This document shows positions 1 through 57,307 of a stretch of DNA of 57,307 nucleotides, one piece after another. The position numbers and the translations under genes were made by a program. The DNA is from a virus, in IMG/VR virus record IMGVR_UViG_3300025133_007637, positions 1 through 57,307 of that record; one strand, written 5' to 3'. A model generated the notes under the pieces. It was not told the origin of the DNA and did no database searches. It saw nothing but the letters and a program-made list of their open reading frames with translations. How positions within the stretch are numbered: position 1 is the first letter of the stretch; each line of letters opens with the position of its first letter.

Positions 1-179
1 ACTCTGCCAGCCAAATGTATAATTGCATCAGGCTTTAATAGATCAAAAACTGCAAAACATTCAGAAGCATTTCTTAAATCACAATCGTGAGATGATAAAT
101 AATACCAATTAGGATTTTGTTTTTGGAGAGCTTTTCCAACAAAGCCAGTGCCACCTGTGACTAATACTTTGTTATCCAT
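1..179 (-). CDS. Sugar-nucleotide epimerase/reductase, GDP-fucose synthase-like (5' part only)
   Basis: From the ATG at 179 the gene runs off the left edge; 59 codons are visible. The protein starts MDNKVLVTGGTGFVGKALQ, with the Rossmann nucleotide-binding loop GGTGFVG at residues 9-15, and reaches DAIIHLAGR near residue 58, the usual strand and A-G motif of extended short-chain dehydrogenases. The compact N-terminus resembles GDP-L-fucose synthase (Fcl/WcaG) and related cytoplasmic enzymes that finish nucleotide sugars. The catalytic Y-x3-K is outside the window, so the substrate is open. It is the last visible gene of the glycan cassette. Confidence 0.75.
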   Translation of the reverse strand, partial: MDNKVLVTGGTGFVGKALQKQNPNWYYLSSHDCDLRNASECFAVFDLLKPDAIIHLAGR

Positions 180-192
180 GTTTTTTTTCTTA

Positions 193-981
193 TCAACTTT
201 CTTCTGTCGGATCCATGTAACACTTTTTTATATTCGAACTAAATTCTTGTTTTGAAGTTTTTTTGTGGTTTAAAAATACATTCAGTATTTTATTATAGTC
301 CTTTTTTCTAATCTTCTCAATTAAATTATATGTTTTTGCTACAAGATCTTGACTCTTGTTTCTAGCATTTTCCAAAGAAAACTGATTATTATCTGTAGTT
401 GTTAAATGTTTAACAGACCACTCCTTTGAGATTAAAAATACATCATTCATTGTTGAAGCGTGGATAGAAAAACCACCGTTTTCCCCACTAAGAATAATTC
501 CTTCGCTTAAGTAAAACAACGACATTAAATCATCTTGAGAAAACGAGCCATGAAGCTCAACATAATTTTCGTGGTGGTTGTGAAGCTTTTGTGGAGGAAA
601 GCCAATGTTTACAATTTTAATTCCATTATTGAGTAAATAAGGAATAATTTCTTTTAATTCTGGAACTGTCTGCAAAGTATTTGTATTTGATTGCTTTTTT
701 TCAAAATTTCTTGTAACTATAATGTATGTTTTTTTGTCAAAAATTGAACCATACTTCTCTTTTATGTTTTGAAAAGTTTTAAATTCTGGTTTTAAAAAAT
801 TCCCCTCTTTAATAAACGAACACAAGTTTCCAAAATCTCGTTTCCAATGTCCTAGGTCGCGGCCCTTGCTAAACCAACTTGAAAAAACAATATTATCATC
901 TAAATCTGAAATTTCAAAGTCATGGTACTTTACTATTTTAAAATCATTATTATTTTTATATTTTTTTTTGAACAAATTCAA
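193..981 (-). CDS. C-terminal part of a frame-split glycosyltransferase-like protein
   Basis: This frame opens only with a TTG at 981 and has no ribosome binding site. It continues directly from the frame at 956-1255 if the A9 run (T961-T969 on the plus strand) is one base shorter: the joined reading would be ..EFVQKKYKNNND... It holds a Rossmann-like half with KIVNIGFPPQKLH and GIILSGENGGFSIHAS, which resembles the nucleotide-sugar-binding lobe of GT-B glycosyltransferases. The family is not recognised; the role is inferred from position in the glycan cassette. The joined product would be about 355 residues. Confidence 0.55.
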   Translation of the reverse strand: MNLFKKKYKNNNDFKIVKYHDFEISDLDDNIVFSSWFSKGRDLGHWKRDFGNLCSFIKEGNFLKPEFKTFQNIKEKYGSIFDKKTYIIVTRNFEKKQSNTNTLQTVPELKEIIPYLLNNGIKIVNIGFPPQKLHNHHENYVELHGSFSQDDLMSLFYLSEGIILSGENGGFSIHASTMNDVFLISKEWSVKHLTTTDNNQFSLENARNKSQDLVAKTYNLIEKIRKKDYNKILNVFLNHKKTSKQEFSSNIKKCYMDPTEES

Positions 982-1255
982 TTGTATCTTTCCATCTTGT
1001 TGAAGCTAATTCTCTACCATTCTCTACCATAATGTTTAAAACTTCGGGTAAATTTCCACTTTGTTTGTTCATATACTCATTTGATGCCAATAACAGCTCA
1101 TCTGCTTCACTAATTATTCCCACTGCTTTTTCTGGTATTGCACAAATTATTTTGATATTTTTATATCTTTTCTTAAGTTCTCGTAAGAAAAGATTACATT
1201 TTAAAAATGCATGAAATTCTAGAATGGGGCAATAGACAATAAGATCTTTATTCAT
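956..1255 (-). CDS. N-terminal part of a frame-split glycosyltransferase-like protein
   Basis: Ninety-nine codons from ATG 1255. The beta-alpha start (DLIVYCPILEFHAFLKCNLFLRELKKR) looks like the first strand and helix of a GT-B Rossmann lobe. The start codon lies just after the stop of rfbB, with GGAG about 11 bases upstream. The frame ends inside the A9 run, 26 bases past the beginning of the next open frame. I read 956-1255 and 193-981 as one gene interrupted by a homopolymer slip (sequencing error, true mutation or phase variation). Function not recognised beyond the glycan context. Confidence 0.55.
   Translation of the reverse strand: MNKDLIVYCPILEFHAFLKCNLFLRELKKRYKNIKIICAIPEKAVGIISEADELLLASNEYMNKQSGNLPEVLNIMVENGRELASTRWKDTIEFVQKKI
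961..969 (-). other. A9 homopolymer at the junction of two open frames
   Basis: On the minus strand the junction reads GTTCAAAAAAAAATATAA. With nine A the upstream frame stops at TAA; with eight A the two frames fuse without loss of any residue. Runs like this are the usual site of phase-variable slippage in surface-glycan genes, and also of assembly error. Confidence 0.6.
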
Positions 1256-1259
1256 TGAC

Positions 1260-2204
1260 TTACCATCTCCAGCTTTTATGTTTTATAATTTTTTCTATTT
1301 CACTATCAAAATTCTTTTGCGGTTTCCAACCCAATTTACGCAATTTAGAATCATCTAAAGCATAACGTAGGTCTTGGCCTTCTCTCACAACTGAAAAATC
1401 TACATAATTTTCCCAATTGTCTAAAGTTCCATTAAAAGATTTAATAATTTTCTTTACAGTATCAATGTTTTTTTGCTCAAAGCCACCAGCAACATTGTAA
1501 ATCTCATTAACTTTCCCTGAATCTATTATTGTCATCGCAGCATTAGCAGTATCGCTCGCATGAAGCCAATTTCGTGTTGGCGTTCCGCCGTTATGTAATC
1601 TAATCTTTTTTCCTCTCATCAAATTTTTAATTGAAAGAGGAATTAGCTTTTCAGGATATTGGCCGATTCCATAGTTGTTCGTGGGACGCAAAATAATGTA
1701 TTTGATTTCATAGGTTCGTGACCAGGCATGAATTAACATGTCGGCGGCAGCTTTAGACGCAGAATAGGGATTGCTGGGCCTTAGAAGATCGTTTTCTGTA
1801 TGAGATCCCTCGATAATGTCACCATAAACTTCGTCTGTGCTAATGTGAAACAAAATTGGTCTGTCGTTACAATTTACAGGTTTAATTCTAACGTTTTCTA
1901 AGAGATTTTTAACACCGTTTATATTACTTTCTATAAACTTGTCGCTATTCACAATACTATTACCAACATGAGATTCTGCGGCAAAGTTTACTACATAATC
2001 GCAGTCATAAAGATTATTTAAATTTTTGATGTCGCACTTATCAAAAGCAAAGTTGGGATAATTTTTAAATTCTTTTAACAGTTCGTTATTTGAGGCATAA
2101 GTCATTTTATCAACGCCTCTAACGTGCCAACCTCGATTAAGTGCTTGGCGAGTAAAATAGGAGCCCATAAATCCCAAACAACCTGTTACATAAACTATCT
2201 TCAC
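1260..2204 (-). CDS. rfbB: dTDP-glucose 4,6-dehydratase-like enzyme (RfbB/RmlB family)
   Basis: A 314-residue extended SDR that would convert an NDP-glucose to the 4-keto-6-deoxy sugar with bound NAD+. Visible features: a variant dinucleotide loop TGCLGFMGS at residues 7-15 (usually TGGAGFIG), AAESHV near residue 75, the catalytic HISTDEVYGD with the Asp/Glu pair that does the dehydration, YSASKAAAD carrying the Tyr/Lys pair, and REGQDLRYALD near the C-terminus. Length matches bacterial RmlB somewhat on the short side (usually 330-360). It overlaps the next gene upstream, rfbH, by four bases, and together they make a 3,6-dideoxyhexose type of route plausible. Whether the carrier is CDP or dTDP cannot be read. 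Confidence 0.88.
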   Translation of the reverse strand: MKIVYVTGCLGFMGSYFTRQALNRGWHVRGVDKMTYASNNELLKEFKNYPNFAFDKCDIKNLNNLYDCDYVVNFAAESHVGNSIVNSDKFIESNINGVKNLLENVRIKPVNCNDRPILFHISTDEVYGDIIEGSHTENDLLRPSNPYSASKAAADMLIHAWSRTYEIKYIILRPTNNYGIGQYPEKLIPLSIKNLMRGKKIRLHNGGTPTRNWLHASDTANAAMTIIDSGKVNEIYNVAGGFEQKNIDTVKKIIKSFNGTLDNWENYVDFSVVREGQDLRYALDDSKLRKLGWKPQKNFDSEIEKIIKHKSWRW

Positions 2205-3541
2205 TTAATGCCTTCGAAAAACTCATCTACTGATTTTTTGATGTATCTAATTTTATCATCTGTGATTCCGATAAAAGTTCCCAAAAAGAAAGAGTTAGTT
2301 GTTACTTGTTGGGCAACAGGGAACATTTCATCTAGATCTCCGTAATCAGAAGCCATGTGGTGATAGCCTGGATGTGTTAGAATATTGCCAGCAAAGAACG
2401 AACGGGTTTGAATTTTTTTGCCTTCAAGATGAGAAATGATGTCTTGCTTTTTAAAAGGCGCATCTTTTTTAACTGTCATCAAATAGGCAAACCAACAAGG
2501 ATCTGAGTTCGGGGTTGCTTTCGGCAAATGAAAATACTTTTCATAGGGTTTAAAAACCTCATTTAATTTAAGAAAATTAAACTTTCTTGCATGATCCATT
2601 TCAGGTAATTTTTTAAGTTGTTCTAATCCCATAGATGCCTGGAGATCAAGAGGTTTAAGATTAAAACCAATATCATCAAAAACATAACGATGATCATAAA
2701 CTGCTTCTTTCAAACCAGGAAGCCAATTCTTAAATCGATTGCCGCAAGCAGTTCCGTCCACAACGTTTCCTGGTTTCATTGTATTGCAATAACAGGCGCG
2801 GCCCCAATCTCTCAGGCTGGACACAGCCTTTCTAATTTTCTTATTATTTGTAGCAACAAATCCACCTTCGCCCATTGTCATGTGATGTGCCGGAAAGAAA
2901 GAACATGTTGAAATATCGCCAAAAGAGCCTAGTTTTTTGCCTCTATAGGTCGAACCAAGGGCATCACATGAGTCTTCTAAGAAAATAAGATTATTTTCTC
3001 TAACGATTTTCATTAATCTATCCATATCTGGAGGATTGCCCAAAACATGAGCAAAAGTTATGGCTCTGATTTCAGGATCATTCTTAACCAATTCTTCAAC
3101 TTGATTCAAGTCCAAATTCAAATCAGGTAATGTTACATCAACGAAAACTGGCTTGAATCCTAGCTGAATAATTGGATTAATTGTTGTTGGAAAACCAACA
3201 ACCGGAGTTATAATTTTTGAACCCTCTGGAAGAGCAAATCCTTTTTTGGATTTTGTAGCAGCCATCATTAATAAATTGGCTGAACTTCCAGAATTCACAA
3301 GACAACCAAATTTCATGCCAAGATGCTTTGGAAAGGCCATTTCAAATAGATTAGAGTCTTTCCCAAAAATAAGCCATTCGCTCAAAAGAGATTTTATAGC
3401 TTCGCGATATTCATTCTTGTCAAAGTGTGGGCCGGAATAGGAAACCCAATCCTCGCCCGGTTTCCAAGACTCGTTTTGTCGCTTTTCGTCAATGTAGTCT
3501 TCAACTAAAGATAAAATGTTTTCTAATTTTGTGTCAATCAT
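2201..3541 (-). CDS. rfbH: 3-dehydratase of 3,6-dideoxyhexose synthesis, RfbH/E1 type (DegT/StrS fold)
   Basis: A 446-residue PMP-dependent enzyme of the DegT/DnrJ/EryC1/StrS superfamily. The PLP-lysine of the aminotransferases is replaced by histidine in SFFPAHHMTMGEGG (H219-H220), the mark of CDP-6-deoxy-L-threo-D-glycero-4-hexulose-3-dehydrase (E1, RfbH/DdhC) and of ColD. C192-x57-C250-x-C252 follow the spacing of the E1 [2Fe-2S] ligands, with C266 as the likely fourth, which favours E1 over ColD. E1 removes the C3 hydroxyl and needs an iron-sulfur reductase (E3) that is not in this window. Overlaps rfbB by four bases. Confidence 0.88.
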   Translation of the reverse strand: MIDTKLENILSLVEDYIDEKRQNESWKPGEDWVSYSGPHFDKNEYREAIKSLLSEWLIFGKDSNLFEMAFPKHLGMKFGCLVNSGSSANLLMMAATKSKKGFALPEGSKIITPVVGFPTTINPIIQLGFKPVFVDVTLPDLNLDLNQVEELVKNDPEIRAITFAHVLGNPPDMDRLMKIVRENNLIFLEDSCDALGSTYRGKKLGSFGDISTCSFFPAHHMTMGEGGFVATNNKKIRKAVSSLRDWGRACYCNTMKPGNVVDGTACGNRFKNWLPGLKEAVYDHRYVFDDIGFNLKPLDLQASMGLEQLKKLPEMDHARKFNFLKLNEVFKPYEKYFHLPKATPNSDPCWFAYLMTVKKDAPFKKQDIISHLEGKKIQTRSFFAGNILTHPGYHHMASDYGDLDEMFPVAQQVTTNSFFLGTFIGITDDKIRYIKKSVDEFFEGIK

Positions 3542-3543
3542 TT

Positions 3544-3849
3544 TTATATTTCTTCTATCCTCTTTGTTTTATCACAAATTAATAAATCATAATGAGGTTT
3601 GCCCATTTTTAATTCATGGTGTTTAACATTCCATTCTTCAAGTTGATTTTTAGTTAATTCAGTCCAATCGAGTCCGGTTCCACTCCCCCGAGCGGTCCAA
3701 TAAATTATTTCATTTCCTTCATCGTATAAGTTATTAACCAAAGAAATATTATCTATAAGTGGGGTGGCCTTGCTATAATCTCTCGATTCATTCGGATTTG
3801 AATTCTTGTGTTCACAAATTGTTTCATCGATGTCTACATATATTATCAT
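3544..3849 (-). CDS. Small HAD-superfamily phosphatase of the glycan cassette
   Basis: A 101-residue protein with the HAD nucleophile motif near its start (IYVDIDETICEH, D6 and D8), motif II threonine in IIYWTARGSG and a lysine/aspartate end motif GKPHYDLLICD. There is no cap domain, so it is a minimal C0-type HAD like those found next to capsule and sialic-acid genes (often annotated capsular biosynthesis protein). It shares its ATG with the stop of the neuB-like gene (TAATG-type overlap at 3849). A sugar-phosphate phosphatase between the two neu-like genes and rfbH is the likeliest role. Confidence 0.75.
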   Translation of the reverse strand: MIIYVDIDETICEHKNSNPNESRDYSKATPLIDNISLVNNLYDEGNEIIYWTARGSGTGLDWTELTKNQLEEWNVKHHELKMGKPHYDLLICDKTKRIEEI

Positions 3850-4700
3850 TATTCCCCTCTCAACTTTTTTCTAATAGAAATTTCGGCTGGTGTCACAACT
3901 TTATTAGAAGATCCCAAAATAGTATTAATATTTGAACACCTCTTTTTAAGCTTATCCATTCCCATAACTTCTAGACTTGCTTTCTGATCAGTGCCCCATA
4001 AATTATGAGAAAGGGTTATATGCCTTTCAATTACTTCGGCACCCAAAGCCACAGCAATAACTGTAGGCTCTAAATCTTCCTCGTGGCCCGAATATCCGAT
4101 CACACAATCATATCGTTCCTTATAAAATGGTATTAAATTTAAATTAAGTTCTGCGGGTGGCGTAGGATAGCTCGAATTGGTGTGCATTACTACTGGACTT
4201 TTGCCATTTTTCATTATTAAATTAACTGCTACATCAACTTCTCTCAGCGTAGACATTCCAGTAGACATTATTACTTGCACTCCAGATTTTGCACTCTCTA
4301 TAAGCAATTCCGTTTTTGTTATTAACGCTGAAGGGATCTTTATAAAAGGAACTTCATAATGTTTTAAAAAATTTAAACTATCCAAGTCCCACACAGATGC
4401 AGTCCAATCTAAAGGCTTCTCTAAACAATATTTGCGTACTTGATCATATTCTTTTTTCTGAAACTCGATTTTATATTTATAATCCAAATATGTCATCTTC
4501 CCCCACGGGGTTTCTCTCATCACCCCTTTTTGGTGTTCGGGAACACAAATATCTGGATTTCTTTTTTGGAACTTCGCACAATCCCAGTTACATGCATTTA
4601 CCGCATCAATTAGTTTTTTGGCAATTTGAATATCGCCATTATGATTTATTCCTATTTCTCCGATAAAATATGGATGTTCCAATTTATTAAAATCTAGCAT
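3849..4700 (-). CDS. neuB: N-acetylneuraminate/nonulosonate synthase-like enzyme (NeuB family)
   Basis: TIM-barrel PEP-condensing enzyme that would join PEP to a six-carbon amino sugar to give a nine-carbon sialic-type acid. Visible: the start FIGEIGINHNGD, DCAKFQKRN, a catalytic KIPSA near residue 120, VIMSTGMST, GYSGHEEDL, ERHITLSHNLWGTDQKASL. The ATG at 4700 was chosen because GAGGAG lies eight bases upstream; the open frame extends 20 codons further without support. At 283 residues it lacks the C-terminal antifreeze-like (SAF) domain of normal NeuB (about 345), which normally closes the active site of the partner subunit. Next to a NeuA-like transferase. Confidence 0.82.
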   Translation of the reverse strand: MLDFNKLEHPYFIGEIGINHNGDIQIAKKLIDAVNACNWDCAKFQKRNPDICVPEHQKGVMRETPWGKMTYLDYKYKIEFQKKEYDQVRKYCLEKPLDWTASVWDLDSLNFLKHYEVPFIKIPSALITKTELLIESAKSGVQVIMSTGMSTLREVDVAVNLIMKNGKSPVVMHTNSSYPTPPAELNLNLIPFYKERYDCVIGYSGHEEDLEPTVIAVALGAEVIERHITLSHNLWGTDQKASLEVMGMDKLKKRCSNINTILGSSNKVVTPAEISIRKKLRGE

Positions 4701-4713
4701 TGTGTATCTCCTC

Positions 4714-5358
4714 TTATTTCTTTTCTTTAAATTCTTTAAGGTCGCTCTCATAGTCAACATCCACTATTGTATCGGACAAGGGGTAGAAGAATGTATCTTC
4801 ATAATATAAATTGTTGTCCAAACGATTTAAAATATTAGGGCTTGTAATTACCGTATAATGGCAAGCCTCAAAACACGCAGGATACTCTTGCCTTCTATAT
4901 AATTGATGATCAACAACTTTTGCCCCTTTCGATCCGTCTACAACAAGATAGCACATATAAGGATGAGTTAAAATTTTTTTTTGGCACAGGAGCGACTGGG
5001 CACCAGCTTTTAAATAAAAATCATATATTTTTTTAATATCATCAAATTTTCGTTGAGGGTAAGTTAAATACAGCGTGATTAAATCTTGAGTAGGAGATAT
5101 ATTAAATTTCTCTACTGCATCTTTTATAACAAGCTTCATACTCGTATCGTCCTGACACAAACTAGAGTCTCTTTTTAAAATTTTAAAGTTATATCTTTCG
5201 GCTCGTTTTATCAACTCTTCATCATCGGTAGTGAAAATGGTTCGCTCACATAAATATGCAGGTATTTTTTGGGCTGTATAATCAAAAAGGTATCTATTTT
5301 TATTTGGGAACCCTTTAGAATTTTTACGTGCCGGAATAATTATCCAAGCATTTTTCAT
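4714..5358 (-). CDS. neuA: CMP-sugar cytidylyltransferase (NeuA-like)
   Basis: About 214 residues; opens MKNAWIIIPARKNSKGFPNKN, the nucleotide-binding signature of CMP-N-acetylneuraminate synthetases, followed by FTTDDEEL, DLITLYLTYPQRK and a terminal DTIVDVDYESDLKEF typical of the family end. It would activate the NeuB product with CTP. A longer GTG start at 5379 is possible, but the ATG at 5358 matches where family members begin. Only two bases separate the GTG from the stop of the radical SAM gene, so the genes are surely co-transcribed. Confidence 0.82.
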   Translation of the reverse strand: MKNAWIIIPARKNSKGFPNKNRYLFDYTAQKIPAYLCERTIFTTDDEELIKRAERYNFKILKRDSSLCQDDTSMKLVIKDAVEKFNISPTQDLITLYLTYPQRKFDDIKKIYDFYLKAGAQSLLCQKKILTHPYMCYLVVDGSKGAKVVDHQLYRRQEYPACFEACHYTVITSPNILNRLDNNLYYEDTFFYPLSDTIVDVDYESDLKEFKEKK

Positions 5359-5381
5359 CAACTCAGATTCATATTCCACAA

Positions 5382-7079
5382 TTACATCTCAAGTATTTTT
5401 TCTGTTTGGTCAGTATCAATATATTCTCTTGCCTGTAAAAATGTATCCATCGGCATGTTTCCAAAATTTACAGGATTTCCATACATATCATTCAACACTT
5501 TTGTAGCGTCATCCAATTCTAGCACATACTGATAAAAATTTTCATCACAAATTGGCTCTCCATCGCTATCAAAGGAAATATTAAAATGTTTAGACAACTC
5601 CGGGCGGACTTCGCGCCACATTTCGGTCCCTGGATATGCCGTTGCAGTAAACATACGAGCATTAACACTATCGTAAGCTCGCTTATATTCTGAAGTGCCC
5701 GGTACTAAATCCTTAGTACAAAAATTTTGTTGCCACTTAATAAAAGCTACGCTAGTTTGAAGATGCTCTAATTCTTCGCCGGGGAAGGCCATAATCCAAG
5801 TGCAGTTTCCATGAATATCGGCTTCCTTACAATTCTTAACCGCATTTACCATTGTAGTCGGAAAATCATAAATCTTCCCATTGATTCGTGTGGATGTTAT
5901 GCCATTCTTTAAAATAAATCCCCCTTTTTTCATATTCTCTAGTGTAATTGGAGATGCTGATTCTGCACCGAAACCAATATAAACACATCCAGATTCGGCC
6001 ATGTCAAAAAGTCGAGAATCAGCCTCGTCCATTCTAGTGTGAGTTCCCCACTTGATTTTGTCTATCCCGTATTCCTTAAAGACTGGCACCATTCGTTTAA
6101 TTCTTCTTTTATCTACGGCAAAGTTATCATCAGGAAATCCTATAAAATCCAAATTATAGGTATCTATATATTCTCGAATTTGTTTTGCAATATGCTCACA
6201 ACTTCTCATCCCGTAATTTCTTTCTCCCTGGGAACCTCTATAACAAAAAGTACACGCATAAGGACAGCCACGACTACTTACCGTGGTTAAACTTCTTTTC
6301 ATCTCAAACGGAGTAGCAGAACTATTATTGGCTCCTAATCCCCACACAGGAACCTTGATATAATCTTCTAATAAATTATAACCATGTGGATCTGACTCCA
6401 GTAAATCCAACGCAGCATAAGGCAATTTATTTAAATCTCTAGGTCTATTTCCCTCGTACTTAAACCGATGCTTTCCACCCACGTACTCAACATAATGCTG
6501 ACTTATTTGTTGAGACTTGACCGCTTTGTTAATTCCAAGCATCTTGATTGTTTTCACATCATTTAATATAGACAAGATCACATCATCACCTTCAGATCGG
6601 GCAATAGCATCTAATTCAGGAATCCACTTAAATAATCCCATGCTAATTTCTGTAGCAAGACCATTTCCAGTAACAAGAAAACAATCCCGCTGGTGTCTTC
6701 GGATAATTTTTGAAATTTGTTGCTGCCACCTTAAAGTCGTTATCTTTCCTGACAAAGCTATAATATCTTGATCACCAACATTTTCTAAATGCTTGAGAAT
6801 TATAGATTCTGCTTCAAGATAACTCAAGTGGCGACCATTAGGAAGGTTGCGATTAATTGCGATTTCATCTTTAATTCGATAACCGTTTAAATCAATAATA
6901 TGGGGCTCGGCTCCGTGATTTCTTGCAATTGAGGCTAAGATACCCGGACCCTCGGGAGGAACATTAGGAAGGGCGGCCTCTCGTAGTGGCATATTGATAA
7001 AAGTTATCTTTATCCCCCGAAAACTATTAGAAGAAAAATCTTCTACAGAATTTTTTATAATAGAAAGCAACTTGGACAT
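5382..7079 (-). CDS. B12-binding-type radical SAM enzyme
   Basis: A 565-residue protein. The N-terminal part (residues about 25-190) has the order of a cobalamin-binding domain (ITFINMPLREAALPNVPPEGPG, ..EPHIIDLNGYR.., ITGNGLAT-like turn), though the DxHxxG histidine ligand is not evident. The radical SAM core follows with SSRGCPYACTFCYRGSQG (the [4Fe-4S] C-x3-C-x2-C motif), then DFIGFPDDNFAV and GFGAESAS strands. Proteins of this architecture do methyl transfers, epimerisations and ring rearrangements on sugars and lipids. Within this cassette an unusual sugar modification is the simplest guess. Substrate unknown. Confidence 0.82.
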   Translation of the reverse strand: MSKLLSIIKNSVEDFSSNSFRGIKITFINMPLREAALPNVPPEGPGILASIARNHGAEPHIIDLNGYRIKDEIAINRNLPNGRHLSYLEAESIILKHLENVGDQDIIALSGKITTLRWQQQISKIIRRHQRDCFLVTGNGLATEISMGLFKWIPELDAIARSEGDDVILSILNDVKTIKMLGINKAVKSQQISQHYVEYVGGKHRFKYEGNRPRDLNKLPYAALDLLESDPHGYNLLEDYIKVPVWGLGANNSSATPFEMKRSLTTVSSRGCPYACTFCYRGSQGERNYGMRSCEHIAKQIREYIDTYNLDFIGFPDDNFAVDKRRIKRMVPVFKEYGIDKIKWGTHTRMDEADSRLFDMAESGCVYIGFGAESASPITLENMKKGGFILKNGITSTRINGKIYDFPTTMVNAVKNCKEADIHGNCTWIMAFPGEELEHLQTSVAFIKWQQNFCTKDLVPGTSEYKRAYDSVNARMFTATAYPGTEMWREVRPELSKHFNISFDSDGEPICDENFYQYVLELDDATKVLNDMYGNPVNFGNMPMDTFLQAREYIDTDQTEKILEM

Positions 7080-7128
7080 TTTCTAAAGCCTCACTTCTAG
7101 ATCAGATTTATCTTATCTATTAGATTTT

Positions 7129-7971
7129 TCATAATTTGTTGTTGTCTCGAAATGATAAATTATAAGGTAATTTATTATTTTTAAAAGACAGGTTGTGTAT
7201 TTCGACCCCATTATTATACCCTATTTTGCATAAATATTGTAGGTCATTTATGATTTGCTTTCTTTCAAAAGGATCATCAAAAGCATAAAGCTCCTGAGAT
7301 GTTTTTGATGATTTTATTTTTTCGTCAGTATAACCAGCATGTGTGTGTCCAGTTTTAGAAAGAGCCTCTGAATACGAAAGATCAAAACCTGTAACATGGA
7401 TTGGATTACAACCCAAAAACAAAGCTAATGCAATCATGTGATTGGTAACAGTATTACAGTGAGAATAGGCTGATTTAAATCCATATTTAGAAGCTAACAT
7501 AGATTGAAAGACTTTGTGTTCCCACAACCACGGATAAATCTCAAAAGAATCATCATCAAATTCTTCAAGTAATTTCTCAAATTCTGTTTTCAGTGGAATG
7601 GTGATCAAAGAGTTAATTTTTCTTTTTTGACATTCCCTTAAAGACTCTTTTAACGCCTCATAAGAATTAGCTGCAACCCAATAATCCGGTTGAAAATCTT
7701 CATCGAAGAAGTCTGGTATTAAATGAAAATCATTACAAGTTATTTTAACATAAGATTTATAAGATTCCTTATCCAACTCTAATAAACTTGGACCATGTGC
7801 AAGCACTACAGCGGGTTTGTTTTTGTGGAAATCTTTTAATGATAAAATCTTATCATAGCCATTTATCATTTTTTGGCGAAATAAAGATTCGTTCTTAACA
7901 AAATTAAATTCTTGACCTATTTTTGTTTTTAAATCTACATTTTCTACAAATTCTCTAATTTGTCTTTGCAT
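7129..7971 (-). CDS. DUF115/GT42-like putative glycosyltransferase
   Basis: A 280-residue protein with AVVLAHGPSLLELD (glycine-rich nucleotide loop), ITCNDFHLIPDF, PDYWVAANSYE, a histidine/threonine segment HCNTVTNHMIALALFLGC and IHVTGFDLSYS. This order is shared by DUF115/MptE-like proteins and by CAZy GT42 sialyltransferases (GPSL, CN-x-F, T..A.A.ALG..I...G.D). With NeuB- and NeuA-like genes in the same operon, transfer of a CMP-nonulosonate is attractive but unproven. It overlaps the neighbouring SDR gene by 17 bases. Confidence 0.6.
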   Translation of the reverse strand: MQRQIREFVENVDLKTKIGQEFNFVKNESLFRQKMINGYDKILSLKDFHKNKPAVVLAHGPSLLELDKESYKSYVKITCNDFHLIPDFFDEDFQPDYWVAANSYEALKESLRECQKRKINSLITIPLKTEFEKLLEEFDDDSFEIYPWLWEHKVFQSMLASKYGFKSAYSHCNTVTNHMIALALFLGCNPIHVTGFDLSYSEALSKTGHTHAGYTDEKIKSSKTSQELYAFDDPFERKQIINDLQYLCKIGYNNGVEIHNLSFKNNKLPYNLSFRDNNKL

Positions 7972-8809
7972 TACAAAAATCCTTTATAACCTTTTCCAAA
8001 CTGCTGTCTAAACCCTGTAGTTTTAAATTTAAAGAATTAAGATTATCTGCACACCCAGTATATTCCGGGGAAAATCCACCTTCTAATACTTTAATTTTAG
8101 GCTTTATAATCATAATCTTGTAAATTTTTTTAATCACTTCTTTTAATTCTACCTTTTCAGTATAGCATAAATTTAAATCCCTTGTCAACACCTTTTTATC
8201 ATAATTTTCTAAATAATAATCTATTACTTTACAAACATCATCAGCTGCAAAAAAATCCATTACCTTATTCTGGTGTATAATGGGGGCTTCGCCCTTCAAA
8301 ATTCTATTAACAGAACCCTTTATAAACCTATCTTCTTTTTCAAATTTACCAAAACAACCAAAAAGCCTGAAGTTGAAAAAATTCTCATCTGATTCTCTTA
8401 TTTTTTTTGAAATAAGATTTTTAGCTATTCCATAATAATCCAAAGGTACAAAATTTAAAATTTCCTCCTCTGAGGCGTTAATCACGCCATTGGGACGATT
8501 GAATTCTGCCCCGGAGCCGAAATTGATCAAAACCTTAAACTTATCCGAATTTTGAATAAGATTCTCAAACATTTTTAGATTATTTATAAAATCTGAGAAT
8601 GTGTCGTTATCATTTCTTTTTCCGCCTGAAATAGCGGTGTGTATTACTGCATCAACTTTGAAATTTAAAAAAAAGTTATCGACTTCCTCTTTTGAAGACA
8701 CATCAAGAACAGTTCTATTGGTGGCGATCAAATCATGCTTAGAGTTTAAAAAAGAGTTACAGATCTCTTTACTTAAAAAACTATTACATCCAGTTATTAA
8801 AATTCTCAA
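7955..8809 (-). CDS. Extended short-chain dehydrogenase, NAD-dependent sugar epimerase/reductase
   Basis: 284 residues. Rossmann loop ITGCNSFLSKE at the start (variant of TGxxGxxG with the middle glycine replaced), VDAVIHTAISGG, INFGSGAEF, and YYGIAKNLISKK with the catalytic Tyr-x3-Lys; VMDFFAADDVCKVIDYYL is the usual substrate-domain strand. It starts with TTG overlapping the stop of the transketolase half (TATTGA). Likely a reductase or epimerase acting on a nucleotide sugar of the cassette. Confidence 0.72.
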   Translation of the reverse strand: MRILITGCNSFLSKEICNSFLNSKHDLIATNRTVLDVSSKEEVDNFFLNFKVDAVIHTAISGGKRNDNDTFSDFINNLKMFENLIQNSDKFKVLINFGSGAEFNRPNGVINASEEEILNFVPLDYYGIAKNLISKKIRESDENFFNFRLFGCFGKFEKEDRFIKGSVNRILKGEAPIIHQNKVMDFFAADDVCKVIDYYLENYDKKVLTRDLNLCYTEKVELKEVIKKIYKIMIIKPKIKVLEGGFSPEYTGCADNLNSLNLKLQGLDSSLEKVIKDFCNAKTN

Positions 8810-9288
8810 TATTTTCTCTTAAGATTCAAATAAAATGGTTTTTCATTATCAATGATTTCACGAAAAGAAATTTCTAATTCTGTTTTACCTTCAGGGTGGA
8901 GCATTGTTATATTAGAAAAATTTTGTATTATTTTTTTATCATCTTCTGACCAATGGGAAAACCCCAAATAACCATAGTCTTTATCTCTCCCGCCGCCAAT
9001 TAATTTAACTGGAATTTTCTCATGATCAATGTAATTTCTTATCAACTCAAAAGGTCTATACAACAAAAACGATGTTATTGAGTAGACAATAGGTATTTTT
9101 TTTTCCATCGCAAGCCCCACTGCGGACCCAACCATCAACTGTTCGGCAGAACCAACATTAATGAACCTATTGGGAAAGTCCTTTCTTATCTTATCCCACA
9201 AACCATAACCAAGATCGCCAGTAATCAGATAAATTTTCTCATTTTTTTGCATCTCTTTATACAATAATTTAGAAAAGTCTTTTCTCAT
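8806..9288 (-). CDS. Transketolase-like subunit, pyrimidine-binding half
   Basis: 160 residues matching the Pyr domain of transketolase/DXP synthase: LITGDLGYGLWDKIRKDFPNR, the cofactor glutamate in VGSAEQLMVGSAVGLAM, and PVKLIGGGRD. The C-terminal transketolase domain is absent. It partners the PP-domain subunit encoded just upstream (20-base overlap), so the pair forms a heteromeric, two-gene transketolase as seen in some glycan clusters and archaea. A two-carbon transfer to make a branched or longer-chain sugar is the inferred role. Confidence 0.8.
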   Translation of the reverse strand: MRKDFSKLLYKEMQKNEKIYLITGDLGYGLWDKIRKDFPNRFINVGSAEQLMVGSAVGLAMEKKIPIVYSITSFLLYRPFELIRNYIDHEKIPVKLIGGGRDKDYGYLGFSHWSEDDKKIIQNFSNITMLHPEGKTELEISFREIIDNEKPFYLNLKRKY

Positions 9289-9925
9289 TCATTTCTCTCT
9301 TTCTTTTTAACATTTTTTTAGCCAAATCATAGTCATCAGAACTCATAATATGATAATGAGCATTTATTCCACATAAAAATGGAAAATGCTCTACTGTTGT
9401 ATGTCTTACTTTAACATTTGGATTAAATGCCTTTATCCTTTTAACTAAATAATCTTCATTTATTTTATCATAAGCACAATAGCCGTTTACGTTTAAATAA
9501 ATTTTCAAATTAGATAAACCATTTTCATAGGCAAATCTAAGACCTTCCCAGATAGAACCTTCTGCACACTCACCGTCACTAATTAAACAATAAACATTTT
9601 TATTTTTGTTTGCCAATGCTCTACCTATTGCCACTAACAAGCCAAGTCCCAAACTTCCCGTTGAACAATATAACTCATTTTTTTCATCTCGATAAGGGTG
9701 TCCACCATGTTTTATAAAAAGGCTTTCTGCGTTAATGTTAAAATGTTTTTCTATAACAACATAAAGAGCAACAGCCGCATGTCCAGAAGATAGAATGAAA
9801 ACATCATCTTTATTTTTTGTTTTAAAAATTTCCTCTATTATTTCTAAACTAGAAAAATAGCTTCCTAAATGTGATAAACTGTGTTTGTGTGCTATCTCTA
9901 TTATCCTTTCTTTTAAATTTTCCAT
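9269..9925 (-). CDS. Transketolase-like subunit, thiamine-diphosphate-binding half
   Basis: 218 residues. Carries the start of the PP domain (IAHKHSLSHLGSYFSSLEIIEEIF), FILSSGHAAVALYV, GSLGLGLLVAIGRAL, and the ThDP/Mg motif GDG-x(n)-N: LISDGECAEGSIWEGLRFA followed by KIYLNVNGY. The canonical GDG reads SDG here, a conservative change. Transketolase N-halves are usually about 270 residues, so this is a compact version. Encoded directly upstream of the Pyr-domain subunit. Confidence 0.8.
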   Translation of the reverse strand: MENLKERIIEIAHKHSLSHLGSYFSSLEIIEEIFKTKNKDDVFILSSGHAAVALYVVIEKHFNINAESLFIKHGGHPYRDEKNELYCSTGSLGLGLLVAIGRALANKNKNVYCLISDGECAEGSIWEGLRFAYENGLSNLKIYLNVNGYCAYDKINEDYLVKRIKAFNPNVKVRHTTVEHFPFLCGINAHYHIMSSDDYDLAKKMLKRKREMNEKRLF

Positions 9926-10641
9926 TTATTTCCCCATTTTTCTCTTATCTTTTTTACATAATCTACTTTTTCTTTATGCATCCCCCATGTTGCTTGTTCA
10001 GGGTGCCAACGATAATAATATCCTAGCCATTGTGGAAATGGAAAAATAAATAAGTTATTATCAGCTAAGTTAAAATAAAGATCATAATCATCTGCTCCAA
10101 GATAATCTTCGTCATTCCATCTGATTAGGCCATCATCGTAAAGATCTTTGGAATAGACCATAGATGGGGTATTGACTGGACTTTTTGAAAATAGAAGTTG
10201 TTTAAATTCATCTAAATTTTTATATGAATGGGACATTTCGCCCGTGAATCCCTGATTGTCACCTTTGACGCCTAAAATTGGAGATTGAAGTAATTTGATC
10301 CTATCTGTATTCTTAGAAACTATCTTAACTATTTTCTCTACATAATCCTCTGCCAGATAATCATCTGAACCTAAAATAGTAAAGTATTTTCCACTTGTGT
10401 GTTTTAAAGCTTTACCAACAGGTTCAGACCAAGAAAATTTATAAAGATTCGGTGCTGTGAAAGTCTTTAATTTGGGATAATCACTCTGTACTTGTTTTGC
10501 TATCTTTAAACTATTATCGGTACTTTCATTATCCACAAAAATTACTTCCGTATCTTCGTGAGTCTGAACAAGGGCTGATAATAGTGACTGCCGAATCCAT
10601 TTCTCTGAATTGTAACAAGGTATTATTATTGTAAATCTCAT
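9913..10641 (-). CDS. Family 2 glycosyltransferase
   Basis: 242 residues with a GT-A fold start (FTIIIPCYNSEKWIRQSLLSA), EVIFVDNESTDNS, and the metal-binding GSDDYLAEDYV near residue 95, all typical of GT2 inverting transferases. DDYDLYFNLA further on fits the acceptor-side acidic motif. Cytoplasmic and without membrane segments. Its ATG precedes the transketolase subunit by a 13-base overlap. Confidence 0.88.
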   Translation of the reverse strand: MRFTIIIPCYNSEKWIRQSLLSALVQTHEDTEVIFVDNESTDNSLKIAKQVQSDYPKLKTFTAPNLYKFSWSEPVGKALKHTSGKYFTILGSDDYLAEDYVEKIVKIVSKNTDRIKLLQSPILGVKGDNQGFTGEMSHSYKNLDEFKQLLFSKSPVNTPSMVYSKDLYDDGLIRWNDEDYLGADDYDLYFNLADNNLFIFPFPQWLGYYYRWHPEQATWGMHKEKVDYVKKIREKWGNKWKI

Positions 10642-11538
10642 TTATAACTCCATTAATTGCTCAACTCTTTTGATATAGGTGTGTTCATTGTTGATCAATT
10701 CCCTATTCTTTCTCTTGACTTCTTCCAAATCATCTAAAGGCATGTTAACATAATGTTTTATTAATTCAACCATCTGTTTTGGAGTGTCATAAAGTTCTAA
10801 ACTTGGAAACGTATTTTTAACTTGAGTAATGTTATCACATACCAACGCTCCTGTCAAGCCTAAAGATTTAAAAGTCCTCTCATTCGAATCAAGTCCAAGA
10901 ACTCTCTGGTAAGCGTCATGGATATTGAGTGCAACTTTACTGTTTGATAGAACTTGATTCTCTTGTTCATGCGTTAAATTTTTGTTTATAAAAATACCAC
11001 ACTTTAGTCCTGAATTATGCAATTCAGCAAAATGCTCTAACATTATTCTTTTCTTTTCATTGAATCCATTATTGGCCCAGCCGCCAATAAAGCATACATC
11101 GTAAGCATATTCACCTTTTCTCAAATCTTTATAATTTACTGAATCAAAGGCCAACAAAATTCTATCAACAGATTTCCATTTATTATGAAATTTAGCATTG
11201 TCTCCAAAAGACCACAATTTACAATTATCTATTGAGTTTAAAGAATCGATAACATTATCCGCGCATAAGCATTTAAAGTTTGGATGTCTTCCCCATGGTT
11301 CAGGAAAACTGTTTGGCTGTGCATAAACAAAAGACTTGATAGAATTTTTAATAACATGTAAATTTTGTAAATTGATATCAGAATCTACAGACATCAAATA
11401 ATAATCAGAATCATCTATTTCAGATAAAGAGTTATATAAAATGGTTTCATAACCCTTTGATTCCCAACCACCAACATACCCCTTATTATAAATCCAATGG
11501 CCCGCATGAGAACTATGGTTCTTAATATAAACTCTCAT
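10642..11538 (-). CDS. GT-B glycosyltransferase, CgeB/Glyco_trans_1_2-like
   Basis: 298 residues with a two-lobe GT-B layout. The second lobe shows YDVCFIGGWANNGFNEKKR, SNSKVALNIHDAY and NERTFKSLGLTGALVCDN, the pattern of CgeB-like glycosyltransferases in which an Arg/Thr-Phe-Glu segment binds the nucleotide. Overlaps the next upstream gene by four bases and abuts the GT2 gene. Confidence 0.75.
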   Translation of the reverse strand: MRVYIKNHSSHAGHWIYNKGYVGGWESKGYETILYNSLSEIDDSDYYLMSVDSDINLQNLHVIKNSIKSFVYAQPNSFPEPWGRHPNFKCLCADNVIDSLNSIDNCKLWSFGDNAKFHNKWKSVDRILLAFDSVNYKDLRKGEYAYDVCFIGGWANNGFNEKKRIMLEHFAELHNSGLKCGIFINKNLTHEQENQVLSNSKVALNIHDAYQRVLGLDSNERTFKSLGLTGALVCDNITQVKNTFPSLELYDTPKQMVELIKHYVNMPLDDLEEVKRKNRELINNEHTYIKRVEQLMEL

Positions 11539-12458
11539 AACTTATTAATCTCTTCTAAGACCTTTTCTAAGCGGGCGTGAGACTGGTGTTCTTTAAGGAA
11601 CCTATTATGCCCACGAGTGCTTATTTGTTCTACAATTTTCGGATTTTTTATAAGAAATTGTATCTTCTCTAGTAATTCCTGTCCTGACTTCCAAGTTACT
11701 ATTTCTTTATTAATTTCAAAGAAGTTTTCGATTCCATCATGGTGTTCGGTTAGTAATAAACTGTTCGCTCCAGGTATTTCAAACATTCTTGCCTTCATTT
11801 GTGTTTTAAATTCAGGATCATTAGGGTTCACGCTAAAATTTAATCCAATTTTCGAGTTAGAATAAGCCATCATTAATTCTTCATAATTAACATTTGTGAT
11901 TTGAACCATTGGGACTTTATAGTTCTTCAGCATTTCAACATAGGGAGTTCTTAATGGATCCATTCTTCCAACAAAAGAAGACTCTAATGTCTTATCACGA
12001 AATTCTATGAACGGATGATAATTCTTATTGGAGTGCCATGCACCTAAAATAATCTTGTCATAGCCAACTTGCTTAAAATTGTCAATATAACTGGGTTCTG
12101 GTGTTGAACAAACATTAAAATAGTGACACGTTTTACTAGAAAAACTTTTAAATCGCCAAGTGTCGTCACAAAACCAATTAAATGTCTTTGTTCTACCAGA
12201 TTCTGTTTCTTGTCTTATTTCTTCCCAAGGCTCAAAAGGAGTCATTTGGGGATTTCCGGTCATACAACAAAAAATTAAGTCGGGTTTAAAGGATTCTATA
12301 ATTTTTGAAAAACTTTTTTCTTCTGGATTTACAGTATCGTAAAAATAAACATCATGTTCCAGGTCTTTTAGGGGTAAGTAAACGTTTTTATAGCCACCAT
12401 CTTCAATGTCCTTGGTTCCTCTCCTGAGTGTTTTATTCAAAGTTAAAAGAATTTTCAC
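11535..12458 (-). CDS. GT-B glycosyltransferase, CgeB-like
   Basis: 307 residues, starting with GTG 12458 placed seven bases after GGAGGTG. N-terminal lobe KILLTLNKTLRRGTKDIEDGG and PDLIFCCMTGN; C-terminal lobe SSFVGRMDPLRTPY, SKIGLNFSVNPND, QMKARMFEIPGANSLLLTEHHDGI and FFEINKEIV, the classic CgeB-type nucleotide-sugar loop. It forms a tandem of two CgeB-like transferases with the neighbouring gene. Confidence 0.78.
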   Translation of the reverse strand: MKILLTLNKTLRRGTKDIEDGGYKNVYLPLKDLEHDVYFYDTVNPEEKSFSKIIESFKPDLIFCCMTGNPQMTPFEPWEEIRQETESGRTKTFNWFCDDTWRFKSFSSKTCHYFNVCSTPEPSYIDNFKQVGYDKIILGAWHSNKNYHPFIEFRDKTLESSFVGRMDPLRTPYVEMLKNYKVPMVQITNVNYEELMMAYSNSKIGLNFSVNPNDPEFKTQMKARMFEIPGANSLLLTEHHDGIENFFEINKEIVTWKSGQELLEKIQFLIKNPKIVEQISTRGHNRFLKEHQSHARLEKVLEEINKL

Positions 12459-13316
12459 TTAAAACACCTCCAATACTTTTGTAAGGATTTCAGGTTTTTT
12501 ATCCCTCATTTTTTCAATCAACTCTTTTCCCTTTAACTTAAACCAATCTTCTTTTGAGGCTCCGACATTATTATTCGTCGTAATAGACATGCCTGCCATT
12601 CTTGCTTCCACGATTATGCGGGACAAGGTTTCTGGTGTTTTGGGAAGAAATACAAATTTATCATTGTTTGTTAATCTGTTTAAAAATTCTTCATTTGAAC
12701 ACGAAGGGATAAGTTCAAAATCCAATTCTTTAATTTTGCAAAATCTAACTGCGTCTGCTGTATTCTTATGCCAATTATCACTTTGCATAATTGAAAACTT
12801 ATCCTCTTTGGGTTTATCGGCCAGTTTTTCTAAAAGACTTAAACTTTCATCAGACCAAAGATTCCCGCCCAGACTAACGATGTTGTCTAATGACAAGTTC
12901 TTCTCTACAATCTGCTTATGAAATTCGCTTTGACAAAATACCGCTTTTGCGTATTTATAAAAATCATAGTTAATGATTTGATCTTTCGGTGCAATATAAT
13001 CTTTATAATCGGCGGGATTTCTGGTTTTTAAATACTTGTGATCATGTTCATAAATTACATAATTACAGTATTGTGTTAATAGATCTCGAAATCTAGGATT
13101 TAATTGCACAAAATTTGAAACAATAAAACTGGATGAACGATTGTCATAAAGAAATTGTTCTGTAATGTGGCTGCATTTAATTTTTATAAGTGGTTGGGTT
13201 GTTTTAGTAACTAAATTACAGAATTCGTGATTATTTAATTCACCACCACCAAGCAGACCATCTTCTACAAAAAAATCTGCTATAAAGATGATTTTATCAT
13301 CCGAATGACTCAACAC
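12459..13316 (-). CDS. GT-B glycosyltransferase, family 4-like
   Basis: 285 residues. IFIADFFVEDGLLGGGELNNHEF is the glycine-rich N-terminal loop of GT-B enzymes; FVFLPKTPETLSRIIVEARMAGMSITTNNNVGA near the end is a degenerate E-x7-E nucleotide-sugar motif. The start is GTG 13316 inside the 3' end of the preceding gene and lacks a clear ribosome binding site, so translation is probably coupled. Confidence 0.7.
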   Translation of the reverse strand: MLSHSDDKIIFIADFFVEDGLLGGGELNNHEFCNLVTKTTQPLIKIKCSHITEQFLYDNRSSSFIVSNFVQLNPRFRDLLTQYCNYVIYEHDHKYLKTRNPADYKDYIAPKDQIINYDFYKYAKAVFCQSEFHKQIVEKNLSLDNIVSLGGNLWSDESLSLLEKLADKPKEDKFSIMQSDNWHKNTADAVRFCKIKELDFELIPSCSNEEFLNRLTNNDKFVFLPKTPETLSRIIVEARMAGMSITTNNNVGASKEDWFKLKGKELIEKMRDKKPEILTKVLEVF

Positions 13317-14580
13317 TTAACTCGTCTAGCCAATTCTCAACACTGAATTCTTTCTCATCGTAAACACTAGTAACAAATTTATTATACATCTTATCTTGTG
13401 CATGTGTTTCTAAAAGATGAGCTTTCAGTTTTTTAGCCTTTGATTTTGCTGTTCCATAATTATTAAAAACTTTTCGCATAACCTTTTTACAATGCCATTC
13501 TATCGGAAAACACCATTGAGAATCAGCCTCGATAACAGTAGCCCAAACAGCCTCTTTCTGAACTGGTTTAACTTCATAGGAAACCGAACTAAACATTGGT
13601 TTCGCCTTTGACGCCTTTTCTTTTGAACCATCGTGAATATACAAATAATCAACAGGTCCACCCCAATCGGGAGCGATTACTGGTAAGCCGCTATAGGCAG
13701 CTTCGAAAATTGGTAAACCATAACCTTCTCCGTGCGACAAACTTAACAATACCTTAACTTTTGGGTGTAAATACAAAGAATGCATTTCTTGGTCTGTAAG
13801 ATCGCCATGCAATAGGTGAACACTGCAAGTTCGATCTTTATAGTTGGTTAAAAGCTCACTCAACCTTTGTTGAGTAGCCATTCGATCTTGAATACAATTC
13901 TTCGCTAAAGAAGTTTTAATAATAAGGCCAACTTCTTTATCATGAAATTCTTCAACAAACCATTTAATGGTGTTTTCCATGTTTTTTCGTGGAATCCATG
14001 TTCCGACAGTCAAAAAGTTAAATTTATGCTTTAATTTTAGATCTAAATCTACTTTCTCGAATTCTCTAACTGGATATCCGACTACATCAATTTTTAAATC
14101 TGGCTTTGCTTCTAATAGTTTAACCTTCACTGGTTCTGGTGAAGTCCCATTATTCGCTTCTACAACTGTATTCACAAAAGCAAATTTAGTGTGTTGTGAG
14201 ATCACAATCATTTGATCAACTTGTGTGGCGCATTTCTCAAACCATTGTGGAGAAATTTTGGTAGATTCTGTACCTGCTGTTATACCAATAGTTTTTTGCG
14301 CGTTTGGATTTCTTTGCCATTCTCCTGGTATTGTGACATGCAAACACAAATCAAATTTACCACCTTGTTGAGTATATCCAATTGTTTTGCCCAATAACTG
14401 ATCAATCCACTGGCGTTCTTCGTTATCTTCCCAAATCCAACCAGTTTGGCCCCAGTTAAGACTAACGAGATAAACATCAAATAACTCAGGACGTGATCTT
14501 AGAGAGCGAAGCACAAAACGTGTGTGTTCTCCATAACCGCTTTGCGTTAGCGCCGGTCCAATAACTAATACTTTTTTCAT
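13297..14580 (-). CDS. Family 4-like glycosyltransferase
   Basis: 427 residues from ATG 14580. KVLVIGPALTQSGYGEHTRFVLRSL is the donor-lobe entry; FLTVGTWIPRKNMENTIKWF and SLSHGEGYGLPIFEAAYSGLPVIAPDWGG give the GT4 core with the E-x7-E pair (EGYGLPIFE). Cytoplasmic. The open frame runs six codons further to a TTG, but the ATG fits family starts. Overlaps both neighbours by a few bases. Confidence 0.88.
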   Translation of the reverse strand: MKKVLVIGPALTQSGYGEHTRFVLRSLRSRPELFDVYLVSLNWGQTGWIWEDNEERQWIDQLLGKTIGYTQQGGKFDLCLHVTIPGEWQRNPNAQKTIGITAGTESTKISPQWFEKCATQVDQMIVISQHTKFAFVNTVVEANNGTSPEPVKVKLLEAKPDLKIDVVGYPVREFEKVDLDLKLKHKFNFLTVGTWIPRKNMENTIKWFVEEFHDKEVGLIIKTSLAKNCIQDRMATQQRLSELLTNYKDRTCSVHLLHGDLTDQEMHSLYLHPKVKVLLSLSHGEGYGLPIFEAAYSGLPVIAPDWGGPVDYLYIHDGSKEKASKAKPMFSSVSYEVKPVQKEAVWATVIEADSQWCFPIEWHCKKVMRKVFNNYGTAKSKAKKLKAHLLETHAQDKMYNKFVTSVYDEKEFSVENWLDELSVESFG

Positions 14581-15905
14581 ACTTCTATAAGCTCCCAAGA
14601 TTTATAATTTTTTCGTGTATCCCACGATCCACATTCATCGTGAATTTCTGTCATAAAATTTGACCAATCAGATGCGAATGCTTCAAAACCATAATTTTCT
14701 TCCACATGCTTTCTTCCTGATTCTCCCATTTTCTTTCGCTCTTCTTGTCCAAGTTCATACATCTTCATAAGAGAATCTGAGACTGATTTTCCAGATAACC
14801 GATCTTCATAGATATAAGGAACTTCTTGACTTCCAATAATTGCTTTAGAAGCAGGTTCCAATCCAATTCCATTTTCATAGATTGTAATGGCCTTGTTCTT
14901 CTTGTTTCTCTTAAGAGTAGATTCAAGACTAACTTTATCAGTTTTTGTTACTTGTTCTTGGAGCCCGCCAGTCATTGTAACAATAATTGGAGTCTCACAA
15001 GCCATTGATTCGAATGTAGATAGTCCGAAGCCTTCAGCATCTGAAATTCCCAAAGTTACATCTGCGGCACTATACATGGCAGACAAGTGCGGGGCGTCGA
15101 TCTTTACACCAGAAATTAAAAATTCTTTCTCTTTAAAACCAAGCTTTTGAGCAATAACATGTAAGTCTTGCCCATTAGGATCTTTTGCTTCTGTATGCAT
15201 TAATAAAGTAACTTTTCTATCTTTGTACTTCTTCTTAAATTGTGTCAAGAAATCCGCATACCAGAATACTAAAGAGCCACTTTGTTTGCGCCTTGCATTT
15301 CTACTATTCCAAAAAATTAAATAATCATCATCGTTAAATCCAAAGTTCTCTTTTCTAAACTCTTTTCTTTTATCTGCCGGTAAAGGATTAAAGAGTTGAG
15401 AAGGAACAGCGTGAGGAATATACTTTTCTTTCACTGCGGGTGATACTGTTTGAACTAAATTCGATGTTAATTTTGAAATAGTTACGACTGCATCATTTGA
15501 ATCATACCAACATTTATTAAAATCGGGATAGGGGAAATTGTCCCAAACATGATAATAAACCATAGGAACAAGTGAACGAATCTCGTTTTCCATTTGCCAA
15601 AGCCAAGGATAAAAACGAGGATCTGTCATAAACCACAAAATGTCTGGTTTTGAAGATCTAAGAATAGAGCGAAGCATTTCTGGATTTCCATATCCATCAA
15701 TGGGATAGATTATCCAATCATCTTTAAATTCTTCGACTTTTACTGGCTGGTAGTTTTCGTGTTTGATTGCACCGCCGAGACTTACAAACTCAAATTTACC
15801 AGTTTTTAACAACTCAACAATAAAATACTTTGTTTGTGTTCCAACTCCTGATGGTGATAGTGGGTGATCTGAGATTGTTAAAATTTTTATTTTCTTATCG
15901 GACAC
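14577..15905 (-). CDS. Family 4 glycosyltransferase
   Basis: 442 residues. KILTISDHPLSPSGVGTQTKYF at the N-terminus, LIFWNSRNARRKQSGSLV opening the second lobe, and DAEGFGLSTFESMACETPIIVTMTGG with the E-x7-E motif. It is the first glycosyltransferase of the cassette in the direction of transcription, nine bases after the nuclease gene, and resembles its neighbour at 13297-14580 in arrangement, suggesting an old duplication. Confidence 0.9.
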   Translation of the reverse strand: MSDKKIKILTISDHPLSPSGVGTQTKYFIVELLKTGKFEFVSLGGAIKHENYQPVKVEEFKDDWIIYPIDGYGNPEMLRSILRSSKPDILWFMTDPRFYPWLWQMENEIRSLVPMVYYHVWDNFPYPDFNKCWYDSNDAVVTISKLTSNLVQTVSPAVKEKYIPHAVPSQLFNPLPADKRKEFRKENFGFNDDDYLIFWNSRNARRKQSGSLVFWYADFLTQFKKKYKDRKVTLLMHTEAKDPNGQDLHVIAQKLGFKEKEFLISGVKIDAPHLSAMYSAADVTLGISDAEGFGLSTFESMACETPIIVTMTGGLQEQVTKTDKVSLESTLKRNKKNKAITIYENGIGLEPASKAIIGSQEVPYIYEDRLSGKSVSDSLMKMYELGQEERKKMGESGRKHVEENYGFEAFASDWSNFMTEIHDECGSWDTRKNYKSWELIEV

Positions 15906-15914
15906 CTATTCTCC

Positions 15915-16682
15915 TTATGGGCACCATTGTGTTTTGTCAAATTCACACTTTTTACAACTTAAGCGATTCTTTGGATGATTGCCTTTGGAGATATTATACA
16001 CGGCTTTGTTTAAGATTTTTAATGCATTATTAATTTTTCTTTCACCACTGGAAACTCTGAAGATTTCTACCTTGTCTTTTTTGGCTGTTCGCTTCAATAA
16101 TCCGAAATAGGTTTCCACTTTCTGTGGCTCTATGTTATGTTTTTTGCAAAAGAACTTTTTATAATAGGTCAACTGATAGGTGGTAATTTTATCTGTTCTT
16201 CTTTGCATGTCCCAGCCCCACGAACATGATTTCCAATCAATAATATGATACTTACCATCAGGAGTTTGAATGACTAAATCTAAAAAACCTTTGTAGTCAT
16301 AATCGTCTGGTATGTCTTCAATTGATTCGATTATCTTTTCTTCTGCTGAAAAAACTTTATAACCAGGAAACTTAATCTTTAAAGACATTAAAATCATTGA
16401 TGCCAATTCAAGACCCTGTTCCTTCATTTCACGAATCATCGGGGCATGTTCTTCAGGAATTTCTTTCAGCTTATTAAGCTCATCTTTAAAAGAGTGTTTA
16501 AAAACTGTTTCATAATCTGTATTTTCATTAAGTGTCAGTTTCTCGCAAGTTTCATGGAGGGCTGTTCCAAATGCAGTATAAACATTTCCTTGGAAAAGTT
16601 TAATTCTATCAACATAAGTTAATTTATGATAAAAGGGACAAAAATCCCAATTTTTTAATGCACTGAATGAAATGTGTGGCAT
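15915..16682 (-). CDS. PD-(D/E)XK nuclease, Cas4/RecB-like
   Basis: 255 residues. FSALKNWDFCPFYHKLTYV (QLxxxxxCPxxF-like N-terminal helix with a Cys), FGTALHETCEKL (active-site His), and the core KGFLDLVIQTPDGKYHIIDWKS with D-x(n)-D-W-K. The C-terminal CKKCEFDKTQWCP supplies three more cysteines, so a Cas4/AddB-type [4Fe-4S] cluster with the N-terminal Cys is likely. Phage members act as recombination or DNA-processing exonucleases. No CRISPR array is present. Confidence 0.85.
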   Translation of the reverse strand: MPHISFSALKNWDFCPFYHKLTYVDRIKLFQGNVYTAFGTALHETCEKLTLNENTDYETVFKHSFKDELNKLKEIPEEHAPMIREMKEQGLELASMILMSLKIKFPGYKVFSAEEKIIESIEDIPDDYDYKGFLDLVIQTPDGKYHIIDWKSCSWGWDMQRRTDKITTYQLTYYKKFFCKKHNIEPQKVETYFGLLKRTAKKDKVEIFRVSSGERKINNALKILNKAVYNISKGNHPKNRLSCKKCEFDKTQWCP

Positions 16683-16714
16683 CTAGTCCTCTCTAATAGA
16701 CCTGTGTCAAAAAC

Positions 16715-17008
16715 TTATACAGTTTTTGATTTTTTAGTCTTACTAGAGGATACCACACTTTTCTTAGGTTTGTCAAGTGTATTCTTGGAAAAAATCAATG
16801 TTCTTTCCCAGGGGCCGGATTCATTATCTAGGGGTTGTGCTGAATAGTCGGGTAAACTATATCCCTTTAAATTAATCTTTTGTTCATTTAAATAATTTAA
16901 AACAGTATTAGTCGTAACACAAATAAGTCGATCTCTGCCATCTCTTTTCTTAAGTTTTACATTAACTGTTATTTTGTCTTTCTCTTGTTTAATTTCATAT
17001 TCAACCAT
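16715..17008 (-). CDS. Hypothetical protein, 97 residues
   Basis: No family recognised. N-terminal two thirds look like a beta-rich domain (YEIKQEKDKITVNVKLKKR) followed by a lysine/serine-rich tail KKSVVSSSKTKKSKTV that could bind nucleic acid. Its ATG overlaps the end of the metallopeptidase gene by eight bases. Confidence 0.6.
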   Translation of the reverse strand: MVEYEIKQEKDKITVNVKLKKRDGRDRLICVTTNTVLNYLNEQKINLKGYSLPDYSAQPLDNESGPWERTLIFSKNTLDKPKKSVVSSSKTKKSKTV

Positions 17009-17690
17009 TTTCTTCTCCTTTTGTAAATAATTCCTTTATTTTATCAAATAAAATAGGATTAATTTCTTTTAAATAGTCTGCTTCGCCTCTTACGAATTCT
17101 TCAAATCCATTAGCAAAGTATTCACGTATTGAAGTTACAGAATACGGAGATAAAAATAACCCAGCAGTCATAAGAGACAATTTGTCATATCCAAGTTGTT
17201 TTAATAGAAAATCATCCAATTCATCAACACGATCTTCTGAAAAGAATAGAGAACCCATACCTGAAAAAGATAATCCACTTGCCCTTAACATAGACACTAA
17301 GCGTTTTTTCTTTCCATTGTATTCATTAAAAATTCTTCCATCACTATAGATTTCTGAACCAAATCTATCTTCAAGCATATGAGCTAATTCATGAATGATG
17401 TCTTTAATAATTATTTCTTCACTTACTTCTGGGAAATCATTAAAAGATGACAGATAAATTGCACCATCTATAAACATGGCTGAAATCTTTCTAGCATCAA
17501 GTTCTGGAAATTCTCCAATGTAAATCACATCAAGACCTTGAACAAATTTATAAGGAATTGATTTCTTCACTTCTTCTATTACTTCATCAATATTAATGTG
17601 ATCAAGAAATGGATGTATAATGTGAATCGGAACGTTATAAAGATAATATTCTTTCTTCTTTCTTGAAGTTTCTTTTATGTATTCTTTCAT
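17001..17690 (-). CDS. Zinc metallopeptidase-like protein (HELAH)
   Basis: 229 residues with IIKDIIHELAHMLEDRFG, an HExxH zinc motif, and a glutamate in REYFANGFEEFVRG about 85 residues later that could be the third ligand, as in gluzincins of the anthrax-lethal-factor type. No signal peptide, so it would act inside the cell or virion. Upstream (17691-17741) lies a TACAAT box that could be a weak promoter. Confidence 0.72.
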   Translation of the reverse strand: MKEYIKETSRKKKEYYLYNVPIHIIHPFLDHINIDEVIEEVKKSIPYKFVQGLDVIYIGEFPELDARKISAMFIDGAIYLSSFNDFPEVSEEIIIKDIIHELAHMLEDRFGSEIYSDGRIFNEYNGKKKRLVSMLRASGLSFSGMGSLFFSEDRVDELDDFLLKQLGYDKLSLMTAGLFLSPYSVTSIREYFANGFEEFVRGEADYLKEINPILFDKIKELFTKGEENG

Positions 17691-17741
17691 AATTTGAAAT
17701 TTACAATTTTATTGTATCATATTTCATAAGTCATTTTAAAA

Positions 17742-19067
17742 TTAAAGAACTTTAGATGTCAAAGTTGCTACTTTAGACCGCTCTCCCTTCAAGAATGTAA
17801 TGTGACCTGTAATATCATAAGGTTTGAGTTTTTCAATTGCATAAGTTAAACCATTAGAGGTTTCATCTATATTAACATTATCAATTTGTTCAATATCTCC
17901 AGTCAAAACAATCTTACTTCCATGCCCAACACGAGTTAAAATAGTTTTAATTTCATGTCGTGTTAAATTTTGACACTCATCAATAATAATGTAAGCTTTC
18001 TGAATTGATCTTCCTCTTATATAAGTTAATGCTTCTATTTCAATAATCTTTTTTTGCATGTATTGAGTCAACATCAAATTATCATCACCAAATAGAAATC
18101 TCAGATTATCCTGAATTGGCGCAAGCCAAGGAGCCATTTTTTCTTCCATTGTTCCAGGCAAATATCCTAAATCTTTACCCATTGGCATAATGGGTCTTGA
18201 AACAATCATGCGATTATAAGGAGAATCCTCGCCCATGACTTGTTGTAACCCAGCAGCAAGAGCACACAAAGTTTTTCCACTTCCAGCTTTTCCAATTAAA
18301 GAAACAATAGGAATCTCAGGATCCAAAAGAAGATCAAGGGCAAAATTTTGTTCTTTATTCTTAGGACTTATACCCCAACCATCTTCTTCTTTTCGATCTG
18401 GGATTTTTTTAAATGGTGAAAGAGTATCGACAAATCTTGTAATTGCGGTTTTCTTTTCATTGGAAGAAGAAACTAACATCACAAATTGATTGGCATATAA
18501 TTCAGGCTTTCCATCAACAGCATCAGATAAAAAGATTTGTTCTCCTGCATAAAATCTATCAATAATCTGATCATCTACTAAAACTTTCGCAAATCCACTA
18601 TAAAGCTCGTGTGCAGTTTTAATAACCTTTTCTGACTTGTACCCTTCAGCGTTTAAACCAACAGCATCACATTTAATTCTTAAATTTATGTCGTTGGAAG
18701 CAACAATAACCTTTCGGCCAGGGAATTCTTTTTTAATTGTTAAGGCTGTTGCAATAATTTGGTGGTCTGCAACTGTGGGAGAAAATCCTGCTGGAAGCTC
18801 TGATAAGTCTGGTGCTTTTGTAAAACAAAGACCCAATCCTTTTCGAATTCTAATTCCTTTTTGAAAATTGCCCTTTTCTCTTAATTCGTCTAATGTTCTA
18901 ATAATGCTTCTAGCATTTACTCCGACCCCATTTGGTCTTTTTTTGCAATTATCTAGTTCTTCTAAAACAACTAAAGGAATGATAATGTCGTTATTACTAT
19001 AAGAGAAAATTGCACGATAATCTGTAAGATACACGCTTGTATCTAAAACATAAAACTTTTTTGCCAT
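17742..19067 (-). CDS. phoH: PIN-PhoH ATPase/ribonuclease
   Basis: 441 residues with two domains. PIN nuclease, residues 1-150: acidic residues in FYVLDTSVYL (D9), VVLEELDN, VADHQIIATA (D101) and VASNDINL (D126). PhoH ATPase, residues 225-441: Walker A GKAGSGKT at 259-266, VSRPIMPMGKDLGYLPG, Walker B IIIDECQN near 363 and LTGDIEQID. This is the PhoH2-type toxin-RNase/helicase architecture. PhoH is among the commonest host-like genes of marine phages. The ATG has AGAAGG eight bases upstream. Confidence 0.93.
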   Translation of the reverse strand: MAKKFYVLDTSVYLTDYRAIFSYSNNDIIIPLVVLEELDNCKKRPNGVGVNARSIIRTLDELREKGNFQKGIRIRKGLGLCFTKAPDLSELPAGFSPTVADHQIIATALTIKKEFPGRKVIVASNDINLRIKCDAVGLNAEGYKSEKVIKTAHELYSGFAKVLVDDQIIDRFYAGEQIFLSDAVDGKPELYANQFVMLVSSSNEKKTAITRFVDTLSPFKKIPDRKEEDGWGISPKNKEQNFALDLLLDPEIPIVSLIGKAGSGKTLCALAAGLQQVMGEDSPYNRMIVSRPIMPMGKDLGYLPGTMEEKMAPWLAPIQDNLRFLFGDDNLMLTQYMQKKIIEIEALTYIRGRSIQKAYIIIDECQNLTRHEIKTILTRVGHGSKIVLTGDIEQIDNVNIDETSNGLTYAIEKLKPYDITGHITFLKGERSKVATLTSKVL

Positions 19068-19172
19068 AAAATCCTTCTATTTGAATTAATGTCAGCCACA
19101 GGCTCAATAATAAATAGGCGGGTGTTTTGAGTTTTCTCATTATAGTTACTTTATAGGAGACACTTTTGTAAT

Positions 19173-20033
19173 TTGAAAGATGCGGTCGCAAAACTTATTT
19201 TATCAACCATGATGTTCATAACACTTGTTGGATGTTCATCTTGTGTTAACAGTTCTTATCTTTTCGGCCCAGGAGATCTTTTCAGAGATAAAAGGAGATC
19301 TTTTATAAAAATTGATGTTTACAAAAACATTGTTGTTACCAAAACATCAACTGCTCCCGACTATGCTCGATCTGAAGAATATGAACTTGATTTAAGATCG
19401 TCTGCTTCTGGATTTATTGTTGGCCACGACAGAGAAATAACTCTTGTGGCAACATCAGCACATGTTTGCTCTTTTATGGTGGGAAAGCAAATAAATTATT
19501 TTATCCCCGATTTTAATGCACGAGATCCTGACTGGAAGTTTAAGGAAAGGAATTCTTTTATCTTAAGTGATTATAAGGGAAGAACCTATGCGTCTATTCC
19601 GCTCAAATTTGATCTAAAAACTGACATTTGTATTCTAGGATCTGCTAAAATTCCTCTTCCAGAATTAATAATTTCAAAAAATCCACCACTAATTGGTGAG
19701 AAATACTATAACATCGCTGCACCAATGGGCGTTTGGTCTTCAAAAATGATTCCATTATTTGAGGGATTTTATTTGGGACCAATGAAAATGCGAAATGGTA
19801 GAAGAACATCCTATGCCTTTTCAATACCAACAAAAGGAGGATCTTCTGGTTCTCCTATTTTAAACAGTTATGGAGAAGTTGTTGGAGCAACACATTCAGC
19901 CTATAGAGGATTTGAAAATCTTTGTATGGCAACAACAAACACCCAGATCTACATGGCACTTCGATCTGCGATGAATCGACTATTAAAAAATTATAAACAA
20001 TTTAAGCTCATCATTGATCTGATCAATATTTAA
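19173..20033 (+). CDS. Secreted trypsin-like serine protease, putative lipoprotein
   Basis: The only convincing plus-strand gene. The TTG start at 19173 gives MKDAVAKLILSTMMFITLVGC, a lipoprotein signal peptide with lipobox LVGC; AGGAGA lies 13 bases upstream. An ATG at 19209 would leave too short a signal. The mature 265 residues carry a chymotrypsin-fold triad: His in ATSAHVC, Asp in KFDLKTDICIL, Ser in TKGGSSGSPIL. Such proteases cleave periplasmic or surface proteins. A divergent promoter pair is likely in 19068-19172 (TATAAT-like boxes on both strands). It faces the tmRNA gene end to end, with one base between the stop and the tmRNA 3' end. Confidence 0.85.
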   Translation: MKDAVAKLILSTMMFITLVGCSSCVNSSYLFGPGDLFRDKRRSFIKIDVYKNIVVTKTSTAPDYARSEEYELDLRSSASGFIVGHDREITLVATSAHVCSFMVGKQINYFIPDFNARDPDWKFKERNSFILSDYKGRTYASIPLKFDLKTDICILGSAKIPLPELIISKNPPLIGEKYYNIAAPMGVWSSKMIPLFEGFYLGPMKMRNGRRTSYAFSIPTKGGSSGSPILNSYGEVVGATHSAYRGFENLCMATTNTQIYMALRSAMNRLLKNYKQFKLIIDLINI

Positions 20034-20501
20034 TGGAGGTGGCGGGAATCGAACCCGCGTCCTAAATGTTTTAACAGTTTGTGATATACAAGGTTAAACT
20101 TTAATCTTTCTTTTGGACGAAAGAATTAAGTTCTTCTGCAACTTTAATAACTTGTTCAGAAGTAACAGGCGTCCAATTTTTTTTGCCGCTTGTTTCAAAT
20201 TGCATATGAGCGTTCTGCTCTACAATTCGTTGGGCTTGCTGTAGCAATCCTTGCCTAATTTCGTATCCGTTTCTATTGTTATTCTCTGACATAGTATTTC
20301 TCCTCTCTGTCTGTGTGTTAATTTAAAGCACGGTTTATTGGGTAACAAGGAAAAACCGTAAAAACCCCGCTTTGTTTGCTTACGCAGCCAAAGTTAATGC
20401 AACATTATCGTTAGCAGTTATTTGTTTTAAGCCTTTTAGTGTTTGCTTATACACCCTTGCACAAATCTATCTCGACACCCAGTCGAATCCAGTTCACCCC
20501 C
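20034..20501 (-). ncRNA. ssrA: tmRNA (ssrA) with an embedded protein gene
   Basis: Acceptor stem GGGGGTG (20501-20495) pairs with CACCTCC (20041-20035), discriminator A at 20034, with the G3:U70 wobble that specifies alanine; CCA is not encoded. GGATTCGAC and a T arm GCGGGTTCGATTCCCGC are intact. Helix P2 is TTTGTG..CAAGG with CCTTG..CACAAA; PK1 is GTGT/ACAC with TAAGC/GCTTA. The tag, 20415-20380, starts at resume codon GCT and reads ANDNVALTLAA-stop. One pseudoknot follows (ACGGTTT/AAACCGT with GGGT/ACCC). Where PK3 and PK4 should be there is instead a 63-codon gene (20101-20292). Length 468 nt, against about 350-400 usual. Confidence 0.93.
20101..20292 (-). CDS. Small protein encoded inside the tmRNA
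   Basis: 63 codons from ATG 20292, with GAGAGGAG eight bases upstream, so a normal independent start. The product opens MSENNNRNGYEIRQGLLQQA; the N-R-x-G-Y-E-I-R start resembles small conserved proteins of T4-like marine phages. Its stop is eight bases before the 3' strand of tmRNA helix P2, so the gene replaces PK3-PK4. Expression would need either translation of the precursor/mature tmRNA itself or an internal promoter, which I do not see. Confidence 0.8.
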   Translation of the reverse strand: MSENNNRNGYEIRQGLLQQAQRIVEQNAHMQFETSGKKNWTPVTSEQVIKVAEELNSFVQKKD

Positions 20502-20514
20502 GTAGTGTATAAGT

Positions 20515-20543
20515 ATTATAGCAGATTTTTTTTGGAATGTGAA
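20515..20543 (-). promoter_or_regulatory. tmRNA promoter
   Basis: TTCACA (20543-20538), 17-base spacer, perfect TATAAT (20520-20515); the mature 5' G lies 13 bases further on. The leader between contains half of a 20-base sequence also present at the 53252 gene promoter. Confidence 0.75.
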
Positions 20544-20552
20544 GAAAAATTA

Positions 20553-20942
20553 TTAGTATCGGCCAGCGGTTGACAGAGGGTCGTCTGGATTCAATTCTGA
20601 CCTCCGTGTAACAGTTCCTTTTCCTGCTAAAGAATCCATTGTAGAGCGAAACACATCACGAACATCAGGATCTTTTGTAATTTCTCGCGGAAGATGACTC
20701 TCCCAGTTTTGTAAAGCTGCTGCAAGGCCAAGCCTCATTTTTGGTGCGTTATTTCCAAGTTCCCATAGCTGATTAAAAATAATCTTCGCACCTTCCACAG
20801 TCATATTTTTTCTTTCGTCGGTTGACATCTTCTGTAATTTATCAACAAAAAGTTCAGCTTCAATTTCCGCATCGCCTTCTTTTAAAATAGTTGAAAGTTC
20901 CTCTTTAATAATTTTCTGAAGTTTGTCTTTTGTAAGTTTCAT
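20553..20942 (-). CDS. Hypothetical phage protein with N-terminal KLTKDKLQKIIKEE helix
   Basis: 129 residues. It begins with a short amphipathic helix (KLTKDKLQKIIKEELSTILKEG) common at the start, or after an internal Met, of marine phage proteins; the 339-residue protein at 23166-24185 carries a similar stretch (INESHLRDIIQGVIREMF). The rest is helical with no recognised domain. AGGAGA lies seven bases before the ATG. Function unknown; the helix may be a capsid-targeting or processing sequence. Confidence 0.75.
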   Translation of the reverse strand: MKLTKDKLQKIIKEELSTILKEGDAEIEAELFVDKLQKMSTDERKNMTVEGAKIIFNQLWELGNNAPKMRLGLAAALQNWESHLPREITKDPDVRDVFRSTMDSLAGKGTVTRRSELNPDDPLSTAGRY

Positions 20943-20992
20943 ATAAATCTCCTGTGATTTACAATAAATAGTTACTTATTAAACAAAAAGAA

Positions 20993-21065
20993 AGCGAATG
21001 ATGGGGTTCGAACCCACAACGTTCAGCTTGGAAGGCTGACACTCTGCCAGTTGAGCTACATTCGC
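20993..21065 (-). tRNA. tRNA-Gly (anticodon TCC)
   Basis: 73 nt. Acceptor GCGAATG/CATTCGC, D arm GCTC..GAGT, anticodon stem TCAGC/GCTGA with loop CTTCCAA (TCC reads GGA), T arm GTGGG-TTCGAAC-CCCAT, discriminator T. No encoded CCA. GGA is a favoured glycine codon in this AT-rich genome. Confidence 0.95.
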
Positions 21066-21197
21066 AGAAAACTTCGCAAGATTGTTGATTATTCACAACA
21101 ACAACGCTAGACTCAATTCATTAACTTCATTGGAGTCATTGAAGGATAGTTATACTTATAAATCTTTTTTATCTTGCTAAGTTCTAAGCGTTGAATT

Positions 21198-21226
21198 ATA
21201 ATACCTTAATTTCTACTCCTTGTCAA
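21198..21226 (-). promoter_or_regulatory. Promoter for tRNA-Gly
   Basis: TTGACA (21226-21221), 17-base spacer, TATTAT (21203-21198), overlapping the last codons of the gene at 21213. The transcript would carry a leader of about 125 bases before the tRNA (21066-21190), in which I see no gene. Confidence 0.75.
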
Positions 21227-21578
21227 CCTCATCTTGAAAATAACTATCTATTTTATGCTTTCTTGCTAAAAGCAAGAATGTTTTTTCATTTAAGCCCAAA
21301 AAGCGGGCGGCTTCTTTCTTCGAACGTGTGGCTGAAACTGCAAATTTTAATACCGCATCCTTAACAATAACTCTGATTGAATTCCAAATTGGAAGCCCAT
21401 AAAGTTTCCCATTTAGGCCAAACCTGGAAGCTAATTCTAATTTTAAACCAATAACCTCTTCTAAAGAAAGATTATTTAATAAAATCTCAAATTCCTCGCT
21501 GGATCTATTCTCTCTTTTTAATTTTTTTGATAATGAATAGTAACGATTTTTGCCGTTATTCTTTTTCGGTGTCGTCAT
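21213..21578 (-). CDS. Small helix-turn-helix protein, Fis-like
   Basis: 121 residues from ATG 21578. The C-terminal half has TRSKKEAARFLGLNEKTFLLLARKHKI, a Fis-type helix-turn-helix (K-x2-A-A-x-x-L-G-L-x3-T). A DNA-binding regulator is inferred. It overlaps the end of the upstream gene by 23 bases in another frame. Confidence 0.68.
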   Translation of the reverse strand: MTTPKKNNGKNRYYSLSKKLKRENRSSEEFEILLNNLSLEEVIGLKLELASRFGLNGKLYGLPIWNSIRVIVKDAVLKFAVSATRSKKEAARFLGLNEKTFLLLARKHKIDSYFQDEVDKE

Positions 21579-21834
21579 TAGCCACACCTAATATACCATA
21601 ACCAGCTATGTCTTTAAAGGGTGACTCTCCAAAAGCGTCTTTACGAGTAGAAATTCTAAACAATTTGTCTAAAATTCGAGTGATCGCCAGCATGTCTTGG
21701 TACTGGCATGGTTCTATACCATTTGGGTATAAAACTTTTAAAATTTGTTCAGACTTTTCGAAAGAGCTTCCGTAAGCTTCGTTTTTTTTATCAACAAGTT
21801 TGCCGATTTCAGTTCCAATTTTTTCAAATCGCAT
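21556..21834 (-). CDS. Conserved phage protein, about 92 residues
   Basis: ATG 21834 chosen: GAGG sits six bases upstream and the stop of the preceding gene is eight bases away; the longer open frame has no support. The product contains GKLVDKKNEAYGSSFEKSEQ, LYPNGIEPCQYQDML and RKDAFGESPFKDIAGYGILG, a pattern found in small proteins of many phages (resembling the DUF1599 group). Function unknown. Confidence 0.75.
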   Translation of the reverse strand: MRFEKIGTEIGKLVDKKNEAYGSSFEKSEQILKVLYPNGIEPCQYQDMLAITRILDKLFRISTRKDAFGESPFKDIAGYGILGVANDDTEKE

Positions 21835-21841
21835 GTATGCC

Positions 21842-22750
21842 TCAGAGAGAAAGGTCTGTGTCAAGTGCTTCCGGCTCTGGTTCTTCTCCAGGGACTTCAG
21901 CAGTTTCGATACTTGCTTTCTCTTTTTCATACTCATCAGTAGTAGGTTCGCTAACTGCTCCAAGTTCTTTCTCCCATTTATCAAAATAAAGCTTTAAGTT
22001 TGTAATAAGATATTCCTTAAACACATCTTGATCTTTAGGGTTGTCTAAAACGTCATAGGTTTCTACAATGTTTTTCTCAATGTTATCAAAAGACCTTTTT
22101 GCCATAGCTTTTCCTGTTTCGTCTTGACCTTCAATTCCAAAGGTGTCTTCTTCTTCCTCTGGTGGAGTGTCTTCGATATCAATAAACTTATCTTCGTCAG
22201 AAAGCGGATCATCAGCCACTTTTATTTCAACTTCTTCGATTTCTTCAGATTCGTCTAAGTTTAAAATGTCTTCTTCAGTGGCAGCAACTCCACCTTGCCG
22301 ATTTATGTCTTCGGTTCTTAAAGCAGTATCAACTGCATTAATGATATGGGCACGAAATGAATTTCTTTGTTCACTGCTTGTTGTTAGAGTTTTAAATCCA
22401 ATCTCTAAATTTGGTAAAACCTGTTTTAATAGTTCTTCCAAAAGGTTAATCGCTGTGGACTCGTGTGGAACATCTTCAATGTCTTTTTTTGCTTCAATTA
22501 TAAGTTTTTTTAAAATTGAACGCAATTTGAGTTCTTCATTTAGTTTAGTTTGTTTAAGAATTGTCTTTTCTTTATGAATTTCAGAAATACATTCTTGAAC
22601 AATCTCACGCAATTTGAGTTCTTCTAAAAAGTCTGCGCGACTTATATAATAGTCATTATTATTAGAGTCTGGAGCTTTACCCGAGGGACCGGCAACAGCA
22701 CCAGTAGACATCGCACTCATTTCTTCTAAATTCTCGTCTTGCTTATTCAC
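21842..22750 (-). CDS. Acidic protein with duplicated helix, putative virion/scaffold component
   Basis: 302 residues, strongly acidic in its middle (DPLSDEDKFIDIEDTPPEEEED). Two similar helices near the N-terminus, FLEELKLREIVQECISEI and LNEELKLRSILKKLIIEA, look like an internal duplication. MSAMSTGAVAGPSGKAP near residue 11 resembles N-terminal segments of T4-like marine phage core proteins. No catalytic motif. A prohead core or scaffold role is only a guess. Confidence 0.65.
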   Translation of the reverse strand: MNKQDENLEEMSAMSTGAVAGPSGKAPDSNNNDYYISRADFLEELKLREIVQECISEIHKEKTILKQTKLNEELKLRSILKKLIIEAKKDIEDVPHESTAINLLEELLKQVLPNLEIGFKTLTTSSEQRNSFRAHIINAVDTALRTEDINRQGGVAATEEDILNLDESEEIEEVEIKVADDPLSDEDKFIDIEDTPPEEEEDTFGIEGQDETGKAMAKRSFDNIEKNIVETYDVLDNPKDQDVFKEYLITNLKLYFDKWEKELGAVSEPTTDEYEKEKASIETAEVPGEEPEPEALDTDLSL

Positions 22751-23000
22751 TTTGTCTATCTTCCTTGATTATTTTCAATTCTTCTTCCAAAACACTAATT
22801 TTAGAAGTCATTCGCCGTGACATACGACGTAATTCGGACAATTGTTGCTTCATCACCTCTATTCTCCTTTTTTCATAAAGAGCGCGGGGGCGAAAAGAAT
22901 TAATATTCTCCGAAAGTGCCTGAATCCAACTATCAATAGTTGGAAGTTGGCCTTCGTTTAAAATAAAATTTTTAGTAATTTTATTTAAACTGTATTTCAT
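22743..23000 (-). CDS. Small coiled-coil protein
   Basis: 85 residues: a short head (SLNKITKNFILNEGQLPTID) and a basic coiled coil (KRRIEVMKQQLSELRRMSRR..LEEELKII). Shares its first base with the stop of the next upstream gene (TAATG) and overlaps the acidic protein by eight bases, so the three are translated together. Confidence 0.7.
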   Translation of the reverse strand: MKYSLNKITKNFILNEGQLPTIDSWIQALSENINSFRPRALYEKRRIEVMKQQLSELRRMSRRMTSKISVLEEELKIIKEDRQSE

Positions 23001-23152
23001 TAACCATCATCTCTGGAAAAGAAAGTTTTCTTCTTTTTAACCTTTTTAACTTCTTTTTTTGGTTCTGGCGGAACAACAACAGGCGCAGCTTCCTCAACTA
23101 CGGGTGCGGGTCCGAATTGTCCAGTTTTCCTCATTCTTCGTTTTTTAGCCAT
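23000..23152 (-). CDS. Small Lys/Pro-rich protein, 50 residues
   Basis: ATG 23152, stop 23000-23002. Product MAKKRRMRKTGQFGPAP.. with a proline/valine linker and a lysine-rich end KKVKKKKTFFSRDDG. AAGGAG-like sequence lies upstream, and the TAATG overlap with the coiled-coil gene supports it. Likely disordered, nucleic-acid- or capsid-associated. Confidence 0.7.
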   Translation of the reverse strand: MAKKRRMRKTGQFGPAPVVEEAAPVVVPPEPKKEVKKVKKKKTFFSRDDG

Positions 23153-23165
23153 TATTTCTATCTCC

Positions 23166-24185
23166 TTATTTCTTTGCCCAAAGTTTGGTCAATCTTTCAT
23201 TAAGTTCAGAGCGTTGTGTCGCTCGAATTTTATTGCGACTTGGAGAAAACGATTCTTTGATCTCTTCGACTTCTTCGTTCTCTTCGATTTCTTCAACTTC
23301 TTCATTTATGTCGTCATCACCTTCATCTTCATACTTGTCGTGATCATCTTCAGATTTATCTTCTTCATAATCTCGATCATCTTTTAAAGATCGTAAATGA
23401 TTTTCCATTTCTTTAATGTGATTATCATCGGCATGTTCATTTTTCCATTCATCCCATGCCTCGGCCTCGCCGCTATCTTCTTGTATAACGCCGCCAGTGG
23501 GATCATCTGAAGGATCTCCCTTAAGCCGACCTTCTTCTGTGACTGAAATACTTTGATCATCAGCACCTGCTATCTTCGCAGAAACTTCAGTATTATCCTT
23601 CTCCATGTCTTCGATGGTCCCTTCGGATAAATCATCATTAAACATTTCTCTAATAACTCCCTGAATAATGTCTCTTAAATGAGATTCATTAATTTTCTTC
23701 TTCATTTTATCTCCCTCTACCAATTTTTCACCTACTACACTATTTGTGTCCGGTGTTTGGTCTGTATTAATAAATAGTGGGGTTCCACCCTTAGATTTCA
23801 ATTTATCTTCCCAATCTCTAAAAATCATGTTACCCGTTTCATAAGCTTCTCTTTCCATTTCTCTTAAATGATCATCATTTTGTGCATAACCTTCAACTGT
23901 GGCTGCACCACCGTTAAAATCGCCCCTACAATTTTGGGCGTGATGAACAAGTTCATGGGACAAAGAGCGCAGAATGTCTTTAATGTGACGGCCCTGCGAA
24001 TAAATTGCAATTTTGAAATCTGCTGGATTGTAAAATGCTGTTTTGCCAAGAGGATTGTCAGAATTTTTTTTACTCTTTATTAAACAAATCTTTGGATGAG
24101 GTTCGAAACCTAATTTGGATCGTGATTCATCATACAAACTTTTAAAGAGTTCTTGATAATCTTGCATTTTGCGAGAAAAGCTCAT
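23166..24185 (-). CDS. SprT-like metallopeptidase domain with acidic tail
   Basis: 339 residues in three parts. Residues 1-110: a small zinc peptidase-like domain with LRSLSHELVHHAQNCRGDF (HExxH) and GYAQNDDHLREMEREAYETG containing a downstream Glu. Residues 160-185: MKKKINESHLRDIIQGVIREMF, the helix shared with the 20553 gene. Residues 190-339: a very acidic, Asp/Glu-rich, low-complexity tail. The order suggests a precursor processed during head maturation, or fusion of a protease to a scaffold-like tail. An internal start at the MKKKIN methionine is possible. Confidence 0.7.
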   Translation of the reverse strand: MSFSRKMQDYQELFKSLYDESRSKLGFEPHPKICLIKSKKNSDNPLGKTAFYNPADFKIAIYSQGRHIKDILRSLSHELVHHAQNCRGDFNGGAATVEGYAQNDDHLREMEREAYETGNMIFRDWEDKLKSKGGTPLFINTDQTPDTNSVVGEKLVEGDKMKKKINESHLRDIIQGVIREMFNDDLSEGTIEDMEKDNTEVSAKIAGADDQSISVTEEGRLKGDPSDDPTGGVIQEDSGEAEAWDEWKNEHADDNHIKEMENHLRSLKDDRDYEEDKSEDDHDKYEDEGDDDINEEVEEIEENEEVEEIKESFSPSRNKIRATQRSELNERLTKLWAKK

Positions 24186-24223
24186 AACTTTAAATAATTA
24201 GTTTTGTTTGACTAAAACCTACT

Positions 24224-24445
24224 TTAAAATAATTGTATAACTATTTTGTGTTCTTCGGAAGGGTCGTCTGAGTTGTTGTCTTCTTCGACTGGATTATAGG
24301 GCAAAACCGGCAAATGAAGTCTTGGTCTTTCTTGGTCTTGTTTTTGTTTTTGAAGCTTTTCGCGCTCAAATTCAATCAAAACTTCAACAGGAACATCGTC
24401 CCAGGGATTTTTACGATCTTCCATATTATTAACTAGTGGGAACAT
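24224..24445 (-). CDS. Hypothetical protein, 73 residues
   Basis: ATG 24445 with AAGGAT nine bases upstream. Contains EDRKNPWDDVPVEVLIEFERE and a proline-rich middle. No family recognised. Confidence 0.6.
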   Translation of the reverse strand: MFPLVNNMEDRKNPWDDVPVEVLIEFEREKLQKQKQDQERPRLHLPVLPYNPVEEDNNSDDPSEEHKIVIQLF

Positions 24446-24456
24446 AAAGCTAATCC

Positions 24457-24693
24457 TTATTCTTTTGTTTCATTTGTCAAATAAGATAAATTAAATGGTT
24501 CATAGGTTCCATTCACTTTTACAACTTTAGCAAAAACAAATTTACGGTTAATTCCCTTTCGTTCATAATAGATTTCCTGAATTATTCCGTATTCTTTATC
24601 TTGTTTAGCTAAGTGTTTCCACGAGACTAAATCGCCCACTTTAAACATTGACAACAAGTGAGCATCAAATAAATTTTCTTGTTCGCCATTCAT
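24457..24693 (-). CDS. Small SH3/KOW-like protein
   Basis: 78 residues with SMFKVGDLVSWKHL and YGIIQEIYYERKG, the K-V-G-D-L-V...Y-G-I-I pattern shared with the tandem array at 35-40 kb. It begins at the stop of the metallopeptidase gene (TAATG). Function unknown. Confidence 0.75.
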   Translation of the reverse strand: MNGEQENLFDAHLLSMFKVGDLVSWKHLAKQDKEYGIIQEIYYERKGINRKFVFAKVVKVNGTYEPFNLSYLTNETKE

Positions 24694-25151
24694 TATTTTG
24701 CTAAATCTTTAACATAGGAATAGACACACTTTGACATCACATTATAATAATTTTCTTCATTATAATAAATGTCCAAACGATTAGCTAAATCTTTACCTTT
24801 CCTCCAAGCATCCAATTCTTCAGACAAGATGTCTATTTTATACTTTGGCGACCTTTCGAGTTTCACATTACTGTTACAATAACTCATTTTGGCAGAAGAA
24901 GGGTATCTTTTTTCATACCTTTTTTCATTCACCTGTAAAAGAAGGTGTCCGCATTCATGCATTAAAGTATACAACCTATTTTCAATTCCTTGGCGCGTAT
25001 TTACTGCTATTGTTTTTTCTGCCGGTCGAAATTCATCTCGAATACAATAATCAAACTCAACATTATAATTTTTATTATTAACCCATTCGACTAATGTGTC
25101 CAAACCATGTTGAAAGATCTTTTGTTTAAACTTTTTTTGTGCTTTTGACAA
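24693..25151 (-). CDS. ImmA/IrrE-like zinc peptidase-like protein
   Basis: 152 residues from TTG 25151, chosen because GGAGGTG lies four bases upstream and a promoter is further up. LYTLMHECGHLLLQ gives an HExxH motif of the H-E-x-G-H type used by IrrE/ImmA peptidases. Cytoplasmic. First gene after the promoter at 25178-25206. Confidence 0.72.
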   Translation of the reverse strand: MSKAQKKFKQKIFQHGLDTLVEWVNNKNYNVEFDYCIRDEFRPAEKTIAVNTRQGIENRLYTLMHECGHLLLQVNEKRYEKRYPSSAKMSYCNSNVKLERSPKYKIDILSEELDAWRKGKDLANRLDIYYNEENYYNVMSKCVYSYVKDLAK

Positions 25152-25177
25152 CCTACACCTCCAATAGTGATAACCAT

Positions 25178-25206
25178 ATTATGACATACGGATCACAGAA
25201 AGTCAA
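25178..25206 (-). promoter_or_regulatory. Promoter
   Basis: TTGACT (25206-25201), 17-base spacer, CATAAT (25183-25178); followed by GGAGGTG and the TTG start at 25151. Confidence 0.75.
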
Positions 25207-25245
25207 GCTTCAAAAATGATTAATTTATTGTCAAAAGTGCAATAA

Positions 25246-25575
25246 TTAATAAATCTCTAAGATTTTAACTACTGAATGGTCTGAGATTGCGCCGGTATAA
25301 TTTGGCGATGTTTCCCCTGATGACGGAGTGGCATCAATGCTTGTTTTTGTATAATAACAATAAACCGACAAACCTGCATCAAAAACTCGTTGGTAATATT
25401 TGACAGTTAAGGATTCTGTAACGGTGTTAGTGGTAGTGATAGTGGGTTTTTCATAATTAAGAGTGTCTTTTTTATACCAATTGCCGCCTCTTTTTACCAT
25501 ATTTGGATTAGCAGAAACCGCTTGATAATAAGAACCGCTGGAAACCGAATAATTAATTGAACCTGATGCACCCAT
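25246..25575 (-). CDS. Putative virion surface protein
   Basis: 109 residues, rich in Ser, Thr, Tyr and Asn (SINYSVSSGSYYQAVSANPN) with beta-strand alternation and no cysteine-rich or catalytic motif. Last of a run of six similar-composition genes that I read as tail-fibre or head-decoration proteins. Confidence 0.6.
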   Translation of the reverse strand: MGASGSINYSVSSGSYYQAVSANPNMVKRGGNWYKKDTLNYEKPTITTTNTVTESLTVKYYQRVFDAGLSVYCYYTKTSIDATPSSGETSPNYTGAISDHSVVKILEIY

Positions 25576-25587
25576 TTTAAATCAACT

Positions 25588-26688
25588 TTAAGTGGTTTCT
25601 CCAGGCAATAATGAAGCTGTAAAAGGAAGCCACCAACTTCCAACCGCGCAGTGCGTTGGTGTGCCTGTAGCGGGTAGCGTCATTCCAGAAAATCCGTAAT
25701 CGTTTTTGCAACCACCGGGGTGAACATCTGGAATTCTTCCTCTAATAACAGTTGATGTACTCGACCTCAATTCGGCCACATATCCGGCGAGTAATGGCCA
25801 AGTACCATCGATGACCGAACCACCGACGTTCGCATCACAGAAAAAGCTGTTGCCCGTACTGTAAGCGCCACCATAGCTGAGAAAAGAAGCATAATTTCCA
25901 TTTGTGAGATCCACCGCACCAGCGACGGACCAAAATCCCTGTCCGCCAGCATCGCCCCATCCATTGTTTAAACCATAGCCTGAATCGCAAATCGTATTCG
26001 TCGAGTTGGTTGAAACCTGTCCAGCCTCACCATATGTCCATGCGCCTTGCCGATTAGCATCCGTGTCCCAAGCAACTCTCACCATCACTGGAAAAGGATC
26101 AATACTGGCAGAACGAGGAGTTTCCACTCGAAAACATCCTATACTGCCATGATAATTGGGGTAGCTTACATTATTTTGTGAGGTAACAGACACAAAACTA
26201 CCAGTAAGATCGATAGTTCCATGAAAATAAGTAGTATTCCCCGCATCATAGGCAAGTCTATATTGTGATTGCTTTTCATACGCCAAAGCGGTTTCTGCTG
26301 GTCGCGAGTCTTTAGCTATACTCCCAAAATTTGGTTCAGTATAATCAAAAATCCAATAGGCGTCTGTAGTATCAGCGTACACCAAATCTACCGTTAACCA
26401 TATATAACGAGTAACACCACCAGTAACAGGCAAAATGTTTTTCCTCATAGTAAACCACGAACGGTCGCCAGTGCTCCAAATGAAATCTCCTGTACCTGAG
26501 ATGAAGGTTGACCCACCAGTGGTGACACCATTAGATGCCGAAAGCACTTCCCACGCGGCTGTGGTACTACCTGCGCCCCCACTCAAAAAATTATAAAATT
26601 GATACATCCAATTTGCGCCGGTTGTGGCGTCGTCCACGCTGGATACCGCTATATTTTGTATACACTGCCAAGATTTTTCTGTTGCCAT
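25588..26688 (-). CDS. Putative virion surface/fibre protein
   Basis: 366 residues, beta-rich, Gly/Ser/Thr/Trp-rich. Opens EKSWQCIQNIAVSSVDDATTGANWMYQFYNFL, a form shared by phage structural proteins that start with a tryptophan-containing strand, and contains STVIRGRIPDVHPGG near the C-terminus. Slightly higher GC than its surroundings, as common in adhesins that exchange by recombination. Likely exposed on the virion. Confidence 0.65.
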   Translation of the reverse strand: MATEKSWQCIQNIAVSSVDDATTGANWMYQFYNFLSGGAGSTTAAWEVLSASNGVTTGGSTFISGTGDFIWSTGDRSWFTMRKNILPVTGGVTRYIWLTVDLVYADTTDAYWIFDYTEPNFGSIAKDSRPAETALAYEKQSQYRLAYDAGNTTYFHGTIDLTGSFVSVTSQNNVSYPNYHGSIGCFRVETPRSASIDPFPVMVRVAWDTDANRQGAWTYGEAGQVSTNSTNTICDSGYGLNNGWGDAGGQGFWSVAGAVDLTNGNYASFLSYGGAYSTGNSFFCDANVGGSVIDGTWPLLAGYVAELRSSTSTVIRGRIPDVHPGGCKNDYGFSGMTLPATGTPTHCAVGSWWLPFTASLLPGETT

Positions 26689-26692
26689 TTTT

Positions 26693-26920
26693 TTATCCTA
26701 TTGTTCCACTATGCGTGGTGATTAAATTTGAAAGACCTCTTTGGATATTTGCTTGGGTTTCAGTTCCCAAGTATTCAAAACCTTGAGGAAGTAATTTTGT
26801 TATTCCGATTTTCCACTTAATTGAGGTATCACCGTCAACAATTCGAGCAGTTGTAATTGCTACTGAGACTGAATTTTTATTTTGCAACAAAAAAGAGTTG
26901 ATTTCTGTCCATGTCATCAT
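26693..26920 (-). CDS. Hypothetical protein of the structural block
   Basis: 75 residues (MTWTEINSFLLQNKNSVSVAI..). No family recognised. On the minus strand an ACTATTTA motif ends about 23 bases before its start, and AGAAGG follows. Confidence 0.6.
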   Translation of the reverse strand: MMTWTEINSFLLQNKNSVSVAITTARIVDGDTSIKWKIGITKLLPQGFEYLGTETQANIQRGLSNLITTHSGTIG

Positions 26921-26955
26921 TTTTTTAATTTCCTTCTCACATTAAATAGTATTTA

Positions 26956-27318
26956 TTAATACAATGTTACCTTTATCCCTTTAATTAGTGTCGAAGTTGT
27001 GGCATCAGAACCAGACGCATAAAAATCAACCCAACCATTAACACCAAACGCAGCAGTAGTAATTGCAGAGCCTGAAATGTCCTGTAATCCACGACCGACG
27101 CCAGCGGTGGTTCCAGAAGCATTAAGTTCATCAACACTGGCACCACCAGTAAATTTCTTAACTTCTACTGAACCAGTGTTTGCATCTGTTGGTCCAAACA
27201 TCGCCCGAAAAGCAATATAAGAATTACTTCCAGTTATAATCCTGGCAGAACCAATATGTGTGGCCGATGTTCCAGAAACTTCCGCATTTAAAATTAAATC
27301 TATTCCACAAGCTGCCAT
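26956..27318 (-). CDS. Putative virion protein, paralogue of 27344-27958
   Basis: 120 residues, beta-rich. VEVKKFTGGASVDELNASGTTAG and WVDFYASGSDATTSTLIKGIKVTLY match VEFKRFTGGTSLLQMINSGTAGG and WYDIYISGSSNPMTSSIRGVFYEI of the next gene, so the two are a duplicated beta-sandwich. Confidence 0.68.
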   Translation of the reverse strand: MAACGIDLILNAEVSGTSATHIGSARIITGSNSYIAFRAMFGPTDANTGSVEVKKFTGGASVDELNASGTTAGVGRGLQDISGSAITTAAFGVNGWVDFYASGSDATTSTLIKGIKVTLY

Positions 27319-27343
27319 AATTTATTCCCTTCTATAAATACTA

Positions 27344-27958
27344 TTAAATTTCATAAAACACGCCTCTAATGCTGGAAGTCATAGGATTACTCGACCCGGA
27401 AATGTAAATGTCATACCAATCCGAATTAGAAACAACAACATTTGACGAACTCATCGCCGCCCAAGTGCCGCCAGCTGTTCCCGAATTAATCATCTGCAAT
27501 AATGAAGTTCCTCCCGTAAACCTTTTAAATTCTACATTAGAGTTCGCTCCCCCAGAGCCAGTAATTAATGCCCCAATTGTTAAATAGGTCTTGGCATCGA
27601 GCCATAAAGAACCAATTTGCATCGGAGTTGTACCGTTTGGATTCGAAGCTGAAATAACTTGCGTATAAAGAGTTGGAATGTATTCTAAACCAGCTGTATG
27701 AACAGTTGATGTGGAAGAAATGTGGCCAGCATTAATATTCTGTGTTGGGAATGTGGGATCGTCAGAAGTTGGAGCTAAATTTGGAGGGACTGCCCCGGCA
27801 GTAGCCCGGTAAGGAGTGCTTCTATTTCGTAATGTCTGTACCGCCCAATTGCCTCCAAACGCGAAAGGTGCTTGAGTTCCTTCGACACCAGCATCAAATG
27901 GTCTTTGCGCTACTGAGCGACTCAGGGTCGTAATTGTATAATCAGAAGAATAAGACAT
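27344..27958 (-). CDS. Putative virion protein with duplicated beta domain
   Basis: 204 residues. The C-terminal half is the paralogue of the 26956 protein; the N-terminal half (SYSSDYTITTLSRSVAQRPFDAG) is unique. Composition and position suit a fibre or decoration protein. Confidence 0.65.
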   Translation of the reverse strand: MSYSSDYTITTLSRSVAQRPFDAGVEGTQAPFAFGGNWAVQTLRNRSTPYRATAGAVPPNLAPTSDDPTFPTQNINAGHISSTSTVHTAGLEYIPTLYTQVISASNPNGTTPMQIGSLWLDAKTYLTIGALITGSGGANSNVEFKRFTGGTSLLQMINSGTAGGTWAAMSSSNVVVSNSDWYDIYISGSSNPMTSSIRGVFYEI

Positions 27959-27970
27959 TTCTAACCCATT

Positions 27971-28414
27971 TTAAGAACCAGCAGTTATCGTAAAAACTCC
28001 ACTAGCATTCCAAGTAACCGTTATATCACCACCATTGGCTGTAACTGTAAAACTTCCACTATCATCCCAATAGGCCAATAGGTAATCATCAGAACCAGGA
28101 GTGGAACCAGCCGCATAAATTACCATAGCGTTAGCTGTGCCTGTTGTAACAGTGGAAAATGTTACATCACCCGCATCAAATGTGCCTGGAGTTGTAGAAA
28201 TGTCTCCACTTGTTAAAGCTGTTGGAGTTCCAATGTAATTAGAGGAAACTGCGGTACTAAAAAACTCATCAGTATTTAAATTAACTGCTCCCGCCAGTTG
28301 ACCATAGGTTGATGTAACCAAAGCACATTTAATGGTGTCAGTATCGAGATCTATGTCTCCGTTCATCAAGTGTTGAACGCCTTTTTTATATAATTTATTA
28401 CCGTAACCGGCCAT
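27971..28414 (-). CDS. Putative virion structural protein
   Basis: 147 residues; opens AGYGNKLYKKGVQHLMNGDIDLDTDTIKCALV and continues with NTDEFFS and VTFSTVTTGTANAMVIYAAG. The Y-x-K-G-x(3)-L-x-G-D-I-D...T-D-T-I-K-x-A-L-V opening is shared by structural proteins in many tailed phages. First gene of the virion block in the direction of transcription; GGGGAG lies before its start. Confidence 0.75.
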   Translation of the reverse strand: MAGYGNKLYKKGVQHLMNGDIDLDTDTIKCALVTSTYGQLAGAVNLNTDEFFSTAVSSNYIGTPTALTSGDISTTPGTFDAGDVTFSTVTTGTANAMVIYAAGSTPGSDDYLLAYWDDSGSFTVTANGGDITVTWNASGVFTITAGS

Positions 28415-28484
28415 TGATTAAATCTCCCCGATGAATTTAAGGTAAATAGTTATGAGGAGAATTAAATGGAAAGAGGAGGAGAGT

Positions 28485-28802
28485 TTACTTTACATTACGA
28501 AAAGCACAGTGAATTCCGCGAAATGCCCTGCGATCAATTTTTAATTGAACGCCTTGTCTGTCTAAAAAGCTATAATCCAGTACAGCAGCACCACATCGAT
28601 CAATTATCTTTGCGGCATCGGTCTTTGTACTGTAAACATATACAAACCCCTCTTTTTTGTCAGCATTTGCATCAATAATGTGAGATTCGCCCTCGGGACC
28701 ACCACCTTTTCCTTTAAAATGGTTTCTAACTTCATCCAAAGAGGGTTTTTCAGTTAAAAGTTGGCCCCAAGCGTCTTTTTTGTTGTTTTTTGTATCAGTC
28801 AT
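28485..28802 (-). CDS. Hypothetical protein, 105 residues
   Basis: Alpha/beta protein (KKDAWGQLLTEKPSLDEVRNHF..GFVYVYSTKTDAAKIIDRCG). No family recognised. It follows the exonuclease gene by eight bases and is probably co-transcribed. Confidence 0.6.
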   Translation of the reverse strand: MTDTKNNKKDAWGQLLTEKPSLDEVRNHFKGKGGGPEGESHIIDANADKKEGFVYVYSTKTDAAKIIDRCGAAVLDYSFLDRQGVQLKIDRRAFRGIHCAFRNVK

Positions 28803-28810
28803 TTGTTCTC

Positions 28811-29383
28811 CTAAAATTTATCCAACAGAATATCGAGGGATTTTGCGGTTGCTAAGGCATCGCCCATAGCCGTATGACGGTCATTTTCAGCGATTTCAAC
28901 GCCCGCAGACTCAAATAAAACGTCCGCAGAAGCCCGAAATCCCTTAACTTTGCCCGAAATCATTAAGAATTGCAGTATAGAACACGAATCTAAGGCCCGA
29001 TCTCGGAAATCTAAGCTCATATCTTGTTGAGCGAGCCTGTAAAGCCGTCTAATGAACCCTAAATCAAAGGCAACATTGTGGCCCACAAGCTGTATTGGCT
29101 TTCTTGAGAGTCCAAAACGCTTGTTTAAAGCTATTTTTATACGTTTAACTGCCTCAAAAGGTGAAAAACCTTCCTTATTAATGACATTTAAGTCAATTTT
29201 ATTAATCTTTAAGGCTTTTTCTTCAACGTTTAATTCTGGTTCCTTGATATAAAGGTCAAATAGCTTTGTTATTTCACCTCTGGGTTGCCAGACGACGCCA
29301 GCAATACTTAAAATGCTATTTTTTTTGCAACTTAAGCCGCCAGTTTCGGTATCAACCACTAAGAATGTATTTTTCATTGTCAT
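28811..29383 (-). CDS. DnaQ-like 3'-5' exonuclease
   Basis: 190 residues with all DEDDh motifs: FLVVDTETGGLS (Exo I, D and E), LVGHNVAFDLGFIRRL (Exo II) and NDRHTAMGDALATAKSL (Exo III His and Asp). Comparable to the epsilon subunit of DNA polymerase III and to phage proofreading or RNA-trimming exonucleases. The ATG at 29383 is exactly six bases beyond the -10 box, so the mRNA appears leaderless. Confidence 0.88.
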   Translation of the reverse strand: MTMKNTFLVVDTETGGLSCKKNSILSIAGVVWQPRGEITKLFDLYIKEPELNVEEKALKINKIDLNVINKEGFSPFEAVKRIKIALNKRFGLSRKPIQLVGHNVAFDLGFIRRLYRLAQQDMSLDFRDRALDSCSILQFLMISGKVKGFRASADVLFESAGVEIAENDRHTAMGDALATAKSLDILLDKF

Positions 29384-29389
29384 AGCTCT

Positions 29390-29418
29390 ATAATATCACA
29401 CAAATTTATCTTTGTCAA
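29390..29418 (-). promoter_or_regulatory. Promoter, leaderless type
   Basis: TTGACA (29418-29413), 17-base spacer, TATTAT (29395-29390), six bases, then ATG 29383. No ribosome binding site can fit. Confidence 0.78.
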
Positions 29419-29430
29419 TTCAGAATTACC

Positions 29431-29574
29431 CTATTTTCCTCTTATCTTTGCATAACTTTCATAAATGTAAACTATTATAACAAAAAGACCACAAAATAGT
29501 GCAGCTAAAACCCAAGAACAAAGGTTTCCCAATGTTTTTAAGTAAAATGAGCTATAATTTGAGAGTTTATCCAT
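29431..29574 (-). CDS. Small membrane protein, 47 residues
   Basis: Start ATG 29574 chosen because the longer open frame would read through the terminator at 29604-29626. Product MDKLSNYSSFYLKTLGN.. with one hydrophobic span VLAALFCGLFVIIVYIY and a basic end AKIRGK. Confidence 0.5.
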   Translation of the reverse strand: MDKLSNYSSFYLKTLGNLCSWVLAALFCGLFVIIVYIYESYAKIRGK

Positions 29575-29603
29575 TAGTTTAATCAATAACAAAAGAACTA
29601 AGC

Positions 29604-29626
29604 AAAAAAAAGGGGCCGAAGCCCCC
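29604..29626 (-). terminator. Rho-independent terminator with UUCG loop
   Basis: On the minus strand GGGGGC-TTCG-GCCCC followed by T8, 23 bases after the stop of the outer-membrane-protein gene. Ends the operon that starts at the 31588-31616 promoter. Confidence 0.93.
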
Positions 29627-29648
29627 AAAAACTTAGTTTTTATTTTAA

Positions 29649-30272
29649 TTATAGGCTTGCGCTAAGTCCAAGACCCAAGACATGGGTATTGCTGGTGCTA
29701 TCACCAATAGCAGAATTAAGCATATAAAACACATTAAGCCCCAAAGAGTCCGTTATGGCTTTTGAAACGCCCAAGGTGGCACGATTTCCGGTCACTCCAG
29801 AATCATCAACGAATAATTCATCAGAAATAAACGGTGAAACGCCTGAAACGTCCGTAGTTGCACTCAAAGAAGTGCGTCCACGTAATGTGTCGCCATCTCG
29901 CAACTCCAACTTTGATAAACTATCCAAATTAATAGTTCCAGTCAAGAGTCGAAGACCAACACCAACAGACAAACGCTGTTCGCCAGTGGAAACATTACGA
30001 TAACCAACACCAACGCTTACAATATCGCTCGCTTGAGTGGTAATACCAATGTCAGTGTGTTGTCGTGCCAGTGAAGGACCAGTTGCATCAGCAAAACGCA
30101 ATTCTTCTCCAACATTAAGCGTCAAACTATCAGTCAAATTGCCCGATACGCTTAAGCTCGTCCAAACTGCTGAGTCAGCAGCCATGGCGGAATTAGCAGC
30201 AAAGATGAATCCGATCACCAAGCCGGAAAGAATTCCAATCTTTCCCCATTTATTCAATTTAATTTTGTTCAT
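29649..30272 (-). CDS. Outer-membrane beta-barrel protein, DUF2490-like
   Basis: 207 residues. Signal peptide MNKIKLNKWGKIGILSGLV.. with predicted cleavage after ANSAMA. The mature part is a run of short amphipathic strands (SLSVSGNLTDSLTLNVGEELRF, ..SVGVGLRLL.., LGLGLSASL) without cysteines, as in 8-stranded barrels of the DUF2490 type. In a phage it could alter the host surface, for example to exclude other phages. Preceded by AAAGGAGAAATTAA and two micro-proteins. Confidence 0.72.
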   Translation of the reverse strand: MNKIKLNKWGKIGILSGLVIGFIFAANSAMAADSAVWTSLSVSGNLTDSLTLNVGEELRFADATGPSLARQHTDIGITTQASDIVSVGVGYRNVSTGEQRLSVGVGLRLLTGTINLDSLSKLELRDGDTLRGRTSLSATTDVSGVSPFISDELFVDDSGVTGNRATLGVSKAITDSLGLNVFYMLNSAIGDSTSNTHVLGLGLSASL

Positions 30273-30285
30273 TTAATTTCTCCTT

Positions 30286-30372
30286 TTAGAACAAGAAGGC
30301 TACCATTAGCCCGAATGACGCAACCAAGGTTACGAGGCCAAAATAATCAGCCGTTTGTAATTTTTTAGACAT
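30286..30372 (-). CDS. Membrane micro-protein, 28 residues
   Basis: ATG 30372, AAAGGAG eight bases upstream, stop 30286-30288. MSKKLQTADYFGLVTLVASF.. then GLMVAFLF; a single hydrophobic span with a basic start. Lies in a polycistron with the barrel protein. Confidence 0.68.
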   Translation of the reverse strand: MSKKLQTADYFGLVTLVASFGLMVAFLF

Positions 30373-30387
30373 TTTGTCTCCTTTTTA

Positions 30388-30465
30388 TTATCCGCGTGAA
30401 CGCAAATAGAAAAATGCTCCAACAAGTCCAGCGACTACAAGAGCGCCAATAACTTCCATACTCAT
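30388..30465 (-). CDS. Membrane micro-protein, 25 residues
   Basis: ATG 30465 preceded by AAGGAGG; 25 codons, MSMEVIGALVVAGLVGAFFY then LRSRG. One transmembrane helix with a basic cytoplasmic end. Seventeen bases before its partner at 30286-30372. Confidence 0.68.
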   Translation of the reverse strand: MSMEVIGALVVAGLVGAFFYLRSRG

Positions 30466-30467
30466 TT

Positions 30468-30680
30468 TTACCTCCTTATTAACTTTTTTTCAGTATGTAA
30501 CTGAATTGTAGGTTCGTTTAAATTCATCCAGAACGAAAGACCTTCTTTCGCCCATAAAGCATAAACGCCGAGTTTATTTGAGCCATCATCATCAGGTCTA
30601 TTTGACACTTCTATCACAAGCCCCTGATCTCCACATTGGGATTTAATCAAATCCCCAACTTTAAATCTGTTTTTTTTCAT
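30468..30680 (-). CDS. Small SH3/KOW-like protein
   Basis: 70 residues: RFKVGDLIKSQCGDQGLVIEV, VYALWAKEG and PTIQLHTEKKLIRR. A member of the K-x-G-D-L-V family, here separated from the main array. Confidence 0.75.
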   Translation of the reverse strand: MKKNRFKVGDLIKSQCGDQGLVIEVSNRPDDDGSNKLGVYALWAKEGLSFWMNLNEPTIQLHTEKKLIRR

Positions 30681-30692
30681 AATTTATTTAAA

Positions 30693-31271
30693 CTAAAAGC
30701 CGAGTGCCTTTAATTCCTCGATTGTTTGACGGGTATTTTTATAAAGAATAGCTTTACCGCCAGATTCTTTAAACGGAATAGTATTACTTTGGAAATCATC
30801 AATAAGAATTCCAATTTTTCCACTTTGATTAGCAAATTCATTTTTATTAAATCTTATTTGAACATTGTCTCCTGTTAATCCCAAATTATCTTTCACCCAT
30901 TTCTTTTTTCCAATAACTGATTGGAGATCGACAGGTCTTGACAGAATCTTTGGATTAAATTTTTGAATATAACTCCACAGTTCTTTTCCACGGGGTTGCC
31001 ATTTGAGATTCATCCAGAAATGACGATTATCTGGCATTACTCTATACATAAAGTTTCTAACAGGCTTCTTAAAGTGTTCAGAATTTTTATTAGCATCTCT
31101 TTCTTGTAATTTTTTGCCGTTGAGGGCTTCTCTTGCTGCTAATTGAGCATTTTTATAACGATTCGACGCATTTTCAGGTGCTTCATTATAGATAGCGTCA
31201 TTAATGCCGTCCATTAGATCGACCAGAACCCCATCTAAATCACAAAAAATTTGAAAGTTGTTTTTATCCAT
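30693..31271 (-). CDS. HAD-like 5'-nucleotidase/phosphatase
   Basis: 192 residues with IFCDLDGVLVDLMDG (nucleophile DxDGV), KILSRPVD-type motif II region and GILIDDFQSNTIPFKESGG (acid motif IV) and a cap insertion in between. Resembles 5'(3')-deoxyribonucleotidase-type HADs that phages carry. Translation probably coupled to the frame overlapping tRNA-Leu. Confidence 0.78.
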   Translation of the reverse strand: MDKNNFQIFCDLDGVLVDLMDGINDAIYNEAPENASNRYKNAQLAAREALNGKKLQERDANKNSEHFKKPVRNFMYRVMPDNRHFWMNLKWQPRGKELWSYIQKFNPKILSRPVDLQSVIGKKKWVKDNLGLTGDNVQIRFNKNEFANQSGKIGILIDDFQSNTIPFKESGGKAILYKNTRQTIEELKALGF

Positions 31272-31273
31272 GT

Positions 31274-31576
31274 TTACCTTTTTATGCTCACAGAGGGACT
31301 TGAACCCCCACGCCTAAGATTAGCAAAAGATTTTAAGTCTTCCGTGTCTACCATTTCCACCATGCGAGCAGGAGTGCAAAACTCTTTTCGACAAGGCGTG
31401 TTGCAAATCGCAAAGCATTTGCCCCATTCCCATTTATGTTTAATAGTTCTTTCACAAATTGCGCTGCACTCGTGGCAACAAACGAAAAACCTTTCATCAC
31501 ACTGAATTTTACCATTTGGTCTTGAACATTCAGAAAAACTAAACATTAAAGAAATCACTAGAATAAGATTTTTCAT
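31274..31576 (-). CDS. Cysteine-rich secreted protein whose 3' end is tRNA-Leu
   Basis: 100 codons. Signal-peptide-like start MKNLILVISLMFSFSEC, then ten cysteines in about 55 residues (QCDERFFVCCHECSAICE, GKCFAICNTPCRKEFC), which suggests a disulfide-knotted periplasmic or secreted peptide. The last 28 or so codons coincide with tRNA-Leu, so processing of the tRNA would cut this mRNA. The ancestral stop may have been lost. Preceded by its own promoter. Confidence 0.6.
   Translation of the reverse strand: MKNLILVISLMFSFSECSRPNGKIQCDERFFVCCHECSAICERTIKHKWEWGKCFAICNTPCRKEFCTPARMVEMVDTEDLKSFANLRRGGSSPSVSIKR
31285..31369 (-). tRNA. tRNA-Leu (anticodon TAA)
   Basis: 85 nt with a long variable arm. 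Acceptor GCTCGCA/TGTGAGC (one G-T pair), anticodon stem GAAGA/TCTTT, loop CTTAAAA (TAA reads TTA, the commonest leucine codon here), T arm GGGGG-TTCAAGT-CCCTC, discriminator A, no encoded CCA. Confidence 0.95.
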
Positions 31577-31587
31577 CTATTAGCTCT

Positions 31588-31616
31588 ATTGTACCTGGGT
31601 TTTAAAAGGATGTCAA
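31588..31616 (-). promoter_or_regulatory. Promoter for the 31274/tRNA-Leu operon
   Basis: TTGACA (31616-31611), 17-base spacer, TACAAT (31593-31588), eleven bases before ATG 31576. Confidence 0.78.
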
Positions 31617-31631
31617 GGAAAAAAAATTTCT

Positions 31632-32864
31632 TTAGAATTGATCTTCTTCAGTTGAATTTTTTAATGCTAGTGTTGAGGAATTACCCCCACTTATAACTTG
31701 TGAAACTTTATCAAAATAGCCGGTGCCGACTTCGTGCTGATGTTTTGTTGCAGTAAAACCGTCTTTTGCAGCTTTAAACTCTTTTTGTTGAAAACTAGAG
31801 TATGCGGCCATTCCTTCGGTCTTATATTTGTTAGCTAATTCAAACATACTATAATTTAATGTATGAAAACCGGCCAAAGTGATAAATTGAAATTTAAAAC
31901 CCATTTCATTAAGTAATTCACGAAATTTCTTGATTGTTTCTTGGTTCAAATTCTTTTTCCAATTAAAAGATGGAGAACAATTATAAGCTAATAATTTATC
32001 TGGGAATTTATCATGGATTGCTTTAGCAAATGATTTGGCTTCTTCTAAATCTGGTGTTGAAGTTTCAAACCAAATCATGTCTGCATGAGCGCAATAGGAT
32101 AAACCTCTATCAATAGCCATGTCAAGTCCGCCAGTAATCTTATAAAAGCCTTCAGCTGTTCTTTCACCAGTTATGAATTTGTGATCGCGTTCATCAATGT
32201 CAGAAGTCATTAGTTTTGCGCTTCCAGCATCAGTGCGAGCGATAATAACTGTTTCAACAGCACAAACATCAGCCGCAAGCCTCGCCGCAGTTAATGTTTT
32301 AATAAATTGAGAAGTAGGAACAAGAACTTTTCCACCCATATGTCCGCACTTCTTTTCTGAGGCTAATTGATCTTCAAAATGAACACAAGATGCGCCAGCT
32401 TCAATCATAGCTTTCATCAATTCATAGGCATTTAATGAACCGCCAAAGCCTGCTTCTGCATCAGCAATAATTGGAACAAACCAATCAATATCATGATTAT
32501 CTTCCGAATGATCAATTTGATCTGCTCGTTGTAAAGCTTTATTAATTTTTTTAACAACTTCTGGAACAGAGTTTGCTGGGTATAGGCTTTGATCAGGATA
32601 CATACTTCCTGCAAGATTTGCGTCTGCTGCTACTTGCCATCCACTCACATAAATCGCTTTCAGCCCAGCGCGGACTTGTTGAACAGCTTGGTTGCCAGTA
32701 AGTGCGCCTAGTGCCGCAACGGGTTGCGGGCCTTGGAGCCGATCCCAAAACTTTATTGCACCAGTTTCTGCCAAAGTATATTTAATTTGTAAAGAGCCTC
32801 TTAAAGACATTACATCTGTATAATCATACGGACGTTTAATATATTGCCATCGATCAATTGTCAT
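31632..32864 (-). CDS. aceA: Isocitrate lyase
   Basis: 410 residues, full family length. Cleaves isocitrate to glyoxylate and succinate, the first step of the glyoxylate shunt. Visible: [54 protein letters not shown] with the catalytic KKCGH at residues 171-175 (C173), [29 protein letters not shown] and the C-terminal [11 protein letters not shown]. No active-site residue is missing. ATG 32864 chosen over 32870 because GGAGG ends just before the latter. Lies 18 bases after aceB in one operon. Confidence 0.96.
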
Positions 32865-32882
32865 TTTCATTCCTCCAAGAAA

Positions 32883-34397
32883 TCAAGTAATAAGATCATA
32901 ACATTTTAAAGTTAGAAAGTCAATTATTTTTTTAGAACTACACAATTCAATAAAAATCTCTTTTGTGTTATCAAATTGTTTACAATTCTTAAACTGCTCT
33001 AATTCCTCATTTATTAATTTAGTTAAAAAAGGTTTTGTCACCCTTTCGCCGTTGTTAAGATAAATTTTAAATTTTAACCACTGCCAAATTTGTGCTCGGG
33101 AGATTTCGGCAGTTGCTGCATCTTCCATAAGATTATTAATTGGAACACAACCGTTTCCGTTTAACCAAGCATTCAAATACTGAAATCCAATTCTAATGTT
33201 ATCTCTTAAACCTTCTTCAGTGCAAACTCCCTTTGGAACACATAATAAATCTTTCTGGGTTATTAAATCATTAAGATAAATTTGTTTATGAATTTGATTT
33301 GGAGTTTCCATATGAGAATCAAAAATGCCTTTAGCTATATATACCAAACCAGGATGTGCTACCCAAGTTCCATCATGTCCGTCTTGAACTTCCCTTTCTT
33401 TATCTGCCATTACTTTTGCCATCGCAACTGCATTTCTATGTTCCGCATTTTTAATAGGAATTTGTGCTGCCATGCCTCCAATGGCATGTGCGCCTCTTTT
33501 ATGACAAGTCTGTACTAAAAGTTGTGAATATGAGCGCAAAAAATGCTCTTTCATTCCAACCTGATTACGATCTGGCAAAACAAAACATCTTTCTGATGAC
33601 ATTGTTTTTATAAAACTGAAAATGTAATCCCATCTGCCACAATTTAAACCAGCAGAATGTTCTCGAAGTTCAAATAAAATTTCATTCATTTGAAATGCTG
33701 CTGGCAAAGTTTCAATCAAAACCGTAGCTTTAATAGTTCCAGGTTTTAAATCAAAATAAGATTCTGTAAAGTTAAAGACATCGTTCCATAGTCTTGCTTC
33801 TTTATAACTTTCTAGTTTTGGTAAATAAAAATAAGGAGCACTATTATTTTTTTTGAGTGCTTTATGATTATGGAAGATATATAAACCATAGTCAAAGAGA
33901 GAAGCACGAATTGGTTTATTATGAACAACATAATTCTTTTCAACAAGATGAAGACCTCTTGGTCTTACAAAGAGAGTCGCAGTTTGATTTTTTAAACTAT
34001 AATGTTTTTTCGTTGTGGGGTCTGTGTACTCTATGGTTTTGGCCACTGCGTCACGCAGATTCTCTTGACCCTGAAGACAATTCTCCCAAGTCGGACAATT
34101 TGAATCTTCAAAATCTGCCATAAAAACATTGGCTCCTGAATTGAGAGCATTAATAATCATTTTACGAACTGGCGGTCCTGTAATCTCTACTCTACGATCA
34201 TTTATTTCTTCTGGAAATGGTGAGATTGTCCATTCAGTTTCTCTCACTTCTTTTGTAGAAGGTAGAAAGTGTGGATGAACTGGAATAATTAATTTCTGCC
34301 TTCTAGCATTCAGAAGTAATTCTATTGAATTAGAAAATGAAACTGAAAGATCATTTAAAAATTTTTTTGCTTCTTTAGTTAAGATTTGATTTGACAT
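32883..34397 (-). CDS. aceB: Malate synthase A
   Basis: 504 residues; condenses glyoxylate with acetyl-CoA to malate, the second step of the shunt. Visible: VFMADFEDSNCPTWEN, FVRPRGLHL (active-site Arg), the family signature IETLPAAFQMNEILFELREH..GLNCGRWDYIFS at residues 228-260, RGAHAIGGMAAQIP and NLMEDAATAEISRAQIWQW with the catalytic Asp near 425. Slightly shorter than E. coli AceB (533) but without gaps in core motifs. Twelve bases after the 34410 gene. Confidence 0.96.
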   Translation of the reverse strand: MSNQILTKEAKKFLNDLSVSFSNSIELLLNARRQKLIIPVHPHFLPSTKEVRETEWTISPFPEEINDRRVEITGPPVRKMIINALNSGANVFMADFEDSNCPTWENCLQGQENLRDAVAKTIEYTDPTTKKHYSLKNQTATLFVRPRGLHLVEKNYVVHNKPIRASLFDYGLYIFHNHKALKKNNSAPYFYLPKLESYKEARLWNDVFNFTESYFDLKPGTIKATVLIETLPAAFQMNEILFELREHSAGLNCGRWDYIFSFIKTMSSERCFVLPDRNQVGMKEHFLRSYSQLLVQTCHKRGAHAIGGMAAQIPIKNAEHRNAVAMAKVMADKEREVQDGHDGTWVAHPGLVYIAKGIFDSHMETPNQIHKQIYLNDLITQKDLLCVPKGVCTEEGLRDNIRIGFQYLNAWLNGNGCVPINNLMEDAATAEISRAQIWQWLKFKIYLNNGERVTKPFLTKLINEELEQFKNCKQFDNTKEIFIELCSSKKIIDFLTLKCYDLIT

Positions 34398-34409
34398 GAT
34401 AAAACTGTA

Positions 34410-34814
34410 TTAAGATTTTAATGAATAATAAAATAGTTCTATTGCATGGGTCTGACACAGGATTTTTTTATCACTCCAATGCAACCACTTAGTAGAACAA
34501 TAAAGATTACCTATTTTACCACATTTTTCACATGTTTTGTAAGCAAGAATGCTGGTTGCTTGTAAAATAGTGTCAATTTCTTTGGTACTGTTTATTGATT
34601 CAATCTCAAGACAACCAAATTTTTGCTTTAAAGAAACAATTTTAAAACTAGATAAATCATTTTTAGGATAAATGCTTATATAAAGATCTAGGGTGCGACA
34701 TAATTCTGTTATTAGATTGCACCAGCCACGATCAAAGTTGAAACTAAGGTTGTCAAAATCTAAGAAAAGATGAGAATAGGATTTGAACAGTGACTTCTCT
34801 TGTCTTTCTGTCAT
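34410..34814 (-). CDS. Small zinc-binding-like phage protein
   Basis: 134 residues: GWCNLITELCRTLDLYI, a KQKFGCLEIES segment and a terminal CEKCGKIGNLYC..WSDKKILCQTHA (C-x2-C...C-x2-H). Many phages and some bacteria have a protein with this order (a G-W-x2-L-I start, K-x-K-F-G-x-L, then CE-x-CG...C-x2-H), of unknown function. First gene of the aceBA operon. Confidence 0.7.
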   Translation of the reverse strand: MTERQEKSLFKSYSHLFLDFDNLSFNFDRGWCNLITELCRTLDLYISIYPKNDLSSFKIVSLKQKFGCLEIESINSTKEIDTILQATSILAYKTCEKCGKIGNLYCSTKWLHWSDKKILCQTHAIELFYYSLKS

Positions 34815-34856
34815 AAAATAAATACAAATTACTTCATAATTTCTTTATTGAAATAA

Positions 34857-34885
34857 ATAATAGCATATAAATTTCAACAGGTCAA
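34857..34885 (-). promoter_or_regulatory. Promoter of the glyoxylate operon
   Basis: TTGACC (34885-34880), 17-base spacer, TATTAT (34862-34857); 42 bases before ATG 34814. It follows the terminator at 34911-34936, so aceBA is an independent unit. Confidence 0.78.
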
Positions 34886-34910
34886 CAAAAAAGAACAGAG
34901 AAATTAGAAC

Positions 34911-34936
34911 AAAAAAAAAGGGGCTTAGAAGCCCCT
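34911..34936 (-). terminator. Rho-independent terminator
   Basis: On the minus strand GGGGCTTCTAAGCCCC followed by T9, 32 bases after the stop of the KTSC gene. Insulates the glyoxylate operon. Confidence 0.93.
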
Positions 34937-34967
34937 CAAAAAAATGATTTTTTTTATTTAACGAAAA

Positions 34968-35186
34968 TTAACCTGCAACTTTGGTCGTCGGGAAACGTCC
35001 ACGAATATTGCTATTGAAATAGGTTCCTGCGCTCTTGGCCTGAACCAATGCGTCAGCAGTTTGACGGCTCACACCGCGAAAAACATATTTGGTTGCCGGT
35101 GCCTTCTGCATCGTAACAGTAAGTTCCTCATTAAGTTGATTATAGCCAACTTCGCTAATAAGGGATGAATTGTTGATTTTTGTCAT
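34968..35186 (-). CDS. KTSC-domain protein
   Basis: 72 residues from ATG 35186 (GGAGGT upstream). SSLISEVGYNQLNEELTV, YVFRGVSRQTADALVQAKSAG and TYFNSNIRGRFP match the KTSC domain, a small domain of unknown function found alone or fused to lysyl-tRNA synthetase-like proteins. Has its own strong promoter, an operator-like inverted repeat in the leader and a terminator, so it is a monocistronic, probably highly expressed gene. Confidence 0.82.
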   Translation of the reverse strand: MTKINNSSLISEVGYNQLNEELTVTMQKAPATKYVFRGVSRQTADALVQAKSAGTYFNSNIRGRFPTTKVAG

Positions 35187-35206
35187 AAATGACCTCCATT
35201 GTATTT

Positions 35207-35222
35207 GGTGAAACATTTCACC
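35207..35222. promoter_or_regulatory. Operator-like inverted repeat GGTGAAA-CA-TTTCACC
   Basis: Seven-base arms with a two-base centre. It sits in the transcribed leader about 10-25 bases after the predicted start of the KTSC promoter, a usual place for a dimeric repressor. The distance to ATG 35186 is about 20 bases, so it could also form a small leader hairpin. Confidence 0.55.
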
Positions 35223-35238
35223 TGTTTAAGATAGCACC

Positions 35239-35267
35239 ATTATAAACGATTCAATTGCTTTTGTCAA
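35239..35267 (-). promoter_or_regulatory. Perfect sigma70-type promoter
   Basis: TTGACA (35267-35262), 17-base spacer, TATAAT (35244-35239). The best consensus promoter in the window; drives the KTSC gene. Confidence 0.88.
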
Positions 35268-35377
35268 GTGATTTTTTGCTCTTTTATGGCATTAAGCCAA
35301 ATTAATGTTGCACCCACAAGACCAAAGACACAAATCGGCATACCAATAAATAAATTTAATAAAAGTTTAGTCTTCAT
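35264..35377 (-). CDS. Small membrane protein, 37 residues
   Basis: ATG 35377 with GGAGG five bases upstream, inside the 3' end of the preceding gene. MKTKLLLNLFIGMPICVFGL then VGATLIWLNAIKEQKIT; one transmembrane helix. The KTSC promoter -35 box overlaps its stop region. Confidence 0.65.
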   Translation of the reverse strand: MKTKLLLNLFIGMPICVFGLVGATLIWLNAIKEQKIT

Positions 35378-35636
35378 CAATACCTCCAGGCGCAGCCGTC
35401 GCGGGAAATTTCTCATCCTCGCAAACCAACCGCATTTCATCCCACGCCATACAATCCTCAGAACCATCAATAAATTTAACATAAAATCTATGATGAGAAC
35501 TTGTTAATTCAACAATTTCAGTTATAATTGCGTATTCAACAGGATGATTCAATCCAGTACACCACTCAAAATGTGGAGAATCATAACCGTGTTTTTTATT
35601 AGCTAAAACTAAATCGCCAACATGAAACTTAGCCAC
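35367..35636 (-). CDS. SH3/KOW-like array protein
   Basis: 89 residues from GTG 35636. AKFHVGDLVLANKKHG, YAIITEIVEL and FYVKFIDGSEDCMAWDEMRLV show the family pattern. The start overlaps the end of the upstream gene, which suggests coupled translation. Confidence 0.72.
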   Translation of the reverse strand: MAKFHVGDLVLANKKHGYDSPHFEWCTGLNHPVEYAIITEIVELTSSHHRFYVKFIDGSEDCMAWDEMRLVCEDEKFPATAAPGGIDED

Positions 35637-35841
35637 TCGCAAACCTATCAATAGTTATTTTTTTAAAAGCTTTATCAATTTTTAAACGCAACCCATTTAC
35701 AATTTTTTGTCGCTTTAGATCGTCTTTCGATGGAAGTTCATCGACACTCCACCGTTGTCGAGTAAGTTGCATTTGGAGTTTATACAGTTCTCCATCCAGT
35801 AAAAGTGCTTCATCTTCAGTTATTTCTATCATTTTTTTCAT
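35629..35841 (-). CDS. Hypothetical protein, 70 residues
   Basis: Helical, charged (IEITEDEALLLDGELYKLQMQL). Not a member of the SH3-like family that surrounds it. No family recognised. Confidence 0.6.
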   Translation of the reverse strand: MKKMIEITEDEALLLDGELYKLQMQLTRQRWSVDELPSKDDLKRQKIVNGLRLKIDKAFKKITIDRFASG

Positions 35842-35947
35842 CCTCTAATAAATCTAATTTAATCTTTCTTGCAAACCACGCCATCGCAACAAAATTAATA
35901 ATGAATACAACCACCACACCGATTATGTCCAATGTGGTATAATTCAT
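35816..35947 (-). CDS. Small membrane protein, 43 residues
   Basis: ATG 35947 with AGAGG nine bases upstream; stop 35816-35818. MNYTTLDIIGVVVVFIINFV then AMAWFARKIK and an acidic end: one transmembrane helix, N-out topology expected. Overlaps the next gene by 26 bases in another frame. Confidence 0.6.
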   Translation of the reverse strand: MNYTTLDIIGVVVVFIINFVAMAWFARKIKLDLLEDEKNDRNN

Positions 35948-36178
35948 TTATGATGCCTCTGCCACTAATTCAATATTATGTTCAGCCCAACTATCTTCTT
36001 CAATTGTTGATTCTTGTTCAATCGCCCAATAAATGTGATAGTATCTTTTCAAACCAGCACCTTCGCCACCAATGATGGCCACATCAGTAACAACTCCATA
36101 GTCATCATTTTCATAACACCCATTGTCTTCGGGAAAAAGTACAAGATCCCCAACTTTAAATTTATTATCAATAGCCAT
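35948..36178 (-). CDS. SH3/KOW-like array protein
   Basis: 76 residues: NKFKVGDLVLFPEDNGCYEN, DYGVVTDVAIIG, YYHIYWAIEQES and a closing hydrophobic strand. Starts at the stop of the next upstream gene (TAATG). Confidence 0.78.
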   Translation of the reverse strand: MAIDNKFKVGDLVLFPEDNGCYENDDYGVVTDVAIIGGEGAGLKRYYHIYWAIEQESTIEEDSWAEHNIELVAEAS

Positions 36179-36336
36179 TATGGATTCTCATGTTCATACG
36201 TGAACGGTTCTAGTGTTGCGTTTTCAATAGAATTTTCATTTAAATAGCGGTAACAATCGCCATAGTTTCCTTCAAACAATACTTTACCTTCTTCATCAAG
36301 AACTTTCCAAATTGTGTAAAATCTCATCCTTTTCAA
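36178..36336 (-). CDS. Hypothetical protein, 52 residues
   Basis: TTG 36336 (overlapping the upstream stop, TTGA) has GGAG eight bases upstream and is preferred to ATG 36327, which has no room for a binding site. Product contains RFYTIWKVLDEEGKVLFEGN and YGDCYRYLNENSIE: a beta hairpin that resembles sensor-like beta folds, unlike the array domain. Confidence 0.6.
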   Translation of the reverse strand: MKRMRFYTIWKVLDEEGKVLFEGNYGDCYRYLNENSIENATLEPFTYEHENP

Positions 36337-36563
36337 GCGCAGCTCTCCTTTGCAGGTGTAATTAATTCAAGTTGAGTATAGCTGTACGCAGACAGTCTCG
36401 CCCTACGATCATCAGCCCATTGAATTTTATACCAAGTTTGCTCATCATGCCCTCGCACTGTACCAGTAACAATTCCATAATCTTTACCAAATAAAAAATC
36501 GGTAGATTGACTATTTTTATAAGCAATTAAATCGCCAATTTGAAATTTATGATAGTTTGCCAT
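36333..36563 (-). CDS. SH3/KOW-like array protein
   Basis: 76 residues: HKFQIGDLIAYKNSQST, YGIVTGTVRG, WYKIQWADDRRARLS, LELI. Overlaps the neighbour upstream by 17 bases. Confidence 0.78.
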   Translation of the reverse strand: MANYHKFQIGDLIAYKNSQSTDFLFGKDYGIVTGTVRGHDEQTWYKIQWADDRRARLSAYSYTQLELITPAKESCA

Positions 36564-36762
36564 TTTGACCTCGTGTTATTAATTTTAATTGGCCTTTGTG
36601 AATCCAAGAACTGCGACCATCATACCACACACATTTTATTGTGTCAACTTTATCAGAATCATCAGAAGTTATTTTAACCACAACTCCAAAACCTCGATTT
36701 AATTTAGATAATAAAGTTGTATGCTTTACCAGATCGCCTATTTGAAATTTAAACCTTTTCAT
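36547..36762 (-). CDS. SH3/KOW-like array protein
   Basis: 71 residues: FKFQIGDLVKHTTLLSK, GFGVVVKITSDD, IKCVWYDGRSSWIHKGQLKLI. Four-base overlap (ATGA) with the next upstream gene. Confidence 0.78.
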   Translation of the reverse strand: MKRFKFQIGDLVKHTTLLSKLNRGFGVVVKITSDDSDKVDTIKCVWYDGRSSWIHKGQLKLITRGQNGKLS

Positions 36763-36950
36763 GCTTGAGCAATTAATTTAATTATCTTCTTGTCATAAAT
36801 TATCCATTCAGGCTTTATAGCATTTAGCCATTGAACGCGCAATAGTAAACATTTTCCTTCGTTGTGATCAACTTCCACAACAATCCCAGTTTCAACCATA
36901 ACGCTGCCAGAAATTACGGTTGAGTATTCAATTAAATCGCCGGTTCTCAT
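36759..36950 (-). CDS. SH3/KOW-like array protein, short form
   Basis: 63 residues: starts directly at MRTGDLIEYSTVISG, then ETGIVVEVDHNEG, LRVQWLNAIKPEWI and IIKLIAQA. Four-base overlap with both array neighbours. Confidence 0.78.
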   Translation of the reverse strand: MRTGDLIEYSTVISGSVMVETGIVVEVDHNEGKCLLLRVQWLNAIKPEWIIYDKKIIKLIAQA

Positions 36951-37171
36951 TTTACTTTTCCATGAAGTTCAAGCGAGTATTCCATTTCCCAACGCTCACC
37001 AACATCAATAAATTTAACTTTATAGGCCCACGCCATTTTCCCCGAATCATCGCAGGCGAACGAACGGTTCGATTTTTCCAACACAATGCCAATTTTGCCA
37101 TGGCAAACTCTAAGACCCATCGGGAAATTTGTAAATTTAACTAAATCGCCAACATTAAATTCACTTTTCAT
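36947..37171 (-). CDS. SH3/KOW-like array protein
   Basis: 74 residues: SEFNVGDLVKFTNFP, GKIGIVLEKSNRS, AYKVKFIDVGERWEMEYSLEL. Family pattern complete. Confidence 0.78.
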   Translation of the reverse strand: MKSEFNVGDLVKFTNFPMGLRVCHGKIGIVLEKSNRSFACDDSGKMAWAYKVKFIDVGERWEMEYSLELHGKVK

Positions 37172-37364
37172 TGTTAACTCTTGCTTTCATTATTAAACAT
37201 TTAGATTTTTCCCAAGTAAACGGTTCACCAACTGCCCATTTAATTCGATAAGAATAAGCGTGTTCTTTCCTACGACGCCAATCGGAAGAACTTTTGCCTA
37301 TCACAATTCCAAGATGCTCAGAATAATTAAGTTGAACTAAATCGCCAACATTAAATTTGCTCAT
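37161..37364 (-). CDS. SH3/KOW-like array protein
   Basis: 67 residues: SKFNVGDLVQLNYSEH, LGIVIGKSSSD, YRIKWAVGEPFTWEKSKCLIMKA. Starts at the upstream stop (TAATG). Confidence 0.78.
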   Translation of the reverse strand: MSKFNVGDLVQLNYSEHLGIVIGKSSSDWRRRKEHAYSYRIKWAVGEPFTWEKSKCLIMKARVNNEK

Positions 37365-37597
37365 TATAACCTCGCCAATACTTTAACTTTAAAATCTTCT
37401 TGTAATGGCGACTTAACTTCAAAAAAGAACTGAGTTCTTCCACTAGTTCCAACCCATTCCCAATATTTTCTTGGGGTTTGGGGATGTGGTTCGACGTGGA
37501 CGCCAACGCATCTTATAATAATACCGATTTCAGTGGGCCAACCAAGTTTTTCGACCTTAATCAAATCGCCTTTTTTGTAATCCCATGAATTTTTCAT
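37364..37597 (-). CDS. SH3/KOW-like array protein
   Basis: 77 residues from ATG 37597, which shares a base with the upstream stop; the longer frame has no support. WDYKKGDLIKVEKLG, EIGIIIRCVGVHVEP, RTQFFFEVKSPLQED. A longer, Pro/His-rich loop than its sisters. Confidence 0.75.
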   Translation of the reverse strand: MKNSWDYKKGDLIKVEKLGWPTEIGIIIRCVGVHVEPHPQTPRKYWEWVGTSGRTQFFFEVKSPLQEDFKVKVLARL

Positions 37598-37845
37598 TAT
37601 GCTTTCGCCTTTTTCAATGAAGTATTCATATAACATTGATCGCCAGTATTTTTATCGTGAGCCCAATGCACACGAACAAATTGTTCAGCTTCGTGAAGTT
37701 CATTACTATCGGAATTTCCATCAAACACAGGATCACCCCAATCTTCCACACCAATAACAAGTCCATAAGTTCCCATCGGAGGATGTCTTGTGGAACAAAA
37801 CTGATTGTCCATTTGAACTAAGTCGCCTTTTTTAAACTTTCGCAT
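37597..37845 (-). CDS. SH3/KOW-like array protein
   Basis: 82 residues from ATG 37845. RKFKKGDLVQMDNQFCS, TYGLVIGVEDWGD and FVRVHWAHDKNTGD. An upstream in-frame TTG (37854) is less likely. Confidence 0.75.
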   Translation of the reverse strand: MRKFKKGDLVQMDNQFCSTRHPPMGTYGLVIGVEDWGDPVFDGNSDSNELHEAEQFVRVHWAHDKNTGDQCYMNTSLKKAKA

Positions 37846-38050
37846 TTTTTGCAATTACCCATGCTCTATCCCACGATGAATAGCATAACCAAATCCGCCC
37901 ATAGGGATGATCCAACCAGTGAATGTCAGCATAACGGGATCTGCGTTTGCCATCGTCGGGATAATCCATTCCAATTTCTGCAACAATGCCAATTTCACCA
38001 GTAAACCACTGGACCAAATCGCCAACCTTAAATTTATCTTTTTTGTTCAT
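37832..38050 (-). CDS. SH3/KOW-like array protein
   Basis: 72 residues from ATG 38050 (GGAG nine bases upstream). DKFKVGDLVQWFTG, EIGIVAEIGMDYPD, YADIHWLDHPYGRIWL; the Y-A-D-I-x-W strand recurs in the 43489 protein. Confidence 0.78.
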   Translation of the reverse strand: MNKKDKFKVGDLVQWFTGEIGIVAEIGMDYPDDGKRRSRYADIHWLDHPYGRIWLCYSSWDRAWVIAKNAKV

Positions 38051-38291
38051 TGGGTTTTTCTCCACAATCGCATTCCTTCATTTCAACTTGATGCTTTCTT
38101 AAAAGACAAATGGGGCATCGAACATAGTTTCCATCTCCCAAAGCCCAATACCATTTCCACATCCAAGGTGTTCTAAAAATTATTAATTGCCAAGGACCGA
38201 GATACCAGAGAATGCAACACATTGGAAACCCTGAATGACGACCACAGTTCCAATCAAATTGGAATTTGGCCATTAAGTTTTTGACTTTCAT
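38034..38291 (-). CDS. Cys-rich membrane-associated protein inside the array
   Basis: 85 residues from ATG 38291, overlapping the upstream stop. Not the array domain: FQFDWNCGRHSGFPMCC, a tryptophan-rich hydrophobic stretch (ILWYLGPWQLIIF.. WMWKWYWAL), then YVRCPICLLRKHQVE and CDCG. Paired cysteines suggest a zinc site next to a membrane segment. Confidence 0.65.
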   Translation of the reverse strand: MKVKNLMAKFQFDWNCGRHSGFPMCCILWYLGPWQLIIFRTPWMWKWYWALGDGNYVRCPICLLRKHQVEMKECDCGEKPNEQKR

Positions 38292-38482
38292 TTTGCTTTT
38301 GCCACCAATGTTAATTGTTTTACTGGTTCCCATGTTGGGTGATGATTCGACCAATGAATTTGATAAGCAGTAGCATGTGAGCCGAAGCTTTTTTTCTGGA
38401 TTATGATTCCTGTTCCAAAGTTTTCACGTTGTGAACAAAATCCGCCCTCAACCAGATCGCCTATGTTAAACTGCTTTTTCAT
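38288..38482 (-). CDS. SH3/KOW-like array protein
   Basis: 64 residues: KQFNIGDLVEGGFCSQ, GTGIIIQKKSFG, YQIHWSNHHPTWEPVKQLTLV. Four-base overlaps on both sides. Confidence 0.78.
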   Translation of the reverse strand: MKKQFNIGDLVEGGFCSQRENFGTGIIIQKKSFGSHATAYQIHWSNHHPTWEPVKQLTLVAKAK

Positions 38483-38718
38483 TTCGCCCTCGCCATTAAT
38501 CTTATTGTTGTTGTTAGTGTCATATGTGTTCGGTTTTTATTTTTCCAATAAACCACTGGGAATTCCCAACTCCTCTTACGATTAATTTTAAACCCCACAA
38601 CAATTCCGTAATCTTTTCCACGTTTACCCGCGTTACTCACCCACCATCGCCAAACAAGATCGTTTTTTTTCGGACGTTCGCCGGTTTTATATGGTTTTCT
38701 TTTTATTTGATGTGCCAA
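38479..38718 (-). CDS. SH3/KOW-like array protein, divergent
   Basis: 79 residues: GERPKKNDLVWRWWVSNAG, DYGIVVGFKINRK, FPVVYWKNKNRTHM, IRLMARAK. The G-D-L-V turn has become N-D-L-V and a basic N-terminal extension is added. Confidence 0.72.
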   Translation of the reverse strand: MAHQIKRKPYKTGERPKKNDLVWRWWVSNAGKRGKDYGIVVGFKINRKRSWEFPVVYWKNKNRTHMTLTTTIRLMARAK

Positions 38719-38923
38719 GTGGAATTACCTTTGTTATTTTTGGTTTAAAAAAAATGATTTCTTCGCCTTTGGTTAGATCCCAACACTCAATTTGTGTTCG
38801 TCCGACTTGGTTGCCTTGCAAATTGGTTACAAGTCGCGTATAGTCACAGATTCTTTTAAAAATTTGACAAGGATCGTGAGGCAAACAAAAATGTTGACCG
38901 TTTTTAACATTAATAAGAAACAT
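38687..38923 (-). CDS. Hypothetical protein, 78 residues
   Basis: ATG 38923 with GGATGG four bases upstream. MFLINVKNGQHFCLPHDPCQ then TNLQGNQVGRTQIECWDL; beta-rich, ends in a basic tail that overlaps the next gene. No family recognised. Confidence 0.58.
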   Translation of the reverse strand: MFLINVKNGQHFCLPHDPCQIFKRICDYTRLVTNLQGNQVGRTQIECWDLTKGEEIIFFKPKITKVIPLGTSNKKKTI

Positions 38924-39128
38924 CGAACCATCCTTGTTTTTTTGCCTTAATTTGAGAGATTTTGCAATCAAAGATTTCACCAGTGCCTAACTCGACCGCA
39001 ACAGTTCTGCTCGCATTTTCTGTCCAATTGTTGAAATTTATGACAGTTGCGGGCATTTCTTGCCCACCATTGATAACGATGACCGATTGTCCGACAAGCA
39101 CAGTGTTTTTGATCTTTGACAAATTCAT
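38910..39128 (-). CDS. Hypothetical protein, SH3-like, leaderless start
   Basis: 72 residues: GQSVIVINGGQEMPATVINF, ASRTVAVELGTGEIFDCKIS; five short strands compatible with a KOW/SH3-like barrel, though the K-V-G-D-L-V signature is missing. The ATG is five bases after the -10 box, so no leader exists. First gene of the array transcript. Confidence 0.65.
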   Translation of the reverse strand: MNLSKIKNTVLVGQSVIVINGGQEMPATVINFNNWTENASRTVAVELGTGEIFDCKISQIKAKKQGWFDVSY

Positions 39129-39133
39129 ACCCC

Positions 39134-39162
39134 ATTATCGCATGAATTGCCTGAAATGTCAA
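39134..39162 (-). promoter_or_regulatory. Promoter with proximal GGGTTTAC box, leaderless type
   Basis: TTGACA (39162-39157), 17-base spacer, GATAAT (39139-39134), ATG at 39128. A GGGTTTAC box (39175-39168) lies five bases upstream of -35. Probably drives the tandem array. Confidence 0.82.
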
Positions 39163-39177
39163 TGATAGTAAACCCTT

Positions 39178-39201
39178 ATGTGGGCTTTTATGTGGGCTTT
39201 T
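39178..39201. repeat. Tandem 12-mer ATGTGGGCTTTT, two copies
   Basis: Two perfect copies at 39178-39189 and 39190-39201, next to the GGGTTTAC box upstream of the array promoter. A recent duplication or a regulator site. Confidence 0.7.
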
Positions 39202-39230
39202 TAATTTGAAATTTTTTTTCTGTGATTTTT

Positions 39231-39482
39231 TTAATTATTAATCTTTTCGATTTCGTCTTCGTTCCATAGAACGACTGAGTAATAATTGGCATCAACTGCC
39301 AAATGTATGGTATATGCTGGGAGGTATGGGCTTGATGTCAAGATGCTTTCTTTGCCCCAAGTCCCGCATTTGTGAGTTTCGGTTATAATGCCGAATTGTC
39401 CTTGCAAATTTGGGGGAACTGATTTTGAGCATTTAAGCCGAACGAGTTCACCGATTTTGAATTTGTATTTTTGTTCTGACAA
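39231..39482 (-). CDS. SH3/KOW-like array protein
   Basis: 83 residues from TTG 39482: YKFKIGELVRLKCSK, GQFGIITETHKCG, YTIHLAVDANYYSVVLWNEDEIEKI. Signature G-D-L replaced by G-E-L. Confidence 0.72.
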   Translation of the reverse strand: MSEQKYKFKIGELVRLKCSKSVPPNLQGQFGIITETHKCGTWGKESILTSSPYLPAYTIHLAVDANYYSVVLWNEDEIEKINN

Positions 39483-39505
39483 GCACTCATAATTACTTAA
39501 TTAAC

Positions 39506-39721
39506 TTATGCTTCGGCCAAAAGAATTATTTTATCTGCCCGAACGTCCCAATAGATTTTGCTGTCCATTCCATGCAATTTATAATAAATTTGTCCGCCAA
39601 TTTGCGGATAGGTGTTTTTGTCGAGCACTACGGCTGTGATGTAAGGTTGTTCGTCGATGTGCCACCGAACGTGTGGTTTTTTAATTATTACTAAGTCGCC
39701 TGGTTTGAGTGATGTGTGCAT
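39506..39721 (-). CDS. SH3/KOW-like array protein
   Basis: 71 residues: TSLKPGDLVIIKKPHVR, ITAVVLDKNTYP, YYKLHGMDSKIYWDVRADKIILLAEA. Confidence 0.72.
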   Translation of the reverse strand: MHTSLKPGDLVIIKKPHVRWHIDEQPYITAVVLDKNTYPQIGGQIYYKLHGMDSKIYWDVRADKIILLAEA

Positions 39722-39765
39722 TTTCCAAATCTCAAAAATTTACCGGCGCATTGAAAATGTACTTA

Positions 39766-39832
39766 GCCGCCAGCGGCGGCACCGCCAACGCTAGGGACAT
39801 AGATTCCGGGGTGGGGGGGTGCCCCCCTCCGT
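39766..39832. other. GC-rich island in a gene gap
   Basis: Within the 143-base gap 39722-39864 this stretch is about 70% G+C in an AT-rich genome. It holds GCCGCCAGCGGCGGC and a G6-TG-C6 inverted repeat (39814-39827) with no T tract, so it is not a standard terminator. No coding frame over 20 codons fits it. Confidence 0.6.
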
Positions 39833-39864
39833 CAACTTGCGTTGCATGTCAATTCAAATTGCGA

Positions 39865-40110
39865 CTATTTCCATTCGCTGTTCTCCCAATCGTCAAGCGT
39901 TTCCTGTGCAACAAGTGTAACACGACCTTGATCGCTTGGCAAGAATTTGTTTATGTGTTTGCTTGTAGTGACAGACCACTTGCGATCAGTCTTGAACCAT
40001 GCGCCAGTTGGTGACTGCAAAGCAACAGGGGTTTCGTAAGAGTAAAGAACCTCAACACCGCTTGCTGATTCGACGATGGTTTGGTTTGATCCGTTTGGTT
40101 TAACTTTCAT
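39865..40110 (-). CDS. Small phage protein (DUF8033-like)
   Basis: 81 residues, AAGGAAG upstream of ATG 40110. VLYSYETPVALQSPTGAWFKTDRKWSVTT and SKHINKFLPS follow the pattern of short phage proteins that start with a beta hairpin containing Y-x-T-x-V-A and end in an H-x-x-K-F-L helix. Function unknown. Confidence 0.68.
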   Translation of the reverse strand: MKVKPNGSNQTIVESASGVEVLYSYETPVALQSPTGAWFKTDRKWSVTTSKHINKFLPSDQGRVTLVAQETLDDWENSEWK

Positions 40111-40155
40111 AATACTTCCTTGATTCCTTATAGGTCAATGGTTAATGGTTATAGA

Positions 40156-40398
40156 TTATAGACAAATGCTAACGTCGAAAGGGTCGCGTCCATCGGCATC
40201 GACTGGCGAATCTTGCACAAGCGGTAATGCTGCTTGCACTTCACCCGAACCAATAAGACTCACAGCTTCGGCAAAATACTTTTCATGCATGTCAAGAAAC
40301 ATGCCGTTATCAACGATCTCTTGAATGAAATCAATGTTTTCTTCTCGGCTCATTAGCTTATTCGAGAAACGATCCATTTTTTGTAGTATTCCAAACAT
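40156..40398 (-). CDS. Small protein, paralogue of 49538-49717 (DUF7417-like)
   Basis: 80 residues. DFIQEIVDNGMFLDMHEKYFAEAVSLIGSGEV aligns with [32 protein letters not shown] at 49538-49717. The shared F-x-Q-x-[IL]-[IV]-[DN]-x-G-M...Y-x(3)-A-x-x-L-I pattern occurs in many phages. Function unknown. Confidence 0.7.
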   Translation of the reverse strand: MFGILQKMDRFSNKLMSREENIDFIQEIVDNGMFLDMHEKYFAEAVSLIGSGEVQAALPLVQDSPVDADGRDPFDVSICL

Positions 40399-40418
40399 TA
40401 TAATTCTGATTCCTTTTT

Positions 40419-40598
40419 TTAGTAAGATTGCACGGTTTCAAAACCGTATCCGTTATTGTCTTTTAGTGACCAAAAAAGATCGATTGCTTTCAAGCGAAGG
40501 GATCTTTTTGATTCGTCGGGGAATGCTTCAACTTGGTAAAGATCCAAGTATTCAAGCAGTTCATTTTTATCCATGTTTTTTATTTCAGTCAAATTCAT
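40419..40598 (-). CDS. Small protein, 59 residues, leaderless start
   Basis: ATG 40598 lies exactly six bases after the -10 box. MNLTEIKNMDKNELLEYLDL then SKRSLRLKAIDLFWSLKDNNGYGFE; helical. No family recognised. A second ATG nine codons in is possible but has no binding site. Confidence 0.7.
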   Translation of the reverse strand: MNLTEIKNMDKNELLEYLDLYQVEAFPDESKRSLRLKAIDLFWSLKDNNGYGFETVQSY

Positions 40599-40604
40599 AA
40601 TCGT

Positions 40605-40634
40605 ATTATCTCATCCTTGTGGGCTGTTTGGCAA
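40605..40634 (-). promoter_or_regulatory. Promoter with two GGGTTT boxes, leaderless type
   Basis: TTGCCA (40634-40629), 18-base spacer, GATAAT (40610-40605), ATG 40598. Boxes at 40640-40647 (GGGTTTAT, five bases from -35) and 40678-40685 (GGGTTTCC, 43 bases away); the pair is 38 bases apart. Confidence 0.78.
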
Positions 40635-40685
40635 TTAGCATAAACCCTACTTTTGTCGTTTTTTTAATCTTTTCTGTGGAAACCC

Positions 40686-40844
40686 TTAGTAAGTTGGGAC
40701 CAGAATGAAGGTATAACCCGGACCATATGAGTCCTGGTATTTCTTGACCAGCTTGAGAGCGTTGAAAGATTTTGACTCGCTAAGAGTCATCGGGACATCG
40801 AAGTGTGAACCGTTTGGGTGAATCCCTGTAATTTTAAATGACAT
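40686..40844 (-). CDS. Small protein, 52 residues
   Basis: ATG 40844. SFKITGIHPNGSHFDVPMTL then SFNALKLVKKYQDSYGPGYTFILVP: a beta-alpha-beta fold that recalls small phage proteins with a Y-G-x-G-Y end. Its TAA is followed directly by the GGGTTTCC box. The gap 40845-40897 contains a small GCTGT/ACAGC hairpin. Confidence 0.68.
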   Translation of the reverse strand: MSFKITGIHPNGSHFDVPMTLSESKSFNALKLVKKYQDSYGPGYTFILVPTY

Positions 40845-40897
40845 GTGTAATAACCTTTGCTGTTTGACAGCTTTATAGGGGTGAAAGTGAATTGCTG

Positions 40898-41122
40898 CTA
40901 GTCTGCATCCAAATAGTTTTGATTTTCAATGCAAGTGACATCCCCAGCATAGATCGCCTTGTGGCCAGTGTAAACCAATAGTTGACCATCATTGTCGGTC
41001 GATACTTCGGCTTGACCTTTGAAAAGGATCGTCATAGCTCGTTCAAGATCGCTCTTGGTTGCAAGTTGGCTGCGAAGTACCTCCGCGAGTGCTTTAATTT
41101 TTTGTTCTTTAGTAACTTCCAT
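40898..41122 (-). CDS. Small protein, paralogue of 41214-41480
   Basis: 74 residues. ALAEVLRSQLATKSDLERAMTILFKGQAEV, LLVYTGHKAIYAGD match KYLREQLTDFASFSYAMKELFKGEAGI, VVVYTGHQADIQDY in the next gene. Helical half plus a Y-T-G-H-x-A strand. Unknown function. Own promoter. Confidence 0.75.
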   Translation of the reverse strand: MEVTKEQKIKALAEVLRSQLATKSDLERAMTILFKGQAEVSTDNDGQLLVYTGHKAIYAGDVTCIENQNYLDAD

Positions 41123-41145
41123 AATTTCCTAATCTTTATACCTGT

Positions 41146-41174
41146 ATTGTCTCACAATGGGGCTTGCTTGTCAA
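41146..41174 (-). promoter_or_regulatory. Promoter with distal GGGTTTAC box
   Basis: TTGACA (41174-41169), 17-base spacer, GACAAT (41151-41146). The box GGGTTTACACAGAAAA begins at 41213 and its core 41206-41213 is exactly 31 bases from -35. Confidence 0.82.
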
Positions 41175-41213
41175 CAATAAAATGTTATTTATTTATCTTT
41201 TCTGTGTAAACCC

Positions 41214-41480
41214 TTAATCTTTTCTCGATTCAAGATAATTGTTTTCTAAAGAATCCATGCAAGATGCCGACATTAGACGAGCAGCAGCACCATAATCTTG
41301 GATGTCCGCTTGGTGTCCGGTATAGACCACAACCTGATGATCATTGTCAAGCTCGATGCCCGCTTCACCTTTGAACAATTCTTTCATCGCATACGAGAAA
41401 GATGCAAAGTCGGTTAGTTGCTCTCGCAAGTATTTTGCAATAACTCTGATTTCATTTTTCTTTTTATCACTCAATTTCAT
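41214..41480 (-). CDS. Small protein, paralogue of 40898-41122, leaderless start
   Basis: 88 residues from ATG 41480, six bases after the -10 box. Same two-part pattern as its paralogue (ELFKGEAGIELDNDHQ, VVVYTGHQAD), with a longer C-terminus. The TAA overlaps the box of the downstream promoter. Confidence 0.75.
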   Translation of the reverse strand: MKLSDKKKNEIRVIAKYLREQLTDFASFSYAMKELFKGEAGIELDNDHQVVVYTGHQADIQDYGAAARLMSASCMDSLENNYLESRKD

Positions 41481-41486
41481 AACTGT

Positions 41487-41515
41487 ATTATCTCCTATCC
41501 GGTCAGACTTGTCAA
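41487..41515 (-). promoter_or_regulatory. Promoter with distal GGGTTAAC box, leaderless type
   Basis: TTGACA (41515-41510), 17-base spacer, GATAAT (41492-41487), six bases, ATG 41480. Box core 41547-41554 is 31 bases from -35. Confidence 0.85.
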
Positions 41516-41554
41516 CAAAAAAAGATAAATAAATAATCTTTTCTGTGTTAACCC

Positions 41555-41725
41555 TTAGTCGATGCGGTTGCCATTTTGGTCAACGATCCACAGTCGGCCC
41601 CAATCAGCACCAAATGCCATGACGTATTCTGCTAACATTCGGCGGGCATAACCCGAAGTGTGAAATCCTTCATCGATGATTTCATCTTGTGTGTTGCCTT
41701 GATAATTTCCTATGATTTTATACAT
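41555..41725 (-). CDS. Small protein, 56 residues
   Basis: ATG 41725 with GGAGGAA nine bases upstream. MYKIIGNYQGNTQDEIIDEG then TSGYARRMLAEYVMAFGADWGRLWIVD: a beta-alpha-beta layout seen in small phage proteins. Its TAA is followed at once by the GGGTTAAC box. Confidence 0.7.
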   Translation of the reverse strand: MYKIIGNYQGNTQDEIIDEGFHTSGYARRMLAEYVMAFGADWGRLWIVDQNGNRID

Positions 41726-41754
41726 TAGTTTATTCCTCCAAACTTTCTAACTGT

Positions 41755-41783
41755 ATTATCTCATAGGCCTAAAAAAATGTCAA
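41755..41783 (-). promoter_or_regulatory. Promoter with distal GGGTTAAC box
   Basis: TTGACA (41783-41778), 17-base spacer, GATAAT (41760-41755). Box core 41815-41822 is 31 bases from -35. Drives the 41555 gene, with a normal leader and binding site. Confidence 0.85.
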
Positions 41784-41822
41784 GATAAAAGATTAATCAA
41801 TTGTCGATTTCTGTGTTAACCC

Positions 41823-42119
41823 TTAGTCAAGATGTCACTTTTAATTTTGGCCAGTGCCTGCGATGAAAGTTTTAATTTTGCTAGCTCTTCCATATAAAAG
41901 TTTTAATTTGCATATCACTCTTGCTGTTTATGCTTTCCCTTATAGGGATTACCCTATGCGGGACAGTGATTTTATCACATCCGGTCATGACTGTCAATGA
42001 TTAATTTAATGTTTATGTCGATTTTCGTGTAAACCCTGAATGTCTAGAATGCGTTTAATCCGCGATCTAACCGGTGTCGAATCAACTTAAGGGTTTTCAC
42101 TGTCCCGGCTGGGTTAACC
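41823..42119. other. Gene-free control region with repeated motifs
   Basis: About 300 bases without a convincing gene. It holds a full promoter (41969-41997), a distal box, two opposed copies of CGGGACAGTGA (41959-41969 plus strand, 42097-42107 minus strand) and three spaced copies of CAAAATTAAAA or near variants at 41823-41920 on the minus strand. A 25-codon frame at 41816-41893 exists but has no binding site. Could yield a short untranslated RNA. Confidence 0.55.
41969..41997 (-). promoter_or_regulatory. Promoter with distal GGGTTTAC box and no clear gene
   Basis: TTGACA (41997-41992), 17-base spacer, TAAAAT (41974-41969). Box core 42029-42036 is 31 bases from -35. The transcript would start in a CGGGACAGTGA copy. 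Confidence 0.75.
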
Positions 42120-42449
42120 CTACACTGCCGCAAACTGACAGTTTGACAGACTGGCCCGCAATCTCGCTTGCATTGTTCGCAACTGCGGTTGACTGCGCAG
42201 GTTGGCTTGACATGCAATTTGTCCTGCATTGTGCAAGTTTGGTTGACGTTGCAAGGCTTGTTGACATTGGCTTAAAGTGCTTGTGATGCGAGTATGCAGG
42301 TTGTATTGCAGGTTTGCAAGATACCTTGCGAGCGTATCAGATACGCCAAAACAAACCCCCATTCCTCCACTTCGCCCCACTCTAAGCCACTTTCCATCAC
42401 TTCCCACTATTACTTTCACAATGCCTTTGCCTGTTTCCCACTCCATCAC
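42120..42449 (-). CDS. Doubtful protein of unusual composition
   Basis: 109 codons from GTG/ATG 42449, two bases after the stop of the upstream gene, no binding site. The first third repeats GTGGGAAGTGATGGAAAGTGG-like bases; the last two thirds are rich in Gln, Leu, Asn, Arg from a TTGCAA-rich, higher-GC stretch (LARYLANLQYNLHTRITS..SQCQQALQRQP). Both strands are open here. It may be a non-coding or recently acquired piece. Confidence 0.3.
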   Translation of the reverse strand: MMEWETGKGIVKVIVGSDGKWLRVGRSGGMGVCFGVSDTLARYLANLQYNLHTRITSTLSQCQQALQRQPNLHNAGQIACQANLRSQPQLRTMQARLRASLSNCQFAAV

Positions 42450-42450
42450 G

Positions 42451-42630
42451 TTACTTCATAAAAGGTGTCAATTCATTTACATTCGCATGATAATGCATAT
42501 TGTCCATTAATTTTATCAATGCAACTTTGTTTCTCAACTCTACCACTTGGCCTATCCATTCTTCTTCGTTGATTGTTACTCTTACCATTGAATCAAGTTT
42601 AATTTTGTTTTTTAATTTACTCTTTTTCAT
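42451..42630 (-). CDS. Small SH3/KOW-like protein, 59 residues
   Basis: ATG 42630 overlaps the stop of the cupin gene (TAATG). KLDSMVRVTINEEEWIGQVV then ELRNKVALIKLMDNMHYH: the first two strands of a KOW-like barrel; a simpler cousin of the array proteins. Confidence 0.68.
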   Translation of the reverse strand: MKKSKLKNKIKLDSMVRVTINEEEWIGQVVELRNKVALIKLMDNMHYHANVNELTPFMK

Positions 42631-43019
42631 TATAGTTGTTCCACACCAATGTTATTCCAATTATCTAAATGTCTGCCATAGTCGTCGTCATGTCTTGTGA
42701 TGTCATCTTCTCCGAGGTATGAACCAAACTGAGTTTCAATGAAAACTAAATCTTCTTCTTTGCTTGTGTTCTCGATTCGATGCTTCATGCCTTTGCTAAT
42801 CATCACAACGGCTGCTGTCGTTACATCATCTTCTTTGTTATCAATGGTTATCTTTCCTTGACCTGAAACAATTAACCATGCTTCTGCTCTGTGTTTATGC
42901 TCTTGATAACTTTGTCGATGTCCTGGTTTAATCGAGATTCGTTTAACTCTATATTCTTTTCCTTCTGTCACAACCTTTGCAGCTCCCCACGGATAAGGTC
43001 TTTCATCATTGTTCGTCAT
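42630..43019 (-). CDS. Cupin, mannose-6-phosphate isomerase type II-like
   Basis: 129 residues matching the C-terminal isomerase domain of bifunctional ManC/AlgA: RPYPWGAAKVVTEGKEYRVKRI, SIKPGHRQSYQEHKHRAEAWLIV (metal His/Gln/His), ISKGMKHRIEN, FIETQFGSYLGEDDITRHDDDYGR. Would interconvert mannose- and fructose-6-phosphate, or act on a related sugar. It could feed GDP-sugars to the glycan cassette 40 kb away. No guanylyltransferase domain is attached. Confidence 0.85.
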   Translation of the reverse strand: MTNNDERPYPWGAAKVVTEGKEYRVKRISIKPGHRQSYQEHKHRAEAWLIVSGQGKITIDNKEDDVTTAAVVMISKGMKHRIENTSKEEDLVFIETQFGSYLGEDDITRHDDDYGRHLDNWNNIGVEQL

Positions 43020-43140
43020 TATTTTTTTCCTCTGTGAATAAATTTATTTTGTGTCCGCTTTTTCTATCGGAAAAATGAATCAAAGCGATCAACGTTCCAC
43101 CAATAACTACAGACCAGATTGCTAAATAAACAACTGTCAT
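43006..43140 (-). CDS. Small membrane protein, 44 residues
   Basis: ATG 43140, stop 43006-43008. MTVVYLAIWSVVIGGTLIAL then IHFSDRKSG: one transmembrane helix and a charged tail. Overlaps both neighbours by a few bases. Confidence 0.62.
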   Translation of the reverse strand: MTVVYLAIWSVVIGGTLIALIHFSDRKSGHKINLFTEEKNNDEQ

Positions 43141-43319
43141 TCTTCAAGCACCTTCTCTCTTAAATTTTTGATGAATCTTTTAAGATTTCTGTATCCTTTT
43201 TGTTCTGTTGATGTCAAGGGTCGAGCAGCTTCCACTTCGATTTTTTCTTCAAATTCATCATAAATTTTTTGCCACTCTTTATTTTCTTTGTATTCTTTGA
43301 GATCAATTATCTTTGTCAT
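43137..43319 (-). CDS. Small charged helical protein
   Basis: 60 residues, TKIIDLKEYKENKEWQKIYDEF.., probably one long helix pair. Starts within the end of the next gene. No family recognised. Confidence 0.6.
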   Translation of the reverse strand: MTKIIDLKEYKENKEWQKIYDEFEEKIEVEAARPLTSTEQKGYRNLKRFIKNLREKVLEE

Positions 43320-43488
43320 TTGTTTTCCTTATTAAATGTTCTTCAACCCAATTACTTGTGTCTGCATCGAATTGAATTTTGATCCATTTGTCTCTACTAT
43401 CGTTCCAAAAATAATCTTCTTTCTTTATTTGTTCGCCAATTTTTAAGAATCTAAATCCCTCTGGCAAAAACTTATTCTCTTTATTCAT
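43303..43488 (-). CDS. Hypothetical protein, 61 residues
   Basis: GFRFLKIGEQIKKEDYFWND then KWIKIQFDADTSNWVEEHLIRK: resembles proteins with the start G-[FY]-R-x-L-x-x-G-E-x-I-x-x-x-D common in phages. Distantly like the array barrel. Function unknown. Confidence 0.65.
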   Translation of the reverse strand: MNKENKFLPEGFRFLKIGEQIKKEDYFWNDSRDKWIKIQFDADTSNWVEEHLIRKTNDKDN

Positions 43489-43716
43489 TTATTCTGCTCT
43501 CGCTCTTATTTCTGTTTTATCCCATCCCATTGAACCACGAAAGATTTTAGTCTGAAATCCGTGCAAATTGTTTTGCCATCGAATGTCAGCGTAATCACAA
43601 ACACCTGAACCCTCACCGAATCCGGGCCGAACTTTGTATCCAACCTCTAACACGACTCCATAACCTCTAAGGTTTGCCCAGACAAAATCACCTTTCTGAA
43701 ATTTGTGTTTAATCAT
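43489..43716 (-). CDS. SH3/KOW-like family protein
   Basis: 75 residues: HKFQKGDFVWANLRG, YGVVLEVGYKVRPG, YADIRWQNNLHG. Member of the array family, 4 kb from the main block; closest to 37832-38050 in the Y-A-D-I-x-W strand. Confidence 0.76.
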   Translation of the reverse strand: MIKHKFQKGDFVWANLRGYGVVLEVGYKVRPGFGEGSGVCDYADIRWQNNLHGFQTKIFRGSMGWDKTEIRARAE

Positions 43717-43885
43717 TTATATTTTCTTCTTCTGGTTCATCTCTTTTAAAATCTTCTGAGAGTTTATCCCAATCTAACATTAGGACTCCACCTTTATAGA
43801 AGGTCAAGCATGTAAACATCAAACCAATGGTTGCGAATACTGTTAGAAACATCTCTATTGCTATCTTTATAATTGTTATACTCAT
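43709..43885 (-). CDS. Small membrane protein, 58 residues
   Basis: ATG 43885 with AAAGGA ten bases upstream. MSITIIKIAIEMFLTVFATI then GLMFTCLTFY (one transmembrane helix) and an acidic C-terminal tail. Overlaps the next gene by eight bases. Confidence 0.65.
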   Translation of the reverse strand: MSITIIKIAIEMFLTVFATIGLMFTCLTFYKGGVLMLDWDKLSEDFKRDEPEEENIND

Positions 43886-43951
43886 TTATTTATTTTCCTT
43901 TATTGCCTTTTTCCATTGAAGCCATAATGACCATAAGACTATTTCAATCAT
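43886..43951 (-). CDS. Micro-protein, 21 residues
   Basis: MIEIVLWSLWLQWKKAIKEN: an amphipathic Trp-rich helix. The ATG overlaps the stop of the AT-hook gene (ATGA) and the TAA abuts the next ATG. Kept for its tight coupling; weak otherwise. Confidence 0.4.
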   Translation of the reverse strand: MIEIVLWSLWLQWKKAIKENK

Positions 43952-44286
43952 TTTATTTCTTCTGCTCGCGCCTTTGATGCTTCTTCTGGTGTTTTATAAT
44001 AACCAATAAGCTGATCACCGATGACCGCTGCCCAACGATGCGTGTCTGATTGTGGACCTTTCTTGCGCTTCACCCATGAGACACCCTCAAGTTGAGGCCA
44101 TGCTTTTGTTGGCTCTTTTATCTTTCTTGGTCTGCCACGTTTTCTTTTTGATTCTTCGATCAAAATCTTTGGCTTGTTTTTCGAACCCCTCGGCCTTCCT
44201 CGCTTTCGCTTTGGTTCTTTGATTAACTTCTTTGGCTTGTTCTTTGACCCTTTTGGTCTGCCACGTTTTCTTTTAATTTCTTCCAT
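43948..44286 (-). CDS. AT-hook protein with AP2-like domain
   Basis: 112 residues. Three AT-hooks, each KRKRGRPRG or KRKRGRPKG followed by SKNKPK in the first two, spaced about 18 residues apart (residues 5-55), bind the minor groove of AT-rich DNA. The C-terminal DTHRWAAVIGDQLIGYYKTPEEASKARAEE has the strand-strand-strand-helix layout of AP2-type DNA-binding domains in phage homing proteins. A nucleoid-type or transcription regulator for this AT-rich genome. Confidence 0.78.
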   Translation of the reverse strand: MEEIKRKRGRPKGSKNKPKKLIKEPKRKRGRPRGSKNKPKILIEESKRKRGRPRKIKEPTKAWPQLEGVSWVKRKKGPQSDTHRWAAVIGDQLIGYYKTPEEASKARAEEIK

Positions 44287-44297
44287 GAGTCTAAATG

Positions 44298-44332
44298 CAA
44301 AAAGTGCGCTTACCTATTATAGCAAGCGCACT
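44298..44332 (-). terminator. Hairpin with T5, terminator or promoter-operator
   Basis: AGTGCGCTT and AAGCGCACT form a perfect nine-pair stem around a 12-base loop, followed by TTTTT on the minus strand, 22 bases after the stop of the 44354 gene. The loop contains TATAAT, so it may also serve as a repressible promoter for the AT-hook gene; the matching -35 is poor. Confidence 0.7.
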
Positions 44333-44353
44333 CTTAGTTTTTAATTTTTTTCC

Positions 44354-44680
44354 TTATACCTTCTTTCGTCGGCCACGTTTGAAGCGTCCAAGCTCAACAC
44401 CACGCTTGCGTAAGTTGCTTGCTTTGACTGCGGTGCTTGCGGGTGATGATCCGAGCATTTTTGCAACCTCATTCAATGAGCCATTTTCAAGTGCTGCGTT
44501 CCACATTTCAATGAAAACACTTTCATCAACCTTTGCGGGCCTTCCTCGTTTGCGCTTGGCTGGTTTTGTTTCCTTAACTTCTTCTAAAGTTTCAAGACGC
44601 AAATCGTCAATGGTAATTGGTTGAACTTCCCGTCGCTTTTCTATTTCTATTTCTTTGTTTATTTCGTCGATTAAATTCAT
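44354..44680 (-). CDS. AT-hook/helix-turn-helix DNA-binding protein
   Basis: 108 residues from ATG 44680, which overlaps the upstream stop and has AGAAGGAA eight bases before it; the longer frame is unsupported. PAKRKRGRPAKVD is an AT-hook; SLNEVAKMLGSSPASTAVKASNLRKRG looks like a helix-turn-helix; the end GRFKRGRRKKV is basic. Pairs with the AT-hook protein downstream. Confidence 0.75.
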   Translation of the reverse strand: MNLIDEINKEIEIEKRREVQPITIDDLRLETLEEVKETKPAKRKRGRPAKVDESVFIEMWNAALENGSLNEVAKMLGSSPASTAVKASNLRKRGVELGRFKRGRRKKV

Positions 44681-44928
44681 GATTGTATTCCTTCTAAGTT
44701 TAGCAACGGACTCAAATGTGATAACATTAATTCCGCTTTTATTTGTTTTAATTCTGGTGATGCGTCTTTTCCCATTCTTGATAAATCCCACATCAATTCT
44801 TCTACTCTATCTTTTCCCAAGCCGTCGATGGCATCTTCTAACAAATCAGCTGAAGCAAGAACGTCTGCATATTTGTTTAGCATGATCATCGCGGCTTTGA
44901 TCAAAAGTAATCCTTCTGTTTCAGTCAA
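44677..44928 (-). CDS. Small helical protein
   Basis: 83 residues: LLLIKAAMIMLNKYADVLAS, LEDAIDGLGKDRVEELMWDLSR. All helix. It follows the VWA-peptidase gene with an eight-base overlap and may be an accessory factor of the MoxR/VWA pair. Confidence 0.65.
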   Translation of the reverse strand: MTETEGLLLIKAAMIMLNKYADVLASADLLEDAIDGLGKDRVEELMWDLSRMGKDASPELKQIKAELMLSHLSPLLNLEGIQS

Positions 44929-46102
44929 GAATCAACATCCTTTCCCCCACGGGTTTGAAGCGCGTGTATCGTGCGCCGTAAGTATCCGTCAACCACATTC
45001 TTTGACATTTTGAACGAATTGGTTTCGGTGCCATCATGTCGGTAATGATAATGTGACCATCAAAAACTCTTTTATTAACAAATTCTGTGGGAGCATTAAA
45101 ACATGTACCACCATATAAAACACGCTCCTTCTTTCTCTTTTCTCCTTTTTTCCAAACATAAACTTTTTCCTCAAATACCTGATGATCAAATGGAACCACT
45201 GTGAAACTTGCAAACTTTGCAAAGTCTCCGAGCCAAGTGAACACTTTGGACAATAATTCATCGCTAACTGAGCCCGATTGATCAATGCTAATTGCGATGT
45301 TCGCCCGGTGCTGAACTCGACGACCAAACTTTTTGCCCGGTAGTCTTCGATTGCGTTTGGTTACGCTGGTTTTCTTATCTGCTGCAACACTCGCTTTAAT
45401 AAATGAAGCCAAAACTTTTTTGGGGTCCAATTTAAAACGTCCTTGGACAGCATCTTTAATTGCTTGTGCAGTTGTGCTCGAAACGGTGCCCCAACCTTTT
45501 GGTTGTCCGCCTTTTCCGTCGCCAACATCGCATTCTGTCGCAGCTTTCGCGATAGCATCTTGCATTTTCTTATCTGCAATTTGTTTTCCTAAATCATCTG
45601 GTGATGGTTCTCCAAATTCTGAATGATCATCAAATTGATCACAATCTTTAAATTTGTCAGGCTCGTTTCTCTGCTGTCCTTTAATCATGTTCGCATACCA
45701 ATCTGCTGCTTGACCGAGAAGATGGATGTCCACAAACTCTCCGCGACCCGGCATCAAAACAAAATCAGGCGCATTGTCCCGCATGTTGCTCAATGAATTG
45801 ATCGCCAAGTCCATCGCACAATTAGCAGTTTTACGATCCACGTCTTCTAATTGACGACCTTGAACATGGCCGAACGATGCGTGATAAAGCTCGTGCATCA
45901 AAACCCATTTTTTATGAATAGGCGATAACGACTCCATAAATTCAGGATTATAAATTAATTCATAAACCAAGCGGTCTGGATTAAATTTTATTCCTGCTGT
46001 CGGAATTGAGTCGGTCGGGCGTTTATCAAGTTGTCTTGACAAAAGCGCAAAGTATGGCTCGCCGTGTAGCAAATGATAAATGTCGTGATCTAATTTATAC
46101 AT
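44921..46102 (-). CDS. Metallopeptidase-like/VWA-domain protein (DUF2201 type)
   Basis: 393 residues. N-terminal zinc-peptidase-like domain with HKKWVLMHELYHASFGHVQGR (HExxH plus a further His) and AMDLAINSLS. C-terminal VWA domain with the MIDAS motif NIAISIDQSGSVSDEL near residue 265 and GHIIITDMMAPKP. This is the layout of the DUF2201 family, which acts with MoxR AAA+ ATPases. Two bases after the MoxR gene. The pair probably forms a chelatase- or chaperone-like complex that remodels a metal-binding target. Confidence 0.85.
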   Translation of the reverse strand: MYKLDHDIYHLLHGEPYFALLSRQLDKRPTDSIPTAGIKFNPDRLVYELIYNPEFMESLSPIHKKWVLMHELYHASFGHVQGRQLEDVDRKTANCAMDLAINSLSNMRDNAPDFVLMPGRGEFVDIHLLGQAADWYANMIKGQQRNEPDKFKDCDQFDDHSEFGEPSPDDLGKQIADKKMQDAIAKAATECDVGDGKGGQPKGWGTVSSTTAQAIKDAVQGRFKLDPKKVLASFIKASVAADKKTSVTKRNRRLPGKKFGRRVQHRANIAISIDQSGSVSDELLSKVFTWLGDFAKFASFTVVPFDHQVFEEKVYVWKKGEKRKKERVLYGGTCFNAPTEFVNKRVFDGHIIITDMMAPKPIRSKCQRMWLTDTYGARYTRFKPVGERMLILD

Positions 46103-46104
46103 TT

Positions 46105-47268
46105 TTATTTTTCCTCTGCCGGTTGACTGACAATGCTTGCAATATAGTTACCAAATGATTTTCCATCGGGCAAATTAATGCTCCACATTTTTGAAATGGC
46201 ATCACCATTTGCTCGCGTCAATGCTTCCCATGCTTTCATCGCCAATTCAGGTGAAATGTTAGACACAAAAAGTGCCACATTTTTTAATTGGTGATCTTTT
46301 AATTTTCCTTTAAACAAATCAGAATCAGAAATTTTGTCGATCATGGCATTTGCGTCATTGATCCCAAAACTGTTAACCACTTCCTTGCAACGTCCTTCGA
46401 AAATGTCTTCGACGGATACTTGTCGCTCGTAAGTTTCAACAAAATCGCGAAAGGCGATTGCGCCTTCTTGACCGATGAAACCTTCACCAATAAAATAAAG
46501 GTCCATCGAGATTTTCTTATCTTCGTTGGGCTCCAATAGATTTTCAGAATCCAGTGCCAAGCATTTATCAAAATGCGCCCAAGATCGTCGAGATGGATAA
46601 ACTTTATGCGTTTCAATCTCGCCTTTGTGCTCCAAGTGTTTGGGATTTTTTCTAATAAAATCCACAACCAAAGGATCGCAACGATCTTTGGCCCAATCGA
46701 TCCAATCTTCAACGGTCGGTTCAAGATTTACATGCCACCACCGATCATGCTCTGCTGGATCAAGTTCTGAAACTTGGTATGCGTTGCTCTCGTCGTGCGA
46801 GCCACCGTTAACCATCGCAACGATGATTGTATCCGGGTGCAAGTAATGACCGGCAATTTTGCGACTGTCACACAATTCCATAAGAGATTGACGCACGTCA
46901 TTATTAGCGCGATCAACTTCGTCAAAGAATAAAATGCAGGGTTTGTGGCAAGCCTGGGCAAACCAGCCCATCGGAGCAAACGAAGTGATCCGACCATGTT
47001 CCGAGTCTTTTGGTTCAGGTACACCGATCACGTCACCCGTGTCCGCCATTTGAGAGGCGCGACGTTCAACGATTGGGAAAAGATAATCTTCGCCCCACTT
47101 CATTGTAAAATCGGGACCAAGAATCCCGCCAAGTTTGTCTGCTAATTGATAAACAATTTCAGACTTCCCAATGCCGTGACGACCGTGACCCATAACGGGT
47201 TTGCGACTGCGAATAATACGCGGTGCAATCTTACTAAATTGTGCAAATGAAATTCCTTGTGTAGCCAT
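46105..47268 (-). CDS. MoxR-type AAA+ ATPase
   Basis: 387 residues. Walker A GHGRHGIGKSEIV near residue 30, Walker B KPCILFFDEVDRANNDVRQSLMEL, sensor 1 TIIVAMVNGGSH and an arginine-rich lid (PSRRSWAHFDKCL). Works with the VWA/peptidase protein encoded directly downstream; such pairs also occur in large phages. Behind its own box-type promoter. Confidence 0.9.
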   Translation of the reverse strand: MATQGISFAQFSKIAPRIIRSRKPVMGHGRHGIGKSEIVYQLADKLGGILGPDFTMKWGEDYLFPIVERRASQMADTGDVIGVPEPKDSEHGRITSFAPMGWFAQACHKPCILFFDEVDRANNDVRQSLMELCDSRKIAGHYLHPDTIIVAMVNGGSHDESNAYQVSELDPAEHDRWWHVNLEPTVEDWIDWAKDRCDPLVVDFIRKNPKHLEHKGEIETHKVYPSRRSWAHFDKCLALDSENLLEPNEDKKISMDLYFIGEGFIGQEGAIAFRDFVETYERQVSVEDIFEGRCKEVVNSFGINDANAMIDKISDSDLFKGKLKDHQLKNVALFVSNISPELAMKAWEALTRANGDAISKMWSINLPDGKSFGNYIASIVSQPAEEK

Positions 47269-47304
47269 AATTATTTTTTTCTCCTAACCTTTTTTTCTCT
47301 AACC

Positions 47305-47333
47305 ATTATCTCATATTAATTATGAATCGTCAA
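47305..47333 (-). promoter_or_regulatory. Promoter with proximal GGGTTTAA box
   Basis: TTGACG (47333-47328), 17-base spacer, GATAAT (47310-47305). Box core 47339-47346 is five bases from -35. Drives the MoxR/VWA operon. Confidence 0.82.
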
Positions 47334-47358
47334 CCCTGTTAAACCCTATGAATTGCTT

Positions 47359-48003
47359 TTAGTTATCATTTATGTGATCAACACTTGAATCAGATCCGTT
47401 ATGCCAGCGACGATCAAAAGAATCTGACAACTTGGATACGTCAACTCTGGCTGCAATTTCCATTTCAGGCGTATGATAATCAGTGTCAATCAAACCAGCA
47501 AAGTCAGAAGGTAAAGACATGCCTCGCGTTGCTCCAGATGGAAACCGAACACGCACCACACCGCACGGCCTTTTTGTCTGTCGGTGATCTAATCGCCTTT
47601 CTGCGAAACCCACCACAACTCCGTAATGTCCTAGGTCGTTGCGTTGTCGTAACATCCGGTCTTGAGCCCACTCTGAAAAATTTGACACATCGCGAAACTT
47701 TAATAATGTCCCATGACCAAATCCGACCTCGCCGCAACGCGCTAAAAAACTTTTTCGCCATTGGCAACTTAAATCGGCAGCTTTGCCTAAATCTTCGTTC
47801 CGTTGCGAACACGTTTTTTTATTATGCCCAGTTTCTCTACAATAACCACACCGACGAGGGTTGTTCCTTGATTCGTTTTCTTTGATTTTAGCTTGTCGGG
47901 CATAATACCCGTTTGGCTCCTCACGTATCCTCTTTTTTAAAGAAGGACAATTTCTTCGATTGTGTCCACGATCTCCACAAAACCCACAGCGATTACTACT
48001 CAT
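47359..48003 (-). CDS. Double zinc-knuckle protein with SH3-like segment
   Basis: 214 residues. Two CCHC knuckles, NRCGFCGDRGHNRRNCP (residues 4-20) and RRCGYCRETGHNKKTCS (residues 50-66), each C-x2-C-x4-H-x4-C, the nucleic-acid-binding motif typical of retroviral Gag and eukaryotic RNA-binding proteins. After that come HYGVVVGFAERRLD and CGVVRVRFPSGATRG, strands that resemble the array barrel. An RNA- or ssDNA-binding protein is inferred. Confidence 0.75.
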   Translation of the reverse strand: MSSNRCGFCGDRGHNRRNCPSLKKRIREEPNGYYARQAKIKENESRNNPRRCGYCRETGHNKKTCSQRNEDLGKAADLSCQWRKSFLARCGEVGFGHGTLLKFRDVSNFSEWAQDRMLRQRNDLGHYGVVVGFAERRLDHRQTKRPCGVVRVRFPSGATRGMSLPSDFAGLIDTDYHTPEMEIAARVDVSKLSDSFDRRWHNGSDSSVDHINDN

Positions 48004-48018
48004 TTTTACTCCTCAAAT

Positions 48019-48276
48019 CTAAAGACAAAAAGGTGATCCCAATAAGATCATCTTTTTAGTTGCGGGATAGCGATAAACACGATCTGAATCTATGTGTTTG
48101 CACCTAACAAGTCTTTTGGTTTCACCATATGCAAATACATCATTATCACCATAACCATAACCAAGATCAAAACCATCGAACACAGTTATCTTCTCAATTA
48201 CTTTATAAATGTTTTTTGGATTCAACGGATCACAAACCATCGAACCTTCTTTTATTTTTTCCAATTTAAACTTCAC
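48019..48276 (-). CDS. Hypothetical protein, SH3-like
   Basis: 85 residues from GTG 48276 (GGAGAAATAAA before it). EGSMVCDPLNPKNIYKVIEK, DNDVFAYGETKRLVRCKHID: short strands, possibly a variant of the array barrel. Function unknown. Confidence 0.65.
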   Translation of the reverse strand: MKFKLEKIKEGSMVCDPLNPKNIYKVIEKITVFDGFDLGYGYGDNDVFAYGETKRLVRCKHIDSDRVYRYPATKKMILLGSPFCL

Positions 48277-48302
48277 TTTATTTCTCCTAACTTTCTAAAT
48301 GT

Positions 48303-48332
48303 ATTATCTCATATGGGATTAAATAAAGCAAT
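48303..48332 (-). promoter_or_regulatory. Promoter with two GGGTTT boxes
   Basis: ATTGCT (48332-48327), 18-base spacer, GATAAT (48308-48303). Boxes at 48337-48344 (GGGTTTAT) and 48375-48382 (GGGTTTCC), again 38 bases apart as at 40640/40678. A CGGGACAGTGA copy lies at 48388-48398. Confidence 0.7.
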
Positions 48333-48408
48333 TCTGATAAACCCTGCGTTGTGTCGTTTTATTTATTTTAACAGGGAAACCCTTAAACGGGACAGTGAAA
48401 GCAGGGTT

Positions 48409-48606
48409 TCACCTACGAGCGCGTTTGGGGGCAACTGCTCGCCCAATGATGCCACGATCATCGAATGAAAGCGCACAGGCTCTCACCGGATAACCGATTT
48501 TATTATCTCGATGCACCTTGCATTTGAAATCGGCTATGTCTAACATTTGATCATCGTAATAATAAAGACCGAACAAGATTAAAATTACTGCTATTGTTTT
48601 TAACAT
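48409..48606 (-). CDS. Small membrane-anchored basic protein
   Basis: 65 residues: TM-like start LKTIAVILILFGLYYY, then CKVHRDNKIGYPVRACALSF and a basic end RAVAPKRARR. Last gene of the long operon that begins at the 50629 promoter. Confidence 0.65.
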   Translation of the reverse strand: MLKTIAVILILFGLYYYDDQMLDIADFKCKVHRDNKIGYPVRACALSFDDRGIIGRAVAPKRARR

Positions 48607-48618
48607 TTTATTGTTCCT

Positions 48619-49155
48619 TTAACTGCTATGGATTAAAAATTGTTTCACTTTTGCAAACTCATCACGGTTGCTATTCTTTACAAACTTGACTTGCTCTAAA
48701 TCGGTTGACTTCTGGTTGCCAGTTGTATGACCAGGAGTAACTAATTTATCAATTTGCTTCAAAGTGTTGAAGTATTGTTGGCGAGTGAAAGACCAGACCT
48801 TAACATGATCTGGGTACATTCCCACAAGCTGAAGCGAAGTCCACTTCTCTTGCTTGGGTCTGATCTGGTTCCACCATAATTGTTCTTGACCGTTGGTTCC
48901 TAAAGTAACCGTTGCATATTTAACTTCGGAATGTTCGCCGTCGATTCGCAGATCACCTTGATCAGAAATCTTTTCTACAACGTGACCTTTTTCTTCTAAC
49001 AAAGTTTTTACTATTCTAACTCCTAGTTCACCTTTTTGTTGGGGTGTCGTTAGTGATAGTACGCCACTATTTTTAGAATCTTCCCAAAACTTTAATTTTT
49101 CATCACTTTTCATAACTTCGTTAACAAGCGAATTTACTTTGATTGTATTTGACAT
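48619..49155 (-). CDS. PD-(D/E)XK-type nuclease-like protein
   Basis: 178 residues. GELGVRIVKTLLEEKGHVVEK, then GDLRIDGEHSEVKYATV, giving E..D-x(n)-E-V-K, the core of restriction-endonuclease-like folds; NQIRPKQEKWTSLQLVGMYPDHV follows as in several type II enzymes. A cognate methylase is not next to it, so a phage DNA-processing nuclease is likelier than a restriction system. Confidence 0.7.
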   Translation of the reverse strand: MSNTIKVNSLVNEVMKSDEKLKFWEDSKNSGVLSLTTPQQKGELGVRIVKTLLEEKGHVVEKISDQGDLRIDGEHSEVKYATVTLGTNGQEQLWWNQIRPKQEKWTSLQLVGMYPDHVKVWSFTRQQYFNTLKQIDKLVTPGHTTGNQKSTDLEQVKFVKNSNRDEFAKVKQFLIHSS

Positions 49156-49157
49156 AA

Positions 49158-49388
49158 TTATTTTTGTTCTCCCTTTTCGTCTTTTTTCGATAATTTTGTT
49201 AATGCTCTGAAAGTGTATTCCACGGTTAATAACTTAATCATTTTTGGTGTAACCTCAAAAAAAGGTTCTTGTTCATCACGATCCAATACCTTTACGCAAG
49301 GTTTTTTATCTTCATTAAGATAACCAAAAACTGAAACTTCTTCTATTCCTGAGATTGTCTCAACATGAGAAAGAAAACTAAGATTCAT
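49158..49388 (-). CDS. Hypothetical protein, 76 residues
   Basis: Beta-rich: SHVETISGIEEVSVFGYLNED, CVKVLDRDEQEPFFEVTPKM. No family recognised. In the operon between the nuclease and a basic micro-protein. Confidence 0.6.
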   Translation of the reverse strand: MNLSFLSHVETISGIEEVSVFGYLNEDKKPCVKVLDRDEQEPFFEVTPKMIKLLTVEYTFRALTKLSKKDEKGEQK

Positions 49389-49390
49389 TT

Positions 49391-49534
49391 TTAATACTCC
49401 TGCAAAATCTTGCGGAGGCGTTGTATCTTTTGCCGCGTCTTTTTGCGCTTGGTTAACTTATGTGGGTGAGCACCGGCTTTGCGCTTGAAAATCTGGCAAA
49501 ATTCGGGGCCTAGTGCTGGTGCTTTCTTTTTCAT
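49391..49534 (-). CDS. Basic small protein, 47 residues
   Basis: ATG 49534, stop 49391-49393. MKKKAPALGPEFCQIFKRKA then HPHKLTKRKKTRQKIQRLRK: about one third Lys/Arg, likely nucleic-acid binding. Three bases after the upstream stop. Confidence 0.65.
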   Translation of the reverse strand: MKKKAPALGPEFCQIFKRKAGAHPHKLTKRKKTRQKIQRLRKILQEY

Positions 49535-49537
49535 AAC

Positions 49538-49717
49538 TCACCTATTTTGTTTCGGTAATGAGCAAAAACCCTCATCAATAAGGCTCTTTGCGGTTCGTCC
49601 GTAATGTCCTTGGAGTGTCCAAGCCATTCCACTATTAATCAAACCTTGGAAAAACTCGACGAGTCGTTCCCAATCCATTTGACCATTTTCATAATCAATT
49701 ATGTCTTGAACATTCAT
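49538..49717 (-). CDS. Small phage protein (DUF7417-like), 59 residues
   Basis: ATG 49717 shares its A with the upstream stop. VEFFQGLINSGMAWTLQGHY then GRTAKSLIDEGFC, the pattern also in 40156-40398. Widespread in phages; function unknown. Confidence 0.75.
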   Translation of the reverse strand: MNVQDIIDYENGQMDWERLVEFFQGLINSGMAWTLQGHYGRTAKSLIDEGFCSLPKQNR

Positions 49718-49887
49718 TATTTAATTTCCTCGACTGTCACTTCTAACAGTTCCTCACCAGAATATTCGGTGTGGATAGGTTCGGCACCAGTAGAATAAAC
49801 CACTTCTTCGGCTTCTTCTTCTGACGGTGCTTCCACTTCATAGGTTTGATACACAGTACAGGGAATAATAACTTTAAATTTTTTCAT
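49717..49887 (-). CDS. Small beta-rich protein, 56 residues
   Basis: ATG 49887. MKKFKVIIPCTVYQTYEVEA then PSEEEAEEVVYSTG: same layout as 50401-50598 and 51423-51653 (a strand pair ending V-E-A or I-E-x, an E/D-rich helix, another strand), so three paralogues in 2 kb. TAATG overlaps at both ends. Confidence 0.7.
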   Translation of the reverse strand: MKKFKVIIPCTVYQTYEVEAPSEEEAEEVVYSTGAEPIHTEYSGEELLEVTVEEIK

Positions 49888-50066
49888 TATTGAATTTCGT
49901 CTTCGTCTTTGATCAGGCCAAAGGTAATCGCATCTTCAACAAGTTGATCAAAATCACTTTGATAATCAGAGTCCAATGCTTTTTGTGCAAACTGAATCAA
50001 ATCGTATTGTGTCCAAGATTCAATAACTTGCGGAATAAGTTTATCAATTAATTCAAATTTGGTCAT
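49887..50066 (-). CDS. Small helical protein, 59 residues
   Basis: ATG 50066, stop 49887-49889, TAATG at both ends. TKFELIDKLIPQVIESWTQY then LIQFAQKALDSDY: helical, acidic. No family recognised. Confidence 0.7.
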   Translation of the reverse strand: MTKFELIDKLIPQVIESWTQYDLIQFAQKALDSDYQSDFDQLVEDAITFGLIKDEDEIQ

Positions 50067-50404
50067 TATACTTCTCCTTTTAATTGTGCAACGCGATAAT
50101 CTTCTTCGACCAGATCATCTTCTTGGATATCGACCAATTTAGTCATAGTCAATTTCTTGACTGAATCGTCACAAAGACCCTGCACTACTCGCTTCCATCG
50201 ATTACTTCGAGTAGAATCCATCCATTTTTTATCCTCTAAGAGTTCGACGGCATCTTCTACTAATTTATAGTCAACACACAATCCCAAATCTTTGTCGATG
50301 ATGTCATCCACCAAGCGGCCCAACGTACAGACAAAGTTTTCAAGGTCTAAGATTGACCTAGCAAATTTTTCATCCTGTTCTTTAATTATTTCTATTATAC
50401 TCAT
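50066..50404 (-). CDS. Hypothetical protein, 112 residues
   Basis: Helical and acidic. It ends EEDYRVAQLKGEV, almost the same as DEGYQVARLKGEAL at the end of 51423-51653, so the two share a C-terminal tail although the rest differs. Overlaps the upstream gene by four bases. Confidence 0.65.
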   Translation of the reverse strand: MSIIEIIKEQDEKFARSILDLENFVCTLGRLVDDIIDKDLGLCVDYKLVEDAVELLEDKKWMDSTRSNRWKRVVQGLCDDSVKKLTMTKLVDIQEDDLVEEDYRVAQLKGEV

Positions 50405-50598
50405 ACTCGGAGTTCTCCATTTTCATCTTCGTAGCATTCAACTTCATCAATTTCAACATGATTTACTGATACTACAAACCATTCAGAATCCCGTGCATTT
50501 TGTGCTTGCTGGATTGCCATTTCTTCGTTATCCACATCCTCGATTTCAATTTCTTGGGTTACGGTGATGGTTCGTGTTACAATGTATATTTTATTCAT
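50401..50598 (-). CDS. Small beta-rich protein, paralogue of 49717-49887
   Basis: 65 residues: KIYIVTRTITVTQEIEIEDV, DNEEMAIQQAQNARDSEW, VNHVEIDEVEC. Strand-helix-strand layout of the DpnD/PcfM-like type. First gene behind the 50629-50658 promoter. Confidence 0.7.
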   Translation of the reverse strand: MNKIYIVTRTITVTQEIEIEDVDNEEMAIQQAQNARDSEWFVVSVNHVEIDEVECYEDENGELRV

Positions 50599-50628
50599 CT
50601 TTTTTTTAATCCCTCACTTTCTAAATGT

Positions 50629-50658
50629 ATTGTCTCACGATTGTATGCTACTTGTCAA
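50629..50658 (-). promoter_or_regulatory. Promoter inside the end of the upstream gene
   Basis: TTGACA (50658-50653), 18-base spacer, GACAAT (50634-50629); -35 lies in the last codons of the 50648 gene. Starts an operon of about nine genes ending at 48409. Confidence 0.75.
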
Positions 50659-50827
50659 GTATTTTCTTAATCTTTTTGATCAGTTCTTTGTAGGGTTTCT
50701 CTAGCCTATCCTGCATAGGAATGTCAACAAACCCGGATACCCTTTCTTCTGCCATTGATCCGGCTTGAACGCGACCGAGCGATAGCGATACGAGAATTAA
50801 TTTCCACTCTTTTTCACTCAACTTCAT
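50648..50827 (-). CDS. Small protein, 59 residues, leaderless start
   Basis: ATG 50827 is six bases after -10. MKLSEKEWKLILVSLSLGRV then ..KPYKELIKKIKKILDK; the K-L-S-E-K start resembles the 41214 protein (K-L-S-D-K). Helical. No family recognised. Confidence 0.7.
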   Translation of the reverse strand: MKLSEKEWKLILVSLSLGRVQAGSMAEERVSGFVDIPMQDRLEKPYKELIKKIKKILDK

Positions 50828-50833
50828 GTATGT

Positions 50834-50863
50834 ATTGTCTCACGATTGTATGTTATTTGTCAA
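50834..50863 (-). promoter_or_regulatory. Promoter, leaderless type
   Basis: TTGACA (50863-50858), 18-base spacer, GACAAT (50839-50834), six bases, ATG 50827. Its core is nearly identical to that at 50629-50658 over about 30 bases (ATACAATCGTGAGACAATAC in common). Confidence 0.78.
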
Positions 50864-51146
50864 GCGTTTTCTTAATCTTTTGTCTTGGGTCGAAGTTTTT
50901 TAAGTGGGGGTTTTCATCCACCCAATTCTTATGGATTGCCCAACGGTGGTCCCACAATCGTTTACGAATTGAATCGATCCGAAAAGGATTATTTGAATAA
51001 ATTGCACGTTTATTCCCCATTTGGGCGTGTCTCTGCTGCAAAGCGCATTTGTATTTTGTTGCTAATTGTTCTAATTTTGAGCGTTCATCATCTTGAACAA
51101 ACCCCAAGAAGTACCAATCTTTTTCAAATCGTGGCATAGCAGACAT
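50853..51146 (-). CDS. Hypothetical protein, 97 residues
   Basis: RFEKDWYFLGFVQDDERSKL, NPFRIDSIRKRLWDHRWAIH, DENPHLKNFDPR: aromatic and basic, helical. No family recognised. Its last codons form the -35 box of the next promoter. Confidence 0.62.
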   Translation of the reverse strand: MSAMPRFEKDWYFLGFVQDDERSKLEQLATKYKCALQQRHAQMGNKRAIYSNNPFRIDSIRKRLWDHRWAIHKNWVDENPHLKNFDPRQKIKKTLDK

Positions 51147-51150
51147 TTTA

Positions 51151-51423
51151 TTAACCTCGTTTAACCAATTTTAAACAGCCGGGATGGGTTCCTACTGCCG
51201 TGTTTGTATATTCAGTCCATTGAACTAATGGTGTGTTGTATTGTTTGTTGATGCCCACAACGGCACCCAAGATCCTACGAAAAGGTTTTGAAGCATCTCC
51301 GGTCGGATCACATAATTCCTTGGATACTAAATCGCCAAGCTCCGGGTACTCACCGGATTCATACCGAATCTTCTTTGGTCCATCAAATGGAACTGTTATA
51401 CCTTTAAAGGGTTTGTTCATCAT
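51151..51423 (-). CDS. SH3/KOW-like family protein
   Basis: 90 residues: YPELGDLVSKELCDPTG, GAVVGINKQYNTPLVQWTEYT, LKLVKRG. The G-D-L-V turn, G-V-V strand, W strand and final L-K-L-V strand of the array family are all present; an outlying member. Confidence 0.7.
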   Translation of the reverse strand: MMNKPFKGITVPFDGPKKIRYESGEYPELGDLVSKELCDPTGDASKPFRRILGAVVGINKQYNTPLVQWTEYTNTAVGTHPGCLKLVKRG

Positions 51424-51653
51424 TATAGTGCTTCTCCCTTGAGTCGTGCGACTTGATAGCCTTCGTCAATCAGGTCAAGAATGTTTTGGACCGACGTGGG
51501 ATCAACCGTTCGCGATACAAGTTTAGTCGCAACGACTTCAGGATTTCCGTAACCATCCTGAACTTTATGGTAGGCATCATTAAAAGTGTCGGCATCGACT
51601 TCTATGACTTCGTGAATGACTTTTGAAACAAGAACTTTATAACGTTTTTTCAT
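51423..51653 (-). CDS. Small beta-rich protein, leaderless start
   Basis: 76 residues from ATG 51653, six bases after the -10 box; the longer frame would include the promoter. KKRYKVLVSKVIHEVIEVDA, DTFNDAYHKVQDGYGNPE, then a C-terminal EGYQVARLKGEAL shared with 50066-50404. Paralogue of 49717 and 50401. Confidence 0.76.
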   Translation of the reverse strand: MKKRYKVLVSKVIHEVIEVDADTFNDAYHKVQDGYGNPEVVATKLVSRTVDPTSVQNILDLIDEGYQVARLKGEAL

Positions 51654-51659
51654 ACCCAT

Positions 51660-51688
51660 ATTATCTCCTATCGGAGCAATAAAGTCAA
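51660..51688 (-). promoter_or_regulatory. Promoter with distal GGGCTTCC box, leaderless type
   Basis: TTGACT (51688-51683), 17-base spacer, GATAAT (51665-51660), six bases, ATG 51653. Box core 51720-51727 is 31 bases from -35; a CGGGACAGTGA copy lies at 51740-51750. Confidence 0.82.
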
Positions 51689-51764
51689 CGAAAAAGATTA
51701 AGATAATGCTGATTTTCGTGGAAGCCCTGCGTAGGGTATTCACTGTCCCGCAGGTTTTGGGTTT

Positions 51765-51971
51765 TTAGGAGAGATTTTGGAGCAAGGCGTCAATTTTTTC
51801 AACCAAACCCATTTGATTGGCGTGACCGGCTGAATCGTGCCAGTAATCGGGCATCTTTACATGTGATTTTAAAATTGTTGCGCGGGATTCTTTTAAAACT
51901 TCGACAAGTTCTTTTTGAGCAGCAAGGGATTCAAAATAATCCTTAGCATTTATATAACATGGTTTTTTCAT
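51765..51971 (-). CDS. Hypothetical protein, 68 residues
   Basis: Helical: AKDYFESLAAQKELVEVLKE, YWHDSAGHANQMGLVEKIDA. No family recognised. Starts inside the end of the next gene (four-base overlap). Confidence 0.62.
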   Translation of the reverse strand: MKKPCYINAKDYFESLAAQKELVEVLKESRATILKSHVKMPDYWHDSAGHANQMGLVEKIDALLQNLS

Positions 51972-52345
51972 TTATTAAATTTCCTTAGTTCATTATTTGT
52001 AACTTCAAATTCATCACCTGAAAAATCGTAAGTCGGTTTTGCTGGTGTCTTTTCGCTAAAACCAATGCCTTTAATTCCTCTAATGTCGGTTCGACTGCTT
52101 TCTACTTTTGGGTGAAATTGTGCTGCCCAATTATTGTGTTGCTTGTAGGGATCTTTCTTGGGATTAATGGGATGATTGCCACAGCCACACCAGTGAATAG
52201 TTCTTATCTCTGGCTGTGTTACTTCTTCATCATCAGGAATTTGTTTTTTATGAGATTTTTTCATCATCTTCTTTTTTGCCACAGATGGCTTTTCTGTGAT
52301 TGGACCCAGATTTCCTAATAAATTTACCTTCATCATGTCGTTCAT
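51968..52345 (-). CDS. Hypothetical protein, 125 residues
   Basis: ATG 52345 chosen: AAGGAG lies eight bases upstream and the gene then abuts the lysozyme gene. Basic first half (KKKMMKKSHKKQ), then IHWCGCGNHPINPKK and RTDIRGIKGIGF. No family recognised; the C-x-C-x2-H could hold zinc. Confidence 0.62.
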   Translation of the reverse strand: MNDMMKVNLLGNLGPITEKPSVAKKKMMKKSHKKQIPDDEEVTQPEIRTIHWCGCGNHPINPKKDPYKQHNNWAAQFHPKVESSRTDIRGIKGIGFSEKTPAKPTYDFSGDEFEVTNNELRKFNK

Positions 52346-52346
52346 T

Positions 52347-52877
52347 TCAACTCCTTCGTTTGACTTGAAAGCGAATACCTTCAATCAAGTCCTTATAGTA
52401 TTTATGCAGGTTCTCTTTTCTTTTGGTTACTTTTTTTTGGTATTTAATGATTTTATGTTTATTTTTTGATTTAGGCCAACCGGGACCACCATTGTAACAT
52501 CTGTAGGCCAAACCGCCCTTACAATGTTTATACCTGTCCCTATAATAGTTTAAAATATAGGAACCTGCTTTTATACTAACCTCGGGCTTGAACATTTGCG
52601 TTTCACATTCTTTTCTAGTTTTAAAGTGCAAAGACTTTTGCCACCACTTACAATTAACCTGAAATAAACCTGCATCGCGTGTTCGCGAATAGGCTTTAGG
52701 CTTTAAAGAAGATTCAGTGAGCGCGATTGCTAACAACTCATAAGGATCTTGTTGGTTATTTTCTGCAAACTTAACAATTTGCACCACATGTTTGTGTTTT
52801 GATTGTCGATTTAATCCATAGGGATCACAGGCACCCGCTAGGATGGCTGCGTTGATAAAGGTAACGACCCATTCCAT
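52347..52877 (-). CDS. Lytic transglycosylase (SLT/goose-lysozyme-like)
   Basis: 176 residues from ATG 52877 (AAGGAAG upstream). An N-terminal signal-like stretch EWVVTFINAAILAGAC precedes an SLT domain: DPYELLAIALTESSLKPKAYS with the catalytic Glu in ALTES, DAGLFQVNCKWW and YRCYNGGPGW. It would cut peptidoglycan glycan strands, for infection entry or lysis. Confidence 0.82.
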   Translation of the reverse strand: MEWVVTFINAAILAGACDPYGLNRQSKHKHVVQIVKFAENNQQDPYELLAIALTESSLKPKAYSRTRDAGLFQVNCKWWQKSLHFKTRKECETQMFKPEVSIKAGSYILNYYRDRYKHCKGGLAYRCYNGGPGWPKSKNKHKIIKYQKKVTKRKENLHKYYKDLIEGIRFQVKRRS

Positions 52878-52894
52878 TTTTACTTCCTTATTTA

Positions 52895-53188
52895 CTAATA
52901 AATGTCGTTTCCGAAGAACCAATCATCATCATCATTAAAATCAAAATCTAGCTGGAAATCATCAATAAGGTTTTGATCGAGGATGTCTTCTAATTTATTA
53001 TTATCAAATTCTTCTGAATCTACCATTTCTGATTCTATTAAATTCTCAACGATTAAAGTAACTATTTCATCGTATTCCTCATCTGAAATGTTCTCTTTGC
53101 ATTCCCTTAAGTTGGCCCACGCCTCGGAAGCAGTTAATGTTCCCATTAAAAAATCCTCCATTATTTTGTTTGCTAAAAAATTATCCAT
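52895..53188 (-). CDS. Very acidic small protein
   Basis: 97 residues; the second half is dominated by Asp/Glu (DSEEFDNNKLEDILDQNLID, FNDDDDWFFGND). It resembles DNA-mimic or anti-restriction proteins only in charge; no family recognised. First gene behind the 53220 promoter. Confidence 0.6.
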   Translation of the reverse strand: MDNFLANKIMEDFLMGTLTASEAWANLRECKENISDEEYDEIVTLIVENLIESEMVDSEEFDNNKLEDILDQNLIDDFQLDFDFNDDDDWFFGNDIY

Positions 53189-53219
53189 TTATTTCTCTCC
53201 TTTGTTGGACTAATGAATA

Positions 53220-53248
53220 GAATAACACAATTATCTTTCACTTGTCAA
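53220..53248 (-). promoter_or_regulatory. Promoter
   Basis: TTGACA (53248-53243), 17-base spacer, TTATTC (53225-53220) with an extended TGTG. Leads to GGAGAG and ATG 53188. Confidence 0.65.
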
Positions 53249-53251
53249 GAC

Positions 53252-55171
53252 TTAAATACAAATGTTCTGAAAGATATTCCTTAATAATTCAGTATATCGT
53301 ACTGGATCGGGTGGATAAATGTTAATTAATCTATCCATTTCATTATTAACAATGTCATCCCACATTTGAAAATAATTATTATTTGTTATTATATAAGTTT
53401 CATACATATCACCAGGAGAACAATCGCCAACACTACAATTCAGTGCTTGAGCTTGAACGTGAGTTTCTGTTGTAGAACCCCATGTTTGGGCTGGCTCATC
53501 AGTAATCATAATAATATAAGGATAGGCATCTGATCGCCAGTTGATCCCCACAGGATCGCTCGGGTCTGTTAAAGAGTCCATTACATCCCAACTCGGTTCA
53601 CTACCTCCACCATTACACGCCATATTCAATAGTGCTGCGCGAAAGGCCGCGACATCCACTAGTGATGGTTGTGATCGCAATTCATAACGTGCTGATGAAT
53701 TAGTTTGATATTGACCAGGAAACGAAACAAGAGCAAATCTGTGTTCAGTGTTTTGAAACTGTGAAATGTATTGTGTTATTCCTTGTGTCAATGCTGAGAT
53801 AAACGGGCACATTGAACCAGAAATGTCTATCACAAAAACCATATCAACTTTGGCGTGAGGATTTAAATCTTCGTCTATTGCGCCATCGCAATCATTGTCT
53901 AAATGATCACAAATTTCTAGCTGCGGAGATACAGCACCAATACAATCAGACCATACGCCTAACGTGCAAGAACTAGTTCCAACGCGACATTCACCAATTC
54001 CAGCTGTTGCTGTATTCCCACAGGTCATTCCCATTCCGTCTATAACACCATCGCAATCATCATCCCAGTTGTTGCATGTTTCTGGTGCTATGTTATAGAA
54101 ATAGCATGGACCCCATGCGCCATACTCATCACACAACTCAACTCCAACACCACAATTAACAGGAGTATTAGTTGCTGGATCAAGTATGTTCTGGTTACAA
54201 ATGCGAGCTTGGCCAAGCACACAACTACACCCCTCATCAACTACGCCATCACAATCATTATCGATCATATCACAAAGTTCTGTCGTGGGTTGGGCTGCAT
54301 CACAGTTTACCCAAGCACCACTTGAACATTCCTCGACGCCAGAACCACAGGCACTAACGCATCTGCGTATTAATCCCTCATCAACCGCACCATCACAATC
54401 ATTGTCCGCCCCATCGCAGGTTTCGGCTTCGGGATAGATCGCATCAATACATTTTGACTCGCCGCCATCACACAACACCCTTCCAAATGCACAAATTCCT
54501 ACAGCTTGCGATGGTCCACACGTTATATGACGAATGTCGTCCACTACACCACTGCAATCATCATCAATCTGATTGCAGGTTTCCGCAGTTGGAAGTGTTT
54601 GGTTGTTGCACGGTCCCCATTGACCATTGATACAGAATTGCTCACCGCGTTTACAGATTGAGTCGCCGCCGAATGTTGCGTTAGTGGGTCCGCGCCAGCA
54701 ACTAATGGGTTTTAAGTCTTCGTCAATCTGATCGTTACAATCATTGTCGCGGCCATCACAAACTTCTGTTGCTGTTGGGTTTACTGATTTTCGCAAATCA
54801 TCGCAATCGCCGCCGCAAGAGGTATAGCCATCCTTGTCAAGATCAAATCCTTCATCGACCTCTCCGTTACAGTCATTATCCACACCATCGCAAATTTCTT
54901 CAGCGGGAGAAACAAAACCTACACAAATTTCACGATCTTCAGGATCGCATTCAATTATTCCAAAATGACATGCACCTGTTTTATAAATGTCGTGATCTTT
55001 AAAGTTATCTGCTAAAACGACGGTTCCGTCGTTAGTAATTCCGCAAGGACGATTTATATGACAAACTTTAGCTAAACCAGAGCCGTCATCACACGATGAA
55101 CAACCTTGAAGAATGGTCGCTACCGCGATGAAAAATAATAGTATTTTGCGTTGGCAAAAAATTGCCCCCAT
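53252..55171 (-). CDS. Lipoprotein with seven MopE-type repeats and a VWA domain
   Basis: 639 residues, the largest product here. Lipoprotein signal with Cys in ATILQGCSSCDDG (near residue 24). Seven Cys/Asp repeats of the MopE metal-binding type, for example CDGVDNDCNGEVDEG, CDGADNDCDGAVDEG and CDMIDNDCDGVVDEG, separated by cysteine-paired spacers (residues 90-440). Then a VWA domain with MIDAS DMVFVIDISGSM near 445. Such proteins are typical of Myxococcota-like outer surfaces and probably bind Ca2+ or Cu. A surface adhesin or host-surface modifier is inferred. Confidence 0.85.
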   Translation of the reverse strand: MGAIFCQRKILLFFIAVATILQGCSSCDDGSGLAKVCHINRPCGITNDGTVVLADNFKDHDIYKTGACHFGIIECDPEDREICVGFVSPAEEICDGVDNDCNGEVDEGFDLDKDGYTSCGGDCDDLRKSVNPTATEVCDGRDNDCNDQIDEDLKPISCWRGPTNATFGGDSICKRGEQFCINGQWGPCNNQTLPTAETCNQIDDDCSGVVDDIRHITCGPSQAVGICAFGRVLCDGGESKCIDAIYPEAETCDGADNDCDGAVDEGLIRRCVSACGSGVEECSSGAWVNCDAAQPTTELCDMIDNDCDGVVDEGCSCVLGQARICNQNILDPATNTPVNCGVGVELCDEYGAWGPCYFYNIAPETCNNWDDDCDGVIDGMGMTCGNTATAGIGECRVGTSSCTLGVWSDCIGAVSPQLEICDHLDNDCDGAIDEDLNPHAKVDMVFVIDISGSMCPFISALTQGITQYISQFQNTEHRFALVSFPGQYQTNSSARYELRSQPSLVDVAAFRAALLNMACNGGGSEPSWDVMDSLTDPSDPVGINWRSDAYPYIIMITDEPAQTWGSTTETHVQAQALNCSVGDCSPGDMYETYIITNNNYFQMWDDIVNNEMDRLINIYPPDPVRYTELLRNIFQNICI

Positions 55172-55178
55172 ACTAATA

Positions 55179-55207
55179 CTTATACACTACGGGAATCAAA
55201 AAGTCAA
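55179..55207 (-). promoter_or_regulatory. Promoter of the MopE/VWA gene, almost leaderless
   Basis: TTGACT (55207-55202), 17-base spacer, TATAAG (55184-55179), seven bases, ATG 55171. The -10 lies in a 20-base sequence CCCGTAGTGTATAAGTATTA that also occurs on the plus strand at 20499-20518. Confidence 0.75.
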
Positions 55208-55941
55208 TTATTTTTTTTATTTTCCCTAAGTGAATGTAAGGAGTCGTAAGCAGAATTCTTAAAATTATTCAACTTTTCTAAATAACCTTGATTGCGAAGC
55301 ATTTTAAAAGCTAAATTTTCTGTAGAGAAAATCCCACCCTTTTCTAATCCACACTTGCGAAGTTTCTTTACTTTGTCTTTTAAATTTGACGCACGCTCAA
55401 ATACTGAGCCAGGAGATAATCTTTCTAAGCTATCGATTTCCCTCATTAATGAGTCTGCCTTTTTATCTGCGCCTTCGATATCAAGAATGGGTTTTTCTTT
55501 TTTTGGTTGTGTCAACCATTCATCATTTTGTAAAGAATAGACGCCCGTAGAATGATGAGGTTCGTTTATATCTTGAACATAAGTTTCAACCTCGTGATCA
55601 TACAATTTAATATCGTGAACATTATTCCATGACATTTTTTTTAAATTAAAAAAGTCGCGCAACAACTCAGGATCGATCTTAAGTTCATCAAGATCAACAA
55701 GTATGTGTAAGTCAACGTCCGACAAATCTGTCCAATTATAATTGGCTAAAGAACCAGTTAAAATGATATCTTTAACATTTAAATTAGGGACTTTTAAACT
55801 ATCTATGAATTCTTTAGCGATAATTAAAAGTTGTTCTCTAACTTTGGATTCAAGTTTATTATCTTTCCAAAAAGAAGGGTGAAGCTCATCTTTAACTTCA
55901 AAATCATTTCTGATCTTGTTAGTATTAAATTTGATCTTCAT
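55204..55941 (-). CDS. Nucleotidyltransferase-domain protein
   Basis: 245 residues. LTGSLANYNWTDLSDVDLHILVD near residue 65 is the G-S-x(n)-D-x-D motif of the pol-beta/MNT superfamily, followed by KLYDHEVETYVQD, whose Glu is the third metal ligand. The second half is helical. Similar single-domain transferases are common in T4-like marine phages; substrate unknown. Confidence 0.78.
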   Translation of the reverse strand: MKIKFNTNKIRNDFEVKDELHPSFWKDNKLESKVREQLLIIAKEFIDSLKVPNLNVKDIILTGSLANYNWTDLSDVDLHILVDLDELKIDPELLRDFFNLKKMSWNNVHDIKLYDHEVETYVQDINEPHHSTGVYSLQNDEWLTQPKKEKPILDIEGADKKADSLMREIDSLERLSPGSVFERASNLKDKVKKLRKCGLEKGGIFSTENLAFKMLRNQGYLEKLNNFKNSAYDSLHSLRENKKNN

Positions 55942-55953
55942 TATTACTTCTCG

Positions 55954-57006
55954 TTATTCGCCTTCTTCTACTAATTGGCGAGTTGCTCCATAAAGCTCTT
56001 TGGCGTTTTCTGATGCTTTCAAGCCAGCATTTTGGTTGCCGTTGACCGTGTATAGATTAATGTTTTCACTCATGTCTGCCAACCGATTATAGATGATGAC
56101 AATTTCATCTTGTAACTGATCAATGTATTTGTTTGCAATCTTTCTTATGTCTTCTTGAGAACCAAATTCCAAAGTTGCCACAGGGCCGAGTGCTTTGACT
56201 TGTCCCACGCCAATCTCAAAATGAGGTGAGTTTTTCTTCCATTGTTTATCGCTAACGTGTTCTTCTGCATAAAAAGTAGTTTTTCCTTGTGGAGTTCCCC
56301 TTTTCCATTCACCAAGAGGGCCGAGTTCATTCCCCATTAGTTCGCCGGTTGAGCCAACAGTAAATTCGTAAAAATCCATTGTATCAACTGCACCAGTGTC
56401 TTGCTCGTCTTTGAGAACTACTAAGTATTTCATCGGCTTTTTATACTTTAAGATACTGTTCCTCAAATCACGAAGGGAGCCGCCAACGTATCCACTGCCA
56501 CCTATTTTATAAAATTTTAAACTAATCGGGTTTCCAGAAGCATCAGTAAAGTCGGCAATATCACCACCCTGAACCTTATCTTTCTTTTGGTTGGCAGCAA
56601 TTTGTGCAGCATCTTTGCCATAAAGACTTGCTAAAAACGCTTCAAACAAAAATCCGGCTGTTGCATAGTTGTAATCGTAAATGATAGCAGCCAACACATC
56701 AAGAAAAACAAGATTAGAAAGAATAGTGGATGTAGATCTGCGTCTGATACAGGCTTCTTTACAATTGTTGATAAATCTGTTGATGAAATTAATTTTAGCG
56801 GGTAAAGATTTACCACCAATCTTATTCATAAACATTCCTATTGCTTGTCTGTCAGAAGAATCGGGATCACCAAACTTCTCACTTATTCTAAATTCAGGTA
56901 ATGATAAGGTTGTATCACGGTCTGTTTTTTTAATGCGTTTGCGGGCTTCGCTTAAAAGTTCTCGCCCTTCTGTGTGGGCACGCCATTTTTTTATAAATTC
57001 GCTCAT
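55954..57006 (-). CDS. PD-(D/E)XK-like phage protein
   Basis: 350 residues from ATG 57006, overlapping the upstream stop. ATAGFLFEAFLASLYGKDAA then GGDIADFTDASGNPISLKFYK suggests E...D-x(n)-(S)-L-K, a nuclease-type core. PMKYLVVLKDEQDTGAVDTMDFYEF continues the fold. It could be a head-associated nuclease or a structural protein that kept the fold. Confidence 0.6.
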   Translation of the reverse strand: MSEFIKKWRAHTEGRELLSEARKRIKKTDRDTTLSLPEFRISEKFGDPDSSDRQAIGMFMNKIGGKSLPAKINFINRFINNCKEACIRRRSTSTILSNLVFLDVLAAIIYDYNYATAGFLFEAFLASLYGKDAAQIAANQKKDKVQGGDIADFTDASGNPISLKFYKIGGSGYVGGSLRDLRNSILKYKKPMKYLVVLKDEQDTGAVDTMDFYEFTVGSTGELMGNELGPLGEWKRGTPQGKTTFYAEEHVSDKQWKKNSPHFEIGVGQVKALGPVATLEFGSQEDIRKIANKYIDQLQDEIVIIYNRLADMSENINLYTVNGNQNAGLKASENAKELYGATRQLVEEGE

Positions 57007-57307
57007 TTCTTTAAATACCTTCTCCAAGATTCAAATAACATTTTATCAGATATTTTGGACTTTTTTGATTCTTTTGGTGGTTCCCAACCTACTGCCCCCT
57101 CTGGTGGCGGAACATAATTGCTTGATGGTGGGAGTTTTTTTGATGCTGGTTCAGACTGATCGTCAGGTTGAAAAGGGGGCTCTTGATCTTCCGCGTCTTT
57201 TAAAAGACCATAATATTCATTCGCAGACACTTGACGTAATGATTGGTTCCAACCTTGCTTATTCATTTCTTCCAATAGTTTTGCTGCCAATCTCATTTGT
57301 TGGTCGT
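57003..57307 (-). CDS. Hypothetical protein, 5' end beyond the window
   Basis: At least 101 codons; the frame stays open to the right edge and the ATG at 57296 has no binding site, so the start probably lies outside. A proline-rich middle (PPFQPDDQSEP..SSNYVPPPEG) and a C-terminal LFESWRRYLKK, an end-motif frequent in T4-like phage proteins. Confidence 0.6.
   Translation of the reverse strand, partial: DQQMRLAAKLLEEMNKQGWNQSLRQVSANEYYGLLKDAEDQEPPFQPDDQSEPASKKLPPSSNYVPPPEGAVGWEPPKESKKSKISDKMLFESWRRYLKK

Follow-up and report, generated by a model that had tools for sequence, protein, structure and literature searches.

The tmRNA Gene

The DNA analysed here, hereafter the window, is a 57-kb viral fragment (57,307 nt; IMG/VR record IMGVR_UViG_3300025133_007637) whose minus strand carries, at 20034..20501, an ssrA tmRNA gene with a protein gene embedded in it. 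A search of the record with the tmRNA model RF00023 returned a match at 20031-20501 of the minus strand, covering model positions 1-374 with 108.8 bits (E 3.6e-43; gathering score 47). The tmRNA runs from G1 at 20501 to the discriminator A at 20034, and CCA is absent from the DNA. A preliminary description of the locus had listed a G3:U70 acceptor, T arm, P2, PK1, the resume codon GCT and the tag ANDNVALTLAA as hallmarks of a tmRNA, and had proposed ARAGORN and Infernal as a check; the hallmarks are borne out by the strong RF00023 match, whereas ARAGORN does not report the window tmRNA.

All features of the gene lie on the minus strand. The acceptor stem is of the alanine type, GGGGGUG (20495..20501) pairing with CACCUCC (20035..20041) to include G3:U70, and both strands are invariant in 14 distinct tmRNAs of the family. 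The T arm (20042..20058) reads GCGGG-UUCGAUU-CCCGC, with compensatory changes among relatives in three of its five stem pairs. P2, located by fold prediction and helix comparison, joins its 5' strand UUUGUGCAAGG (20455..20465) to the 3' strand CCUUG-UAUAU-CACAAA (20078..20093; hereafter P2'), and PK1 occupies 20428..20454, with both stems 100% paired across the 14 tmRNAs. The resume codon GCU (GCT in the DNA, 20415-20413) opens a tag frame, identified by translation and by the RF00023 alignment, that encodes ANDNVALTLAA and a stop (20380..20415); the tag ends in a hydrophobic degron. The H5 hairpin found by helix comparison (20370..20393) contains the tag stop codon and is followed by PK2 (20329..20368), with stems GGGU/ACCC and ACGGUUU/AAACCGU. 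The window tmRNA has PK1 and PK2 only and not four pseudoknots, and the same is true of its relatives without the embedded open reading frame (ORF).

A consensus scan places a sigma70-type promoter, TTCACA-N17-TATAAT, at 20515..20543, 13 nt before G1; it agrees with the consensus at 11 of 12 bases, has TG preceding the -10 box, and a TATAAT-like box is retained upstream of the tmRNA in most relatives. The gap between tRNA-Gly and the tmRNA is itself a variable spot, holding in the window a gene for 129 amino acids (20553-20942) that is absent or different even in the 99.5% identical L046.

The Embedded Gene

Between PK2 and P2' lies an insert of 229 nt, which includes a 192-nt ORF of 63 codons and a stop at 20101..20292; its product is MSENNNRNGYEIRQGLLQQAQRIVEQNAHMQFETSGKKNWTPVTSEQVIKVAEELNSFVQKKD. 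The ORF is preceded by a CA-rich leader and the Shine-Dalgarno sequence AGAGGAG (20300..20323), 7 nt from the ATG, and similar leaders occur across the protein family. Its stop codon falls 7 nt before P2'. There is no credible promoter directly before the ORF in the window, the best candidate matching the consensus at 9 of 12 positions and ending at the start codon.

A protein search recovered ten IMG/VR contigs with ORFs 88-100% identical to that of the window, and RF00023 scored above threshold around the ORF in all eight loci at which the tmRNA is whole; at L005 and L007 the contig ends within the locus, and what remains of the flanking tmRNA sequence is present. Scans for the tag, the P2/PK1 core and the leader revealed ORFs of two more subtypes at the same site, 68 and 69 amino acids long, and a profile search added L100. 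This brings the total, within one tmRNA lineage of uncultured marine phages, to 20 ORF-bearing records, window included, and 10 ORF-less records, besides one (L173) that is cut before the site. In L002 and L004 the tmRNA sequence is that of the window, of which these two records are not independent.

Close homologues of the ORF show dN/dS values of 0-0.15, with a maximum of 0.29 inside either length class, and the window and L003 ORFs differ by 12 synonymous and no nonsynonymous changes. The embedded protein is under strong purifying selection. A chance ORF is ruled out by this conservation in other contigs and by the dN/dS values, together with the compensatory changes in the RNA helices. The 63-codon gene with a strong Shine-Dalgarno sequence that the preliminary description had placed between PK2 and P2' is therefore real, and the search it had suggested for an NRxGYEIR protein inside or beside ssrA found a family member inside in 20 records, window included, and directly downstream in L115 and L117.

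Conservation of the tmRNA and the Empty Site

Seven helices were compared across the 14 distinct tmRNAs after the ORF had been stripped. Of the helix cells, 98.7% are paired, and changes on both sides of a pair were observed in 15 cells, compared with 3.8 in shuffles. Compensatory changes are also found among the ORF-bearing members, which retain the tag, H5, the acceptor and T-stem pairing. No variation in P1 or inner P2 is seen across ORF-bearing and ORF-less relatives, and PK2 can form in every relative despite differing stem sequences. The tmRNA halves of the window are 95-98% identical to those of L024, L063 and L082, and up to 100% for one half, whereas the flanking phoH and protease genes are only 70-74% identical in the same comparison. 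L019, L027 and L072 have a second type of 3' half with an identity of just 75-81%, an indication of module exchange at the tmRNA locus. Three ORF-bearing tmRNAs (L003:3238, L005:362 and L008:2772) have an unusual T arm, GGGAGTCGGTGCCC, in which the stem changes are compensatory and an 8-nt T loop, AGTCGGTG, replaces TTCGATT.

The ten ORF-less relatives have tmRNAs of 238-253 nt, with synteny detectable in nine. L024 and L043 share the tag of the window and agree with it in the order of their homologous flanking genes, and in both only a linker of 15 nt joins PK2 to P2'; the same junction without the gene is present in L031, and further ORF-less members of 238-244 nt are L015, L050, L057, L080, L089, L029 and L033. 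PK3 and PK4 are present in none of the ten. Since the gene-less orthologues already do without these pseudoknots, the ORF did not displace them: the preliminary description had correctly located the gene between PK2 and P2', where PK3 and PK4 normally lie, but the gene did not replace them. Comparison of the filled and empty sites indicates that the gene entered a tmRNA with only two pseudoknots, or was lost from one. Relocation of the gene elsewhere in the ORF-less phages was considered, and no such copy was found in the 10 records, all of which are fragments; nor was a second copy found in the ORF-bearing records searched, which are likewise fragments. Thanks to the orthologous empty site, natural pairs with and without the insert offer a direct test of its effect.

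The GYEIR Protein Family

As judged from profile searches, the embedded protein is a member of a widespread, unnamed phage family (here GYEIR) whose genes elsewhere lie outside tmRNA; two such searches of viral contigs returned at least 166 and at least 226 relatives. The gene is found between gp23-like capsid and gp19-like tube genes (L107, L108), between a gp32-like gene and uvsX/recA (L178-L183), and in or beside tRNA genes in tRNA arrays (L095, L102-L105, L201-L204), these neighbours being named from a reading of their proteins and not from a family search. At these sites a CA-repeat leader with a Shine-Dalgarno sequence precedes the gene. Short-form members have a CA-rich leader and an AGGAG-type Shine-Dalgarno sequence, and because this combination is shared, leader and ORF appear to travel as a single unit.

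In an AlphaFold model the embedded protein consists of two helices (mean pLDDT 78.6). Sequence and fold searches of the PDB gave no convincing solved match, BFVD returned weak, unnamed viral matches only, and PHROG and Pfam made no assignment. The Pfam family G1RFP (PF24182) was rejected, as it reached 16 bits against a cut-off of 22.6 on a homologue and is nonspecific, the same search matching 10 of 14 control genomes. Among the isolate phages of INPHARED there was no match to the tmRNA or the ORF, and a query with the L028 homologue yielded nothing convincing. In L115 (2551-3213) and L117 a gene of the family lies directly downstream of, and outside, a tmRNA of the alphaproteobacterial type, and in L178-L183 near-identical hairpin elements, CCGCAGGGAGGCCTGGGTTTACAGAGGCCTC, stand on both sides of the GYEIR gene.

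Comparison with Known tmRNA Forms

The window tmRNA shares with the standard one-piece form (RF00023) the G3:U70 acceptor stem, T arm, P2, PK1, resume codon and tag, H5, PK2 and the order of the gene, but differs from it in having no PK3 or PK4 and in carrying a complete protein gene in the loop between PK2 and P2'. A 2025 tmRNA database of 97,179 sequences (PMC11915505) distinguishes standard, group I intron and permuted forms. According to the same paper, the protein genes reported inside tmRNA genes are homing endonuclease genes within introns, present in 36 of 883 intron forms, and one permuted form contains a tRNA gene. Like the window, these endonuclease-bearing intron forms hold a protein gene within a tmRNA gene; their endonuclease gene, however, sits in a self-splicing T-loop intron that is removed (PMC11915505), whereas the window tmRNA is intron-free, has an intact T loop and carries its gene at another site. 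A group I intron was accordingly rejected, since no Rfam intron family matches, the T loop is uninterrupted and the insert lies elsewhere.

Marine phages are known to carry tmRNAs, and many of these are two-piece (PMC9004378). Permuted two-piece tmRNAs (RF04321; PMC9004378) resemble the window in their fewer pseudoknots, in the joining of parts by P2 and in their occurrence in marine phages, whereas the window order is unpermuted and the interruption is a protein gene. A permuted tmRNA can be set aside because RF00023 aligns end to end without permutation and the RF04321 match (47.1 bits) is accounted for by the 5' half that both forms have in common and by DNA upstream of it. The dual-function RNAs SgrS/SgrT, RNAIII and SR1 (PMC5521070) also combine a non-coding role with a small protein; the window RNA differs from these small RNAs in being a tmRNA with its own tag frame, for which a double function is proposed here.

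An unspliced, unpermuted form bearing an ORF is not mentioned in the available text of PMC11915505, and no literature on an ORF inside a tmRNA was found in open-access sources, in keeping with the earlier remark that a tmRNA with a non-tag gene of this kind is not known to have been described. The ORF-bearing tmRNA is apparently an undescribed fourth form of tmRNA gene. The locus further exposes a gap in annotation, as ARAGORN misses the window tmRNA, and a large unnamed family of phage proteins.

A Proposed Bifunctional Transcript

The anatomy and conservation of the tmRNA, the selection acting on its embedded protein and the orthologous empty site lead us to propose that the locus probably encodes a bifunctional transcript, namely a functional tmRNA whose tolerant loop holds an mRNA cistron; we infer that both functions operate, that the same RNA molecule serves both, and that there is a benefit. 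A mini-cistron consisting of a CA-repeat leader, Shine-Dalgarno sequence, GYEIR-family ORF and stop would have been inserted into the loop between PK2 and P2'. A single transcript would start at the one promoter 13 nt before G1, and its ends would form the mature, folded tmRNA (P1, T arm, P2, PK1, tag, H5 and PK2). The tmRNA domain would use SmpB of the host, which is assumed because no phage-encoded SmpB was found in 13 records, while the loop would be translated from its internal Shine-Dalgarno sequence into a small helical protein. A likely benefit would be high expression, as a strong promoter, together with two ends held fast in a tRNA-like domain, would yield a stable mRNA.

Several observations bear on this proposal. 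Folding with the insert, which the preliminary description had called for, leaves P1 and inner P2 intact, with predicted pairing of 0.95-1.0 while the ORF is in place. According to PMC3968760, tagging does not require PK2-PK4 (Nameki 2000 and Gaudin 2002, cited there), so a full set of four pseudoknots is not obligatory in a tmRNA, and split, two-piece tmRNAs are active, so that continuity of the RNA is not required; the PK2-P2' loop should therefore tolerate an insert. The protein frame, as dN/dS shows, is conserved in the manner looked for in a dual-function RNA. In L027, the Shine-Dalgarno sequence is predicted to be paired, which counts against the bifunctional reading. L020 and L072 have a perfect TTGACA-N18-TATAAT promoter between PK2 and the leader, inside the tmRNA (L098:2922-2951, scanned on L098, the same contig as L020), and because of it the protein may in these two also be expressed from a separate, shorter transcript.

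An unpermuted two-piece tmRNA, in which RNases would cut the ORF segment from or within the precursor, P2 would hold the halves together and translation of the ORF would be confined to the precursor or the excised segment, seems to us unlikely. Two-piece tmRNAs with fewer pseudoknots are indeed active (PMC3968760) and common among marine phages (PMC9004378), and the invariance of P1 and inner P2 with and without the ORF would suit such a molecule. Nevertheless, the known two-piece forms arise from permuted genes, which the window gene is not, no conserved processing element was seen flanking the ORF beyond the leader and stop, and the predicted fold does not need cutting.

That the ORF is instead a passenger which damages its tmRNA, so that ORF-bearing copies would be inactive in rescue and the locus would only express the protein, is very unlikely. 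The tmRNA halves are conserved to about the same degree in ORF-bearing and ORF-less members, and far more than the flanking genes, and the retained tag, H5, acceptor and T-stem pairing, like the compensatory changes among the ORF-bearing members, speak against such damage, even though presence of the ORF varies among related phages, three ORF-bearing tmRNAs have the unusual T loop and L020 and L072 have the internal promoter. Finally, an untranslated ORF, whether a structured or spacer stretch that happens to lack stop codons or an artefact of assembly, is extremely improbable, given the 12 synonymous and 0 nonsynonymous changes between the window and L003, the dN/dS of 0-0.15, the homologues elsewhere that are free genes with the same leader and Shine-Dalgarno sequence, and the repetition of the arrangement across many separate assemblies.

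If the transcript is bifunctional, one RNA may be tRNA-like, a tag template and an mRNA at once. This suggests that a tmRNA is able to hold an independent cistron, which would let phages place a small gene on an RNA that is both stable and under a strong promoter. A point against the proposal is that a ribosome terminating at the ORF stop, just 7 nt short of P2', would cover part of P2 and might upset the folding; rescue and translation may be mutually exclusive on one molecule, and translation up to P2' could transiently open P2. A natural RNA scaffold or switch, in which the tmRNA ring would be a nuclease-resistant mRNA carrier and translation to the edge of P2 would reversibly open the tmRNA, tying rescue to the capacity for initiation in the infected cell, is a speculative extension that we consider doubtful.

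Other Genes in the Window

Adjacent genes for isocitrate lyase and malate synthase (Pfam ICL and MS_TIM-barrel) at 31632-34397 correspond to the glyoxylate shunt, and part of this DNA is common to L069. A lipoprotein-like protein of 639 amino acids with five MopE-type metal-binding repeats (PF11617) is encoded at 53252-55171, and positions 1260-14598 form a large sugar and surface block with NeuB, a split transketolase, radical SAM and glycosyltransferase-like genes.
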